A stretch of DNA of 64,000 nucleotides from Entoloma clypeatum (Eukaryota > Basidiomycota > Agaricomycetes > Agaricales > Entolomataceae). The stretch is taken from positions 2,728,001 through 2,792,000 of the forward strand of contig OY751495.1 in NCBI GenBank assembly GCA_963565915.1. Direction: 5' to 3'. Of this stretch, positions 1-64,000 are shown in pieces; positions within the stretch are counted from its first letter, which is position 1; each line of letters opens with the position of its first letter. The notes under the pieces were generated by a model. That model ran no database searches and was not told the origin of the DNA. It saw nothing but the letters and a program-made list of their open reading frames with translations. Position numbers and translations under genes: made by a program.

Positions 1-2449
1 TGGTGTTTGTTTTTTTTTAACTCTTCCACTGCTTTCAACACTTGTTCATCAAACTCCTTGGCATCCCTGATGCGTTTTAATAGTTTACTTTCTTCTCCAT
101 CAATAAGTATGTGACCTCGATCCATTGCTCGCAAGTGGAAGTATTCCGGTTTTAATAATGTTACGTCTTCATTGTCATTTTCCACCCCCTTTCTATGATC
201 AACCCTTCTCGAAAGAGCATCCACCTTTCCCATTGAGGTGCCAGCTTTGTGTATTAATTTAAAGTTGAAACGTGTTAGATACAATGCCCAGTGTGCTTGT
301 CTGCGATTAAGCTTTCGTCCCTGCATGAAGTACTCGAGGTTTTTATGATCGGTCCAGATCTCGACCTCATGTTTGGCTCCTTCAAGGTGGTGTCTCCATG
401 CTTCCAGCGCTCGAATTATGCCCAGCATTTCTTTATTGTGTACATCGTAATTTCGTTCCACGTCATTCAATCCTTTAGATAGAAAGGCACATGGCCTCCA
501 TTTCTCATCCTCGCATTCCATAGATAGAATTGCTCCTGTAGCAAAGTCCGATGCATCTGATTCTACTCTCAACTTCCGATCCGGATCGGGAGATACTAAT
601 ATAGGTGCTTCCGTAAATAATTTCTTTAGCATATCAAACGCTTCCTCCTGTTCCTCTTTCCAATTCCAGATTGTTTCTTTCCTTGTTAATTTATGTAATG
701 GCCCTGCCACTTTAGAGAAGTCTTTGACAAATCTTCGATAGAAATTGGCCAATCCTAGAAACGACTGGACTTCTTTGACTTTCGTTGGTCTCGGCCATTG
801 TTTGATGGCGTCTCCTTTTGAAGGATCCATTCGAATTCTGTCTTTCCCAATAATTAACCCTAAGAACTCTATTTCGTCTCTGTCAAAGAAACATTTTCCC
901 GGTTTTAAGAATAAGTCGTTTTCCCGTAATCTTTTTAGAATTTCCTCCACGATTTCACTGTGTCCTTTTTCTCCTTCAGTTGCTACCAATATATCATCAA
1001 TATAGATAACTACGTCTCCTTGATCAATCAAGTCTCTAAATATGTCGTTCATCATAGTTTGAAACATGCTTGGGGAATTATTTAATCCGAAGAACATAAC
1101 TGTTGGTTCGAAGGCTCCATCTGGGGTTGTAAATGCCGCTTTCCACTCGTCTCCTTCTTTGATGCGTACATTGTTATATCCCCATCTGAGGTCCATTTTG
1201 GTAAACCTTTTCTTTCCCTTTAATTTATCGATCAGTTCCGGAATCAACGGGAGTGGATAATTATTGCGAACGGTCCAGCTGTTAATATGTCGGTAATCCT
1301 GTACCATTCGTTTCTTTCTGTCTTTTTTGGGTATAAAGAATACTGGCGAAGTTTGTGGTGACTTGGTAGGTCGAATATATCCTTTGCATAATTGATCGTT
1401 TACAAATTCGAATACTTCTTTCCTTTCATCCGGTGACAGGGGATAGACTTTGGCCTTTTTTGGTACGAAATCTGGTTTTAAGTCTATAGCGTGATCCCAT
1501 GGTTTCCTGACTGGTAATCTCTCCGATGCTTTCTTTTCAAAGACTGATAGATATTTGTGATATTTCCAGGGGACAACCTGTTCCGCCGGTACTTCATCTG
1601 AGGGTTCTCCCTTAGCTGCCCTGAGCATGTGGATTACTTCCTCCTCCACTTCTTCCTCATTTCCTTCTACTACTTCTTCCATTCTTCCACCCCATCTGGT
1701 CCTTGCAGTTTTATTTAAGTAACGTGTTCGACACATGCCACATTCTTCTGGACATCTTGATAATTTAATTTCCGCTTTTTCCCAATCGATTTCTGGATTA
1801 TGACGTTTCAGCCAAGTATGTCCAACGATAATTTTAGCTTTTCCTAGTTTGCATGCTTCAAACACTGCTATCTCCATGTGTCCTTTATACCGCATAGCCA
1901 TGACTGCTTCATGTGTGATCGAACCTCCTTGGTTAAGTGTGCCATCAACGTTGTAGACCCGAATGGTGAAAGGTAGTTCCCTTAATTTAATGTTGTTCCT
2001 TTTGGCGAAGTCCAGATCTATGAACATCCCTGTCACCCCTGAGTCTAATAATGCTTCAACATCAAATGTGCGTTTGTCCTGCAACGTTTCCAGCGTGATT
2101 TTCATCATAAGCTCCTTTTCCAAAGAAGCAGATTGAATAAAAGATGGTTCCCCCATAGAGTCCGTTTGCCTAGTTAAATTATCTGATTCTTCGCAACAGG
2201 GAATTAAGCATTCATCTGTGGGGGACAAACCAAGCCTCGTTGCCGAGGGCTCCCCAATGATATAGTTTACAAGTGTATCTAAGCTGTGCTATTTTTTTTG
2301 GGTTTTTACCTTTTTGGGTTTGTCCAATAGTATTTTATTGTATGTAACTGCTACGTCCGTAAGCTTTTGAAACCAAGAATTTACAGTGTCTTTATGTATG
2401 TAAGAGTCTATAGGCAATTGTTCATATCGATTTGTCAGAGCCAGCGGGG
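1..2449 (-). pseudogene. Gypsy A pol (protease, RT, RNase H), partial
   Basis: Minus-strand reading gives, in order, a short linker, an aspartic protease with an ALLDSGVTG active site near 2030-2050, a reverse transcriptase with the YIDD box near 990-1005, and an RNase H with the DHKNLEYF motif near 330-350. The integrase lies beyond the window. The frame overlaps the end of gag and sits in the -1 register, as in Gypsy B. An in-frame TAG at 2289-2291 separates the linker from the protease where B reads through. After that stop the frame is open to the window edge. A gag-pol frameshift is the family norm, so the TAG is the only lesion I can see here. Confidence 0.85.
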
Positions 2450-2452
2450 GAA

Positions 2453-3556
2453 TTACTGGTTGACGTTTACAAAATCCTGCTGCGCTGCAGCCTGTCCATT
2501 GTTCTGAGCCGGTTGGCCCTGCTGTCCATTATTAGCTTGGCGCGCTTGACGCCTCGTGTTGATCTGTCTCAAAATTTCCTCCTCCTCTTGTTTGTCGATC
2601 TGTTCGATCATTGCCGCTTGTACCCTGCGCTGCGGCCATCTGCAATCTCGGGCAAAATGCCCCTGTCCGCCGCAGTTGTAACAATTCCCAGGAGCGCGTC
2701 TCTGGTTCCTATCGACGTCCATTGCATTTGGATCCCATCGTAGTTGCTGCTGTTGTTGTTGTTGACCATTTTGTTGTTGAGGACGGTACCCCCCGTTCTG
2801 TTGTTGCCCAAAGGGCCTCTGTTGTTGCTGCTGCTGTTGTCCATATGCGGGCCAATTGCCCCATGTGTTACATTGTTGTCCAAAGTTATTGCCAGTCCTC
2901 ATGCCTGGTCTTGCTGCGAAAGTCTCTTCCGCTCTGCCGATTGCCAAAATTTCTTCACAGGTGCCCTGCACCGTGGACTTTCTCCTCCCTTGCTGGAAGA
3001 GTTGTTGCATGATAGATTCCTTGGCGTTCCTTTCCAAAAGGGTTACACCATGCCTTTCCTCAATCTTGCCCTTGATCACCAGGGTCCCGAATTGCATAAT
3101 CCAATCATCGGTCTTCATTGAACCTTGCTTAAAGCTCTCGATTTTGGATCGGGCCCATTCGATCTCAGTGGTGGGACGAAACCTCATTGTGATTTCACCG
3201 ACTAGCTCTCGGTACGTTGGCCAGTCTTCCGATTCCATACATTGATTCAAATGGGTTTCCCCATAGACTCCTGCCATGGGACTGTCCAAACGCGACCACA
3301 CTGCAATGCACACTTCTTCTTCTCCATTGAATAGCTCTCGGTTGACCCTGAGCCATGCAAGCATCTTAGTCCACCATACTGTGAACATTGCTTTGGATCC
3401 ATTGTATTTGCCGGGATCCGCAGCGACTTCTAATTTCCTTCCGCGTTTGTTATTTTGTGGGGGGGGGTGATTGAACAGCGGTAACAGAGGTAAGGGTGAT
3501 GGTGCGTGGTGTTGTTCAAATTCTTTGTCGAATTGGGCGTTGGTGCCTTTGGCCAT
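2453..3556 (-). CDS. Gypsy A gag (nucleocapsid-type polyprotein)
   Basis: A 367-codon open frame. The N-terminal half resembles a retrotransposon gag capsid domain, with tryptophan-rich WWTKMLAW near residue 65 and WARSKIESFKQGS further on. Next come glutamine-rich tracts (about residues 235-275) and a CCHC zinc knuckle, CYNCGGQGHFARDC, near residue 295. A basic and Q/N-rich tail follows. Capsid assembly and RNA binding are the roles known for the family. Unlike the B copy, this gag has no internal stop, and its start (MAKGTNAQ) lies just after the leader. The glutamine tract is encoded by TTG-rich repeats on the plus strand and is probably length-variable. Confidence 0.9.
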   Translation of the reverse strand: MAKGTNAQFDKEFEQHHAPSPLPLLPLFNHPPPQNNKRGRKLEVAADPGKYNGSKAMFTVWWTKMLAWLRVNRELFNGEEEVCIAVWSRLDSPMAGVYGETHLNQCMESEDWPTYRELVGEITMRFRPTTEIEWARSKIESFKQGSMKTDDWIMQFGTLVIKGKIEERHGVTLLERNAKESIMQQLFQQGRRKSTVQGTCEEILAIGRAEETFAARPGMRTGNNFGQQCNTWGNWPAYGQQQQQQQRPFGQQQNGGYRPQQQNGQQQQQQQLRWDPNAMDVDRNQRRAPGNCYNCGGQGHFARDCRWPQRRVQAAMIEQIDKQEEEEILRQINTRRQARQANNGQQGQPAQNNGQAAAQQDFVNVNQ

Positions 3557-4063
3557 GATGGTGTGATGAGGGGGAGTGGTTGTTTTTGAACAGTAGTACC
3601 TTGCGTCGGGCGCGCAACCCTGTTCTAACGCTTAGGCAAGAAAAAATCTAAAAGAAAAACCCAAAGAGCGATCTGTTTACCCAGGTAGCCGATTTAGTCG
3701 ATATCCTGAAATAGGGTCGGGGGTTGGAACACCTTTTGCGATCTAGATGTGTACGGTCTGCTCTCTCCAACTGTCACACACGCCAGCAGCTTTCCCGAAG
3801 GTTAGTTGCGTCGGCCTTTGGTCACCTCGACACGGGACGGGCTCAACATTTCCCTATGTGTCTCAAACGGCAACGCTAGATATGGTGGGTGCACCAAGTG
3901 TTTCTCTTCTTATCCCTGAAGTCCGGGAGATCCCCCTTAACGCTAGGGTCCATGTGTAATAACGAAGTGCGACTTTTAACGCAAAAGTGCGAAACGGCGG
4001 GGATAGTGATGATGAAGTAGGAAGTGTGTGTTTGGGCGGGCGAGTAGAAAGAGCTTGTTCTTC

Positions 4064-4347
4064 TGTTGAGGCGACGCTAAGTCAAACGACGTTGCAAGCC
4101 CAAACTTAGGAACGAAGTGGAAAGATGATAAGAGAACTGTATTGCCAAGAGACCCAGCGGGAATCTCAAGGGAACAAGCTATCGAATACAAGTGAAAGTA
4201 CCCTACTTATATATGTAAATTCCATGAGGCTGCATTGTGGCAGTGTCATGCTGCGCGATAATGATAAGATGTCCTCATGTACGATATGATGTAGATAAGA
4301 TCAAGATAAGATAAGATAAAGTGAAAAGTGAAAATACGATCATAACA
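4064..4347 (-). repeat. 5' LTR of Gypsy A
   Basis: 284 bp beginning TGTTGAGGCG and ending ATCATAACA on the plus strand, so TG...CA in either direction. It shares the TATA region (CTTATATATG on the plus strand), the GATAAGAT-rich tract and both ends with the two LTRs of Gypsy B, but differs by several substitutions and a gap. The base positions just left of it (AGCTTGTTCT, 4052-4061, then TC) form the presumed self-priming site. The partner LTR is outside the window. Confidence 0.9.
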
Positions 4348-4437
4348 GTTTGGACTGCCTCCTCACAATTACTGACAGACTTGGTGCTGACGTCCAACTT
4401 GTCCCTTGCCAAATTGACACATCTGCAGAGCAGAAAT

Positions 4438-4797
4438 GATTACGGACCGCGATAAGCTCTTCATGTCGAAATTCTGGAGAAGCCTAATGACTCTCACAGG
4501 GATTAAGCACAAAGTTTCAACCTCTTACCATCCTCAAACAGACGGCGCTTCCAAATGAACAAACAAGACTGTTATCCAAAGCATCCATTTCCTTGTCGAT
4601 CATGATCAAGTGGGCTGGGTTAAGGCACTCCCAAGGGTTCATTTCAGCATTATAAACACTGTAAACTCATCAACAGGCTATGCACCATTCATGTTGAAAT
4701 CGGGCCACCACCCCCACCTCATCCCACTGCTGGTACAGGGTGCACTTGGTTCGGCCATGGATGATCTGGCTCTAAACTGGCCACGGTCTGGTTCATG
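4438..4797 (+). pseudogene. Relic of a Gypsy integrase core
   Basis: Translation on the plus strand gives the integrase signature ITDRDKLF, then STSYHPQTDG, then a TGA stop, then text ending in TGYAPFMLKSGHHP, all in one frame. These are the second catalytic aspartate, the YHPQTDG motif and the downstream core of a Ty3/Gypsy integrase. The catalytic glutamate region is disrupted by the stop (TGA after GASK). No flanking RT, gag or LTR belongs to it. It is a short fragment of yet another family, on the opposite strand to A and B. Confidence 0.75.
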
Positions 4798-4974
4798 AAC
4801 ATTTCAAACAAGGTTCGAACATGAACCAAACCTTAATGTTCAGGTTCAGGTTCAGGGCGAGGCTGAACCCGAACATTTAAAAAGGGTTCAGGTTCAGAAC
4901 CAAACATTGCTGAACATCTTGCGAACCTAAAAGTCACATGTCCTTGTTGAGTGTTGACTTTTTTCGTGATCACC

Positions 4975-5407
4975 ACCACCTTCCTCACGCCCAACAGCCT
5001 CCCCTCGCGTCCAATGGCCTCCCCTCATGCACAACGGCCATGTCTTGGCCCAATTTGGCCCCAACCGCCTTTCTAATGCCCAATGGCGGTCCTTTGTGCC
5101 CAACAGCCTCCCCTCCCACCCACGGCCATCTCTCATCCCCAACAATCGCCTCTCACACCCAATGGCATCCCCTCATGCCCAACTCGGCCCCCACCGCCTT
5201 CCTTTGCGCCCAACAGCCGTCAACGGCTGCCCCTTGTGCCCAATGGCCTGTCTTGTCGCAACTCGGCCCCCCCTCTGTGTTCCTTCATGCCCAACGGCCG
5301 TCCCTTGTGCCCAACAGCTGTGTCTCATCCCAACTTGGCCCCAACCACCTTCCTCATACCCAATGGCTGCCCCTCGTCCCCAACGGCCATCTCTCATGCC
5401 CAAAGGC
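4975..5407. repeat. 20-bp minisatellite array, locus 1
   Basis: Tandem units of about 20 bp with the core CCCAACGGCC followed by a pyrimidine-rich half and CTCATG or CTTGTG. A few units are 30 bp. Because the period is not a multiple of three and the unit lacks stops, open frames appear in several frames on both strands; these are artefacts, not genes. The same unit recurs at about 56925-57470 and, in the opposite orientation, at 58744-59170. Confidence 0.8.
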
Positions 5408-5412
5408 CACTC

Positions 5413-5711
5413 TGTTGAGGCGACGCTAAGTCTGACGACGTCGCGAGCCCAAACTTTGGAACTTAGAGATGGAATGTGGAAAGATGAGGAAAGGGCTGTA
5501 TTGCCAAGAGACCCAGCGGGAATCTCAAGAGAACAAGCTATCGAATACAAGTGAAAGTACCCTACTTATATATGTAAATACCATGAGGCTGCATTGAGGC
5601 AGTGTCATGCTGCGCGATGATGATAAGATGTCCTCATGTACGATACAATGTAGATAAGATAAGATCGAGATAAGATAAGATAAAGTGAAAAGTGAAAATA
5701 CGATCATAACA
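5413..5711 (-). repeat. 3' LTR of Gypsy B
   Basis: 299 bp, TGTTGAGGCG at the left and ATCATAACA at the right. Compared with the 5' LTR it has GACGACG where the other has GACAATG, GATCGAG where the other has GATCAAG, and one T/A transversion. The polypurine tract lies directly to its right. Confidence 0.95.
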
Positions 5712-5722
5712 TCACCCCCTTT

Positions 5723-7672
5723 CTAGATCTCGACTTCCAGGCGAGATATGATGCCATCCGGGGTGTCCGTGAAATTCTCATATGGTTTAAATTCCAACCC
5801 TTCAAAGATGTTTGCGCGTAAGCGCCGGGGTGCATTTGGGTTTAATTTAAAGAAGTCCTCCACCACTTCCTTGGCATGTTCCAGGTGATCCTCGGGTTCC
5901 CACGTGTTGTGGTCCTGAGTCAGACCCTCCTATTGTACCAGATACTCCAACTTCCCTCTCTTCATTCTTGAGTCAATAACTTTAGACACCTCATGTTCTT
6001 CTTCTCTGTTGATTACAATAGGGTTTGGCGCTCGCGTTGTTTGAGACTTATATACAGGTTCCTTGAATAATTGAACCCACGATACATTGATTACCGGGTG
6101 GATTTTCCACGACTTTGGCAATTTAAGTTCCACAGCGTGTGACGAAATGATCTTGGTTATGGCATAGGGTCCAATCCATTGTTCGGCAAGTTTCTTTAAG
6201 GGTCGGTTCAACTTCAGGTCTTTAGTTGATAACCAAACTTTGTCGCCAACTTTGTAAACTGGTGCATCTCCCCGTTTTAGGTTCTCATACCGTTCCATTT
6301 CTTCTCGTGCTTTTACTAGCGCCGCTTCTGCCTCCTCATGAATCTTCTTCATCCGCTCCGCGAATTCTTTTGCCAGTTCTGACTTTTCTGCCCTTCGAGG
6401 TTCTACGCCCATTCTAGGGTTGAATCCATAATTTACATAGAACGGCAAAAACTGAGTTGCTGTATGTATCTTATTATTATAGGCGAACTCCGCGCTTGCC
6501 ATCCATTCAGGCCAGTCCGTTTGCCGATGGGAAATAAATGATCTTAGATACTGTTCCAACTCCTGGTTGATTCGTTCCATTTGTCCGTCTGTTTGCGGAT
6601 GGTATGCCGTTGATAATTTAGTTGTAATTCCCAGGATTTTGTTCAATTCTTTCATAAAAGTTGCCGCGAATTGAGGTCCTCGATCTGATGTCAGCATTTC
6701 CGGTAATCCATGAAGTTTCCAGACTTCGTCCCGATATAGCTTAGCTAATCCCTCAGCTGAGACTTCGTCACATGTTTTGATAAAGTGTGCTTGTTTTGTA
6801 GATCTACAAGCGACCACTAATACGGCGTTATATCCCTGAGCTTCTGGGAGTCCTACAATAAAGTCCGCAGTGACGTGTTTCCATGGTCCAGCATGTTCCG
6901 TGTTTGCTTTTAATTTACCGGCTAGCGGTTGAGGCACATTCTTTGATCGTTGGCATTTGTCGCAGCCCTCAACATAAGCTTTGACCATGTTTGTGATTCC
7001 GGGCCACCAATAATTACGCGTAACTAATTCCAGGGTTTTCCATTGACCTGGATGTCCAGCGACTGGATTGTCGTGATGTAATTTAATAATTTCCACCCTG
7101 AGTTCCTGATTCTTTGGAACATAAATCTTTCCTCTGTGCAACCATAAACCCTGCTCCTCATGCCATTCCTCTGCTCGTAATGTTTTTGTGTTTGTTTTCT
7201 TTAGTTCTTCCACCGCTTTGAGCACTTGCTCATCAAACTCTTTTGCATCCCTGATGTGTTTTAATAGTTTAGTTTCTTCTCCATCAATAAGTAGATGTCC
7301 CCGATCCATCACATGCAAGTGAAAATATTTGGGTTTCAATAGTGTTACATCCTCATTGTCATTTTCCACCCCCTTTCTATGGTCGGCTCTTCTTGAAAGA
7401 GCGTCTGCCTTCCCCATTGAGGTTCCTGCCTTGTGTATTAATTTAAAGTTGAAACGTGTTAGGTACAACGCCCAACGTGCTTGTCTGCGATTGAGCTTTC
7501 GACCCTGCATGAAGTACTCCAGGTTTTTGTGATCGGTCCAGATCTCGATCTCGTGTTTGGCTCCTTCAAGGTGGTGTCTCCATGCTTCCAGCGCTCTGAT
7601 AATACCCAGCATTTCTTTATCATGGACATCATAATTCCGTTCAACATCATTCAATCCCTTAGACAAGAACAC
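5723..7672 (-). pseudogene. Gypsy B pol, part 2: RNase H end, integrase, chromodomain
   Basis: Continuous frame from the RNase H (EIWTDHKNLEYF) through the integrase: zinc-binding HHCC region with HPGQWKTLELV and CDKCQRSK, then core motifs TADFIVGLP, SDRGPQF and DGQMERINQ that hold the catalytic D, D and E. The C-terminal part has a KLAEQWIGPYAI segment and then a chromodomain-like region starting EEEHEVSKVIDSRM. That domain is interrupted by TAG directly after LEYLVQ, where a tryptophan is expected (TGG to TAG). Reading continues in frame to a TAG at 5723-5725 that overlaps the polypurine tract. Chromodomains of this class usually guide integration to marked heterochromatin; here it would be truncated. 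Confidence 0.88.
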
Positions 7673-9605
7673 AAGTCTTCACATTCCATAGATAAGATTG
7701 CTCCTGTGGCAAAGTCCGATGCATCTGATTCTACCCTTAATTTCCGATCCGGATCGGGGGAAACTAATATGGGTGCTTCCGTAAATAATTCCTTTAGTTC
7801 TCTAAATGCTTCTTCCTGCTCCGTACTCCATTTCCATACCATGTCCTTCCTTGTTAACTTATGTAATGGTCCGGCCACTTTAGAGAAGTCCTTGACAAAT
7901 CTTCGATAGAAATTGGTGAGTCCAAGGAATGATTGTACTTCCTTGACCTTAGTCGGTGTCGGCCATTGTTTGATGGCATCTACTTTCGAAGGGTCCATCC
8001 TGATTCTGTTTTTCCCAATAATTAATCCCAAGAACTCTATTTTGTCTCTATCAAAGAAACATTTTTCTGGTTTCAAGAATAGATCGTTCTCTCGTAATCT
8101 TTTCAAGACTTCTTCCACTATGGCATCGTGCCCTTCCTTTCCTTCTGTTGCCACCAATATATCATCGATATAAATAACCACATATCCCTGGTCGATCAGG
8201 TCCCTAAAGATATCGTTCATCATGGTCTGGAACATGCTCGGGGAATTATTTAATCCAAAAAACATGACTGTCGGTTCAAAGGCTCTGTCAGGGGTCGTAA
8301 ATGCCGCTTTCCACTCATCTCCCTCCTTGATGCGCACATTGTTGTATCCCCATCTGAGATCCATCTTGGTGAACCTTTTCTTTCCTTTTAACTTATCAAT
8401 CAACTCCGGAATTAACGGGAGCGGATAATTATTTTGGACAGTCCAGCTATCAATATACCGGTAATCCTGTACCATTCGTTTCTTTCCATCCTTTTTGGGT
8501 ATAAAGAACACCGGTGAGGTTTGTGATGACTTGGTAGGTCTGATATATCCTTTACGTAATTGCTCATTCACGAACTCAGATACTTCTTTCCTTTCTTCCG
8601 GTGACAGTGGGTAAACCTTAGCCTTCTTTGGGACGAAATCAGGCTTTAAGTCTATGGCGTGATCCCATGGTTTCCGAATTGGTAATCTTTCCGATGCCTT
8701 TTTCTCGAAGACCGATAAATATGGGTGATATTTATGAGGCACTTTCTGCTCTGCAGATTCCTCTTGCATAGGTTCCGTCTTTGCTCCTCTGATCATATGA
8801 ATAACTTCCTCTGGTATACTTCCTTCATCCACGTCTATGGCTTCAATGATTCTTCTGCCCCATTTGGCTCTAGCTGTTTTCTTTAAGTAGTGTGTTCTAC
8901 GCATTCCGCATTCTTCTGGACATCGTGATAGTTTGACATTCCCATGTTCCCAATCAATTTCCGGGTTGTGGCGTTTCAACCAGGTGTGTCCCACAATAAT
9001 CTTAGCTTTTCCTAAATTACATGCCTCAAACACCGCTATTTCCACATGCCCCTTGTGTCGCATAGCCAGAACTCCTTCATGAGTGATCGAGCCTCCTTGG
9101 TTAAGTGTGCCATCCATGTTGTACACACAAATAGGAAATGGTAGTTCCCTTAATTTAATGTTGTTTTTCTTGGCAAAGTTTACATCAATGAACATTCCTG
9201 TTGCCCCTGAGTCCAGTAAAGCTTCCACATCAAAAGTACGTTTGTCCTGCAGTGTTTCCAGCATGATCTTCATCATGAGCTCCTTTTCCAAAGAAGCTGA
9301 TCTAATAAATGATGGTTCCCCCATTGAGTCCGTTTGCCTATTTAAATTATCTGATTCTTCTGAACAGGGAATTAAGCATTCATCCATAGGGGACGAACCA
9401 AGCCTCATTCCCGAGGACTCCCCAATGATATAATTTACAAGCGTATCTAAGTCCGATTCATCCTTTTTTTGTTTTTCTCTCCTAGGTTTATCTAATAGTA
9501 TTTTATTGTACGTAACTGCTGCGTCTGAAAGTTTCTGAAACCATGATTTTACAGTGTCCTTATGTATATAAGAGTCTATAGGCAATTGTTCATAGCGATT
9601 TGTCA
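7651..9605 (-). pseudogene. Gypsy B pol, part 1: protease and reverse transcriptase
   Basis: 644-codon frame starting in the -1 register of gag. It holds a linker, an aspartic protease with ALLDSGATG at about residue 120, RT motifs (FIPKKDGKKRMVQDYR, FTKMDLRWGYNN, VMFFGLNNSPSMFQ, YIDDILVATEG) and the first part of RNase H (VESDASDFATG). The frame ends at LCSCLRD because of a net 16-nt deletion near 7670-7690 compared with Gypsy A (475-525), which shifts it out of the RNase H/integrase frame. Apart from that lesion, RT and protease residues look conserved. Confidence 0.9.
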
Positions 9606-9620
9606 GAGCCAGCGGGGGAA

Positions 9621-10651
9621 TTACTGGTTGAAGTTTACAAAACCCTGCTGCCCTGCAGCTTGTCCATTGGGATTCGGCGCAGGTGCGCCAATCACACCCA
9701 TTTGACCATTTGTGGCTTGACGTGCTTGACGCCTTGCCGTTATCTGTCTCAGAATTTCTTCCTCCTCGTGCTCATCAATTTGTTTGATCATTGCCGCTTG
9801 TACCCTGTGTTGCGGTTGCCTGCATTCTCGGGCGAAATGCCCTTGTCCACCACAGTTATAGCAGTTACCAGGAGCTCGTCGCTGGTTCCTGTCGACATTC
9901 ATCGCATTCGGATCGCGTCTTTGTTGCTGCTGACCGTTTTGCTGGGGACGGTACCCTCCATTCTGTTGTTGCCCAAAGGGTCTTCCGAAATTATTCTGGC
10001 CTTGCGGCCGTGGTGCTTGCTGATTCTGTGGGTGATTTCCCCATTGGTTCCCTTGTCTTTGAGGTCCCTGCCTCATTCCTTGCCTCATGGCGTAATTTTC
10101 TTCAGCCCTTCCAATGGCTGAGATTTCCTCGACAGTTTCCTGCATGGTGTCCTGTTGCCTTCCTTGCTGAAACAATTGTTGCACAATTGAGTCCTGGGCA
10201 TTTCTCTCTAATAAGGAAATCCCATGATGATCCTCAATTTTCCCTTTGATCGCCAGTGTTCCAAACTGCGTGATCCAGTCGTCTGTCTTCATCTGGTTCT
10301 GTTTGAACCCCTCAATCTTTGCTCTGGCCCATTCCACTTTGGTGGTAGGACGAAACCTCGTGGTGATTTCATAAACCAAGTTTTGATACATTGGCCAATC
10401 ATTCGATTCCATGCATTGGGTGAGTCGTGTTTCCCCATACGTTCCTGCAATCGGTCCATCTAATCGGGACCAGACTGCGATACAGACTTCATCATCCCCA
10501 TGTAGCAAATCTCGATTTACTCGGATCCATGTGAGCATTTTTGCCCACCATCCTGAAAACAGGGGTCAGGATCCACTATATTTGCTGGGATCTGCCGCTA
10601 TTTCAATCCTTCAGCCTGGTCGGAGAGGGGGTGGTGCAACGGGGGGGTCAT
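9621..10651 (-). pseudogene. Gypsy B gag, with a nonsense codon
   Basis: A 305-codon open frame (start MLTWIRVN at 10538) with the capsid region, a Q/N-rich segment and a CCHC knuckle CYNCGGQGHFAREC. Upstream coding matches Gypsy A gag (AADPSKYSGS against AADPGKYNGS) but is broken by TGA at 10566-10568, and the first codons are degraded. The stop codon at 9621 is followed by the pol frame. The leader from 10652 to 11270 contains no gene that I can see. Confidence 0.85.
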
Positions 10652-11258
10652 GGTTTTCATGATGATCGGGGGCTTGGTCCTGAAGATCTTGATTGTCCAT
10701 TTTGGTGTTCTGTCGGGGGGGGGGGGTGTTTTGGTTTGAACAGTAGTACCTTATGTCGGGCGCGCGACCCTGTTCTGACGCTTAGGCGAAAAAAAATCTG
10801 AAAAGAAAACCCAAAGAACAATCTGTCTATCCAGGCAGTTGGGATGCCCGAATAGAGGAAGATCTAGGAAAAAATGAAGTCCACGCAGTCAATACCCCTA
10901 CGCGCGCTGGACTGGTCGAATCGAGATTTTGAGGAGTCGGAGATTGGAACACCTGTTGCGAACTAGACGTGTAAGGTCTTCTCTTCCAAACCATCACACG
11001 TGCCAGCAACTTCCCCGAAGGTTAGATGCGTCGGCCTTTGGTCACCTCGACACGGGACGGGCTCAATGTTTCCCTGTGTGTCTTGAACGGCAACACTAGT
11101 TATAATGGGTGTACCAAGCGTTTTCTCTTCTTATCCCTGAAGTCCGGGAGGTCCCCCTTAACGCTAGGGTCCGTGTATAGTACTTTTGACAAAAAAGCAC
11201 GAAACGGCGATGTTGAAATGGAGGAAAGGGAAGTGAGTTTTGGGCGGGCGAGTTTTAG

Positions 11259-11268
11259 AGCTTGTTCT
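11259..11268 (-). promoter_or_regulatory. Self-priming primer-binding site of Gypsy B
   Basis: On the minus strand the 5' LTR is followed by GA and then AGAACAAGCT. This 10-mer is the exact reverse complement of AGCTTGTTCT inside the same LTR (plus-strand 11388-11397), which lies 33 nt after the TATA box (TATATAAG, plus-strand 11423-11430) and so near the expected transcript 5' end. A 2-nt gap plus complementarity to the transcript start is the arrangement known for Tf1/sushi self-priming elements. No match to a tRNA 3' end is evident. Confidence 0.75.
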
Positions 11269-11270
11269 TC

Positions 11271-11569
11271 TGTTGAGGCGACGCTAAGTCTGACAATGTC
11301 GCGAGCCCAAACTTTGGAACTTAGAGATGGAATGTGGAAAGATGAGGAAAGGGCTGTATTGCCAAGAGACCCAGCGGGAATCTCAAGAGAACAAGCTATC
11401 GAATACAAGTGAAAGTACCCTACTTATATATGTAAATACCATGAGGCTGCATTGAGGCAGTGTCATGCTGCGCGATGATGATAAGATGACCTCATGTACG
11501 ATACAATGTAGATAAGATAAGATCAAGATAAGATAAGATAAAGTGAAAAGTGAAAATACGATCATAACA
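11271..11569 (-). repeat. 5' LTR of Gypsy B, with promoter
   Basis: 299 bp, flanked on the right by the CACTC target duplication. On the minus strand it has a GATAAG-rich upstream tract, a TATATAAG box (plus-strand 11423-11430) and a predicted transcript start near the AGCTTGTTCT element. Confidence 0.93.
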
Positions 11570-11886
11570 CACTCCTTGGACCCTCCCTGGTGCACAACCG
11601 CCACTCCTTGTGCCCAACGGCCATCTATCATGCCTGCCTCAGCCTAGTTTCACTGCAGGGCTCATTGTTTGTGACACGGCAGCACAATTGTGCTCGTCGC
11701 GTCCATGCGGCGACTCTTTGCTTGATTCTCAGGCTGAACAATTTGTTCAAACCTGAACCGAACCCGAACATCCCAAACATTTTTTTCGGGTTCGTGTTTG
11801 CCCTTCTCCCAAACTGAACATTTTGTTTCTGTTCATGTTCAGATGAAAAATGCCTGAACATGAACCAAACCAAACCATGGCCAGTT

Positions 11887-12455
11887 GTAACAGTTTGTTA
11901 TGGGGGTGAGCTTCCTTAGTCCCACAAGTGCATAAGACCCATTCTATAGCTGAGATAGGGCAGATACAACGTAGTGGTAGACAAGGAGAAAGCTAAGGAA
12001 GTGGCTGTGCTATGTGTAAGCAATGATACCCAGCACATCCGTTACATACCCCCTTTTCAGATTGTATCACAATCTCATCCAAATAAAAAAGCCCCATAGA
12101 AAGGAAGAAAGAAGATATAGAAGTGTATATGTAGGGAAACATACCAGGTCCATATTGGGCATATAAACAGAAGGGAGATCCACACTACAGAGACCAGTGA
12201 AGGACTTGAGTGCGAACCTATGGATCCACCAGGGACCGAGCGATACATGGTCGGTGAGATTACACCAAAGGCCTCCTACCCAGCCATAGCTGGGGTCGTA
12301 CCAAATAATCCAGTCAAGGCCTCCTACTCCATCCATAGGGATGGACCTAAGGGAGGCGTGTAAAGTGGTGGTGAGGCGCGGATGGAACGAGCATGAGTCA
12401 GTGTCAGAAACAAAGTGGGTGAAGGCGAAGTGGGGTCAAAATCGCCAGGAGTGCA
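11887..12455. other. Unassigned repeat-derived stretch, possible short LTR
   Basis: No supportable gene. A 151-bp segment (11896-12046) begins TGTTATGGGG and ends GTTACA, and is followed by TACCCCCTTTTC, which on the minus strand would be a purine tract next to a TG...CA LTR. No second copy or target duplication was found. Nearby, GGCCTCCTAC occurs twice (about 12267 and 12318). Probably degraded element sequence. Confidence 0.3.
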
Positions 12456-12858
12456 TGTTACGGACTCTGCGGTATGCGGACAACATCATCACTTTTACTT
12501 ATCGGCCTGGCTCGGCACCCTCTTACGAGCTTACTATGTCTAATGTCTACTTTTGCAACCTTTGATTCCCAGTCTGACTCACTACCTTTACTTCGTCAGC
12601 CCCTTTAGTATACTTTGCTCCCGCGCTGACTCGCTTTCTGCAGTCATCTTACTTATTGTACATAGCCTTCCGCAGTCGCCTTACTCATGCGCACTGCCTT
12701 CCGAAGTACTGACTCATCCGCTACCGCCTATAGTCAGTACCTATATAAACCTCTTGTACTGTAGTAGATTCCTTAGATTTAGCAATCACATTGCTCTTCG
12801 CCTTTCCACTTTCCTGCATACTCTGCCCGAACCTTGGAACGGTTTGTTAAGCATAACA
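12456..12858 (+). repeat. 5' LTR of Gypsy family G
   Basis: TG...CA borders, a TATA box at 12742-12749 and an adjacent self-complementary primer site identify it. It is the only copy of this LTR in the window and shows no close similarity to the A/B, C or E LTRs apart from the shared layout. Confidence 0.65.
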
Positions 12859-13277
12859 AGTTGCTAAATCTCGTTAGGTTCGCCCAGAGCGAAGAGAGCA
12901 ACTACCAGACGAGTCAAGACGTCGCGCTTCTTTGAAGACTTCACCAGTAACCCATTCGCCTCACCAGAAGCCTGACAGGAGGAGCTAAGTCCTCGAGACA
13001 GTATCAATTTTACACTCATCCAGCAGTACATCGAATCAGAGATCCGTCGCATCCTACAGCAGGTGCTTGACAAAGAACTAGACAACAACCCCATGGCGAA
13101 ATAGCAGAGAGCATCCATCTTGCTCGACAACACCAGATCGCGCGTTACAACACCTGACAGAACGAACTCGAAAGCTTTCGCGTTCAAGAAGGACCTCAGA
13201 CAGGTCGGATCACAGAGATGCAATAATTTTGTAATTCCCATAAGAAATGATCAATATATGATCAAATTACTCCAGGG
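12456..13277 (+). mobile_element. Fragment of Gypsy family G: LTR plus leader/gag remnant
   Basis: A 403-bp LTR (12456-12858) runs from TGTTACGGAC to GCATAACA, has a TATATAAA box (12742-12749), and is followed after AG by the primer site TTGCTAAATCT (12861-12871). That 11-mer is complementary to AGATTTAGCAA at 12775-12785 in the LTR, 33 nt after the TATA box. Downstream sequence to 13277 looks like a degraded leader and gag start, with no long frame. The remainder is replaced by the Tc1/mariner element. No 5-bp flanking duplication is visible, as expected for a truncated element. Confidence 0.65.
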
Positions 13278-14708
13278 ACTCATTGAATCAGTTTTGTGAG
13301 TATGTACAATAAATACAGTATTTTATACTTTAGTACTTGGTATTACCCTCCTTAGCTTTGATTACTGCCTCTACCCTTCTTGGCATACTTTCTATCAGGT
13401 TTTGACACACTTCTGGCTCTATATTATTCCACACCTCTGCTGCTCTGTCCCAAATCTCCCAGACTCCCTTGGGTGGTGTTGGATATTCATTCAACTTCCT
13501 TTTAATATGAACCCAGAGGTGTTCAATAGGATTGAGGTCTGGGGACTGTGCAGGCCAATCCAGCAGAGCAATATTCTTGCTGTCCATCCATTTTTTGGCC
13601 TTCTTGGAGGTGTGCTTGGGGTCATTGTCCTGCTGAAAAATGATCTCCTCTTCAGAGATTCCACTCTCCTCCATGCTGGGCAGCAAATTGTCCTCCAAAA
13701 TGGACACATACTGATCAGCATCCATCCTCCCCTCAACCTCTGCAAGTCTCCCCACACCTTCCCAACCCATACAACCCCAAACCATAATATTTCCTCCCCC
13801 AAACTTGACTGTGCCCTGAACCTCTCTTTCAATAAGCCCCTCACCCTTCTTTTTCCAGATCCATTCCTTGCCATCTGACCCAAACCTGTTGATTTTGGTC
13901 TCATCTGACCAAATGACCCTCTTCCAGTCCTCCACTGTCCATTCCCTGTGCTTCATAGCAAATGCCAACCGCCTCTTCCGATGTATGGCCTTTAAGAAAG
14001 GTCTTTTCTTCTTTGTTACAGCCTTGAATTCATGTTTTCTGAGAACCCTTCTCACAGTTTCTGGGGAGACAGGATTGGAGATGACAGTGTTGATGTGTTT
14101 GGTAGCCTGCACAGCATTGGAGGCTCTCCCTGAGGTGATTTGTGAAAGTATGTTTCGTGTGTTGGTGGGAGAAAGCTTGGATGGACGACCACCAGAAGAG
14201 AGATTGCGATGAGGAAGAAGATTCTGAAGCACTCTGGAGACAGTTGGTTGGCTGACACCCAGGTTAGAGGCAATATGACAAGTGGAGTGACCATTGGAGG
14301 CCAGAGAAAGAATGTTTTCCTTGTGGGAAGAGGAGATAGGGTGCATGATTAATTATGGAGGCTGTTGAGGTTGGATTCTTCTTATACAACTTTCCTTGAC
14401 AACCCATCAGGGTTCTATTCAAGTTCCATCAGTAAGTCATGACAACTGGTTACCATACAACCAGTGAAGCATTTGATTCTGATAATTGCCATAGGTACTC
14501 ACAAAACTGATTCAATGAGTTGCTGATTTAATTTAATCATATCTCCATGGATTCTGATCTAAATCATATGATTCCTTTATATTCTGAAAGCCCTGAAGTA
14601 GGGCTTTCAATTATATACCAAAGGTTTAATTCAATTGGTATTCTTTGCAGAGTTATCTTGAAGGTATTCAAAAAGCAACAAACATTGAATCAGTTTTGTG
14701 AGGCACTG
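13278..14708 (-). mobile_element. Tc1/mariner element, left end apparently missing
   Basis: The transposase gene is bracketed by a 25-bp perfect inverted repeat (13278-13302 and 14496-14520; core ATTGAATCAGTTTTGTGAG). A third copy, in the orientation of the left one, lies at 14684-14702 and runs into GGCACTG then TA (14709-14710): a canonical CAGTGCC terminus with a TA target. To the right the sequence continues as Gypsy C LTR exactly where the intact C LTR has TAAGAGATAAAAC, so the element inserted at a TA in that LTR. The matching left CAGTGCC end and left half of that LTR are absent, so the left side is rearranged. Confidence 0.8.
13330..14346 (-). CDS. Tc1/mariner transposase, DD34E
   Basis: 338 codons, the usual size for the family. 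The N-terminus has a paired helix-turn-helix (NILSLASNGHSTCHIASNLG and a second HTH around residues 60-110) that would bind the inverted repeats. The catalytic DDE_3 domain shows WSDETKI (D148), QQDNDPKH (D240) and NPIEHLW (E275). The 34 residues between D240 and E275 define the DD34E class. It would cut and paste the element into TA dinucleotides. There is no internal stop or frameshift, so the protein could be active even though one end of the element is lost. The start MHPISSSHK follows a short untranslated stretch from the right inner repeat. Confidence 0.95.
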   Translation of the reverse strand: MHPISSSHKENILSLASNGHSTCHIASNLGVSQPTVSRVLQNLLPHRNLSSGGRPSKLSPTNTRNILSQITSGRASNAVQATKHINTVISNPVSPETVRRVLRKHEFKAVTKKKRPFLKAIHRKRRLAFAMKHREWTVEDWKRVIWSDETKINRFGSDGKEWIWKKKGEGLIEREVQGTVKFGGGNIMVWGCMGWEGVGRLAEVEGRMDADQYVSILEDNLLPSMEESGISEEEIIFQQDNDPKHTSKKAKKWMDSKNIALLDWPAQSPDLNPIEHLWVHIKRKLNEYPTPPKGVWEIWDRAAEVWNNIEPEVCQNLIESMPRRVEAVIKAKEGNTKY

Positions 14709-14710
14709 TA

Positions 14711-14981
14711 AGAGATAAAACAAGACACATGAATGATGAGCAATGATCGGGAGTAGCGATGAAGGATGAATGGAAACAAGATGAATGATAGTACCTGTAA
14801 TCCGACGTGCGGAGTAGCGGATGGGGGCGGAGTCGTCGGATGCGGAGAGGCGGATAAGATGTCGGAGACAGCGGAGACAGCGGAGACAGCGGATACGATC
14901 GGAGGACGTCGGAGATGGTGGAATAGAAAGGAGAGGAAGAAAGGAAAGGAAAAGTAAAAAGTGAAAGTGGTTGCCCTTACA
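14711..14981 (-). repeat. Truncated 3' LTR of Gypsy C
   Basis: Matches the right LTR from its internal TAAGAGATAAAAC to the end GGTTGCCCTTACA; about 178 bp of the other end is missing beyond the Tc1 insertion. It holds many CGGA motifs, including a tandem CGGAGACAG triplet near 14864-14890. The end coordinate is accurate to within about 1 bp. Confidence 0.85.
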
Positions 14982-14992
14982 TCACCCCCCCT

Positions 14993-16314
14993 TCAAGGCA
15001 CGGCGTCTCGACGTGTCAGGCGAAACGAGTCGAATATCGCGGCGGTGATCCGCCGCGGAGCTCCCGGATGGCATCGGTAGAAGTCTCGGACTAGGCGCGG
15101 AGCGTGGACATTGTCTTCTGCTTCCCAGGAATTCTCTTCGTAGCCATATCTCTTCCATTTGACCAAGAATTGAAGCTTGCCTCAATGCAGTCGGCTGTCC
15201 AAGAGGTTTTCAACAGCATACTCCAATTCTTCTCCGACTACCGTCGGAGGCGGAGGAGAGTGGACTTGGCATCGGAAAGGGTCGTCAGGAACTAGTGAAA
15301 GTTTGACGACATGGAATACTGGGTGAACGCGGGACATGGAGGGGGGAAGGCAAAGTTCGTAGGCATGTGTTCCGACAGGTCGGACCACTGGGAAAGGGCC
15401 TACGTATCGATGTGCAAGTTTCTTTGTGGGTCGGGTGGTTTTGAGGTCTGATGAGTCTAAAAAGACCTTGTCCCCCGGGCGGAATGTCGGAGTGGTGCTC
15501 CGATGCTGGTTGTAGTATCGCGCCATGTCGTCTTTTGCCTTTGTCAGTGCTGCGCGAGCCTCCTCTAGAGCGGACTTCATCCGCTGGCTGAAATCCACTA
15601 CTGCCTCAATCTCCGTCCGCTTCTCGCGAGGTTCGAATCCCATGCGTGGATGGCGGCCGGTGTCAATGTAGAATGGAGTTTGACGTGTCGATGCGTGAAC
15701 ATGGTTGTTGTATGCAAATTCCGCCATCGGAAGCCATTCGTCCCAATTGTCTTGACGTTCATTGACGAATAGGCGAAGGTATTGTTCCAATCCTTGATTG
15801 ACCCACTCCGTCTGTCCATCCGACTGCGGATGGTAGGCTGTCGAGGCAGCAACCTTAATGTTAAGCAGCCTGTATAGTTTGCGCGTGAACTTGGCGACAA
15901 ACTGTGGTCCTCGGTCGGAGCCAATGGCCTCCGGTAGTCTGTGGAGTTTCCAGACATTTTGAACATAGGAGCGTGCAGTCCCAAGTGCGGAGATGTCGGA
16001 GTGCGTCGGGATGAAGTGTCCCCGCTTCCCTACTGAGTCCACTACGACCATGATAGCGTCGTAGCCGTGGGCTTCTGGTAGTTCAGTAATGAAGTCAACA
16101 CTGGTTACTTGCCATCGCTCTGTGGGGACCGGTAGCGGATTGAGCTCTCCAGAGGGCGGAGTGCGTCGGACCTTGGTGCGGAGGCATGGGTCGCATGTCT
16201 TGCAATATTGACCTATTAAACGAGACATGTGTGGCCACCAGTAATTGCGCGACACCAGTTCCAAGGTTTTCCACCGTCCAGGATGTCCGGCCACTGGAGT
16301 GTCATGATGTTGTG
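14993..16314 (-). pseudogene. Gypsy C pol, part 2: integrase and broken chromodomain
   Basis: 370-codon open frame plus its in-frame continuation. Integrase zinc-finger HPGRWKTLELVSRNYWWP and CKTCDPCLRTK, core motifs TSVDFITELP, SDRGPQF and SDGQTEWVNQ with the catalytic D, D and E, then HRYVGPFPVV. A chromodomain follows (LEYAVENLLDSRLH), is interrupted by TGA at 15182-15184, then continues in the same frame with QFLVKWKRYGYEENSWE to a stop near 14993. The stop is compatible with CGA to TGA. Copia-1 removes the N-terminal codons; across the insertion site the frame reads through HWILTQ and HHDTPVAGHPG when one TTGTG copy is removed. Confidence 0.88.
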
Positions 16315-16627
16315 TGTTGAAACTTTTCCATCACATAGATTAGATTAGATTAGATTAGATTATATCACGTGACCTTAGACATCTTCGATTACATACTTAT
16401 TTGGTTGGTACAAACAGTAGTACGGTATATAAGACCAGGAAACTGTCAATATCAACAAGTTGTCTCTTGACTCTTAACCAGCTCCATCGCTCTTACCAGC
16501 CTCAACCGCTCTCACCAGCCTCACCCCTCCAAACCATGTAAGTGGCTAGAACGGTTATGTAGAGTACTTCCACTGTAGCTGTGTTGCTCAGTACATCTGT
16601 GGCTAGCGCCCAGGTGGAACTTCAACA
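16315..16627 (+). repeat. 5' LTR of Copia-1
   Basis: 313 bp from TGTTGAAAC to CTTCAACA, so the ends are inverted TGTTGAA/TTCAACA. It carries a (TTAGA) microsatellite near 16335-16362, a TATATAAGA box near 16434, and a CT-rich stretch with repeated ACCAGCCTC. It matches the Copia-2 and Copia-3 LTRs closely. Confidence 0.95.
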
Positions 16628-16640
16628 GGTTATGGGCCCC
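16628..16640 (+). promoter_or_regulatory. Copia primer-binding site, half-tRNA(iMet) type
   Basis: GGTTATGGGCCCC begins directly after the LTR. It is complementary to GGGCCCATAACC, the anticodon arm of eukaryotic initiator tRNA(Met), with CAT as the anticodon. This agrees with the cleaved half-tRNA primer known for Drosophila copia. The same sequence follows the 5' LTR of Copia-2 (minus strand, 40409-40421). Confidence 0.75.
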
Positions 16641-16993
16641 GGATAGCAGAGGGACCTGGGAACGCTGGCAACAGCAAGTACCTGCCCACTCTACCCTGGT
16701 TGGCAAAGAACCGATCGAAAGATCTAGGTTCTGAGTCATACTTCTTCACATATGAACCTGGGAAACGTCATTACGACAAGTACCTGTCATGAAGCGTCCC
16801 TAAGGGGATTGACTTAGTACACATCATGTGGAAAAGTCGATCGTTCCTCATACACTTCTGACACACAAAAGGGTTTTTCCCATGACCGCTATTCCTGAAG
16901 GGAATATGTCATGAGGAATCATTTACTTGTTTTTCTCAAAATCAAATTCATTATCACTGATTGGGAAAAAACCCTTTTTCAGATTCATTAACA

Positions 16994-19900
16994 ATGTCTA
17001 CCTCTCGCTCTGCTCTTGACATCATCACCCCCTTCGACGGCATCGACTACCAAAGCTGGGCCGAAAGGATGAAGTCCTACCTCCTCCATCAAGGAGTCTG
17101 GCGCCTTGTTTCTGGCGACATCCCCCGCCCTGTCATCGCTGATTTTACCACCACGGTCTCCACCCCTGGGGCCACTGCTGCTGCTCCCCCTGTGCTGGCT
17201 ACCATGGTCGACCAGCCCGGCTTCCGCAAGGAAGAAAAAGCCTGGATCAGGGACGACGACGTAGCTCTCGGTGCGATATGCCTGAAGGTCTCTGAGGCGA
17301 TCAGACGCCACATCAAAGACAGCACCTCGGCGCTTGACGCATGGGCAGCGTTGAAGGATGCCTATTCCAAGGTATCCCCGGCCATCATCTTCGGCGACTT
17401 CAAGGCCGCCGCCACATACAAACTATCTGGACGCGACCCCGTGCCTGAAATCGAGCGCCTAGGGTCACTCTTTGCTCGTCTCAGCGAGTCGAACTTCGAC
17501 GTGCCCGACATGATGCAAGCAATGATCCTTGCCAACGCCATCCCTGACGCATGGTCCTCGCTCTCCACCGCTCTCTTCCAGGTGTACGACGCTGACGACT
17601 TCACGTGGAAAGGAGTTGCCGAAAGCATCATCTCGGAATACAGGCGCAAGTATTCGGTCAGGTCTACTCATGCGTCCAATGAGCAGGCCCGGAAAATTTC
17701 CGGGACAAAGCGAAAGGGGCAGGACCCCAAATGGGAAAAGCAGCAAAAGCCGAGTACCTCGCAGAACGATGCTGACGAGCAGCCTAACTCGGCTGACCCA
17801 AGTACCGCTTCTGAAAAGAAGAAGGGAAAGGGACGCTGGTGCAATCAGAAGAAGGGAAAGGGACGCTGGTGCAATCAGAAGAAAAGTGCTAACAATGCAG
17901 ACAACACGTCCGACCATGTGGAAGAAACAGTCGAGTTTGTTGCTCCTGCCATCCACTTCCCCCCTCTTCCGGCACCGTCCTTCATCACCGTCACTGGCCG
18001 CGGGAAAATGACAAGTACCGCACAGCCCGATTCCGGAAAAATGCAGTCGCTCCTGCAACGCATGAACCCGCCTCCTTCTCAGTACACCAGACTTCCATCT
18101 GGAAAACCGTCTGTGTGGAAAAAGAACGATCATGTCCGTAAACTCGCGCGGAACATTGGTGCTCGTCCCTCAGGGTCAAACCTTCGAATTCTGGATACGA
18201 TTATCCCAGAAGAAGATGGAAGACCATCCAAGCAGCGTCGAGTCACTCCGCCTTTGGATGACTCCCTCAGGATGATGGACATAGACCATCAAAGCGAGCG
18301 GATGGGGCCGGAACAATTCGAAGATGGGCTGATTGAACTTGACGGTTCGTCACATTCTTCTCTCAAACTTGACCAAATGGGAAACACTAATAATCACACA
18401 CAGACATTTGAATATACATTAGCTAGTACCAATGCAGATAGTATAGATCTCTTTAGTGATGATCTGTACAAAAAATATATCAAACATTTCGCGTCCTGCA
18501 CACACTGCAAAGAGAGAGAACGCGCTCAGTGGATCTTAGATTCCGGCGCATCATTACACTTTACCCATGAGTTTAAAGACTTCGCGTACTACAGGCCTCT
18601 CAAGGCTAAGCGATTTGTCCAAACAGCTGCAAAGGGAAAGAAACTGGAAATTCTCGGAGTTGGAGCCGTTCCAGTATGGCATACCCTAAATGGGGAAGTA
18701 AAAACTCATCTTCTCCGACCTGTATTCTACATTCCGGACATGGACACACGCCTATTGTCCCTAGGCGTCTTCCTTAATCACGGTTACAAAGTAGACGGAA
18801 TGCGTGGAGAAATCAACATCTCCAAAGGACAGAACAAAATACAGTTCTCGCCTCACATTCTCGGACAAACCATTTATTGGTTAGACACTGAAATACGCTA
18901 TGACCAAATCCACACGATCTCTAGCAAAATCACTGTCGAAACCTGGCATAAACGCCTTGGCCACCCAAATAACCAGGTGCTCAACAAGATTCCCACCAGT
19001 ACCAAAGGAGTACCCAGAACGTTAGTACGTGAGAAATCACAGGAAAGCTGCACGGGGTGTCTAAAAGGGAAAATGCCGAATCAATCTTATTCTAACTCGA
19101 TGACGAGGGCTGTCAAACCCTTTGATTTGATCCATTCGGATTTAAAGCAGATATCCACGGCATCGTACCATAAGTACAAATGTTTTTGGATGATTTTTCA
19201 TCCCATGTCTGGGTCGTCTTGCTTAAAAAAAAGTCAGGCGCCATCACGGCGCTGAAACAATTCCTTGCGATGATCCAGAATCAATTTGCCGCTACCCCTA
19301 AAAAATGGCGGGTTGATGGAGGTGGAGAATTTGATGAATACAAGGATGTACTTGCCGATCATGGAATTCTGATCGACGTCACACTCCCATATCAGCATCA
19401 GCAGAATGGTAGAGCAGAACGGATAAATCGAACTCTGTGGGAAAAATCTCAGGCATTACGCTTCGACGCATGCTTACCACCTATGTGGTGGGAATTCTGC
19501 CTGGAACATGCAGCATTTCTCTACAACAGAACCCCCATGCAGCGTCTTGAATGGAAAACCCCTCACTTCAAAGTGACCAATGAGATTCCCGACATGTCCA
19601 GCGTCAGAGTCTTCGGATGTCAGGCATATGTATATATCCCAAAGGAGAAACGAAGGAACTCCCTGGAGTCAAGGTCCCGACTGATGATTTATCTCGGATC
19701 GAAACCAGGGGTCAAAGGATACCGCTTCATGGATCCTGAGACCAATACAATTTTCATGGGTGGAAAAGCTATCTTTGATGAAAGCAAGTACCCTAGATGC
19801 CACATCGACCCTTTGCCAGAAAACCATCCAGAAATGGAAAACCCAGAGCCAGCTGATGAGTTTGAGGATCTCATTCCCGGCAGCAATGATGACGATAGTC

Positions 19901-21741
19901 ACAACGAAACACCTCATGACCCAGTTCGCATTGAACAGGATCAACCTGAATCAGACAACGAACTGCCTGCCAATGAGCCTGATGACGAACCGTGAGTACC
20001 CACTCCGGAACCCGAGCAAGTACCAGATCGACCGATCAGGGAACGACGAGTTCGGAAGATGCCAGGAAGCATCTATGGGGAAGACACTCCAGCGTCTGAT
20101 CTTGAAAAATTAGATCGAAGACGGAGATTGGGCGGTCAAACGGCATGGATGAATGACCTCCTGATGGAGGCAATATCAGTCCAAGTTGGCATCGTTGAAA
20201 TGTCCCATAAAGACATATACCCTCTTCCAAATAAAGAAGACTGGTATGCGGCTGAACGTAAAGAACTAGACATGCTCAAACGCCGCGGGGTGATCACGGA
20301 GCTAGTACCCCTGCCTGCAGGAAGGAAAGCTCTAAGGAACAAATGGGTTTACAACGAAAAGTCCGACGGGCGTCTGAAAGCACGCCTCGTCGCAAAAGGC
20401 TTTTCACAGGTAGAAGGGATCGACTTTGATCAGATCTTCTCACCAGTCGTGAGATATGAAACTGTCTGACTAATACTGGCATTGACAGCCCTTGAAGGGT
20501 GGTTCATGACACTCTTGGACGTCTCATCAGCCTTCCTCTATGGAACGCTCCTTGAGGTAATCTACATGCGACAGCCTGAGGGCTACATAGTAAAAGGGAA
20601 AGAACACCTCGTGTACCGACTATACAAAGCCTTATATGGACTTAAGCAGGCCACATTAGCCTGGTGGAGAGAACTTGATTCCTCCATGAAAAAGCTTGGC
20701 TTTGTCCGGCTTCACTCCGATGCGGGAGTGTTCATTCACAAAAGTACCAATGGGGAAATTGTAATCGCCGTCATCTATGTCGACGACTCTGCTTTTCTCG
20801 GCACAAACCGGGAATATACGCTAGAGAAAAAGAAGGCCTTCATGACCACATGGGAATGTAGGGACCTAGGGCACCTTGTGCCTGGTGGGGAACCAAAAGA
20901 GTTTCTTTCAATCCAGATAAGGCAACATGGGAAGAGAATCTTCATTGATCAAGTACCTTACCTTGAAAAAATACTCACACGCATGGGGATGAGTGAATCC
21001 AATGCGACCCATACCCCACTCCCTACGGGCTACAAACCCATGGCGTCCGAAGATCAACCTAATGCGGAACTCCGATCCAAGTACCAATCCGTCATCGGAT
21101 CACTCCTATATCTGATGATCGGAACGAGGCCTGACATCTGCTTTGCCGTAATCAAAATGTCTCAATTTTCCGCAAATCCCACCAAACGCCATTTAGAAGT
21201 GGCTAGGGATATTTGCAGATATTTAAAAGCAACAAAAGATTATGCAATCATGTATGATGGGGACTCAGGGAAAGGGATCTATGCGTTCACAGACTCCGAC
21301 TGGGCATCAGATGAAAACACGAGGAGGTCTACCACCGGCTTCTTCATATCACTGGCGTCTGGAGCGATAACATGGGTCTCATCGGCGCAAAAGACCATCG
21401 CCCTCTCTTCTACAGAAGCAGAATATATGGCGCTATCAGATTGCAGTCGCGCAGCAACATGGCTGAGAAGCATGCTCGCCGAACTTGGAATGCAGATCGG
21501 ATCAGTACCGATCTATGGAGATAACAACGGCTCCGTCTTTATCGCATCCAACCCTGTGACTGAGAAGCGATCCAAGCACATCGACGTGCGATTCCACTTT
21601 GTCAGAGAAAAAGTATCTGAATGCATTATCACGGTCGAATTCATTGAAGGAGTGAATAACCCTGCAGACCTTTTAACTAAGAATCTGGGGAAAATCCTCT
21701 TCAACAAGTTTATCCCGTACTTCGGATTACTAAAAAACTAA
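16994..21741 (+). pseudogene. Copia-1 gag-pol, frameshifted and with two stops
   Basis: Start at MSTSRSALD (16994), shared with Copia-2. Gag (to about 18510), protease WILDSGASLHFT (about 18531), GAG-pre-integrase HKRLGHP and CTGC follow in the first frame to 19255. A 10-nt deletion near 19185 compared with Copia-2 moves the integrase (VDGGGEFDEY, NGRAERINRTLWE) to another frame (19180-19992). TGA at 19993-19995 and TGA at 20467-20469 stand where Copia-2 has CGA. RT (YVDDSAFLG) and RNase H (STEAEYMAL) follow to 21741. There is also a tandem duplication of GKGRWCNQKK in gag. The same three lesions occur in Copia-3. Confidence 0.93.
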
Positions 21742-21809
21742 GACGAAGAAAAGTACCTATATGGGAAAAAGTAAGATGTATTTAGAAGTATGTACTAAAT
21801 ATGGGGGGG

Positions 21810-22117
21810 TGTTGAAACTTTTCCATCACATAGATTAGATTAGATTAGATTATATCACGTGACCTTAGACATCTTCGATTACATACTTATTTGGTTGGTA
21901 CAAACAGTAGTACGGTATATAAGACCAGGAAACTGTCAATATCAACAAGTTGTCTCTTGACTCTTAACCAGCTCCATCGCTCTTACCAGCCTCAACCGCT
22001 CTCACCAGCCTCACCCCTCCAAACCATGTAAGTGGCTAGAACGGTTATGTAGAGTACTTCCACTGTAGCTGTGTTGCTCAGTACATCTGTGGCTAGCGCC
22101 CAGGTGGAACTTCAACA
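21810..22117 (+). repeat. 3' LTR of Copia-1
   Basis: 308 bp, the same as the 5' LTR less one TTAGA unit. It is followed by TTGTG, the target duplication, and then the Gypsy C reading frame. Confidence 0.95.
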
Positions 22118-24562
22118 TTGTGTGAGGATCCAATGACGCAGTTGGGGATTGTTAGGAACATAGATACGATCCCTGAAGTAGAGCAAACCTTCCGCTTGCC
22201 TCCACTCCGCACTACGGACGGATCCCGCTCCGACGGTCGGAAGGGATTTGACGACCTCCGCCACACTATCCTCCAGTAACCCCTCTCGGATTCCCTGTCG
22301 GACCTGGCGGAGGACGTCGCGTTCTTCCCCTTGAACAGTTACCCACGCATTGCTCGCACTGCAAACAATTCTGGTCGAAGAAGGATGATGTTTTCGTTGT
22401 CCCGCGACAGGGTGCCACTTACTGTCCTCTGTTGGTTGGGACAGTACTGCTCCGGTTGCAAAGTCCGAGCTATCCGCTTCTATCCGCCACTCCTTTCCAT
22501 GATCAGCTAAGACCAGGATCGGAGCGGATGTAATCCTCCGCTTCAACTCCGCAAATGCGGACACTTCTCCCTCCCTCCAAGACCAGAGGTGCCCTTTCTT
22601 TGTGAGCTCGAAAAGAGGGCGCACGATGTCCGAAAACCCTTCAATAAAACGGCGATAGAAGTTAGTGAATCCCAGAAAGGACTGTACTTCTCGGACGTTT
22701 GTCGGAGCAGGCCACTCCACAACCCCCGCTACCTTCACCGGATCCATCTCTATGTGTCCTTGTTCAATAATAAGGCCTAGGTATTCAATGCGCGTTTGTT
22801 CAAACTCGCATTTCTCTGGTTTTAGATAGAGTTTGTGTTCGCGAAGTTGTTCCAGTACAATCCGTGTGACTCTCCGATGCTCCGCAAGGGTCTCCGTAAA
22901 GATGAGTATGTCGTCGAGGTAAACACAGACTACACCTTCAGTGATAAGGTCCTGAAAGATCTTGTTCATCATAGTCTGGAATGTGGATGGACTATTAGTG
23001 AGGCCGAAGAACATCACCAATGGTTCATAGAGTCCGTGATTGGGACGAAAGGCAGCCTTCCACTCGTCTCCGGGTTTTATCCGCACATTGTTGTAGCCCC
23101 AGCGGATGTCGAGCTTGGTGAAGTATTGAGTGCGTTGAAGTTTATTGATCAGTTCGGATATGAGTGGAAGCGGATACTTGTTTTTGATAGTTTTGGAATT
23201 GAGTGACTGGTAGTCTTGTACAAGACGAAGCGAGCCATCCTTCTTCTTGATGTAGAATACCGGAGATGCCATCGGAGACTTGGAAGGGCGGATCCGACCA
23301 GTTGCAAGGTTTTCCTCCAAAAACGCGTCGAGTTCCTTCTGTTTGTTCGGAGCAAGCGGATATACCTTACACCCCACCGGAGAGGCGTCCGAAACAAGTT
23401 CAATGGCGTGGTCCCAAGTCCGCTCTTCCGGTAAGGTGTCGAAAGAGGTCTTTGAGAATACGTCTTCGAAGTCAAACAAGTGGTCTGGTACAGAGTCGCG
23501 GAAAGATTTAGGTTTTTGGTTACTGAGGAAGGCCTCCGATAGACGTTGCGAGATATTGGATGAAGCGCGGATGAACTCCGCCTCCGCGGGAACTGTTCCG
23601 ACAAAAAGGCGGTCTCCCTCCTCAAACTCATCCTCTTCCTCATCGTCTTCCGCTAACTCCTCCGCTTCTTCTCCTTCTGTGACATCCTCCACCCATGGGC
23701 CGTGTGGAGCCTCCTCCTCTAGACCAGACGTCGGAGTGGAACCCACCCGACAGGCTCGGATGTGGACTTGTTCAAACTTCCGCTCCTTCCGCTCTTGGGC
23801 TGCCTCTTGGTGGCATGTCCGGCATCGTGCAGGACACCGGCTCATCTTCACTTCCCCTGACGTCCAATCTACCTTGGGGTTGTGTTCCTTGAGCCAAGTG
23901 AAGCCTAGCACAATTTCTTGTTTTCCCAAACTTGTGACTGCAAGCTGGGTCCGTTCCGAGTGATCCCGATAGCGGAGCACTACATCCAACACCTCCGTTA
24001 TTGCTCCGGCCTCGTTTGGAGTTCCGTCGATGTTGTATACCGGAATTGCGCGTTGTAGTTTTCGAGTAGAGAGTCGATGTTTCTCGACCAGAGTGTGTTC
24101 AATAAACGACCCTGTTGCCCCGCTGTCGAGTAAGGCCTTTTGTGATAGTGTGTCTTTGGTGTCGGTAGTTTCAAGAACTATGTCTAGTTCAATAGAATTG
24201 TCGGAGTGAGCGGAGGCGAGGACATATTGTTTTGGAAGCCGACGCTCCCATTTAGAGAGGTGAAGGCGGATGGGATTTGTGGAGTTGGGTGCGACTATGG
24301 GATCATTTGCAGGCTTAGAGATGGAGGGTATAGGATCATATTGTTCCATAAATAAGGCAGCATAACGATTTTTAGCAGACAACGAGGGCGCACTGTTCAC
24401 TCGCTGTGGGGAGGAAAATCCTCCTGTCCTTCCTCCAACTCCGCAGACTCCGTGGGCAGAACGGAGTTGCCTTCCGCTGCGTCCTTGACCACGAGTTGTT
24501 CCATAACAAACTCGTCCTGCTCCTCCGTTGTCATGAAGCGAACGTCGAAGCGAAGGGGGCAT
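22118..24562 (-). pseudogene. Gypsy C pol, part 1: protease and reverse transcriptase
   Basis: A roughly 815-codon frame. It overlaps the end of gag, holds a protease with ALLDSGATGSFIE, an acidic linker (EGEEAEELAEDDEEEDEFEE), and an RT with FYIKKKDGSLRLVQDY, FTKLDIRWGYNN, VMFFGLTNSPSTFQ and YLDDILIFT. RNase H begins (RIEADSSDFATGAVLSQ) but after SKWHPVA the sequence jumps to a segment unlike RNase H, so most of that domain appears deleted. The frame ends in HWILTQ at the Copia-1 insertion and then reads a few bases of its LTR. Confidence 0.88.
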
Positions 24563-25535
24563 TCACGACTAAAGTGACCCGTTTTGTTACATCTGAAGCA
24601 TGCATTGGCATTCTTGCCTTTGACGCGTGAAGTATCAATGTCCATTGCATTGGGGTCCCTTGTCGGCGGAGCGGAGCTGTACGCGGAGTGAATGGAATGT
24701 AGGGACGAGGGAATACTGAGGTGCCAGGTACTCTTGGTCCGACAACATTGCGGAAGGCGGAGGTGCGGGTCGGAGCAGTGGCTTTGAAGGCTTTGTTGGC
24801 AATCCTATTGTCATCATTGACTCGTGTTGCAGAGTACCACTCATCGGGGTTGTCATCCGCAGGTCGTCCGTGGGTCAGGGTGGCAATCTCATTCTGAATG
24901 TCGGAACGGAGACCATGGCGGAATTTGAGTACAATGTTGGTATCCTCCTGATAGCCCGCTTTGTCAATGTAGTCTTTGAACTCGTCAATATAGGTCTCGA
25001 CATCCCGTTGACCTTGATAATAGGATTCTCCTTCGAGGATCAGTCTCGCGTCCTGTTCCTCATTCTTCGGAGTGAACTCCGCTGTAAAGACTGCACGGAA
25101 GTCCACCCAAGTCCGATAAGGCGGAGCACCGGTCCTCCGCTCCTGTCGGATAATGCGATCCGCAAAGCGTGCTGCACGTCCACTCTTCATGAAAGATAAA
25201 GCCCAATAAATTTTAGCGTGGTCGTCTGCGAACTGTTCCGGAGCCAGCCCCATAAACAATTCACAGGAGTTTAGAAAGGTCCAGCCATTTGCGCGCGATC
25301 CATCGAAGTCCGACGGATTGGCAGGTTTTGCTCAACGCATGCCCGGATTGGCCGGAGCGAGCGGAGCAGGTATAATAGTGGGTGCGGGAGCAGGTGGGAT
25401 AGGTGGCGGAGCTGGGGCAGGAATTGCGTTGAAGGCGAGGAGGAGTTGGTCAAGTTGAGTCGAGATATCAGTGAGAGTTTGACGTTGTTCCTGGAACTCG
25501 TGCTCGAGCTGTTCAAGGCGATTGGGGTCGTCCAT
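24397..25535 (-). pseudogene. Gypsy C gag, with nonsense and frameshift
   Basis: Begins MDDPNRLEQLEHEF at 25535 with a coiled-coil-like and proline-rich N-terminus, then a TGA at 25332-25334 (after NPGMR). The capsid region continues in the same frame (MGLAPEQFADDHAKIYWALSFM, VETYIDEFKDYIDKAGY). Near 24650 a frameshift separates it from the zinc knuckle frame (24397-24645), which has CFRCNKTGHFSREC and an acidic tail. All lesions prevent a full gag from this copy. Confidence 0.85.
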
Positions 25536-25683
25536 TACTATGCGCGGAGTAGAATCACCAGTTACGGAGAGGTAATTAGAAGAATTGGAAGGGTGTGAGA
25601 TGTATCGGAGTCGGACGCAGACGAAGCTACTCCGAAGCATGGAATTGTGACAACGATGCAATCGGACCCGGTCCAATTAGATG

Positions 25684-25693
25684 AGAACTTTCT
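25684..25693 (-). promoter_or_regulatory. Self-priming primer-binding site of Gypsy C
   Basis: On the minus strand the 5' LTR is followed by GT and then AGAAAGTTCT. The LTR contains its reverse complement AGAACTTTCT (plus-strand 25814-25823), 32 nt downstream of a TATTTATC box (plus-strand 25848-25855). Same layout as in Gypsy B, E and G. Confidence 0.7.
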
Positions 25694-25695
25694 AC

Positions 25696-25959
25696 TGTAA
25701 GGGCAACCTTACGATCCAAGACTCAAACTCAGATACTTGCAAGGGAGATCCAAAGTTTAGATTGAGCAGTCTGATAAGTAATACAACACACACCTTGCAA
25801 GGGAGATCCGAAGAGAAAGTTCTAAGGATTCCCCTGCAAGCTAGCGAGATAAATAGTAAAATGAGATATGAAATAAGAGATAAAACGAGACACATGAATG
25901 ATGAGCAATGATCGGGAGTAGCGATGAAGGATGAATGGAAACAAGATGAATGATAGTAC
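25696..25959 (-). repeat. 5' LTR of Gypsy C, left portion
   Basis: Starts TGTAAGGGCAACC, which is the inverted complement of the far end GGTTGCCCTTACA (33407-33419). A repeated CTTGCAAGGGAGATCC occurs twice (near 25735 and 25795). Interrupted by Gypsy E after GATAGTAC. Confidence 0.85.
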
Positions 25960-26504
25960 TGTCACGTAGTGTGTTTCTCAACGTCGGAAAACGTCGGATG
26001 AGTCGGAGCGGAGTAGCGGAGGAGCGGATGCGATAGATACAATGTCTGGCTGAAAGGACCTGGCTTCAACTTGTGCATTGCGCCCCACTCTTTGACGTGG
26101 TCCTCGATTTCGGATTGGCGGATGTCGGATGAGCAGATGAGCGGATGAGCGGAGGCGACGGAGAGAATGCTCAGAGGCAAGTGGAGACGGATGCGAATGA
26201 GGTGTAACGTATGATATTTGAACTGAGGTTCTATGACAGGTTTGGTACACTATTTATAATAAACTAGAATGATCAGTATTACTATAAGTGATGTGCAGAT
26301 ATCGGAGTTGACCATCGGAACATTTGGAGTACGGAGAGTAGCAAATGAAAAGTGAACAACATATGTCTACTTGTAAGTATGGTTGAGATGTTATGTAGTA
26401 GAAGTATAATCAAATATAAATAGAATCTCGTCGGAGCGGATGTCAGATCGGATGAATCGTTGGAGTCGTCGGATAAGTCGGATAAGAATTGTATGGTTAT
26501 GACA
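25960..26504 (-). repeat. 3' LTR of Gypsy E
   Basis: 545 bp, TGTCACGTAG to GTTATGACA. By hand count it holds 21 CGGA motifs, all on the plus strand, with no TCCG. It differs from the 5' LTR at 12 positions, all CpG versus TpG or CpA. It also lies immediately upstream of the antisense gene and could supply that gene's promoter. Confidence 0.95.
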
Positions 26505-26634
26505 GTATTTCCCTCTTAGGGCCGAACCCTGAGGCCCAGATGAGGTAATCCACGTGACCGTTGGTTGAAAAGCTTGTGCGTGATTTTTCTCTCTTGTCAC
26601 CCAACCACAACATCTATCCCGACGCTTATCCGCC

Positions 26635-27638
26635 ATGTCCGCTGAGAACTCACCCCTCGCCACTCTCCGTGCTGAAAGGGAGCGCCAGAAGAAGGTCACC
26701 GAGGAGTTGGAGAGGAAGCTGCAGGAGGCAGAGGAGTGTGCGAAGGAAGAAGCAGAGCGCGTGGAGGCAAAAAAGGCGGCGAAAGAGCGGAAACGAGCAG
26801 AGAGGAAGGCAGAGAAAGCGAAGGCGAAGGAGCCGGTTGCGGGTGCAGATGCGGGTACGGATGCAGATGCGGATGCGGAGGTGAAGAGGGTCAAGCTGCA
26901 GGGAGTTTTCAAGGATATGCCTGCGAGTTACGAGCAGGGAAAAGAGGATTGTACCTCCTGCTTGAAAGCGGGGGACTTGTGTTTTTGGCCATCGGAGTAA
27001 GTTCTCTCTTTTTCTTTATACGCTTCATTATTAACTTGTTCCTTAGGAATGACAACGCTTCGTCATGCTGGCGGTGCCAGCATCTTAAACGGAGCTGCAG
27101 AACGGGAGCGGAAGCGGAGTCGGAGGTGAAGCGGAGGATGACCAAGGCGGTGAGGGTCGGAAAGACCAAGGTGGGGGGTGGTACAACAAAGAACGCGAAG
27201 GCGGGGTCATCCAAGGGAGAGGGGACCGTGGAGGGATTGCGGATGGCCGCAGCGTCGGAGGAAGTGGAGGTCATGCCGGAGGGGTTTGGTCCGCCGGAGG
27301 TGGTCATCGGGTTGGAGGTAGTGAAGGGGTTAAAGAACATGGTGAGGGAGATGCGCATGATAAAGGTGGAGTTGAAGGAATTGCGGGAGATCAGGGAGCT
27401 CCTGATGGTTATCGCATGGAGGGGGAAATCGGAGGTTTCGGAGGAAGGATCCGACGAGGACGAGGATGTGGAAGAGTATGATAGGGTATTGGAGGAGTTG
27501 GCAAAGGAGGTTGAGAAAGAAGAAGGAGAAGAAGAAGAAACGAAGAAGCGGAAACGGATGGAGGAAGCGGATGAGGAGTCCGGATCGGAGTGGAACAAGG
27601 AGATGGAGGGGGTATCTAACAAGAAACAGCGAAAGTAG
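26635..27638 (+). CDS. Spliced Zn2Cys6-like coiled-coil protein carried antisense in Gypsy E
   Basis: Two exons, 26635-26996 and 27047-27638, joined by a 50-bp intron (GTAAGT...TTAG) give 954 nt, 317 residues plus stop. Without splicing exon 1 ends at TAA within the intron. The intron splits a cysteine cluster: C106, C109, C116, C128, C131, C138, spacing C-x2-C-x6-C-x11-C-x2-C-x6-C, which fits the fungal Zn2Cys6 DNA-binding pattern. The loop between C109 and C116 (LKAGDL) is less basic than usual, so DNA binding is not certain. The N-terminus is a long charged helix (residues 10-66, K/E/R-rich), and the C-terminus is coiled-coil then acidic and basic tracts, ending NKKQRK, a possible nuclear signal. 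It ends 49 bp before the pol stop, tail to tail. Function unknown; regulation of the element is an inference. Confidence 0.75.
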
Positions 27639-27687
27639 TTTTTTGTTAGTGTAAATATACAATAGATTTTTTTTTTTTTTCTTCTTG

Positions 27688-29064
27688 TTACAAGTGCGAT
27701 AATGGGCCTGGTTTAGTTGGTTGAGCGGAGTGGAAGTCCGCTACCATATCCGCTGCGTGTTCAAGCTCGGATGCGGGCAACCAAGAAAACTCTTCACTGG
27801 TGTCTTCATAACCTAACCAGTGGATGAGGTAAAGGAGTTTGCATCGTCGTCTTTTATCGATTTTTGAGTCGACGATTTCTGCAATTTCGTATTCGGTTTC
27901 TCCTTCAATCTCGAGCGGAGGCGGAGGAGATTGTATCTGATTCGGAATCTCGTTAGGAGTTGCTGGTTCGAGCATAGATATGTGGAAGACGGGGTGTATA
28001 GCATGCATAGTGTCGGGTAGACGTAGTGTAAAGGAGTGCGTGCCGGGTTGGGCTATGATTTCAAATGGGCCAGCATATTTGTCGGATAACTTTTGGGTGG
28101 GTCGTGTGGTGCGGAAGAACTTGGCTTTAACAAAGACTTCTTGTCCGACGCGGAGCGGAGGAGGCGGAGAACGTCGGACGTCCGCAGGGCCTTGATAACG
28201 TTGTTGTGCCTCTGCGACGGCAGTCTTTAGTTCTTGATGAAGTTCGTCTAAGTCGACGACATATTGTCGAGCTTTGTCAGATGCTAGATCACGTTCCGGA
28301 TGGAGTGTAATGTCGGGATGATAACCTTTGTTGGCGAAGAATGGTGATACACCAGTAGTGGCACTCGGAGTGTTGTTGTAAGCGAACTCCGCAAGCGGAA
28401 GCAAAGCGGACCAGTTGTCTTGCTGGTAGTTGCAGAAGATGCGGAGGTATTGTTTGAGTGTTTGATTGGTGCGTTCGGTTTGACCATCGCCTTCAGGGTG
28501 ATATCCAGAAGTGAAGTGAAGTCTCATGTCGAGGGCTTTTGCAAGAGAGCGGAAAAAGCGGGAGATGAATTCAGGTCCATGATCGGATGTGACATTTTGC
28601 GGAACTCCGTGCTTGGAAAAGACGTGAAGCACGAAAAGGTTTGCTAGGTCTTCGGATGTGCAATTAATGGTGGTAGGGATGAAGATGCCTTGTTTAGTGA
28701 GGTGGTCTACAATGACCAGAATCACATCGGAGCCAGCGGATGTCGGAAGGGGTTCAATGAAGTCCATGGAAATAGAATGCCAGGGACGTTCAGGAATAGG
28801 GAGTTGTTTAAGCAGACCGTAGGGTTTATGACATTGGGGTTTGGCGCGCATACAAGTGGTACATGACTTGCAATACTTTTTGACGAAGTCGCGCATTCCA
28901 GGCCAAGTGTATTCTCGTTGGATAAGACTAATAGTCTTATTCTGACCAGGGTGTCCAGCGAGGATATGGTTGTGCTTATTGCGGAGGATGCGAAGACGGA
29001 GGTCGGATGAGTCAGGAACATAGATACGTCCATTGTGGAGTAGATAACCTGCTTCATTCACGAT
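27688..29064 (-). pseudogene. Gypsy E pol, part 2: integrase and intact chromodomain
   Basis: In-frame continuation after a TGA (29065-29067). Integrase zinc region GHPGQNKTISLIQREYTWPGM and CTTCMRAK, core motifs SMDFIEPLP, SDHGPEFISR and DGQTERTNQTLKQY (D, D, E), then KLSDKYAGPFEIIAQPG, and a chromodomain (YEIAEIVDSKI, LYLIHWLGYE, FSWLPASELEHA). The domain is complete, in contrast to those of Gypsy B and C. The protein would end PTKPGPLSHL. Taken alone this part looks functional. Confidence 0.88.
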
Positions 29065-31373
29065 TCAGCGTGGATTAGGATTGTTGAGGAAAGAGGTGTA
29101 AATGGGGTCAGTCGGAAGAGCGGAGAGGATGTCGGAGCGGAGTTGATCCGTATCCATGATGATTGTGGCACGGAGGACGGGCATATATAACTCTGTTGCG
29201 CGAAGTGAAGTGGTGAGCTGTTCTTGTGTGAAGATGGGTTTGAAGTTGCTTGGATTGGTGGACGAATAGTCGCTATTTCCCTCTTTAGGGTAGACGTCCC
29301 ATCGTCTACTTAAAAGATCGGGTTTCGTACCTAAACGGCCAGGGCGGAAGCGGATGACGAGATTGAACTGGCAGAGGTATTCGGACCAACGAGCTTGTCG
29401 ACGTGATAAAACCTTGGTAGTAGAAAAGTACTCAAGATTTTTATGGTCCGTTACGACATCGATCGGAGCAGCGGAGCCTTCAAGGTAGTGACGCCAAACC
29501 TTGAATGCATCATGGATCGCTAATAGTTCTTTGTCGTGGGTGTCATAGTTTAACTCAGGAGGTGTAAAGGTGTGGGAGTGGAAAGCGACCGGATGGATTT
29601 TGTCGTCGGAGGTGCGGATGGAGAGAATCTCACCCAAAGCGTAGTCGGAGGCATCGGTTTCGACGATAATAGGGCTGTCAGGAATCCAATGCGTAAGAAC
29701 AGGTGCCGTGATAAAGGCTTTCTTCAAGGTGTTGAAAGATTCGCGAGCGGAGTCGGAGAAGTGCCATTGTGTGTTTTTGCGGGTGAGTCGGGTTAGCGGA
29801 ACGGTGATTTCGGAGTAGTAAGGAATGAATCGACGATAAGAATTGGCAAAACCTAGGAAAGATTGAATATCTTTGACCTTCCTTGGTTCAGGCCAATCTT
29901 GAATAATTTTGACTTTCTTATCCGACATGCGGAGGCCGGTCGGAGAGAGGATAAAGCCAAGGTATTCAACAGTGTCCGTAGAAAACTCGCATTTGTCTGC
30001 GCGCGCATATAAACCATGTTGTCGGAGACGTCGGAGGACTTCGCGGACATGCTTCCGATGCTCAGAAGGAGAGTCGGAGTAGATGAGGATGTCGTCGAGA
30101 TATATGGTAACATACTTATCGAGCAGGTCATGGAAGATGTCGTTCATGAAGCGTTGAAAAATGGCTGGGGAGTTGGTAAGTCCAAATGGCATGACAAGCC
30201 ATTCAAAAGACCCATAGCACGTGCGGAAAGCGGTTTTCCATTCATCTCCTTCCGCTATGCAGACGAGGTGATAGGCGTGTCGGAGGTTGAGAGCCGTATA
30301 AACACTGGCTTTTCCAGCGGTCTGGAGAAGGTCGGATATGAGCGGAAGCGGATATCGGTCCTTCTTTGAGATTTTGTTGAGACCACGGAAGTCGACGCAA
30401 AGACGAAGGGAGCCATCCTTTTTATGAACGAAAAGGACGGGAGCACTGTGCGGAGAGGAAGAGGGTCGGATGAATCCAATGGTGAGATGTTCGTCAATGA
30501 ATTCATGGAGGGCATCGAGTTCGGTTTGTGAAAGGGAGTAGATCGGACCGAACGGAGGAGCGGAGCCCTCTTCGAGTTTGATCTTGAGGTCGTAGGGACG
30601 GTGTGGTGGAAGTGTATCTGCTTTTCCTTTACTGAAGACGTCAGCATAGTCGTGGTATTCCTCGGGTATGTTTGTCAAGTCGGGGGTGTCGGAAGCGGAT
30701 GCGGAGTGAGCGGAAACGGAGGGAGTCGAAAGGTGAAGTCGAAAGTGTGTACCAGGCAATTTGCATGCCATCAAAAATGCGGCTGCGTTAATGAGTGAAA
30801 TCTGCGGAGCGGATTGCGGAGGTACGATCGGAGGTTCCGGAGGAGGAAGCGTAGCTGTCCTACCTTGGGAGGAGGTCGACGTCGATGTCGGAAACGGCTC
30901 TTTTTGCATCTGTGGACAGAAAGTGATACTGCCCAATACCCAGTCAATCATAGGATTGTGGCGGGTGAGCCAGTTGTATCCAAGAACCACGGAAGAAGCG
31001 GAGTCGAGCGGAGTAACATAAAAATCCTGTTCAAAGGTTTCACCTGAAGGAAAACATATAGGTATTGTTACAACTTGAGTGATAAACGCGTTAGAAGAAC
31101 CATCGAAAAGCTTTAGTTCTAAAGGTGGAATAGCGGAAGTCGGAAGATCATAAGCGGAGGAAAAGTTATTGTCAATAAAACAGTGGGTAGATCCTGAATC
31201 AATAAGTGCTGGGACAGAATCTGAAGAGAAAAAAGAGGATGAGATATTGATGCGTAAAGAGTTCGGATCGGAGAGAGCGGACGCGTTAAGTCGGATGGAA
31301 GCGGAGGCACGGAGAGAGTCAACACAGTCCTCAGACCGTGCTTCATGAGGACCACTGCCTATTTTTTGACTCG
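29065..31373 (-). pseudogene. Gypsy E pol, part 1: protease, RT, RNase H
   Basis: The frame opens within the gag tail in another register and includes a protease (ALIDSGSTHCFID near 31190, ending VVLGYNWLTRHNP), an RT with LFVHKKDGSLRLCVDFR, YTALNLRHAYH, VMPFGLTNSPAIFQ and YLDDILIYS, and an RNase H (VETDASDYALG, DHKNLEYF, KPDLLSRR). It ends with NPNPR and TGA at 29065-29067. Since the next codons stay in frame into the integrase, this is a single nonsense change and not a frameshift. Gag and pol overlap in different frames, so a ribosomal frameshift is expected. Confidence 0.88.
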
Positions 31374-32640
31374 ATCTCCTTACCTTTTTCCTTGGCTTGA
31401 GTGCCGACTTGAGCGGCCTTCCCTTTAGCCTTGGAAGCGGAGGAGGTGGACTTGGGACAGTCCTTGACAGCGTGTCCGACGCTACCGCAGAATAAGCAAA
31501 GGTTATTATTGAAACGATGTTTGCGTTCTTGATACGTCAGTTTGCCATCTTTGCCTAATTTACTGGAGAGGTCGGGTTTCGGAGCGGATGTGGAAGCGGA
31601 AGCGGTAGCAGGGCGGATGGTTTGGCTGATGATGTTTGTGCGGTGGATTGGTTCGGAGTGGATTGTTTCTTGTCAGACTTGGGAGTGGGTTTATCGGTTC
31701 TGGATTTCTCTCGTTGACGTTCCCAGTAGCGAGTGTCAATAGTATGAGCCGCGGATCGCAGGTCTGGTAAGGACTTGATCTTGGGCTGTTGGGAGAGGAT
31801 GTCCTTGATCCGATCTGGAAGTCCGACGTAGTAGCGGTGTCGGAGGGAGTTTTCATCCCAGTCAGTCTTGGTAGCAAGTCGTTGGAATTCAACATTGTAC
31901 TTCAAAATCTTTTGGTTTTCCTTCATCCGCAGGTTGTCCAATTGTTCTTCGGCTTCGCCCTGAGGGTCAATGGTACCAAACTCGGAGCAGAGAAGTCGGA
32001 CAAAGTCGGGGAAAGAACCCCGCCAATTGGGTTCATCATCATCAAGAATGAAGGGTTCAAAAAATTCGAGTGCTGTGCCTCGGAAATAGGACATGGCAAA
32101 GTTGACTTTGGAATGTTTGGAGTTGAAGTTGTTGTTGTCGGAGAAGTAAAGTTTGCATTGTAAAATGAATGTAGAGAGTTTGCGCGGATCGGATCCGTCG
32201 AAGGTATCTGGTTCGTTGGCATACAACTTTTTCTTCTTAGTGTCACGACGTTTCAACTCTTTGGTCATGAGCAAAATGGCTTCAGCTAGGTTGGGTTCCT
32301 GATCCGGATTGGAATCGGAGTCGTCCAAATCTCCATGTAAACTACCGTCGGAAGGAGGAGGAGATCCTCCTGGAGGTCCGCCGAATATGCCAAAATTTAG
32401 AGGTGAGGGTTCCGTTGGTGGGTTTGGAGGGCTGGCGGGAAGTGGTGGAAGCGGATCGGTAGAAGGTGGAGGAACGGATAGTCCGGGGGTAGGAGCGGAT
32501 GTTGATGCTGTGGTTCTTCGAGGAGTAATAGTTACATTGCGGGTTCCTCGAAGGAAAGCAGAGCGTGGAGTGGAAGATGAACGTTCTGCTGCTGCACAAG
32601 CAGTCCTAGTTGTTCGAACTGTATTACGGGTTTGAGACAT
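31343..32640 (-). pseudogene. Gypsy E gag, frameshifted before the zinc knuckle
   Basis: Starts MSQTRNTVRT at 32640, shortly after the LTR and leader. A serine/threonine- and proline-rich N-terminus is followed by a retrotransposon gag domain (RKLSTFILQCKLYFSDNN, KVNFAMSYFRGTALEFFEP, YYVGLPDRIKDILSQQPK). The first frame ends at 31555, but the zinc knuckle CLFCGSVGHAVKDC lies in another frame (about 31465-31505) that closes with TGA at 31343-31345. A one-base indel near 31620 would account for this. The knuckle matters for RNA packaging, so this copy would lack it. Confidence 0.82.
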
Positions 32641-32678
32641 GTGGGTAGAGGTTGTTGGGTAAATCAAAGAATGGTGGT

Positions 32679-32689
32679 AGTTCAAATAT
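32679..32689 (-). promoter_or_regulatory. Self-priming primer-binding site of Gypsy E
   Basis: Minus strand: the LTR is followed by GT and then ATATTTGAACT. The LTR contains the reverse complement AGTTCAAATAT (plus-strand 32946-32956), 34 nt downstream of TATAAATAG (plus-strand 32982-32990). The match is 11 of 11 with the 2-nt offset typical of Tf1/sushi elements. Confidence 0.78.
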
Positions 32690-32691
32690 AC

Positions 32692-33236
32692 TGTCACGTA
32701 GTGTGTTTCTCAACGTTGGAAAACGTCGGATGAGTCGGAGCGGAGTAGCAGAGGAGCGGATGCGATAGATACGATGTCTGGCTGAAAGGACCTGGCTTCA
32801 ACTTGTGCGTTGCGCCCCACTCTTTGACGTGGTCCTCGATTTCGGATTGGCGGATGTCGGATGAGCAGATGAGCGGATGAGCGGAGGCGACGGAGAGAAT
32901 GCTCAGAGGCAAGTGGAGACGGATGCGAATGAGGTGTAATGTATGATATTTGAACTGAGGTTCTACGACAGGTTTGGTACACTATTTATAATAAACTAGA
33001 ATGATCAGTATTACTATAAGTGATGTGCAGATATCGGAGTTGACCATCGGAACATTCGGAGTACGGAGAGTAGCAAATGAAAAGTGAACAACATATGTCT
33101 ACTTGTAAGTATGGTTGAGATGTTACGTAGTAGAAGTATAATCAAATATAAATAGAATCTCGTCGGAGCGGATGTCGGATCGGATGAATCGTCGGAGTTG
33201 TCAGATAAGTCGGATAAGAATTGTATGGTTATGACA
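32692..33236 (-). repeat. 5' LTR of Gypsy E, with promoter
   Basis: 545 bp, with TATAAATAG (minus strand) at 32982-32990. Like its partner it is packed with CGGA on the plus strand, arranged in clusters at both ends of the LTR and between the TATA box and the gag end. Confidence 0.95.
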
Positions 33237-33419
33237 AGTATCTGCGATCCGACGTGCGGAGTAGCGGATGGGGGCGGAGTCGTCGGATGCGGAGAGGCGG
33301 ATAAGATGTCGGAGACAGCGGAGACAGCAGATACGATCGGAGGATGTCGGAGATGGTGGAATAGAAAGGAGAGGAAGAAAGGAAAGGAAAAGTAAAAAGT
33401 GAAAGTGGTTGCCCTTACA
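33237..33419 (-). repeat. 5' LTR of Gypsy C, right portion
   Basis: Continues the C LTR after the Gypsy E insertion and ends GGTTGCCCTTACA. About ten CGGA motifs in 183 bp. Immediately followed by Gypsy D sequence beginning GATAG. Confidence 0.85.
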
Positions 33420-33512
33420 GATAGCGGATGTGAATGCACATGCATCCATCCCAGAATAGTATGTGAACAGAACCTCCCCACATGAGGGATACCACCCATA
33501 GCAATTCTAAAT

Positions 33513-34893
33513 GTGGATGGATCACCAAATCGACAACAGAAAGCGAACCAACTTGCCGAAGTCAAGCTGGATTTGGGAACACATCAGGAAACCATGGAAG
33601 CAATGGTACTGGACATTGGGAGAACAGACATGCTTTTGGGACATGACTGGTTGGTACACCACAACCCTACGATCAATTGGACAACTGGCGCTGTAACGTT
33701 CAACCGGTGCCCATCAACATGCCAAACCAAACTTTCAGATTTCAGGGTTAACCTTAATGGTCATAAACACTGGGTTTGCATGGTTGAAGTGCATGACAAA
33801 GACGCACCCAAGAAATCGGATCAGAAATGGAAACCTGGAGACCCTATTTTTGAAGCTGTCACTCCCACACCACCTCCCACGACCAAATGACCCTCATATG
33901 TTGATCGGTTTGCTCACCTCTTCGAGAAGGAGAACTTTGATAAGATCCCAAAGAAAAGGGAATGGGACCATGGTATTGAACTTACACCAGATGCACCAAA
34001 GGAACTAGGGGGAAATACATATCCCATGACACAAAAGGAACAAGAGGAATTGGATGCATTCATTGATGAGGGTCTAGCAACTGGAAAGATCCGCCCGTCC
34101 AAATACCCTTATGCTTCCCCTTGCTTCTTCATCAACAAGAAGGATGGTTCCAAACGATTGGTACAAGATTACCGCATGGTCAACAAATTTACGGTCAAAG
34201 ACAAGTTCCCACTCCCGCACATCTCCGATCTCTTGGACATGCTGAAAGATGCAGTCTACTTCAATAAGATGGACATCATGTGGGGTTACAACAATGTCCG
34301 GATTAAGGAAGGCGATGAATGGAAGGCTGCCTTCCTCACCAGTTGAGGATTGTTTGAACCATTGGTCATGTTTTTCGGCCTTTGCAACTTCCCGGGAACG
34401 TTCTCTTGGATGATGGCTAGTCTATTCCGGGACCAGATCCGCCGACGCATCTGTGTGATCTATATGGATGACATTGTGGTTATTGGTAAAACCAAGGAAG
34501 AACTCGCGCAAAACACCGAAGAAATTCTGCAGATCCTATCGGACAATGACTTGTTCCTGAAGGAGAAGAAGTGTTTCTGGGAAGTAACGAAATGCCCCAT
34601 ATTGGGATATGTCATTGGTGAAGGACATGTCAAGATGGAAACCGAGAACGTGGATACAATCCGAAACTGGCGAGCACCCACATCAAAAAAGGAAGTCCAG
34701 AAGTTCCTTGGGTTTGCTAACTTCTATCGGCGCTTCATTGAAGGATACTCAAACATTGTGAAACCACTTACCGCGCTCACAGGCGGCACTGCGTTTACTT
34801 GGGGACCAATGGAACAAAAAGTATTTGAAGGTCTCATACAGGCGATCACATCAGCACCAGTCTTGGCATTACCAAAACCAGATGGACAGTTCA
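33513..34893 (+). pseudogene. Gypsy D protease and reverse transcriptase
   Basis: One frame with two TGA codons, at 33888-33890 and 34344-34346. It holds the end of the protease (MLLGHDWLVHHNPTINW), a linker, and RT motifs (FINKKDGSKRLVQDYR, FNKMDIMWGYNN, LVMFFGLCNFPGTFS, YMDDIVVIG). Related elements have arginine at the second stop (compare FEPTVMFFGL contexts), so CGA to TGA is likely. The protease N-terminus, with the catalytic aspartate, is seen only weakly. The frame stops at Copia-2 and resumes on the far side with FRVETDASGYAIG. Confidence 0.85.
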
Positions 34894-35202
34894 TGTTGAA
34901 GTTCCACCTGGGCGCTAGCCACAGGTGTACTGAGCAACATAGCTACAGTGGAAGTACTCTACGATACCGCTATGGTCACTTACATGGTTTGGAGGGGTAA
35001 GGCTGGTGAGAACGGTTGAGGCTGGTAAGAGCGATGGAGCTGGTTAAGAGTCAAGAGACAACTTGTTGATATTAACAGTTTCCTGGTCTTATATACCGTA
35101 CTACTGTTTGTACCAACCAAATAAGTATGTAATCGAAGATGTGTAAAGGTCACGTGATATAATCTAATCTAATCTAATCTACGTGATGGAAAAGTTTCAA
35201 CA
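34894..35202 (-). repeat. 3' LTR of Copia-2
   Basis: 309 bp; plus-strand TGTTGAAGTTCC to AAAGTTTCAACA. The polypurine run (ACCCCCCC on the plus strand, 35202-35209) lies to its right. Confidence 0.96.
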
Positions 35203-35267
35203 CCCCCCCATATTTAGTACATACTTCTATATACATCTTACTTTTTCCCATATAGGTACTCTTTCGT

Positions 35268-38200
35268 CTAGTTTTTAAGTAATCCAAAGTACGGGATAAA
35301 CTTGCTAAAGAGGACTTTCCCCAGATTCTTAGTTAAAAGGTCTGCAGGGTTATTCACTCCTTCGATGAATTCGACCGTAATGATGCCTTCGGATACTTTT
35401 TCTCTGACGAAGTGGAATCGCACGTCAATGTGCTTGGACCGCTTTTCAGTTACAGGGTTGGATGCGATAAAGACGGAGCCATTGTTATCTCCATAGATCG
35501 GGACTGATCCGATCTGCATCCCAAGTTCGGCAAGCATGCTTCTAAGCCATGTCACTGCGCGACTGCAATCTGATAGCGCCATGTATTCTGCTTCCGTGGA
35601 AGAGAGGGCAATGGTTTTTTGCGCCGATGAAACCCATGTTACTGCTCCAGATGCCAGCGATACAAAGTAACCAGTGGTGGACTTCCTGGTGTTTTCGTCT
35701 GACGCCCAATCGGAGTCTGTGAATGCGTAGATTCCTTTCCCAGAATCACCATCGTACATGATCACGTAATTTTTTGTCGCCTTCAAATACCTGCAAATAT
35801 CCCTTGCCACTTCTAAATGGCGTTTGGTAGGGTTTGCGGAGAATTGGGACATTTTGATTACGGCGAAACAAATGTCGGGTCTTGTCCCGATCATTAAGTA
35901 CAATAGTGACCCGATGACGGATTGGTACTTGGATCTGAGTTCCGCATTGGGTTCATCTTCAGACTTCATGGGTTTGTAGCCCATCGGGAGTGGGGTATGG
36001 GTGGCATTAGATTCGCTCATCCCCATGCGTGCGAGAATTTTCTCAAGGTAGGGTACTTGATCAATGAAGATCCGCTTCCCACGTTGCCTTATTTGGATAG
36101 AGAGAAATTCTTTTGGTTCCCCATCAGGGACTAGGTGGCCTAGATCCCTACATTCCCATGTTGTCATGAAGGCCTTCTTCTTTTCCAGCGTGTATTCCCG
36201 GTTTGTGCCGAGAAAAGCAGAGTCATCGACATAAATGACGGCGATCACAGTTTCCCCTTTGGTACTTGTGTGAATGAAAACTCCCGCATCGGAGTGAAGC
36301 CGGGCAAAGCCGAGCTTTTTCATGGAGGAATCGAGTTCCCTCCACCAGGCTAATGCGGCCTGCTTGAGTCCGTATAGGGCTTTGTATAGTCGGTACACGA
36401 GGTTCTCTTTCCCTTTTACTATGTAGCCCTCAGGCTGTCGCATGTAAATTACCTCACGGAGTGTTCCATAGAGGAAGGCTGCTGAGACGTCCAAGAGTGT
36501 CATGAACCACCCTTCAAGGGCTGTCAATGCCAGAATCAATCGGACTGTCTCGTATCTCACTACTGGTGAGAAGATCTGATCGAAGTCAATCCCTTCTACC
36601 TGTGAGAAACCTTTTGCAACAAGGCGCACTTTCAAACGCCCGTCGGATTTTTCGTTGTAAACCCATTTGTTCCTTAGAGCTTTCCTCCCTGTAGGTAGGG
36701 GTACTAACTCCGTGATCACCCCGCGGCTTTTGAGCATGTCTAGCTCCTTTCGTTCTGCCGCATACCAATCTTCTTTGTTCGGAAGAGAGTATATGTCTTT
36801 GTGTGACATTTCGATGATGCCTACTTGGATGGAGATTGCCTCCATTAGGAGATCGTTCATCCATGCCGTTTGACCACCCAGTCTACGTCTTTGATCCATT
36901 TTTTCAAGATCAGAAGCAGGGGTGTCTTCCCCATAGATGCTGTCTGGCATTCTCCGAACTCGTCGTTCCCTGATCGGTCGATCTGGTACTTGCTCGGGCT
37001 CTGGAGTGGGTACTCGTGGCTCGTCATCGGGTTCGCTACGCGGCAAATCATCGTCTGATTCAGGGTGATCCTGTCCAGTGGGAACAGGGTCGTGAGGTTT
37101 TTCGTAATGACTGTCATTGTCATCGTTTCCGGGGATGAGGTCCTCAAACTCATCAGCCGGTTCTGGGTTTTCCATTTCTGGATGGTTCTCTGGCAAAGGG
37201 TCGATGTGGCATCTAGGGTACTTGCTTTCATCAAAGATAGCTTTCCCACCCATGAAAATTGTATTAGTCTCAGGATCCATGAAACGGTATCCTTTGACCC
37301 CTGGCTTTGATCCGAGATAAATCATCAATCGAGATCTAGACTCCAGGGAATTTCTACGTTTTTCTTTTGGGATATACACATATGCCTGACATCCGAAGAC
37401 TCTGATGCTTGACATATCGGGGATCTCATTGGTCACCCTGAAGTAAGGGGTATTCCATTCGAGACGCTGCATGGGGGTTCTGTTGTAGAGAAAAGCTGCA
37501 TGTTCCAAACAGAATTCCCACCACATAGGTGGTAAGCACGCGTCGAAGCGCAAGGCCTGAGATTTCTCCCACAGGGTTCGATTTATCCGTTCTGCTCGAC
37601 CGTTCTGCTGGTGCTGATACGGGAGCGTGACGTCGATCAGAATTCCATGATCGGCAAGTACATCCTTGTATTCGTTAAATTCTCCACCTCCATCAACTCG
37701 CCATTTCTTAGGAGTGGCGGCGAATTGATTCTGGATCATCGCAAGGAATTGTCGTAGTGCCATGACAGCATCCAACTTCTTCCTAAGCAAGACGACCCAG
37801 ACGTGGGATGAAAAATCGTCCAAAAACGTAAGGAAATATTTATATTTGTGGTATGATGCCGTGGATATTTGTTTAAGATCGGAATGGATCAGATCAAAGG
37901 TTTTTGTTGCCCTTGTTATCGAATTTGGATATGACTGATTTGGCATTTTCCCTTTGAGGCAACCTGTGCAACTTTCCTGTGATTTCTCACGTACTAGTGT
38001 TTCAGGTACCCCTTTGGTACTGGTGGGAATCTTTCGGAGTGCTTGATCATTTGGGTGACCAAGGCGCTTGTGCCATGTTTCAACAGTGATTTCGCTTGAG
38101 ATCGCATGGATCTGGTCATAGCGTATTTCAGTGTCTAACCAGTAAATGGTTTGACCAAGGATGTGGGGCGAAAACTGGATTTTGCTCAGCCCTTTGGAGA

Positions 38201-40058
38201 TGTTAATTTCTCCACAAGTCCCGTCTACTTTGTAACCATGGTTAAGGAAGACGCCTAGGGACAATAGGCGTGTGTCCATGTCCGGGATGTAGAACACCGG
38301 TCTGAGAAGATGGGTTTTTATTTCCCCATTTAGGGTGTGCCATACTGGAACGGCCCCAACTCCGAGTATTTCCAGTTTCTTCCCTTTAGCTGCAGTTTGG
38401 ACGAATCGCTTGACCGTGAGAGGTCTATAATATGCGAAGTCCTTAAACTCATAGGTGAAGTGTAAAGAGGCGCCGGAATCTAGTATCCATTGCGCGCGTT
38501 CTTTTTCCTTACAATGTGTACAAGAGGCGAAATGTTTAATATATTTTTTATGTAGATCACTGCTAATGTGATCTACGCACTCTGTACTGGTACTGGCTAA
38601 TATATTATACGTCTGTTGAGAGGTATTATTAGCATTCCGCAATTGATAAGGTTCAAGAAAGGGTTTCGACGAACCGTCAAGTTCTATCTCATCCTCAAAC
38701 ACATCCGGCCCCATCCGTTCCTGGTCGATGTCCATCATTTTCAGCGATTCTTCTATCGACGGGGCTACGCGACGCTGTTTAGCCGGCCTTTCGTCGATGT
38801 CAGGAATGATGGTATCTAAGATACGGAGGTTTGACCCAGAGGGTTGAGCACCGATCTCTCGGGCGAGTCTTCGCACCCTCTCATTCTTTTTCCACACAGA
38901 CGGCTTTCCTGAGGGAAGCCCGGTGTACTGAGAAGGAGGCGGGTTCATGTGTTGCAGGAGAGACTGCATTTTTTCCGATTCAGGCTGCGCGGTACTCGTA
39001 GTTTTCCCGCGGCCCGTTACAGTGGTGAAGGTAGGTGCATGACGAGGAGGGAGAGGGCAAGGGGCACGTTGACGAGGAGGAAGGGGACAAGGAGCAGGAC
39101 GACGAGGGATGTGCTCAATGGCTGGTGCGATGAACTCGATCATTTCCTCGGCTTGGTCGGACTCGTTGTCTGCGTTGTTGGCGCGTTTCTTCTGGTTGCG
39201 CCAGCGTCCCTTTCCCTTCTTCTTTTCAGAAGCGGTACTTGGGTCGGTCGAGTTAGGCTGCTCGTCAGCATTGTTATGCGAGGTACTCGGCACTGTTTGC
39301 TTTTCCCATTTGGGGTCTTGCCCCTTTCGCTTGGTCCCGGAGATTTTCCGGGCCTGCTCGTTGGACGCCCGAGTAGACCCAATTGCATACTTGCGCCTGT
39401 ACTCTGATACGATGCTGTCGGCAACGGCCTGCCACGTGAAGTCATCGGCGTCGTAGACCTGGAAGAGGGCGGTGGAGAGAGACGACCAAGCGTCAGGGAT
39501 GGCACTCGCCAGGATCATAGCCTGCATCAGATCAGGCACGATGAACTTCGCGTCGCTGAGGCGAGCGAAGAGTGATCCGAGGCGCTCGATTTCCGGTACG
39601 GGGTCGCAACCCGAGAGCTTGAAGGAGGCAGCAGCCTTGAAGTCGCCAAAAATGGTGGCGGGGGAGACCTTCGAATACGCGTCTTTCAACGTCGTCCAAG
39701 CTTCCTTTGAGGTTGAGGCGTCCTTGATGTGCCTCCTGATTGCTTCGGAGACTTTGAGACGGATGGAACCCTGAGCCATGTCGTCGTCTCTGATCCAGGC
39801 CTTCTTTTCCTTGGCGAAGGCGGGATGGTCGACAGTGATAGTGACCGCCGGAGGTTGAGTCGCGGATGTCGAAGTGGCTGAGGCAGGGGTGGAGACCGTG
39901 ACCGTAAAGTCCTTGATGTCGGGGCGCTCAATGTCGCCGGATACGAGGCGCCAGACTCCTTGATGGAGAAGGTATGACTTCATTTTTTCGGCCCAACTTT
40001 GGTAGTCGATGCCGTCGAAGATGGCGATGGAGTCGAGGGCGGAGCGAGAGGTAGACAT
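35268..40058 (-). CDS. Copia-2 gag-pol polyprotein, full length
   Basis: 1,596 codons from MSTSRSALD (40058), or 1,615 if an upstream ATG at 40115 is used; the first is preferred because all three copies keep it. Positions in the longer form: gag with a UBN2-like segment (about 30-260), aspartic protease WILDSGAS (D546), GAG-pre-integrase HKRLGHP (about 682) and C716/C719, integrase core with D746, D808 and E842, an acidic linker, RT with YVDD at 1295-1298, and RNase H with FTDSDW, STEAEYMAL and GDNNGS. No stop or frameshift. Gag and pol share one frame, so gag excess must come from processing or splicing. It could supply proteins to the broken sister copies. Confidence 0.96.
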   Translation of the reverse strand: MSTSRSALDSIAIFDGIDYQSWAEKMKSYLLHQGVWRLVSGDIERPDIKDFTVTVSTPASATSTSATQPPAVTITVDHPAFAKEKKAWIRDDDMAQGSIRLKVSEAIRRHIKDASTSKEAWTTLKDAYSKVSPATIFGDFKAAASFKLSGCDPVPEIERLGSLFARLSDAKFIVPDLMQAMILASAIPDAWSSLSTALFQVYDADDFTWQAVADSIVSEYRRKYAIGSTRASNEQARKISGTKRKGQDPKWEKQTVPSTSHNNADEQPNSTDPSTASEKKKGKGRWRNQKKRANNADNESDQAEEMIEFIAPAIEHIPRRPAPCPLPPRQRAPCPLPPRHAPTFTTVTGRGKTTSTAQPESEKMQSLLQHMNPPPSQYTGLPSGKPSVWKKNERVRRLAREIGAQPSGSNLRILDTIIPDIDERPAKQRRVAPSIEESLKMMDIDQERMGPDVFEDEIELDGSSKPFLEPYQLRNANNTSQQTYNILASTSTECVDHISSDLHKKYIKHFASCTHCKEKERAQWILDSGASLHFTYEFKDFAYYRPLTVKRFVQTAAKGKKLEILGVGAVPVWHTLNGEIKTHLLRPVFYIPDMDTRLLSLGVFLNHGYKVDGTCGEINISKGLSKIQFSPHILGQTIYWLDTEIRYDQIHAISSEITVETWHKRLGHPNDQALRKIPTSTKGVPETLVREKSQESCTGCLKGKMPNQSYPNSITRATKTFDLIHSDLKQISTASYHKYKYFLTFLDDFSSHVWVVLLRKKLDAVMALRQFLAMIQNQFAATPKKWRVDGGGEFNEYKDVLADHGILIDVTLPYQHQQNGRAERINRTLWEKSQALRFDACLPPMWWEFCLEHAAFLYNRTPMQRLEWNTPYFRVTNEIPDMSSIRVFGCQAYVYIPKEKRRNSLESRSRLMIYLGSKPGVKGYRFMDPETNTIFMGGKAIFDESKYPRCHIDPLPENHPEMENPEPADEFEDLIPGNDDNDSHYEKPHDPVPTGQDHPESDDDLPRSEPDDEPRVPTPEPEQVPDRPIRERRVRRMPDSIYGEDTPASDLEKMDQRRRLGGQTAWMNDLLMEAISIQVGIIEMSHKDIYSLPNKEDWYAAERKELDMLKSRGVITELVPLPTGRKALRNKWVYNEKSDGRLKVRLVAKGFSQVEGIDFDQIFSPVVRYETVRLILALTALEGWFMTLLDVSAAFLYGTLREVIYMRQPEGYIVKGKENLVYRLYKALYGLKQAALAWWRELDSSMKKLGFARLHSDAGVFIHTSTKGETVIAVIYVDDSAFLGTNREYTLEKKKAFMTTWECRDLGHLVPDGEPKEFLSIQIRQRGKRIFIDQVPYLEKILARMGMSESNATHTPLPMGYKPMKSEDEPNAELRSKYQSVIGSLLYLMIGTRPDICFAVIKMSQFSANPTKRHLEVARDICRYLKATKNYVIMYDGDSGKGIYAFTDSDWASDENTRKSTTGYFVSLASGAVTWVSSAQKTIALSSTEAEYMALSDCSRAVTWLRSMLAELGMQIGSVPIYGDNNGSVFIASNPVTEKRSKHIDVRFHFVREKVSEGIITVEFIEGVNNPADLLTKNLGKVLFSKFIPYFGLLKN

Positions 40059-40421
40059 TTTAGATGAATCTAAGAAAGGGTTCCCAATCAGTGATGTGTT
40101 ATGAATATGATTCAAGAAAACAATTAAATGATTCCTTATGACATATTCCCTTTAGGAATAGCGGTCACGGGAAAACCCTTTATATGTCAGAAACGTATAA
40201 GGTGTGATCAACGTTTCCACATGGAGTGTACTAGGTCAATCCCCTTTAGGGACGTCTCATGACAGGTACTTGTCGTAATGACGTTCCCAGGTTCATATGT
40301 GAAGAAGTAAGACTCAGAACCTAGATCTTTCGATCGGTTCTTCGCCAACCAGGGTAGAGTGGGCAGGTACTCGCTGTTGCCAGCGTTTCCCAAGTCCCTC
40401 TGCTATCTGGGGCCCATAACC

Positions 40422-40730
40422 TGTTGAAGTTCCACCTGGGCGCTAGCCACAGGTGTACTGAGCAACATAGCTACAGTGGAAGTACTCTACGATACCGCTA
40501 TGGTCACTTACATGGTTTGGAGGGGTAAGGCTGGTGAGAACGGTTGAGGCTGGTAAGAGCGATGGAGCTGGTTAAGAGTCAAGAGACAACTTGTTGATAT
40601 TAACAGTTTCCTGGTCTTATATACCGTACTACTGTTTGTACCAACCAAATAAGTATGTAATCGAAGATGTGTAAAGGTCACGTGATATAATCTAATCTAA
40701 TCTAATCTACGTGATGGAAAAGTTTCAACA
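40422..40730 (-). repeat. 5' LTR of Copia-2, with promoter
   Basis: 309 bp, apparently identical to the 3' LTR. On the minus strand a TATATAAGACC box follows GTACGGTA; a TTAGA repeat lies near the start. The leader (40059-40421) contains the primer site and no gene. Confidence 0.96.
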
Positions 40731-40735
40731 GTTCA

Positions 40736-41830
40736 GGGTCGAAACCGATGCATCAGGCTATGCAATTGGGGCTGTACTCTCTCAAAAACAGGACGACAAA
40801 TGGAATCCTATTGCGTTCTTGTTGCGGACCATGTCCGCGGCTGAACAAAATTACAAGATATACGACAAAGAGCTCTTGGCAGTCATGGAAGCACTGAAAG
40901 ATTGGAGACACTATCTACTCAAAGCCAGGGAACACTTTGAGATCTTAACTGATCACAAGAACCTGGAGTATTTCCGCCGTCCTCAGGACCTAAATCAACG
41001 ACAGAGGCGCTGGAAAATGAAGTTACAAGACTATGACTTCGAATTACGGCATGTGCCTGGCAAGACAAATGCAAAAGCGGACATCCTGTCGCGCTTACCC
41101 TGGTATTAAATGGAACTCGAACCACAAGACAGTGACCAAATGCTCAAGGAGGGACTATTCTTGAAACGATTGGAATCAGAAGATGTGATACAAATGGAGA
41201 TGTTCACGGAGGAACAATTCTTTGAAGGGGGTGAAACATCAAGATTGGAAACATCACAACCATTGAAAATCCGTGGATCGCACGCATCAAGGGTTCAAAC
41301 CGCATGGAGACAGAAGTAGCCCGGGGTCTAAAGAAGAATCCTCATTGGTATCAACAGGAAAACAGCATCACATATGCAGGCAAACGAGTCTATGTTCCAC
41401 CGGACCCACAACTGCGTCAAGCACTAATGTTTGAGTCACACGATGCACCAGTGGCTGGACATCCAGGACAGTATCGGCCACACGAACTCCTCACTCGCAC
41501 CTACTGGAAGTGTTCTTACGAAACTTCGTCAACCATCTACAAGATGATTGGGCTGAATGGATTGCAATTGCTGAATTCCAGTACAATGATAAAGAACATC
41601 AGGCGACGAAGCACACACCATTCTACCTCAACTATGGCTTGCATCCTTGGAAGGGAGAACTTGTGTTGGAAGACACCAACCTGGCTGCCAACAGCTTCTT
41701 GGAAAAGCTCAAACAAGCATGAGAAGAAGCCAATGCAGCACTGAAACAGGCACAGGATCAGATGAAGAAGACAGTTGACACACGATGGAGTCCGTCTCGG
41801 AACTACCGCATCGGAGACAAGGTGTGGCTG
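40736..41830 (+). pseudogene. Gypsy D RNase H, linker and deleted integrase
   Basis: RNase H (VETDASGYAIGAVLSQ, LLAVMEALKDWRHYLL, DHKNLEYF, NAKADILSRLPWY) ends at TAA 41107-41109. The linker continues (MELEPQDSDQM) and after a frameshift near 41290 joins integrase N-terminal text (HWYQQENSITYAGKRVYVPP, HDAPVAGHPGQY, LLTRTYW). A deletion at 41507 removes most of the core, then WAEWIAIAEFQYNDKEHQ and TPFYLNYGLHP follow in another frame, with TGA at 41720-41722. The end near 41830 (DKVWL) is a truncation. Confidence 0.8.
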
Positions 41831-41980
41831 TGTAACACTTCTGTTACAGGAAAAGCCCTCAATCTCACAGAACAAGGTAAGCTTGACCGAAATCTGGTAT
41901 TGGCTGTAGAATGTCGTGCGAGGTAAAAGGCTTTTTTTACATAAGCGGCTGTGCTCAGCCTAATATGGTAACTCCAATGA
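41831..41980. other. Junction between Gypsy D and Copia-3, no gene
   Basis: About 150 bp with no recognisable feature. It starts TGTAACACTTCTGTTACAGG, a small hairpin, and ends GGTAACTCCAATGACCATC. It may be filler from a rearrangement that removed the 5' LTR of Copia-3. Confidence 0.4.
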
Positions 41981-44900
41981 CCATCTACCTCTCGCTCTGC
42001 TCTTGACATCATCACCCCCTTCGACGGCATCGACTACCAAAGCTGGGCCGAAAGGATGAAGTCCTACCTCCTCCATCAAGGAGTCTGGCGCCTTGTTTCT
42101 GGCGACATCCCCTGCCCTGTCATCGCCGATTTTACCACCACGGTCTCCACCCCTGGGCCACTGCTGCTGCTCCCCCTGTCCTGGCTGCCACGGTCGACCG
42201 ACCGGCTTCCGCAAGGAAGAAAAAGCCTGGATCAGGGACGACGACGTAGCTCTCGGGGCAATACGCCTGAAGGTCTCTGAGGCGATCAGACGCCACATCA
42301 AGGACAGCACCTCGGCGCTTGACGCATGGACAACGTTGAAAGATGCCTATTCCAAGATATTCCCGGCCATCATCTTCGGCGACTTCAAGGCCGCCGCTAC
42401 CTTCAAACTATCTGGACGCGACCCTGTGCCTGAAATCGAGCGCCTGGGGTCACTCTTTGCTCGTCTCAGTGAGTCAAATTTCGACGTGCCCGACATGATG
42501 CAAGCAATGATCCTTGCCAACGCCATCCCTGACGCATGGTCCTCGCTCTCCACCGCTCTCTTCCAGGTGTACGACGCTGACAACTTCACGTGGAAAGGAG
42601 TTGCCGAAAGCATCATCTCGGAATACAGGCGCAAGTATTCGGTCAGGTCTACTCATGCGTCCAATGAGCAGGCCCGGAAAATTTCCGGGACAAAGCGAAA
42701 GGGGCAGGACCCCAAATGGGAAAAGCAGCAAAAGCCGACGACAAGTACCGCACAGCCCGATTCCGGAAAAATGCAGTCGCTCCTGCAACGCATGAACCCG
42801 CCTCCTTCTCAGTACACCGGACTTCCATCTGGAAAACCGTCTGTGTGGAAAAAGAACGATCATGTCCGTAAACTCGCGCGGAACATTGGTGCTCGTCCCT
42901 CAGGGTCAAACCTTCGAATTCTGGATACGATTATCCCAGAAGAAGATGGAAGACCATCCAAGCAGCGTCGAGTCACTCCGCCTTTGGATGACTCCCTCAG
43001 GATGATGGACATAGACCATCAAAGCGAGCGGATGGGGCCGGAACAATTCGAAGATGGGCTGATTGAACTTGACGGTTCGTCACATTCTTCTCTCAAACTT
43101 GACCAAATGGGAAACACTAATAATCACACACAGACATTTGAATATACATTAGCTAGTACCAATGCAGATAGTATAGATCTCTTTAGTGATGATCTGTACA
43201 AAAAATATATCAAACATTTCGCGTCCTGCACACACTGCAAAGAGAGAGAACGCGCTCAGTGGATCTTAGATTCCGGCGCATCATTACACTTTACCCATGA
43301 GTTTAAAGACTTCGCGTACTACAGGCCTCTCAAGGCTAAGCGATTTGTCCAAACAGCTGCAAAGGGAAAGAAACTGGAAATTCTCGGAGTTGGAGCCGTT
43401 CCAGTATGGCATACCCTAAATGGGGAAGTAAAAACTCATCTTCTCCGACCTGTATTCTACATTCCGGACATGGACACACGCCTATTGTCCCTAGGCGTCT
43501 TCCTTAATCACGGTTACAAAGTAGACGGAATGCGTGGAGAAATCAACATCTCCAAAGGACAGAACAAAATACAGTTCTCGCCTCACATTCTCGGACAAAC
43601 CATTTATTGGTTAGACACTGAAATACGCTATGACCAAATCCACACGATCTCTAGCAAAATCACTGTCGAAACCTGGCATAAACGCCTTGGCCACCCAAAT
43701 AACCAGGTGCTCAACAAGATTCCCACCAGTACCAAAGGAGTACCCAGAACGTTAGTACGTGAGAAATCACAGGAAAGCTGCACGGGGTGTCTAAAAGGGA
43801 AAATGCCGAATCAATCTTATTCTAACTCGATGACGAGGGCTGTCAAACCCTTTGATTTGATCCATTCGGATTTAAAGCAGATATCCACGGCATCGTACCA
43901 TAAGTACAAATGTTTTTGGATGATTTTTCATCCCATGTCTGGGTCGTCTTGCTTAAAAAAAAGTCAGGCGCCATCACGGCGCTGAAACAATTCCTTGCGA
44001 TGATCCAGAATCAATTTGCCGCTACCCCTAAAAAATGGCGGGTTGATGGAGGTGGAGAATTTGATGAATACAAGGATGTACTTGCCGATCATGGAATTCT
44101 GATCGACGTCACACTCCCATATCAGCATCAGCAGAATGGTAGAGCAGAACGGATAAATCGAACTCTGTGGGAAAAATCTCAGGCATTACGCTTCGACGCA
44201 TGCTTACCACCTATGTGGTGGGAATTCTGCCTGGAACATGCAGCATTTCTCTACAACAGAACCCCCATGCAGCGTCTTGAATGGAAAACCCCTCACTTCA
44301 AAGTGACCAATGAGATTCCCGACATGTCCAGCGTCAGAGTCTTCGGATGTCAGGCATATGTATATATCCCAAAGGAGAAACGAAGGAACTCCCTGGAGTC
44401 AAGGTCCCGACTGATGATTTATCTCGGATCGAAACCAGGGGTCAAAGGATACCGCTTCATGGATCCTGAGACCAATACAATTTTCATGGGTGGAAAAGCT
44501 ATCTTTGATGAAAGCAAGTACCCTAGATGCCACATCGACCCTTTGCCAGAAAACCATCCAGAAATGGAAAACCCAGAGCCAGCTGATGAGTTTGAGGATC
44601 TCATTCCCGGCAGCAATGATGACGATAGTCACAACGAAACACCTCATGACCCAGTTCGCATTGAACAGGATCAACCTGAATCAGACAACGAACTGCCTGC
44701 CAATGAGCCTGATGACGAACCGTGAGTACCCACTCCGGAACCCGAGCAAGTACCAGATCGACCGATCAGGGAACGACGAGTTCGGAAGATGCCAGGAAGC
44801 ATCTATGGGGAAGACACTCCAGCGTCTGATCTTGAAAAATTAGATCGAAGACGGAGATTGGGCGGTCAAACGGCATGGATGAATGACCTCCTGATGGAGG

Positions 44901-46471
44901 CAATATCAGTCCAAGTTGGCATCGTTGAAATGTCCCATAAAGACATATACCCTCTTCCAAATAAAGAAGACTGGTATGCGGCTGAACGTAAAGAACTAGA
45001 CATGCTCAAACGCCGCGGGGTGATCACGGAGCTAGTACCCCTGCCTGCAGGAAGGAAAGCTCTAAGGAACAAATGGGTTTACAACGAAAAGTCCGACGGG
45101 CGTCTGAAAGCACGCCTCGTCGCAAAAGGCTTTTCACAGGTAGAAGGGATCGACTTTGATCAGATCTTCTCACCAGTCGTGAGATATGAAACTGTCTGAC
45201 TAATACTGGCATTGACAGCCCTTGAAGGGTGGTTCATGACACTCTTGGACGTCTCATCAGCCTTCCTCTATGGAACGCTCCTTGAGGTAATCTACATGCG
45301 ACAGCCTGAGGGCTACATAGTAAAAGGGAAAGAACACCTCGTGTACCGACTATACAAAGCCTTATATGGACTTAAGCAGGCCACATTAGCCTGGTGGAGA
45401 GAACTTGATTCCTCCATGAAAAAGCTTGGCTTTGTCCGGCTTCACTCCGATGCGGGAGTGTTCATTCACAAAAGTACCAATGGGGAAATTGTAATCGCCG
45501 TCATCTATGTCGACGACTCTGCTTTTCTCGGCACAAACCGGGAATATACGCTAGAGAAAAAGAAGGCCTTCATGACCACATGGGAATGTAGGGACCTAGG
45601 GCACCTTGTGCCTGGTGGGGAACCAAAAGAGTTTCTTTCAATCCAGATAAGGCAACATGGGAAGAGAATCTTCATTGATCAAGTACCTTACCTTGAAAAA
45701 ATACTCACACGCATGGGGATGAGTGAATCCAATGCGACCCATACCCCACTCCCTACGGGCTACAAACCCATGGCGTCCGAAGATCAACCTAATGCGGAAC
45801 TCCGATCCAAGTACCAATCCGTCATCGGATCACTCCTATATCTGATGATCGGAACGAGGCCTGACATCTGCTTTGCCATAATCAAAATGTCTCAATTTTC
45901 CGCAAATCCCACCAAACGCCATTTAGAAGTGGCTAGGGATATTTGCAGATATTTAAAAGCAACAAAAGATTATGCAATCATGTATGATGGGGACTCAGGG
46001 AAAGGGATCTATGCGTTCACAGACTCCGACTGGGCATCAGATGAAAACACGAGGAGGTCTACCACCGGCTTCTTCATATCACTGGCGTCTGGAGCGATAA
46101 CATGGGTCTCATCGGCGCAAAAGACCATCGCCCTCTCTTCTACAGAAGCAGAATATATGGCGCTATCAGATTGCAGTCGCGCAGCAACATGGCTGAGAAG
46201 CATGCTCGCCGAACTTGGAATGCAGATCGGATCAGTACCGATCTATGGAGATAACAACGGCTCCGTCTTTATCGCATCCAACCCTGTGACTGAGAAGCGA
46301 TCCAAGCACATCGACGTGCGATTCCACTTTGTCAGAGAAAAAGTATCTGAAGGCATTATCACGGTTGAATTCATTGAAGGGGTGAATAACCCTGCAGACC
46401 TTTTAACTAAGAATCTGGGGAAAATCCTCTTCAACAAGTTTATCCCGTACTTCGGATTACTAAAAAACTAA
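41981..46471 (+). pseudogene. Copia-3 gag-pol, broken
   Basis: Lacks the ATG. A local frame shift between about 42160 and 42205 changes roughly 15 residues. Near 42737 about 270 bp of gag (including the lysine-rich KKKGKGRW part) is missing compared with Copia-1. The downstream frames mirror Copia-1: protease to 43985, integrase 43910-44722, TGA 44723-44725, TGA 45197-45199, RT-RNase H 45212-46471. The last frame keeps YVDDSAFLG and STEAEYMAL. Confidence 0.9.
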
Positions 46472-46539
46472 GACGAAGAAAAGTACCTATATGGGAAAAA
46501 GTAAGATGTATTTAGAAGTATGTACTAAATATGGGGGGG

Positions 46540-46839
46540 TGTTGAAACTTTTCCATCACGTAGATTAGATTACATCACATGACCATTTACACATCTTCGA
46601 TTACATACTTATTTGGTTGGTACAAACAGTAGTACGGTATATAAGACCAGGAAACTGTCAATATCAAAAGGTTGTCTCTTGACTCTTAACCAGCTCCATC
46701 GCTCTTACCAGCCTCAACCGCTCTCACCAGCCTCACCCCTCCAAACCATGTAAGTGGCTAGAACGGTTACGTAGAGTACTTCCACTGTAGCTGTGTTGCT
46801 CAGTACATCTGTGGCTAGCGCCCAGGTGGAACTTCAACA
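46540..46839 (+). repeat. 3' LTR of Copia-3
   Basis: 300 bp, with only two TTAGA-type units and GACCATTTACACATCTTCG. This last string resembles the Copia-2 LTR (CTTTACACATC) more than the Copia-1 LTR (CTTAGACATC), although its pol is close to Copia-1. Confidence 0.92.
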
Positions 46840-47425
46840 ACTGTGGGGTGAGGGTGTGTCCGCAGTGGTGCAGTACCCACTGCCGTTGCTGACATGGCCA
46901 TACATTGGCAATGGCAGCAGTACCCACTGCTGTTGTCAATGTTGTCCCCCATTTCAAGGTGCTGAAACGACAACGTCAATGCGGTCCCCACCATCGGCGT
47001 CGCCAGAAGCACCTCCCACCATGTCGGCTTGGCCATGGACACCGCTTGCCGCCATCTCTTGACCCTTCCCAGGTCCCTGCCTCCATTGTCCCGTCTTCCG
47101 ACCCACCCACGACGCGCTGGCTGCGTGCCCGACCCATGCCGCACTGCAACTGCCACATCATGACACCTTTAACGGCGACACCACCCACTCCCCTGCCATT
47201 CACGCCGGCTGCGTGCTCCACCATGCTAACCCAGACACCCCCGGATCACCACCCACCCCTGCCACCATCCTCCCAGCCTCAACCAGCCACCTATGAGTCA
47301 CCACACCACAACAATGCCAATATGCCGACTGCGTGCCCGAGGACTCCTAACCCCACCACAGCTACTCCCGACCCACGGCCCCAGACAGGACACAGGATGG
47401 GCGAGGACCGGAGAAGACACTGTCA
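46840..47425. other. Unassigned GC-rich stretch
   Basis: About 586 bp, rich in CCACC/ACCCAC on the plus strand, with a near repeat GTACCCACTGCCGTTG / GTACCCACTGCTGTTG. Open frames exist in several registers but show no domain and look compositional. It borders the truncated end of the D' integrase. Origin unknown. Confidence 0.4.
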
Positions 47426-48143
47426 CTGATGATCTTCTTGGGGATCCCATGAAGCTTCCATATCTGATCCCGATAGATCTTGGCTAATCCTTCAGCCGAT
47501 AATTCCACGGTTGTCGGAATGAGATGAAGCATCTTTGAATGTCTATCCGTGATGACCAGGATCGCATTCTTTCCATCAGACTCTGGTATCGGTCCCACGA
47601 TGTCAATCCCTATGTCTTCCCATGGATGACTTGGTGCTGCATGGGGGTGTAGCGGAGCATGTCGTTTCTGTCTGTTGATCTTGTTGCGCTGACAGATGTC
47701 GCAACCCTTTACGTACTTCTTTACATCATGCAGGATGGTAGGCCACCAGTAGGTGCGAGTGAGGAGTTCATGTGGCCGATACTGTCCTGGATGTCCAGCC
47801 ACTGGTGCATCGTGTGACTCAAACATTAGTGCTTGACGCAGTTGTGGGTCCGGTGGAACATAGACTCGTTTGCCTGCATATGTGATGCTGTTTTCCTGTT
47901 GATACCAATGAGGATTCTTCTTTAGACCCCGGGCTACTTCTGTCTCCATGCGGTTTGAACCCTTGATGCGTGCGATCCACGGATTTTCAATGGTTGTGAT
48001 GTTTCCAATCTTGATGTTTCACCCCCTTCAAAGAATTGTTCCTCCGTGAACATCTCCATTTGTATCACATCTTCTGATTCCAATCGTTTCAAGAATAGTC
48101 CCTCCTTGAGCATTTGGTCACTGTCTTGTGGTTCGAGTTCCAT
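47426..48143 (-). pseudogene. D' integrase (N-terminal part) and linker
   Basis: Reads HWYQQENSITYAGKRVYV, APVAGHPGQYRPHELLTRTYWW, CDICQRNKINRQ, IGIDIVGPIPESDG, VITDRHSKMLHLIPT and IPKKIISDS, then stops matching where the second catalytic aspartate motif would continue (SDRGPQF in relatives). So the zinc domain and first half of the core are present and the rest is lost. The linker (47934-48143) is in a shifted frame. Confidence 0.8.
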
Positions 48144-49898
48144 TTAATACCAGGGTAAGCGCGACAGGATGTCCGCTTTTGCATTTGTCTTGCCAGGCAC
48201 ATGCCGTAATTCGAAGTCATAGTCTTGTAACTTCATTTTCCAGCGCCTTTGTTGTTGATTTAGGTCCTGAGGACGGCGGAAATACTCCAGGTTCTTGTGA
48301 TCAGTTAAGATCTCAAAGTGTTTCCTGGCTTTGAGTAGATAGTGTCTCCAATCTTTCAGTGCTTCCATGACTGCCAAGAGCTCTTTGTCGTATATCTTGT
48401 AATTTTGTTCAGCCGTGGACATGGTCCGCAACAAGAACGCAATAGGATTCCATTTGTCGTCCTGTTTTTGAGAGAGTACAGCCCCAATTGCATAGCCTGA
48501 TGCACCGGTTTCGACCCTGAACTGTCCATCTGGTTTTGGTAATGCCAAGACTGGTGCTGATGTGATCGCCTGTATGAGACCTTCAAATACTTTTTGTTCC
48601 ATTGGTCCCCAAGTAAACGCAGTGCCGCCTGTGAGCGCGGTAAGTGGTTTCACAATGTTTGAGTATCCTTCAATGAAGCGCCGATAGAAGTTAGCAAACC
48701 CAAGGAACTTCTGGACTTCCTTTTTTGATGTGGGTGCTCGCCAGTTTCGGATTGTATCCACGTTCTCGGTTTCCATCTTGACATGTCCTTCACCAATGAC
48801 ATATCCCAATATGGGGCATTTCGTTACTTCCCAGAAACACTTCTTCTCCTTCAGGAACAAGTCATTGTCCGATAGGATCTGCAGAATTTCTTCGGTGTTT
48901 TGCACGAGTTCTTCCTTGGTTTTACCAATAACCACAATGTCATCCATATAGATCACACAGATGCGTCGGCGGATCTGGTCCCGGAATAGACTAGCCATCA
49001 TCCAAGAGAACGTTCCCGGGAAGTTGCAAAGGCCGAAAAACATGACCAATGGTTCAAACAATCCTCAACTGGTGAGGAAGGCAGCCTTCCATTCATCGCC
49101 TTCCTTAATCCGGACATTGTTGTAACCCCACATGATGTCCATCTTATTGAAGTAGACTGCATCTTTCAGCATGTCCAAGAGATCGGAGATGTGCGGGAGT
49201 GGGAACTTGTCTTTGACCGTAAATTTGTTGACCATGCGGTAATCTTGTACCAATCGTTTGGAACCATCCTTCTTGTTGATGAAGAAGCAAGGGGAAGCAT
49301 AAGGGTATTTGGACGGGCGGATCTTTCCAGTTGCTAGACCCTCATCAATGAATGCATCCAATTCCTCTTGTTCCTTTTGTGTCATGGGATATGTATTTCC
49401 CCCTAGTTCCTTTGGTGCATCTGGTGTAAGTTCAATACCATGGTCCCATTCCCTTTTCTTTGGGATCTTATCAAAGTTCTCCTTCTCGAAGAGGTGAGCA
49501 AACCGATCAACATATGAGGGTCATTTGGTCGTGGGAGGTGGTGTGGGAGTGACAGCTTCAAAAATAGGGTCTCCAGGTTTCCATTTCTGATCCGATTTCT
49601 TGGGTGCGTCTTTGTCATGCACTTCAACCATGCAAACCCAGTGTTTATGACCATTAAGGTTAACCCTGAAATCTGAAAGTTTGGTTTGGCATGTTGATGG
49701 GCACCGGTTGAACGTTACAGCGCCAGTTGTCCAATTGATCGTAGGGTTGTGGTGTACCAACCAGTCATGTCCCAAAAGCATGTCTGTTCTCCCAATGTCC
49801 AGTACCATTGCTTCCATGGTTTCCTGATGTGTTCCCAAATCCAGCTTGACTTCGGCAAGTTGGTTCGCTTTCTGTTGTCGATTTGGTGATCCATCCAC
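48144..49898 (-). pseudogene. D' protease, RT and RNase H
   Basis: Same domain order and stops as D: GHDWLVHHNPTINW, KKDGSKRLVQDYR, FGLCNFPGTFS, YMDDIVVIG, VETGASGYAIGAVLSQ, DHKNLEYF. Here RNase H has VETGAS where D has VETDAS, so a catalytic aspartate is replaced by glycine. Confidence 0.85.
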
Positions 49899-50197
49899 AT
49901 TTAGAATTGCTATGGGTGGTATCCCTCACGTGGGGAGGTTCTGTTCACATACTATTCTGGGATGGATGCATGTGCATTCACATCCACTATCAACCTCAGG
50001 TCGAATGACCTTTGGTCCTCGTCGTGTTTCAAGCTGAGCTAACAGCCTGATTTCTCGTCATTTCGGAGGTTTGTCTCCCTTCACAATCTTAGTCAACGCA
50101 GCGGCTCGCTTGGCAGGGATGACATAGGTTCTATTGTCTGCAGTCATACAAGGCAAGCAAGTCCGTTTAATAGATAAGGGTCGCGACTTAGCGTCGT

Positions 50198-50389
50198 TTA
50201 ATTGGACCCTTCGGGAAAATCCTTCTCGTCGGCTTCTAATATTGTGGTTTCATCATTCTCGTCATCTTCCTCAGACACCTTCCTAACCCTTCCGGAGTTC
50301 TTCTTCGGCTTGCAGCAGTTGCGCGCAATATAGCCATATTCCCCAAAATGGTAACTCCGGTATCCGTTCCGAGGCATGTGCAAGGACAA
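50198..50389 (-). pseudogene. D' gag tail with a degraded zinc knuckle
   Basis: 63-codon frame containing SYHFGEYGYIARNC, which looks like a CCHC knuckle that has lost its first cysteines and histidine, followed by basic KPKK and acidic EEDDEND. The stretch 49994-50197 between this and the protease is probably the gag-pol junction but holds no clean frame. Confidence 0.5.
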
Positions 50390-50539
50390 TGGACACAGTG
50401 CTCAACGCTCGGCCCCTCACTCACTTCTAATCTCAATCCTTCGTCCTTCGGTGCTTCGCCCCACAAACACAAATGTTAGGTTCGCAGGCCTGGCATGTCC
50501 AGTTAAGTATTGCGAACTCCAAGTTCACACAGCCCAAGT

Positions 50540-50864
50540 GATACTGGAGATAAAGTGAGTTATTGTACCAAAGTCAATTACTGTCTCACTCACCCAAATG
50601 GTCTCAGCCCGCTTTGCGATATTTTATTACACGAGTCTGCTCCTCTATTTTGTTTCTTGAGACCTTGTCCCCACAGGTACAGACCGAGAGCATCGAAAAG
50701 TTGCGAGTGCGGCGAGCTCGACCTGAACGCAATGTCAGTGGTGAGTCAGAGTCACACTCAATGTGCTTCGCTTTCCTCACCAACTCTGGGGTGATATCTG
50801 GGTCAGGAGCAGTGCTTGTACACACTGTTGGCTCATGGGCCAAGCTTTCTCGACCGCTGGCCGC
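50540..50864 (-). pseudogene. 3' part of a reading frame interrupted by Gypsy F
   Basis: Minus-strand frame LAHEPTVCTSTAPDPDITPE, then LTLRSGRARRTRNF, then VCTCGDKVSRNK and VIKYRKAG, then TGA. When Gypsy F and one CCGC copy are removed, the frame joins without a break to the frame at 57909-58095 (PVEA then ASGRES). The pattern C-x-C-G then RxIKxRKAG looks like the start of a small zinc-binding domain seen in some basidiomycete transposon-related proteins; this is recollection, not proof. The stop falls where a cysteine might be expected. Probably a dead gene of unknown function. Confidence 0.45.
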
Positions 50865-51032
50865 TGGAGAGGTGGGAGCGGTCAGACAAGCTTGGAGCGG
50901 GGCTCGACGAGGGGCAGAAAGCAGGGCGTGATCCGTGCATCATGGTATTCTGTCTCCCTCTATGGCGTGTCATCGGTCTCTACGTAGCTAATCACGTGGT
51001 GTGGGTGGAGTCGGGCCGGAGGCCCTACTCCA
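50865..51032 (-). repeat. 3' LTR of Gypsy F
   Basis: 168 bp, TGGAGAGGTG to CCCTACTCCA. The region 51033-51234 up to the integrase stop has no gene beyond the purine tract and a pyrimidine-rich coding tail. Confidence 0.85.
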
Positions 51033-51234
51033 GGTGCCCCCCTTTTTTGTGGCGGCGTCCTCGCCGCCTGGGCCCTCTGGCTGGTTCTGTCTCGCGTCCT
51101 GACCCTCCCTGCTACTTATCCTTCCTCCTCTTCTGTCTCCTTGCTGTGCTCTTCCTCATCATCCTCATAAAATCTCGCTCCAGTGCCCTCCGTCCTTGTC
51201 ATTCCTTCATTTCTCATTCCTTTGTCATCTCTCC

Positions 51235-52677
51235 CTACCCCATCGTCTCCCGCTGTTTCTTCTCCTCGTCTATCAGCCCTGGCTCTTGTTCTCCTGTCCT
51301 CTCCTCTTCGTCATCCTGTTTCTCTGCCATCTGGGTTTCTCCCTCTATTTTCTCCCTCTCTCCTTCTGCACGTGTGAGGTCCGTCCCCTCCCTTGGCTCA
51401 AATCTCCGTAGACGCCGTGCACTGAATAGGCCAGGTAGTTGTGTTCCATCCATGTCCTCCAGCTTGTATGCATTCAGTACGCAATCCTTGACACGCCAGG
51501 GTTCCGACCATCTTGGTGTTAGTTTGCGATCGTTGCTAATGGTAGTAGTCAGATCACTCCTGTAGACTTGTACCAACTCGCCTTGTTTGAATTCAACTGG
51601 CTGTCCCTGATTCTTGACAAGCTTCCAGTCAAATGCTGCCTTCCTCAGCATTGTGTGTTGGACCGCCTCTGTGTGTGTGTCAAGCTGTTGTTGCCCTGCG
51701 TACATCATGTGCATCTCAGTGTCCTTCAATGTGAATGGGAGTGAACTTAGCTCTTTGGGGGTTCGCTTCGTGTTCACGGCTAATCCTAGTAGTATCTCCT
51801 TTGGCGAGAACTTCAGTGCTGGTAGAATCCGCCAGTTGAGGATCCGGATTGCATCCTCAAAGTGGTCCGGCCAGTTTCTCGGGATCTGCTGCATTGCCAT
51901 CGACTTCCAGCCATCCTCTCCGAGCTCCGGTGCACATAGCCTGGCAAGGACGTATAGTAGTAGCTTGTTGATTCCCTCGACCAGCCCGTTGACCCATGGT
52001 GAATATGCCGCTGTGACAATATGATCTATCCCCCATCTCCCGCACTCCGTGTCGACCTCTTTGTTGTCGAAGTGTTTTCCACTGTCAGACTGGAATGCTT
52101 CTGGGGGTGCGAAGTTGTGGCAAATGTCGTTCAGGGACCTCACCGTCGTCTTTGCGCTTCCATGTTTCTTGAACCTGTATCGCCACACATGCTGTGATGC
52201 GACGTCCAGGTATAGTCCTACTGTATGATATCCGCCTTTCCCTTCTGGCATGGATAGATAGTCGCCAACGAGGAGTTCGAGGGGGTGGCGTCGTACGATC
52301 GGCTGTAGCAGTGCGTTCAGTTGTGTCCCTCCGAAGTTCTTGCACTTTGCACATGTGGTGATTGCTTTGACGATTGACTCGTCCAGGCCTGGGCTGTGAT
52401 ATTGGTCGAGCATGGCGATCTTGACGCTGTCGCGGTGCCAGTGTCCACCCTGCTCGTGTTGGGATCGTGCCTTCTCCACTGCCTCCTTTCTTGATATACA
52501 CTCCCTCCTCGCCCTCACCCGTACTCCCATGCCCCCTCCGATAAACCACAGTCTACCATCTTCGATCATGTACTGGGTTGCCCTGTGTTTCGCCTTTATG
52601 CGACTCCTGAGCTGCCATGGTCCGTCGAGGCCTTCCAGCGCGTCAATCACCTGTAAGTAGAGGGGCTCGTTCTCGAA
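51235..52677 (-). pseudogene. Gypsy F integrase
   Basis: About 480 codons. An atypical zinc region (HEQGGHWHRDSVKIAML, CAKCKNFGG), then core residues in LLVGDYLSMP, QSDSGKHFDNKEV and WVNGLVEGINK, giving the D, D, E pattern. The C-terminal tail ends in charged text with no chromodomain. Upstream it is joined in frame to RNase H across two TGA codons (52684-52686 and 52678-52680), which read as CGA GAA CGA if both are C to T changes. Divergent from the integrases of A-E. Confidence 0.82.
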
Positions 52678-52683
52678 TCATTC

Positions 52684-54144
52684 TCAGAGGCTGGTGTGCT
52701 TTGTCTCGTGGGCTTGTTCGACGCTGAATATGTTGTTGATGATGCCTTCCTTATGTTCCCAGTCTGGATTGACTGTCCAATTGCTCCCATCAGTTGTGTT
52801 GTATGGTGTGTCCTCGTATTGTCGGCTGAGTCCGTCCGCGATGTTGGTCACCCCTGGTATGTGGCGTACATCTGTGATACGGTATGCCAGTATCCCGTCC
52901 CGCCATCGGGCATGTGTTGCTGGGAGCTTATCTGAGATAAGAACGTCTCGGAGTGCTTGGCAGTCTGTTTCCACCTCTACTGGGAATCCGTATACAATAT
53001 CTGAGAATTTGTTGAAACAAAACTTCAGTGCTGCGAACTCGAGGAGGTATGGTTTATACTTCCTTTCCGTGTTCGATGTTCGCTTGGATGCGAAAGCGAT
53101 AGGGTGTTTCCTTGTGACTGCTCTTCCACCTGGTAGGGTAGTTGTAATTTTCTGGCATAGTACGCCTGCGAATGCATCCACGCAGCCGTCCGTTGTAAGT
53201 ATGAATGGCGTGCCGTCAAACCTTGGTTCTACAAGGACTGGTTGTGAGAGCAGAATCTGTTTTAGTTTGAAAAATACGCGGGTATGCTTATCTGTCCAGA
53301 CGTCCTTTAGTTTGTATGCTCTCATCAGCCGTTGATATGCCCCCTTTCTCGTTCCAGTTGGTATTTCGACGCCCTTGAGCAGGTCGCGTAGTGGGGCTTC
53401 AATCCGCGCATAGCCTTGAATGAGGTCATGGAAGTATCCCGTCAGACCCAGGAATCCCTCAAGATGGGATGCATCTGCTGGTATTGGCCAGTCCACTATA
53501 GCGCTCAGCTTTGCTGGGTCAGGAGATACGCCGTTCGGCCCAACTACTGATCCTGCGAATACGGCTTCGGTCATAAACAGACGTAGTTTGCTAGGGGATA
53601 GTGACAGTTTCTCTCTTCTGACTCGTTCGAGAATAATATGTAGCTTTGTGAGTCCCTCCTCGAATGTGTCTGCGTAGGATCCCCCGTCGTCAACAAAGAG
53701 GTTGATCATGCCGTCCACTGTTAGGTCATGAGTCTTGGTTGCCATCATGTCTCCGAACATGGCTGGTGCTCCCGTGATTCCAAATGGCATATGTTGGTAG
53801 CACCAGTAGCCCCGGCCTTCAACGTAGAAGCATAGATACGGCTGCGACTGCTCATCGACTGTGATGTGGTAAAAGCCTGCGGCAAAGTCAAAGACGTGGA
53901 CGTATTGATGGCCGGAAAGTCTCAGCTGTTTTGCTCGGATGTCCCCCTGGGGTACGGGTGGTATTTCTGTCACGTTGTTGAGGGGTCCGAAGTCTTGACA
54001 GATACGGAATTTGAGTGGCAGTTGTTTGTCTGTTTGCTTCTCTACCTGCGCCGGTCGTGGTGGGAGGTCTGGGATTGGCTCTAGGCCGTGGGCGGTGCAT
54101 TCGTCATTGAGTCTGTGTAGCAGTTCCTCAATAGTCCCCCTTGG
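52684..54144 (-). pseudogene. Gypsy F reverse transcriptase and RNase H
   Basis: 490-codon frame whose first codons come from the inserted solo LTR. RT motifs: LKFRICQDFGPLN, VHVFDFAAGFYHITVD, YQHMPFGITGAPAMF and NLFVDDGGSY, so the catalytic box is FVDD rather than YIDD/YLDD. RNase H shows LTTDGCVDAFAGVLC, LLEFAALK and VETDCQALRD. It is clearly a different lineage from A-E. Confidence 0.85.
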
Positions 54145-54528
54145 TGTTATGATCACTCTTATCTTATCCTAATATCTAATCTCATCTTTATCTTATCTCT
54201 TTATCTTATCTCTTTATCTTATCTCATCTTATCCTATCTCTTGATCTTATCCTATCTTATCTGAAACCTTTATCTTATCCTACCTCATGTTAGACACATG
54301 TTATTCTAGAACAGTCTTATTTACTGTGCACCTCATTTATGCCTCATGGTATTTACATATATAAGTAGCCTACTTTCCTTTGTATTCTGTAGCTTGTTCT
54401 CTTGAGATCCCATGTGGGTCAATAGTCAGCATCGCTCCTTTGTCTTGATGGCATCGTATCACCTCTCCTTGCACATTTTATGTTCGGGCCTGTGGATGTA
54501 GTCGTCAGACTCACATGTCGCCTCAACA
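54145..54528 (+). repeat. Solo LTR related to the Gypsy A/B family
   Basis: 384 bp in plus orientation from TGTTATGATC to CGCCTCAACA, with a perfect duplication CTTGG (54140-54144 and 54529-54533). Shares the TATCTTATC-rich tract, ACATATATAAGTAG TATA region and TAGCTTGTTCTCTTGAG with the A/B LTRs, but is longer. No internal region: a product of LTR-LTR recombination. It interrupts Gypsy F pol. Confidence 0.9.
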
Positions 54529-54977
54529 CTTGGTCGTAGTCTTTCTGTGAGAGCACGGTCGGTGCTACGCATTTGACATCACTTGGTTTGATTGGTCATA
54601 TTATCTCTGACGCTGCCATGTCATCGAGGTTCATCTCCATGTACATTCTCTGTGCTAGGTTGTGATTGCGTGGAGGTGCTCTTCTTGGCACCTTCTGGGA
54701 CGTTGAGCTTGTGTTTGTATCCTGGCACGGCATTCACCTCACTAAGTGAAAGGGCGAAGCAGTCTGCGAATTCTGAGATCACGTCGTGTACCTGCCTTTT
54801 CTCCTCTCCTGTTATGTCCGTCCCGATTTTGATAAGCTTCTGTATCTCTGCAACATGTTCTGGTTTAAACGGGTCTGTGTTCCGTGTGTATATGTTGGTC
54901 TTCTCAGTTATAGCGTTGATCTCGGAGATCTGTTCCGCTGGTGCGCTGGGTGTGTCACCGCTCGGGTTTTGGGTAGA
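54529..54977 (-). pseudogene. Gypsy F pol linker before the RT
   Basis: Continues in frame from the gag-protease after a TGA at 54978-54980 (PD stop STQNPSGD). Reads EKTNIYTRNTDPFKPEH, EFADCFALSLSEVNAVPGY and KHKLNVPEGA, the usual segment before a Gypsy RT, then becomes frameshifted near 54680-54600, and rejoins RALTERLRPRGTIEELL across the solo LTR. Confidence 0.65.
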
Positions 54978-56306
54978 TCAATCAGGTACTTGCCTTGGCG
55001 GGGGTTCTGTCTCCAGAGAGCCCCCATGTTTGGCCTTCGCGTTCTTTAGCATGATGGATGTGTCTGGTTTTGTGGACCTGATTGTGACCGTGTCTGTGAG
55101 ATAGTCGTGGATGGCCCGGAATGCGCGTAGCAATGGTTTGCCGAAGAGGATCTCCCAGCCGTCATCGCTGTCGAAGACTTCCATCCTCACCGTCTCCTTG
55201 ATCCCTCCTATGTCTACCTCACCTTCCCATCTCGCCTTCGATGGTACGATCGTGCCGTTCGCCATGCGGAGCAGCGTTGTAGAAGGTTTCCATCCATGTA
55301 GCCGGGCTTTGATCCGCAGATAGACCTTGAGGTCTACGGCGCCGACCATTGCGGCTCCATCGAACAGCGCCCTCATTGTCTCGGTTGTTCCCCTGGTATC
55401 GCGCATCAGGATGTTGTGGTAGAATGGGATCTCCCTTCTGTGTTCTCCATCAGGGTGTGGGTAGTCGCCGTCCTCGACGGTGTATAGGTTGATGATGTCG
55501 GTGTTACGTGCTGTGCCGAATACATTGTTGAATGTGCAGTTTGGGGCTGTCGCTGTCCTGTTTCTCCAGAGGTACGACCTGTCCTCTTTCCCTCTGATGT
55601 GTCTGATCGGTCGTGGGGGTTTGGGTTTGAGCACGGCTTCCATGATAAATCGCCATGCCTGCTCCATCTTCACCATCCTTGCTTCGAGTTCCTCCTCCTT
55701 CCTCCTCCCTTCTTGTTCCCTCTTTACTCGGTCCGCAATGTATATTGGGTCGATGTCTTTGATTGCCTGCGTGAACGTTGTCCAATTCGGCTGGTCCAGG
55801 TTTATCTTGTTCTTGAGGGTCTCGGGCAGGTTCTTCCAAATGGGAGTTATGTATGCTGCGCCATCCGCGACTCCCAGCTTCTGCGCGATTCTCATGGCTG
55901 TGTCCGCGAGCCACATGTGTGCGTGTATCTCGGTGCCGTTCCTTTTCTTTTTCGTCAGCAGATCCTTCGTTTCCAGTTTGAGCCTCATCAGCTGCTCCTC
56001 GTCTTCTGCAATCGTGGTCTTCTCCTTTGCTGCTGGGAATTCGGCGAGGAATGCTTCCCTGAGTGACGGCCAGTTTACGTGGGTGGTATGCTCACTGCTG
56101 TGCCATTCGTCTGCTGGCGATCCGGCTTCGAGGTAGTCCGCCAAGGCATCTATGATCTGCGCGTCGTCTGTGATGTGTAGTGACCTCATGGTCGCGCTGA
56201 AGTCCTTGACGAATTGCGTGGACGGGATTTCGTCCGAAGTGTCTCCAGCAAATGGGGCGATTGTGGCAGTGGTGCTCATAACATCGTTTTCGGGGGTAAG
56301 TTTCAA
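54978..56306 (-). pseudogene. Gypsy F gag-protease
   Basis: 442-codon frame from MKLTPENDVMSTTATI; the second methionine (MSTTATIAPF) is an equally good start. Residues 25-230 look like a gag capsid (VNWPSLREAFLAEFPAAKEK, MWLADTAMRIAQKLGV). No CCHC knuckle is present. The C-terminal part resembles a retropepsin: RALFDGAAMVGAVD (D316-G317-A318, where D-S/T-G is usual) and WEILFGKPLLRAFRAIHDY. A TGA at 54978-54980 separates it from pol in the same frame, either a CGA to TGA change or a read-through stop. Confidence 0.75.
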
Positions 56307-56603
56307 AGGGTATAGATTTTATGTCTTGTGATTTCGGGGCGGTCAGTATGCGGTTTTAGGTCTCTATTCTCGGGTTCTATGCAGTCTGATGTAATCACAG
56401 GTCATTGTGGTACGATGTCGTTGAGTGTATTGGAGTGTCAGTGGGGTCGGCAAAGTGTCGGTGGGAATCTTCAGTCTCCTATGTCTCTGGATCGTCTGTA
56501 TTTCGTGGTAGTTGGCTCTGTGTGATTCGACGTGGATGACAGCGGAGTGAATCTATGGGTCCAGCGAGCGTGATAGAGTGAGAATCGCACTCTCATCACC
56601 ACG

Positions 56604-56719
56604 TGGAGAGGTGGGAGCGGTCAGACAAGCTTGGAGCGGGGCTCGACGAGGGGCAGAAAGCAGGGCGTGATCCGTGCGTCGTGGTATTCTGTCTCCCTCT
56701 ACGGCATGTCATCGGTCTC
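56604..56719 (-). repeat. 5' LTR of Gypsy F, left portion
   Basis: Matches the left LTR from TGGAGAGGTG to ATCGGTCTC, where the hAT-like element is inserted. The 297 bp between this and the gag start (56307-56603) is untranslated leader with no gene. Confidence 0.85.
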
Positions 56720-57848
56720 TAGTGATGGACAAGGGTACACAAAACCCTCAGAGTTTTGGGGAAGGGTAAGGGAGGGTAAGGGTGAGGGTCAGAATTTCCT
56801 ACCCTCCGAAAACCCGTACCCTTCCGAGGGGTTTGGTTTGTCACGTGGTGTTTGGTTGAGCCAAACAATCAACGATCAACAAGTTGAAGTTGATGTAGAT
56901 ACTTTTCTTCCCCCCACTCACGCCCAACGGCGTCGACTCGTGCCTCACGGCTCCACTTCGCGCCCAACGGCTCCCACTAACACCCAACGGCGTCAACTCA
57001 CTCCCAACGGCGTCGACTCGCGCCCAACGGCCCCCCTTCGCGCCAAACGGTCCCCATTGACACCCAACGGCGTCGACTCGTGCCTCACGGCCCCACTGCG
57101 CGCCCAACGGCTCCCACTAACGCCTGACGGCGTCGACTCGTGCCCAACGGCCCCCCTTCGTGCCTAACGGTCCCCAGTCGTGCCCAATAGCCCCCCTTCG
57201 CGCCCAACGGTCCCCCTTCGCGCCCAACGGTCCCCCTTCGCGCCCAACGGCTCCCACTCGCGTCGACTCACGCCCAACGGTGTCGACTCGTGCCCAACAG
57301 TCCCCCGTCGGGCCCAACGGCCCTCCGTCCTGCCCAACAGCCCCCCCTTCGTGCCCAACGGCCGGCACTCGCGCCCAACGGCCCCACTTCGTGCCCAACG
57401 GCCCGCACTCACGCCCAACGGCGTCAACTCGCGCCCAACGGCGTCGACTCGCACCCAACAGCCCTCACCATCCCATATCCGCCCACTGCCACCACCTACC
57501 CGTCCGCCAAATGGCGCGGGAGGCGAAGGCAGTGGCCAGAGAAGGGGAGGTGGGCTAGGAGATCCACGACGGCGTGTAGTACATGATGGGACGCGACACG
57601 ACGCGCACGTGAGGAGCAAGGGGGGGAGGGGTCGTATGTGCACCCCCACGTCCGCGATGGCGCGCAGACAGGACGCGTAGCACCCTACCCTTGGTGCCGT
57701 CCCGCGGGTATTCCGTACCCCTGCATACCCTCGAAAACCCCCACCCGTAGGTGGGGGGTTTCCTTACCCTTGACGAGGGGTACGGTTTTTCGAGGGTAGG
57801 GGTACGGATACAATTCTGGTACCCGCGGGTTACCCCTGTCCATCACTA
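56720..57848. mobile_element. Non-autonomous hAT-type element with a 20-bp minisatellite
   Basis: Ends TAGTGATGGACA and TGTCCATCACTA form a terminal inverted repeat. The 8-bp TCGGTCTC occurs at both sides (56712-56719 and 57849-57856), and the Gypsy F LTR provides the empty site, so borders are firm. An 8-bp duplication with such ends is the hAT signature. Subterminal zones are full of GGGTA/TACCC repeats (56750-56830 and 57685-57835). The core (about 56925-57470) is the CCCAACGGC minisatellite. No transposase. Confidence 0.88.
56925..57470. repeat. 20-bp minisatellite array, locus 2
   Basis: About 27 units of 20 bp such as GCGCCCAACGGCGTCGACTC, with variable second halves (GTCGACTC or CCCCCTTC). 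Related to loci 1 and 3. Confidence 0.85.
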
Positions 57849-57856
57849 TCGGTCTC

Positions 57857-57908
57857 TACATAGCTAATCACATGGTGTGGGTGGAGTCGGGCCGGAGGCC
57901 CTACTCCA
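57857..57908 (-). repeat. 5' LTR of Gypsy F, right portion
   Basis: 52 bp that complete the 168-bp LTR after the hAT-like element, ending GGCCCTACTCCA, then the CCGC flank. Confidence 0.85.
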
Positions 57909-58095
57909 CCGCCTCCACAGGCTCCATTTCCCTGTCGTCGCTTGGGTCCGACGAATCTGAGTCAACCCTCAAGGGATGAACACGTCGAGGTCGTATCGAT
58001 ACCAGGGTGGGAGTAGGGTATTCGGTGTCGCTGACATCGTCTGCGTGGGGTTCGAAAAATAGTCTTGCTACTGCATAACCACACACAATCAACAC
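57909..58095 (-). pseudogene. 5' part of the reading frame interrupted by Gypsy F
   Basis: Minus-strand frame starting MLIVCGYAVARLFFEP, followed by an acidic serine-rich stretch (VDSDSSDPSDDREMEPVEA) that runs to the Gypsy F border and continues in frame at 50864. The N-terminus has a short hydrophobic run. No family recognised. Whether the true start is here or in an upstream exon is unknown. Confidence 0.45.
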
Positions 58096-58204
58096 GCAAT
58101 ACCTATTTAAACTTAGATTTGATACCCTACAGCCATTAGAAACCTCAAATCGACTTGAATTTTTTTGGGTTCCGAAAATTTTCTAACGCCCCCTCCACCT
58201 CAAC
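58096..58204. other. Short stretch with no gene
   Basis: No feature seen except CCTCAAC at 58198-58204, which is repeated at 59519-59525 and may be the target duplication of the following element. Confidence 0.4.
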
Positions 58205-58543
58205 CCCAGTCAAAATCGAACCTGGACAGGAATGGGCTGATCCGGCACAAGCGGGTCAAACCTGGGCTGGCAGGGAATCACTGATGCCACGAGGTGTGCT
58301 GTGCCGGGCTGTGCCTCAGGAACCCTGATATCCCCAGGTGTCCTTCATCATTTTCGAATCGTGATGCGATACATTTCCGAGTTCGAGTTTACGAGAACTC
58401 GGTTTTTCCAGGCGACCTCAGCCAACTTCTTTCGTACCCTCCCATCATGCAGTTTTTTGATCGATTGATGGAATTATTTGTTGTTATTTGTTTGACACAT
58501 TGATGGCCTAGATAAGTACAGAGTAAGTAACCCACTGCCACGG

Positions 58544-58743
58544 NNNNNNNNNNNNNNNNNNNNNNNNNNNNNNNNNNNNNNNNNNNNNNNNNNNNNNNNN
58601 NNNNNNNNNNNNNNNNNNNNNNNNNNNNNNNNNNNNNNNNNNNNNNNNNNNNNNNNNNNNNNNNNNNNNNNNNNNNNNNNNNNNNNNNNNNNNNNNNNNN
58701 NNNNNNNNNNNNNNNNNNNNNNNNNNNNNNNNNNNNNNNNNNN
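58544..58743. other. Assembly gap (200 Ns)
   Basis: Exactly 200 N characters, a fixed-size scaffold gap within the minisatellite-bearing fold-back element. True length unknown. Confidence 0.95.
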
Positions 58744-59170
58744 TGATTGGAGGCTGTTGGGGACAAGGGGCAGCCGTTGGGGACGAGGGGAGGCCTTTGA
58801 TGGCGAGGGGCGACCGTTGGGGACGAGAGATGGCCGTTGGGCGCGAGTGGAGGCCGTTGGGCACGAGGGGCAGCCGTTGGTGACGAGAGACGGCCGTTGG
58901 GCATGAGTGGAGGCCGTTGGGCACGAGGGGCAGCCGTTGGGGACGAGGGGAGGCCGTTGTGTACGAGGGGTGGCCATTTGGCCCGAGGGACGGTCGTTGA
59001 ACACGAGGGGGTCGTTGGACACGAGGGGAGGCCGGTGACCGTTGGGGGCGAGGGACGGTCGTTGGGCACGAGGGGCAGTCGTTGGGGCGAGGGGTGGTCG
59101 TTGGACGGAAAGGGCGGCCGTTGAGCGCGAAGGAAGGTGGTTGGGCCCCGTTGGGCAGGCCGTTGGACGA
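58744..59170. repeat. 20-bp minisatellite array, locus 3
   Basis: Units of 20 bp such as GTTGGGGACGAGGGGAGGCC; reverse-complemented they give GGCCTCCCCTCGTCCCCAAC, the same family as loci 1 and 2. Left side is truncated by the gap. Confidence 0.85.
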
Positions 59171-59525
59171 GGGAAGGAGCCGTGGCAGTGGGTTACTTAC
59201 TCTGTACTTATCTAGGCCATCAATGTGTCAAACAAATAACAACAAATAATTCCATCAATCGATCAAAAAACTGCATGATGGGAGGGTACGAAAGAAGTTG
59301 GCTGAGGTCGCCTGGAAAAACCGAGTTCTCGTAAACTCGAACTTGGAAATGTATCGCATCACGATTCGAAAATGATGAAGGACACCTGGGGATATCAGGG
59401 TTCCTGAGGCACAGCCCGGCACAGCACACCTCGTGGCATCAGTGATTCCCTGCCAGCCCAGGTTTGACCCGCTTGTGCCGGATCAGCCCATTCCTGTCCA
59501 GGTTCAATTTTGACTGGGCCTCAAC

Positions 59526-59957
59526 CCCAGTGAAAATCGGGTCGCGTGGGAGTGGGTTTTCTCAGGGCTATTTTTGGTTTGATCTTGCCTAACTTGGTTT
59601 AAATCAGTCTGAATGGGAAATTTGATTTGATCGACAGCGAGTCCAACTTTAAGGGTTTGAGTCAGGATAACCTGGAAAATTTGGGAAACAAGCAGGATGT
59701 GATCCGGTTTGCTCAGGTTTTTTCAGGGGTGATTCAGTTAAAATCTGTCAAACCAGGGGAATTGAGTGGGAACCTGTGGGAATTGATGGTTGAATTTCCA
59801 GATTATTCTGACTCAAACCCTCTCAAACCCTTAAAGTTGGACTTGCTGTCAATCAAATCAAATTTCCCATTCAGACTGATTTAAACCAAGTTAGGCAAGA
59901 TCAAACCAAAAATAGCCCTGAGAAAACCCACTCCCACGTGACCCGATTTTCACTGGG
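59526..59957. mobile_element. Fold-back element 2 (MITE-like)
   Basis: 432 bp with inverted arms of about 150 bp (59526-59682 and 59800-59957). Ends CCCAGTGAAAATCGGGTC and complement, similar to the ends of element 1 (CCCAGTCAAAATCG). It directly follows element 1, separated by CCTCAAC. The right flank CCTAAAT matches only partly, so the duplication is unsure. No coding capacity. Confidence 0.7.
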
Positions 59958-60275
59958 CCTAAATCCGTACGATGCATGGCTATGACCACGACTTGTAATG
60001 CTAATTGTTCTGAATGACTGCACGGCTTATCTCGCAGCTGCATTTCTGCCCTGCGAGGACTGATACTTCAATAATCCGATCTAACAGTGCCAAGTGGCCA
60101 CTTCCTTGTCGTTTGGATCAGGATACAACTCTGAAGACGTTGATGAGTTCCTCTTCGGTCAAGCGGAACCCATGGGCTACATTGGGGGGCAGCCATCCAT
60201 ATTTCCGCCTGACGTACGGTTACTTGAATTGCGCACACGGGAAAGAACGTACTTCGAATCTCAGGTAGATTTACC
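59958..60275. other. Spacer between repeats and the ATG22-like gene
   Basis: No gene or repeat seen; it probably contains the 3' untranslated region of the minus-strand gene. Confidence 0.5.
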
Positions 60276-62322
60276 TCAAACAATGTCGGCAGCATGCGAC
60301 CAGTATTCTCGAGCATCTTTCCGACCTTTCTCCACATCCACGACAGAGAGCAGAGGCACAGCCATCCATATCATGATTACGAGGAAGAAGAACGCATAGC
60401 GGATGTTCCCAGTGGTGTCGGCGATCAAGCCAACGACGAGAGGTCCAAGAAAGGAGCTCGACTGCAACAAGGTACAATCCTTCAGTAATTTTTGCAAGGT
60501 AACCAGTAAACAGGGCATACCTTGTCGGTGATGGAGAACAAGGCATACCTGAGGGGGAAGACAAAACACATGTGGAATCCAGAGTAGATCGGAATGGATT
60601 AACACCGCTTACCATCGGGCTTCCTCCCCTGGGGGCAAAAGCTCTGCATAGAAAGCTCTTGCGTATCCCTGAAAAGCGCCATAGACCGATCCTGCACGTA
60701 GGCATTATTCAGTGTTGTATCCCTCCTGTTAAGCATCCATCCCTACCGAAATAGACTGCGAGAACGAACATCTCGCCCTCGGTAGTAAGCCCACCAAATC
60801 TGATTGCGCTGCTTTGGAAGACAGATAGGAATCCGAGACAACCATATGCAGGGATCATCGAAGCCATCACGACCAAGATCATGATCACTTTGAGGTTCGT
60901 CCACCCATATCTTCTCTGCAGGATTGGCCAGACAAGGGAGCCAAGGATGCCGGCGGTGGGTGTCAAAGCACCGATGAGGATGAGCGCAAAAGGTTGCATG
61001 TTTAGTGTTGTTTTTCCGAATAGAATTGCAGTAGATGTAATGGTCGTGAAACCTGCAATAAAACGTGCGTGAATTTCCAAGGTCCCTAAAAAGAAATTCA
61101 TACTCGCCATCTGAAAGAAGGAACCACGCAGCGAGATACTTGAAGGTGTTCCTGAGCCTCTGGATTTCTCTCCACCGAAGCATGTTAACGAGTCGTTTCC
61201 AAGCGGCGACAATCTCCCGACTTGCACTCCATTCCATCGGAGGGAGTTGTGGGGTATCGTCTGACCATGCTGCCGTTTCGTCTACGATCGAACTCTCGGA
61301 ACCTGGCAGCCATAAGGCAGCAGGGATAGAGAACAGAGCCCACCAGATCCCACTCAGTCCGATAGCGACTCGCAGGGCAAAGGTGGAGCCATGTAGCAGT
61401 GTGATTGGGATGAGGGCGACGATGAGGAGGAAAATTCCTGCGCCGTAGCCGAGGGCGATGCCAAGGGACGAGATACGGGACATGACTCTGGAGAGTTCAG
61501 ATTCATAACGAGCCTTGAGCGCCTCGGCCTCCTCAGACGGCGTGTGTTGGATGAGTGGCGAATTGGCATCTTCTGAGGCCGCATGTGCGTCGGAGGGAGG
61601 ACTCGGTCCGTTGTCGATTTCTTCGAGGATTTGCAGCACTTCAGGTGACTCTTTGGCGAGGGTCGGAAGATATGCATTCATAGCCACCATCGATGCACCA
61701 AAACCGACGTTCGCGCAGACAGCCAATGGTGCGGAAAGAAGCCAAAGAGGAGAGGTGGAAGGTAGAATGAGGAATAAGGTAGCTGCTGCTGCGCCAAGGA
61801 GCGCAAAGCTGAGAAGCAGCCGTTTGCGGTGAGGAGCTTGGGGTAGAGACATGAGCGTTTCGGAAACTCCTCATAGAGTCGGCAACATACGATGGTCGGC
61901 AATGCCGCCCATAGAAATGACAGTGATGGCCTGTAAGGCGACGGAGACTGAGTATACATACAGGCTATGAAGGCCTTCAGTCGAGATAGTTGCATTCTGG
62001 ACTATTCAAACGCACCTAAAGCTTGCACTGTCGATCCATGCCCATCCAATCTTTACGACGCAACGTTCAGCAGTTTTCACGGCACGTTTGACGTACGGCG
62101 AGCACGGTTCTGTTTTATCAGGTAGCAGGAACCCATTGTCCCGGGCAAATTGTTCGAGGCATATTGGGAGGAACAGAGTCAAGGAAACGATGACGAAGAC
62201 TTCACTTTGCCAATGCCCCCAGCTTAGATTGCATTTCCAACGTAAAATTGGCCAACATACCTCGCAAAAGCGTAGCTCAGCCACCCATTGAGCTTCTTCT
62301 TGTAACCAGAATCCGATAACAT
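60276..62322 (-). CDS. ATG22: Atg22-like vacuolar amino-acid effluxer (MFS)
   Basis: Eight exons on the minus strand: 62322-62261, 62204-62016, 61964-61891, 61836-61108, 61052-60747, 60691-60613, 60548-60521, 60461-60276. They total 1,653 nt, about 550 residues, in one frame. Introns are 51-64 bp; the fourth (61053-61107) has a GC donor (GCGAGT). Family text: KKLNGWLSYAFASEVF at the N-terminus, SLTLFLPICLEQFARDNG, VISMGGIADH, SSLGIALGYGAGIFLL, FALILIGALTPTAGILGSL and SSFLGPLVVGLIAD. It should have 10-12 membrane segments and a long loop with DNGPSPPSDAH after the fourth or so. Known relatives export amino acids from the vacuole after autophagic breakdown. The start is the first ATG after an in-frame TGA 9 nt upstream. 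Gene appears intact. Confidence 0.88.
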
Positions 62323-62380
62323 TGCAAGTCATTGAGAGCTGCGTGGGAGGTTCTAACTTCTCGCCCTGTCCTCAGCCACC
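62323..62380. promoter_or_regulatory. 58-bp divergent intergenic region
   Basis: Separates the start codons of the ATG22-like gene (minus) and the F-box gene (plus). Contains TTCTAACTTCTCGCCCTG, and CAGCCACC just before the F-box ATG. No TATA box. Promoters must be shared or overlap the opposite coding region. Confidence 0.6.
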
Positions 62381-63624
62381 ATGACCAAAATTCCAACTTT
62401 CTTGCGTTCATTCTATGAAATCCTTCCTCACAAGTTTCAGAAAAGTCAAGCGATGGTTGACCTTCCCCCGGAAATATGGCTCGAAATTCTGTCGCACCTT
62501 CCTAGTTATTACATTCGATTTATGATGGGCGTCAGCCCCACCCTCTATGCACTGGCACTCTGCGACATATATAGGGAAATCGACATGCGCTGGCCGACTT
62601 CAGAAACGCTGATGCAGTTGTATGAGTTGTGCAAGTAATGTCGTTTCAACGTTATCTCATGGATTCAGCATGACTGACCAGTCGGACCGCGTTTTTTAAT
62701 AGGCATCCCTCCCTGGCTCGACATGTACGCGTCCTTCAAATTGGAACTTTTGCCTTTGACTTCCCGGACGGACCCCTGTTGCCCGTTCCCTCGCAGTCGA
62801 ATTTCTCTTGGTTCGCAACGAAACAGCCGGGAGAATATATAGTGGAACGATTTGCGCGGCAAATCATACCACTGTTAACCTCAATAGACGAGCTCACGCT
62901 TGACCTGGGCCAGCAGTATCTGCCACCAGATGAAGTCTCGCTTGTTACTTATAGAACGATCGATAAAATATGGATACTCTCGAGTCCCCGTCTTCGCAAG
63001 CTCAACCTCAGAGGGGAGCTTGAGGCGATGCGACACATCATATACCCTGCGCTCCAACACCCGTTCCCAGCTCTTACCCACCTGGTTGTCTCCTTCTGTA
63101 CACAAGACAATAAGCCTTCAATCACGAGCCAAGCAGTCGTCTTGACCTTGATGCGGTCCCTTGAACCAACTCTTGAATCACTATCCCTGAAGATACGACG
63201 AGACCTTACTTCCCTGTTCCTTTATCTTGGCCACTTCCCCCGTCTACTGGAACTCAACATCCTGAGCACGTTTCCCATGACTCCGGAGGAGGGGGGTTCC
63301 ATTATATCGTTTCTATCTACCCATCGAAAACACCTGAAGACTCTGACGCTGTCATTTCATCGAAACTCCTCCCGCGGTTTCGAGATCTACAGGAACTTCT
63401 GCAACCTCACATTTCCATCTCTGCACACGCTCGTACTAAATCGTACCCAGGACTTTGTACGGCGGACCGGAACTTTCCCTCGCCTTCCACGCCTTCAAGT
63501 AATCGTTTCGGGCGGCGACAAGCTCGACAACGACACTATGTCTACGATTATGGAACGGTGCTCTCCCTCTCGGCCAGAATTGTCCAATATCAATTTCAGC
63601 TCAGCAACCTCACTGCTACACTGA
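62381..63624 (+). CDS. F-box protein
   Basis: Two exons, 62381-62634 and 62703-63624, joined by a 68-bp intron (GTAATG...AATAG). Total 1,176 nt, 391 residues. An F-box lies at about residues 25-70 (VDLPPEIWLEILSHLPSYY, then LYALALCDIYREIDMRWP). The remainder has leucine-rich stretches (LTSIDELTLDLGQQYLP, LRKLNLRGELEA, LTHLVVSF, LLELNILSTF, LKTLTLSFH, LHTLVLNRT) that look like degenerate LRRs, as in many basidiomycete F-box families. Such proteins link substrates to SCF ubiquitin ligase; the substrate is unknown. The start has a good context (CCACCATGA); the second Met just before VDLPPE is an alternative. Large expanded F-box families are common in these fungi. Confidence 0.85.
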
Positions 63625-64000
63625 CAGAATATTGTCTACCATGCGGAAACTTGTAAGCATTGTTCTTGTGACAAGGCAAAAATCGCACTCATTACCATTC
63701 GCCAGGCGAGGCATAGTTTCCTTGTCTTGCTATTGTAGTGAGACGACCAAATACTCTGATATGCTGAAGTATGAGACGCCACCCACGAGTCGCTGTCGAA
63801 ATGCTTCTGTTAGGCACCATGAAAAGACCATCAAGGAAAGGACAGCATCTCATCCACCGTGCCTCTCGCGGCGCAATGTACAAAACTAATCAGGTACCAC
63901 AAGTGAATGTCGGCGATTCTGGGATGGGCTGGAGACCATGTTAGGAACCATTCCACTACTCAAAGCATTGTCAAAAGCCGAACATCCCGGCGTTCCGCCA
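63625..64000. other. Downstream region with no supported gene
   Basis: Short open frames on both strands show no domain. Probably the 3' untranslated region of the F-box gene and intergenic sequence. Confidence 0.5.

Follow-up and report, generated by a model that had tools for sequence, protein, structure and literature searches.

Why would an LTR retrotransposon carry a spliced gene on the strand opposite to gag and pol, and what might the product of such a gene do? The question is raised by a 7.3-kb Gypsy element, here family A, in the window, the 64,000-nucleotide stretch of Entoloma clypeatum DNA that we analyzed (GCA_963565915.1, contig OY751495.1, positions 2,728,001-2,792,000, forward strand). 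Its gag and pol lie on the minus strand, and the initial annotation placed a plus-strand gene between the pol stop and the 3' LTR, in which a canonical 50-bp intron (26997-27046) separates two exons that together give 317 codons and six cysteines spaced C-x2-C-x6-C-x11-C-x2-C-x6-C. The ORF, its strand, its extent (26635-27638), the intron and the spacing were all borne out (Table 1). The same is true of the claim that only splicing makes the cluster, since a stop within the intron closes the frame of exon 1.

Table 1. Features of the Gypsy A element, its antisense gene and the Gypsy D stretches compared with them (window coordinates unless a locus is named)
Feature	Position	Strand	Remarks
3' LTR of Gypsy A	25960..26504	-	from self-comparison, boundaries and motif counts
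Candidate TATA box, sense (genomic) RNA	26251..26258	-	TATAAATA on the minus strand
Candidate TATA box, antisense mRNA	26415..26422	+	220 bp upstream of the ATG, within U3 of the 3' LTR
Polypurine tract adjoining the 3' LTR	26505..26520	-	read from the sequence
Antisense gene, exon 1 (362 nt)	26635..26996	+	charged, helix-like N terminus; first cysteine half C-x2-C-x6-C, codons 26950-26982
Antisense gene, intron (50 bp, phase 2)	26997..27046	+	GTAAGT...TTAG; branch-site-like TTAAC at 27031-27035, by eye
Antisense gene, exon 2 (592 nt with stop)	27047..27638	+	C-x2-C-x6-C of the second half, which is basic, at codons 27066-27098, then an acidic tail and the basic end NKKQRK
pol of Gypsy A	27688..30990	-	broken once near 29061-29065 in the window copy; sense strand TCCG-loaded
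gag region of Gypsy A	31555..32697	-	as open in the window copy
5' LTR of Gypsy A	about 32692..33237	-	97.6% identity to the 3' LTR
Gypsy D, stretches loaded with TCCG and CGGA	L093:156-6258; window 22112-25950 and 14709-16340	both	

The antisense gene and its host element

The antisense gene stands tail to tail with pol, its ORF ending 49 bp from the pol end at 27688, and it starts 130 bp inward from the 3' LTR. This layout is common to all 20 full-length copies of family A, in which pol ends 46 to 49 bp from the end of the ORF and the 3' LTR lies on the opposite side. Because the sense RNA alone is copied back in LTR replication, an antisense intron would never be lost by retrotransposition and the gene would stay spliced. 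Among the 15 full copies with a repeat pair, four (L016, L018, L020, and L026) have 100% identical LTRs, indicating that family A moved recently. A-type gag carries a CCHC knuckle of its own, as seen in the gag ORF of L012.

Two opposed TATA box candidates lie in the LTR of family A, and each was found in 21 of the 21 copies scanned, with the sense one displaced by an insertion in L021. The minus-strand candidate may be a promoter element of the sense RNA and the plus-strand candidate one of the antisense mRNA. In the LTRs of the two sister families described below, these opposed boxes, the antisense one included, were not found.

The surroundings of the element are a set of nested insertions (14709-33419), in which a Copia element (LTRs at 16314-16627 and 21809-22117) interrupts Gypsy D. 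The A element in turn splits the 5' LTR of D, whose pieces share about 5 bp at the break, in the manner of a target-site duplication. Elsewhere in the window, 56892-57502 and 58744-59030 are each occupied by an array of diverged repeats spaced 20 bp apart.

Conservation and selection in family A

Copies were sought in the genome (60 Mb, 20 contigs). We aligned 60 of them, namely, the window copy, 39 others from a first DNA search (the best 40 of 145 candidates were scored, all of them matches, the window among them), and 20 more diverged copies picked from searches with the exons. From 150 candidates, exon 1 returned 144 match rows, and exon 2 returned at least 153, with 150 of 162 candidates scored; some copies yield several rows, so that the copy number of family A is inexact.

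The six cluster cysteines are kept in 359 of the 360 cells of this alignment, and a seventh, at residue 35, in 8 of 55 copies. The donor GT is present in 60/60 copies and the acceptor AG in 59/60. The ORF was kept in other copies of the element: it is intact, with the 50-bp intron, in 32 of the 40 best-matching copies (leaving out L041, whose frame is open only if a spurious 66-bp intron is assumed) and in 9 of the 20 more diverged ones. Stops occur in exon 1 of 4 and in exon 2 of 11 of the 60 copies. When indels are counted per copy against the window, intron included, 140 of 162 are multiples of 3, as are 34 of 52 distinct events. The copies share ancestry, so that such counts do not amount to independent trials; an independent test comes from comparing families A, B, and C. 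A 173-aa minus-strand ORF partly opposite exon 1 contains a stop in 8 of the 60 copies, and a 237-aa minus-strand ORF was ruled out as a real gene, with a stop in 53 of them.

Selection was estimated as pairwise omega (NG86), without correction for CpG decay. Ten pairs among diverged A lineages (L001, L009, L010, and members of the major clade) gave values of 0.18 to 0.34, which indicate purifying selection between these lineages. Ten pairs within the major clade gave 0.29 to 1.15, with the closest pairs at about 1, as expected for changes that arise after insertion. For eight comparable pairs of the same elements, omega was 0.13 to 0.55 in pol and 0.14 to 0.55 in gag, leaving out the misaligned pol and gag rows of L012-L023 (dS near 0.8).

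In six of eight pairs, divergence within the element was highest in an exon of the antisense gene, the exceptions being L001-L009 (part of pol) and L012-L027 (the middle of gag-pol). Between the window copy and L012, dN was 0.071 in the antisense gene versus 0.021 in pol, and, pair for pair, the synonymous distance of the gene was roughly double that of pol (0.239 versus 0.117 for window-L012). CpG-type transitions, taken without polarization, make up 975 of at least 2,127 changes listed relative to L012 in 56 A copies, and the inner stops in the matches to both exons are most often TGA. These transitions, about half of the changes, together with the TGA stops are a signature of decay by methylation.

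The gene in two sister families

The antisense gene is not a single case, as it is carried by three Gypsy families of this genome. Searches with pieces of pol led to Gypsy B, which matches at 71 to 74% at the pol end and at 79 to 80% in the other piece, and to Gypsy C, which matches at 81 to 82% in that other piece. We examined the 3' regions of 21 loci (L068-L088; 9 B and 12 C), and 19 of them, all 9 of B and 10 of C, contain a spliced antisense gene model at the same place as in A. The model ends early in L078 (B; 206 aa) and starts late in L086 (C; 192 aa), and the start codon of the B gene is uncertain. With exon 2 as the query, B yielded 150 rows (170 candidates) and C at least 152 (150 of 248 candidates scored).

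The B and C genes are strongly diverged from that of A, and the cysteine cluster is the part best shared in profile comparisons (E values of 1.7e-7 for A-C, 1.2e-4 for A-B, and only 0.009 for B-C). Two CX2CX6C halves with a loop between them are present at 9/9 B and 10/12 C loci, the loop being x11 in A, x10 in B, and x8 in C; in L071 and L084 (C), an internal deletion has removed the cluster and left both gene ends. In all three families the intron lies between the third and fourth cysteines in phase 2, at codon C3+5 in A and C3+4 in B and C. Its length varies freely and not in threes (46 to 59 bp in B, 49 to 53 bp in C) while the flanking exons stay open, which is good comparative evidence for removal of the intron, and splicing of the antisense gene appears well supported. 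Omega within B was 0.20 and 0.25 (L068-L077 and L075-L077) and, at lower dS, 0.61 and 1.73; within C it was 0.47 to 0.51 in three distant pairs and 0.29 and 0.35 in two close ones.

Two other families lack the gene. Gypsy D has no room for it (in L093, pol ends at 5810 and the LTR starts at 5822), and a cluster motif of its own was not found. In Gypsy F, no antisense cluster gene was found in the 1.8 kb examined; a 122-aa sense ORF lies between the pol end and the 3' side (L094:752-1120). As far as comparison of sequences goes, these results establish that three Gypsy families have a spliced coding gene under purifying selection, antisense to pol and tail to tail with it.

A probable permuted zinc cluster

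The initial annotation had further read the cluster as matching the fungal Zn2Cys6 pattern. The spacing of the cysteines fits; the standard profile does not recognize them in their natural order. A Pfam scan of the whole A protein found no Zn_clus, bZIP, or other domain above the cut-off, and weak matches to PSI_integrin and ADD_DNMT3 were rejected as under it. Against Zn_clus (PF00172; curated cut-off, 21 bits), the cut-out A domain scored 14.4 to 15.0 bits in two pieces, the better of which aligns the second half of the A domain with the first half of the profile, and the B and C domains scored 7.9 and 13.1. When the halves were exchanged, with a loop length of our own choice, each family gave one continuous match, with 23.6 bits for A (25.7 for the R133 form), 16.6 for B, and 19.1 for C, so that A is the one family above the cut-off. 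The highest score among six exact shuffles of the exchanged A string was 15.6 bits, and among ten hand-typed decoys with the cysteine frame it was 14.8; for Gal4 the same exchange lowers the score from 48.8 to 38.6. The basic residues also lie in the second half and not in the first (LKRSC in A, GKRVC in B, DKKKC in C).

The ordinary Zn_clus model has 18 matches in the genome, and the window gene is not among them. A sequence search of the PDB gave three weak matches, none with a zinc cluster, and scans of IMG/VR with each exon found no relative. We consider the motif likely to be a binuclear zinc cluster with permuted halves; the known Zn2Cys6 fold is close to two-fold symmetric, which would allow such a permutation. 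Because the order of the halves and the natural-state score do not fit, we do not file the A protein as a Zn2Cys6 member, and it may well work like one.

CGGA and TCCG loading

The half-site classically bound by Zn2Cys6 proteins is CGG. On the strand of the antisense gene, the LTRs of A, B, and C contain 21, 28, and 20 copies of CGGA (3.1, 6.9, and 3.6 would be expected); the corresponding TCCG counts are 0, 5, and 0. CGGA is the most over-represented word in the A LTR, and extensions of it lead in B and C; CGGA is absent from three further LTRs in the window, of which two belong to related elements. The A element as a whole (25960-32688) has 147 CGGA versus 29 TCCG, with no single clear period in the spacing of CGGA.

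The loading extends into the coding regions. When all 256 tetramers were ranked against synonymous-codon shuffles, sense-strand TCCG came first in A pol (66 versus 34.2), A gag (27 versus 16.9), and the examined parts of B pol (83 versus 47.3) and C pol (66 versus 28.9), and thus the bias is not a product of protein sequence or codon usage. In nine other distinct ORFs of the window, some from related elements, TCCG ranked 77 to 221. A contrast of fourfold sites within and beyond the motifs was set aside, its conditioning being a source of bias. In Gypsy D, loading at synonymous sites affects both strands: TCCG ranks 1 in gag and in each of the two pol parts, and CGGA ranks 2 in the pol parts and 3 in gag. 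Gypsy F is not loaded. One-sided loading is therefore seen in 3/3 carrier families and 0/2 families without the gene. Since D is loaded without the gene, loading as such needs no gene in cis, and a link between CGGA and the antisense protein is one that we infer.

What the antisense protein may do

We tentatively propose, at somewhat less than an even chance, that the element encodes an antisense nuclear DNA-binding regulator that uses its cysteine cluster to bind the element's own CGGA sites and either raises transcription or shields the element from silencing. Transcription of the antisense mRNA would begin within or close to U3 of the 3' LTR and proceed into the element; the protein, with its permuted Zn2Cys6-like cluster, charged flanks, and basic C terminus, would enter the nucleus and bind CGGA in the LTRs and coding regions; and binding would raise transcription or protect the copy. 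In favor of this reading we count the same place and phase 2 intron in B and C, the omega values, the kept cysteines, the rise in Zn_clus score on exchange of the halves, and the over-representation of CGGA. Against it we count that one-sided loading of coding regions suits RNA as well as DNA, that D is loaded without the gene, that after exchange A alone passes the cut-off and with a chosen loop length, that the A-type TATA box is missing in B and C, and that 2 of 12 C loci lack the cluster.

It is conceivable, if rather unlikely, that the protein and the motif form a system of self-recognition, in which a fast-evolving protein with a permuted cluster, made from a spliced antisense transcript, would read a one-sided CGGA code that includes synonymous sites in gag and pol and activate or shield the copies that carry it. 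Gypsy D, with the code and without the gene, would then be a free rider.

A regulator of the opposite sign is unlikely, though its anatomy has a precedent. HBZ, the antisense bZIP gene of HTLV-1, is spliced and lies beside the 3' LTR, and its product damps sense transcription; the protein studied here could likewise be a nuclear feedback repressor or latency factor, made by antisense transcription from the 3' LTR. The arrangement is as in HBZ as far as examined (antisense, spliced, adjoining the 3' LTR, with opposed TATA boxes in the A LTR), and a repressor could make just as good use of binding sites in the LTR. However, the four recently active copies with identical LTRs keep the gene intact, as those with a self-limiting factor could too, and repression leaves the motif loading of coding regions unexplained.

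Two further explanations seem improbable to us. The cluster could recognize UCCG in the genomic RNA so as to package, export, or protect it. Like an RNA signal, the loading favors one strand and extends across A gag and the pol of A, B, and C; yet D is loaded on both strands, A-type gag already has a CCHC knuckle, and a CX2CX6C pair resembling Zn_clus points to DNA. To an equally low degree, we can envisage a host or shared factor that reads CGGA/TCCG in A, B, C, and D while the antisense protein acts otherwise, for instance, on host genes or host defense. This would account for D and would suit the fast evolution of the protein relative to pol, as in host conflict, but Gypsy F is unloaded and one-sided loading is seen in the three carriers and in neither D nor F. 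That there is no real gene, and that charged composition merely opened long frames on both strands of a purine-rich stretch, is refuted by omega, the conserved cysteines and splice sites, the in-frame indels, the retention in three families, and the decay of the 237-aa minus-strand ORF.

If our proposal of an activating or shielding regulator is true, fungal Gypsy elements carry a sequence-specific regulator of their own, which is kept spliced by its antisense position and whose cysteine cluster the standard model recognizes only in exchanged order. Recognition between element and host could then be tested within one genome, with one protein, one short motif, and many near-identical copies, and the same genome offers three diverged carrier families and families without the gene for comparison.

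Comparison with known systems

With the fungal Zn2Cys6 proteins (Gal4 type, PF00172) the antisense protein shares six cysteines in the order C-x2-C-x6-C-x(8, 10, or 11)-C-x2-C-x6-C, one basic half, and candidate CGG sites near its gene. It differs from them in the exchanged order of the halves, in its sub-cut-off score in natural order, and in being encoded by a retroelement. The likeness to HBZ lies in a gene that is antisense, spliced (by comparison), and beside the 3' LTR (20/20 full A copies), with a product that is probably nuclear. With regard to a start in the 3' LTR, as in HBZ, A has the TATA candidate (21/21), and none was found in the B and C LTRs. Unlike HBZ, the Gypsy protein has a cysteine cluster instead of a bZIP and belongs to a fungal element.

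Extra antisense ORFs between pol and the 3' LTR also occur in plant Gypsy elements, gene23 of Grande being an example. The resemblance is one of position, and the Entoloma gene differs in its cysteine cluster, which needs splicing, and in its occurrence in a fungus. Finally, VANC proteins are the anti-silencing proteins of VANDAL DNA transposons. If our reading is right, both systems consist of a fast-evolving, element-encoded protein and of short motifs accumulated in its own element, as the CGGA loading of A, B, and C would match, yet D, without the gene, is loaded too. On DNA methylation, which VANC-type anti-silencing removes from target copies, the observation in Gypsy A is the CpG-transition signature of its diverged copies. 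In contrast to VANDAL transposons, the Entoloma system would belong to an LTR element, depend on an antisense gene, and place its motifs at synonymous coding sites as well.
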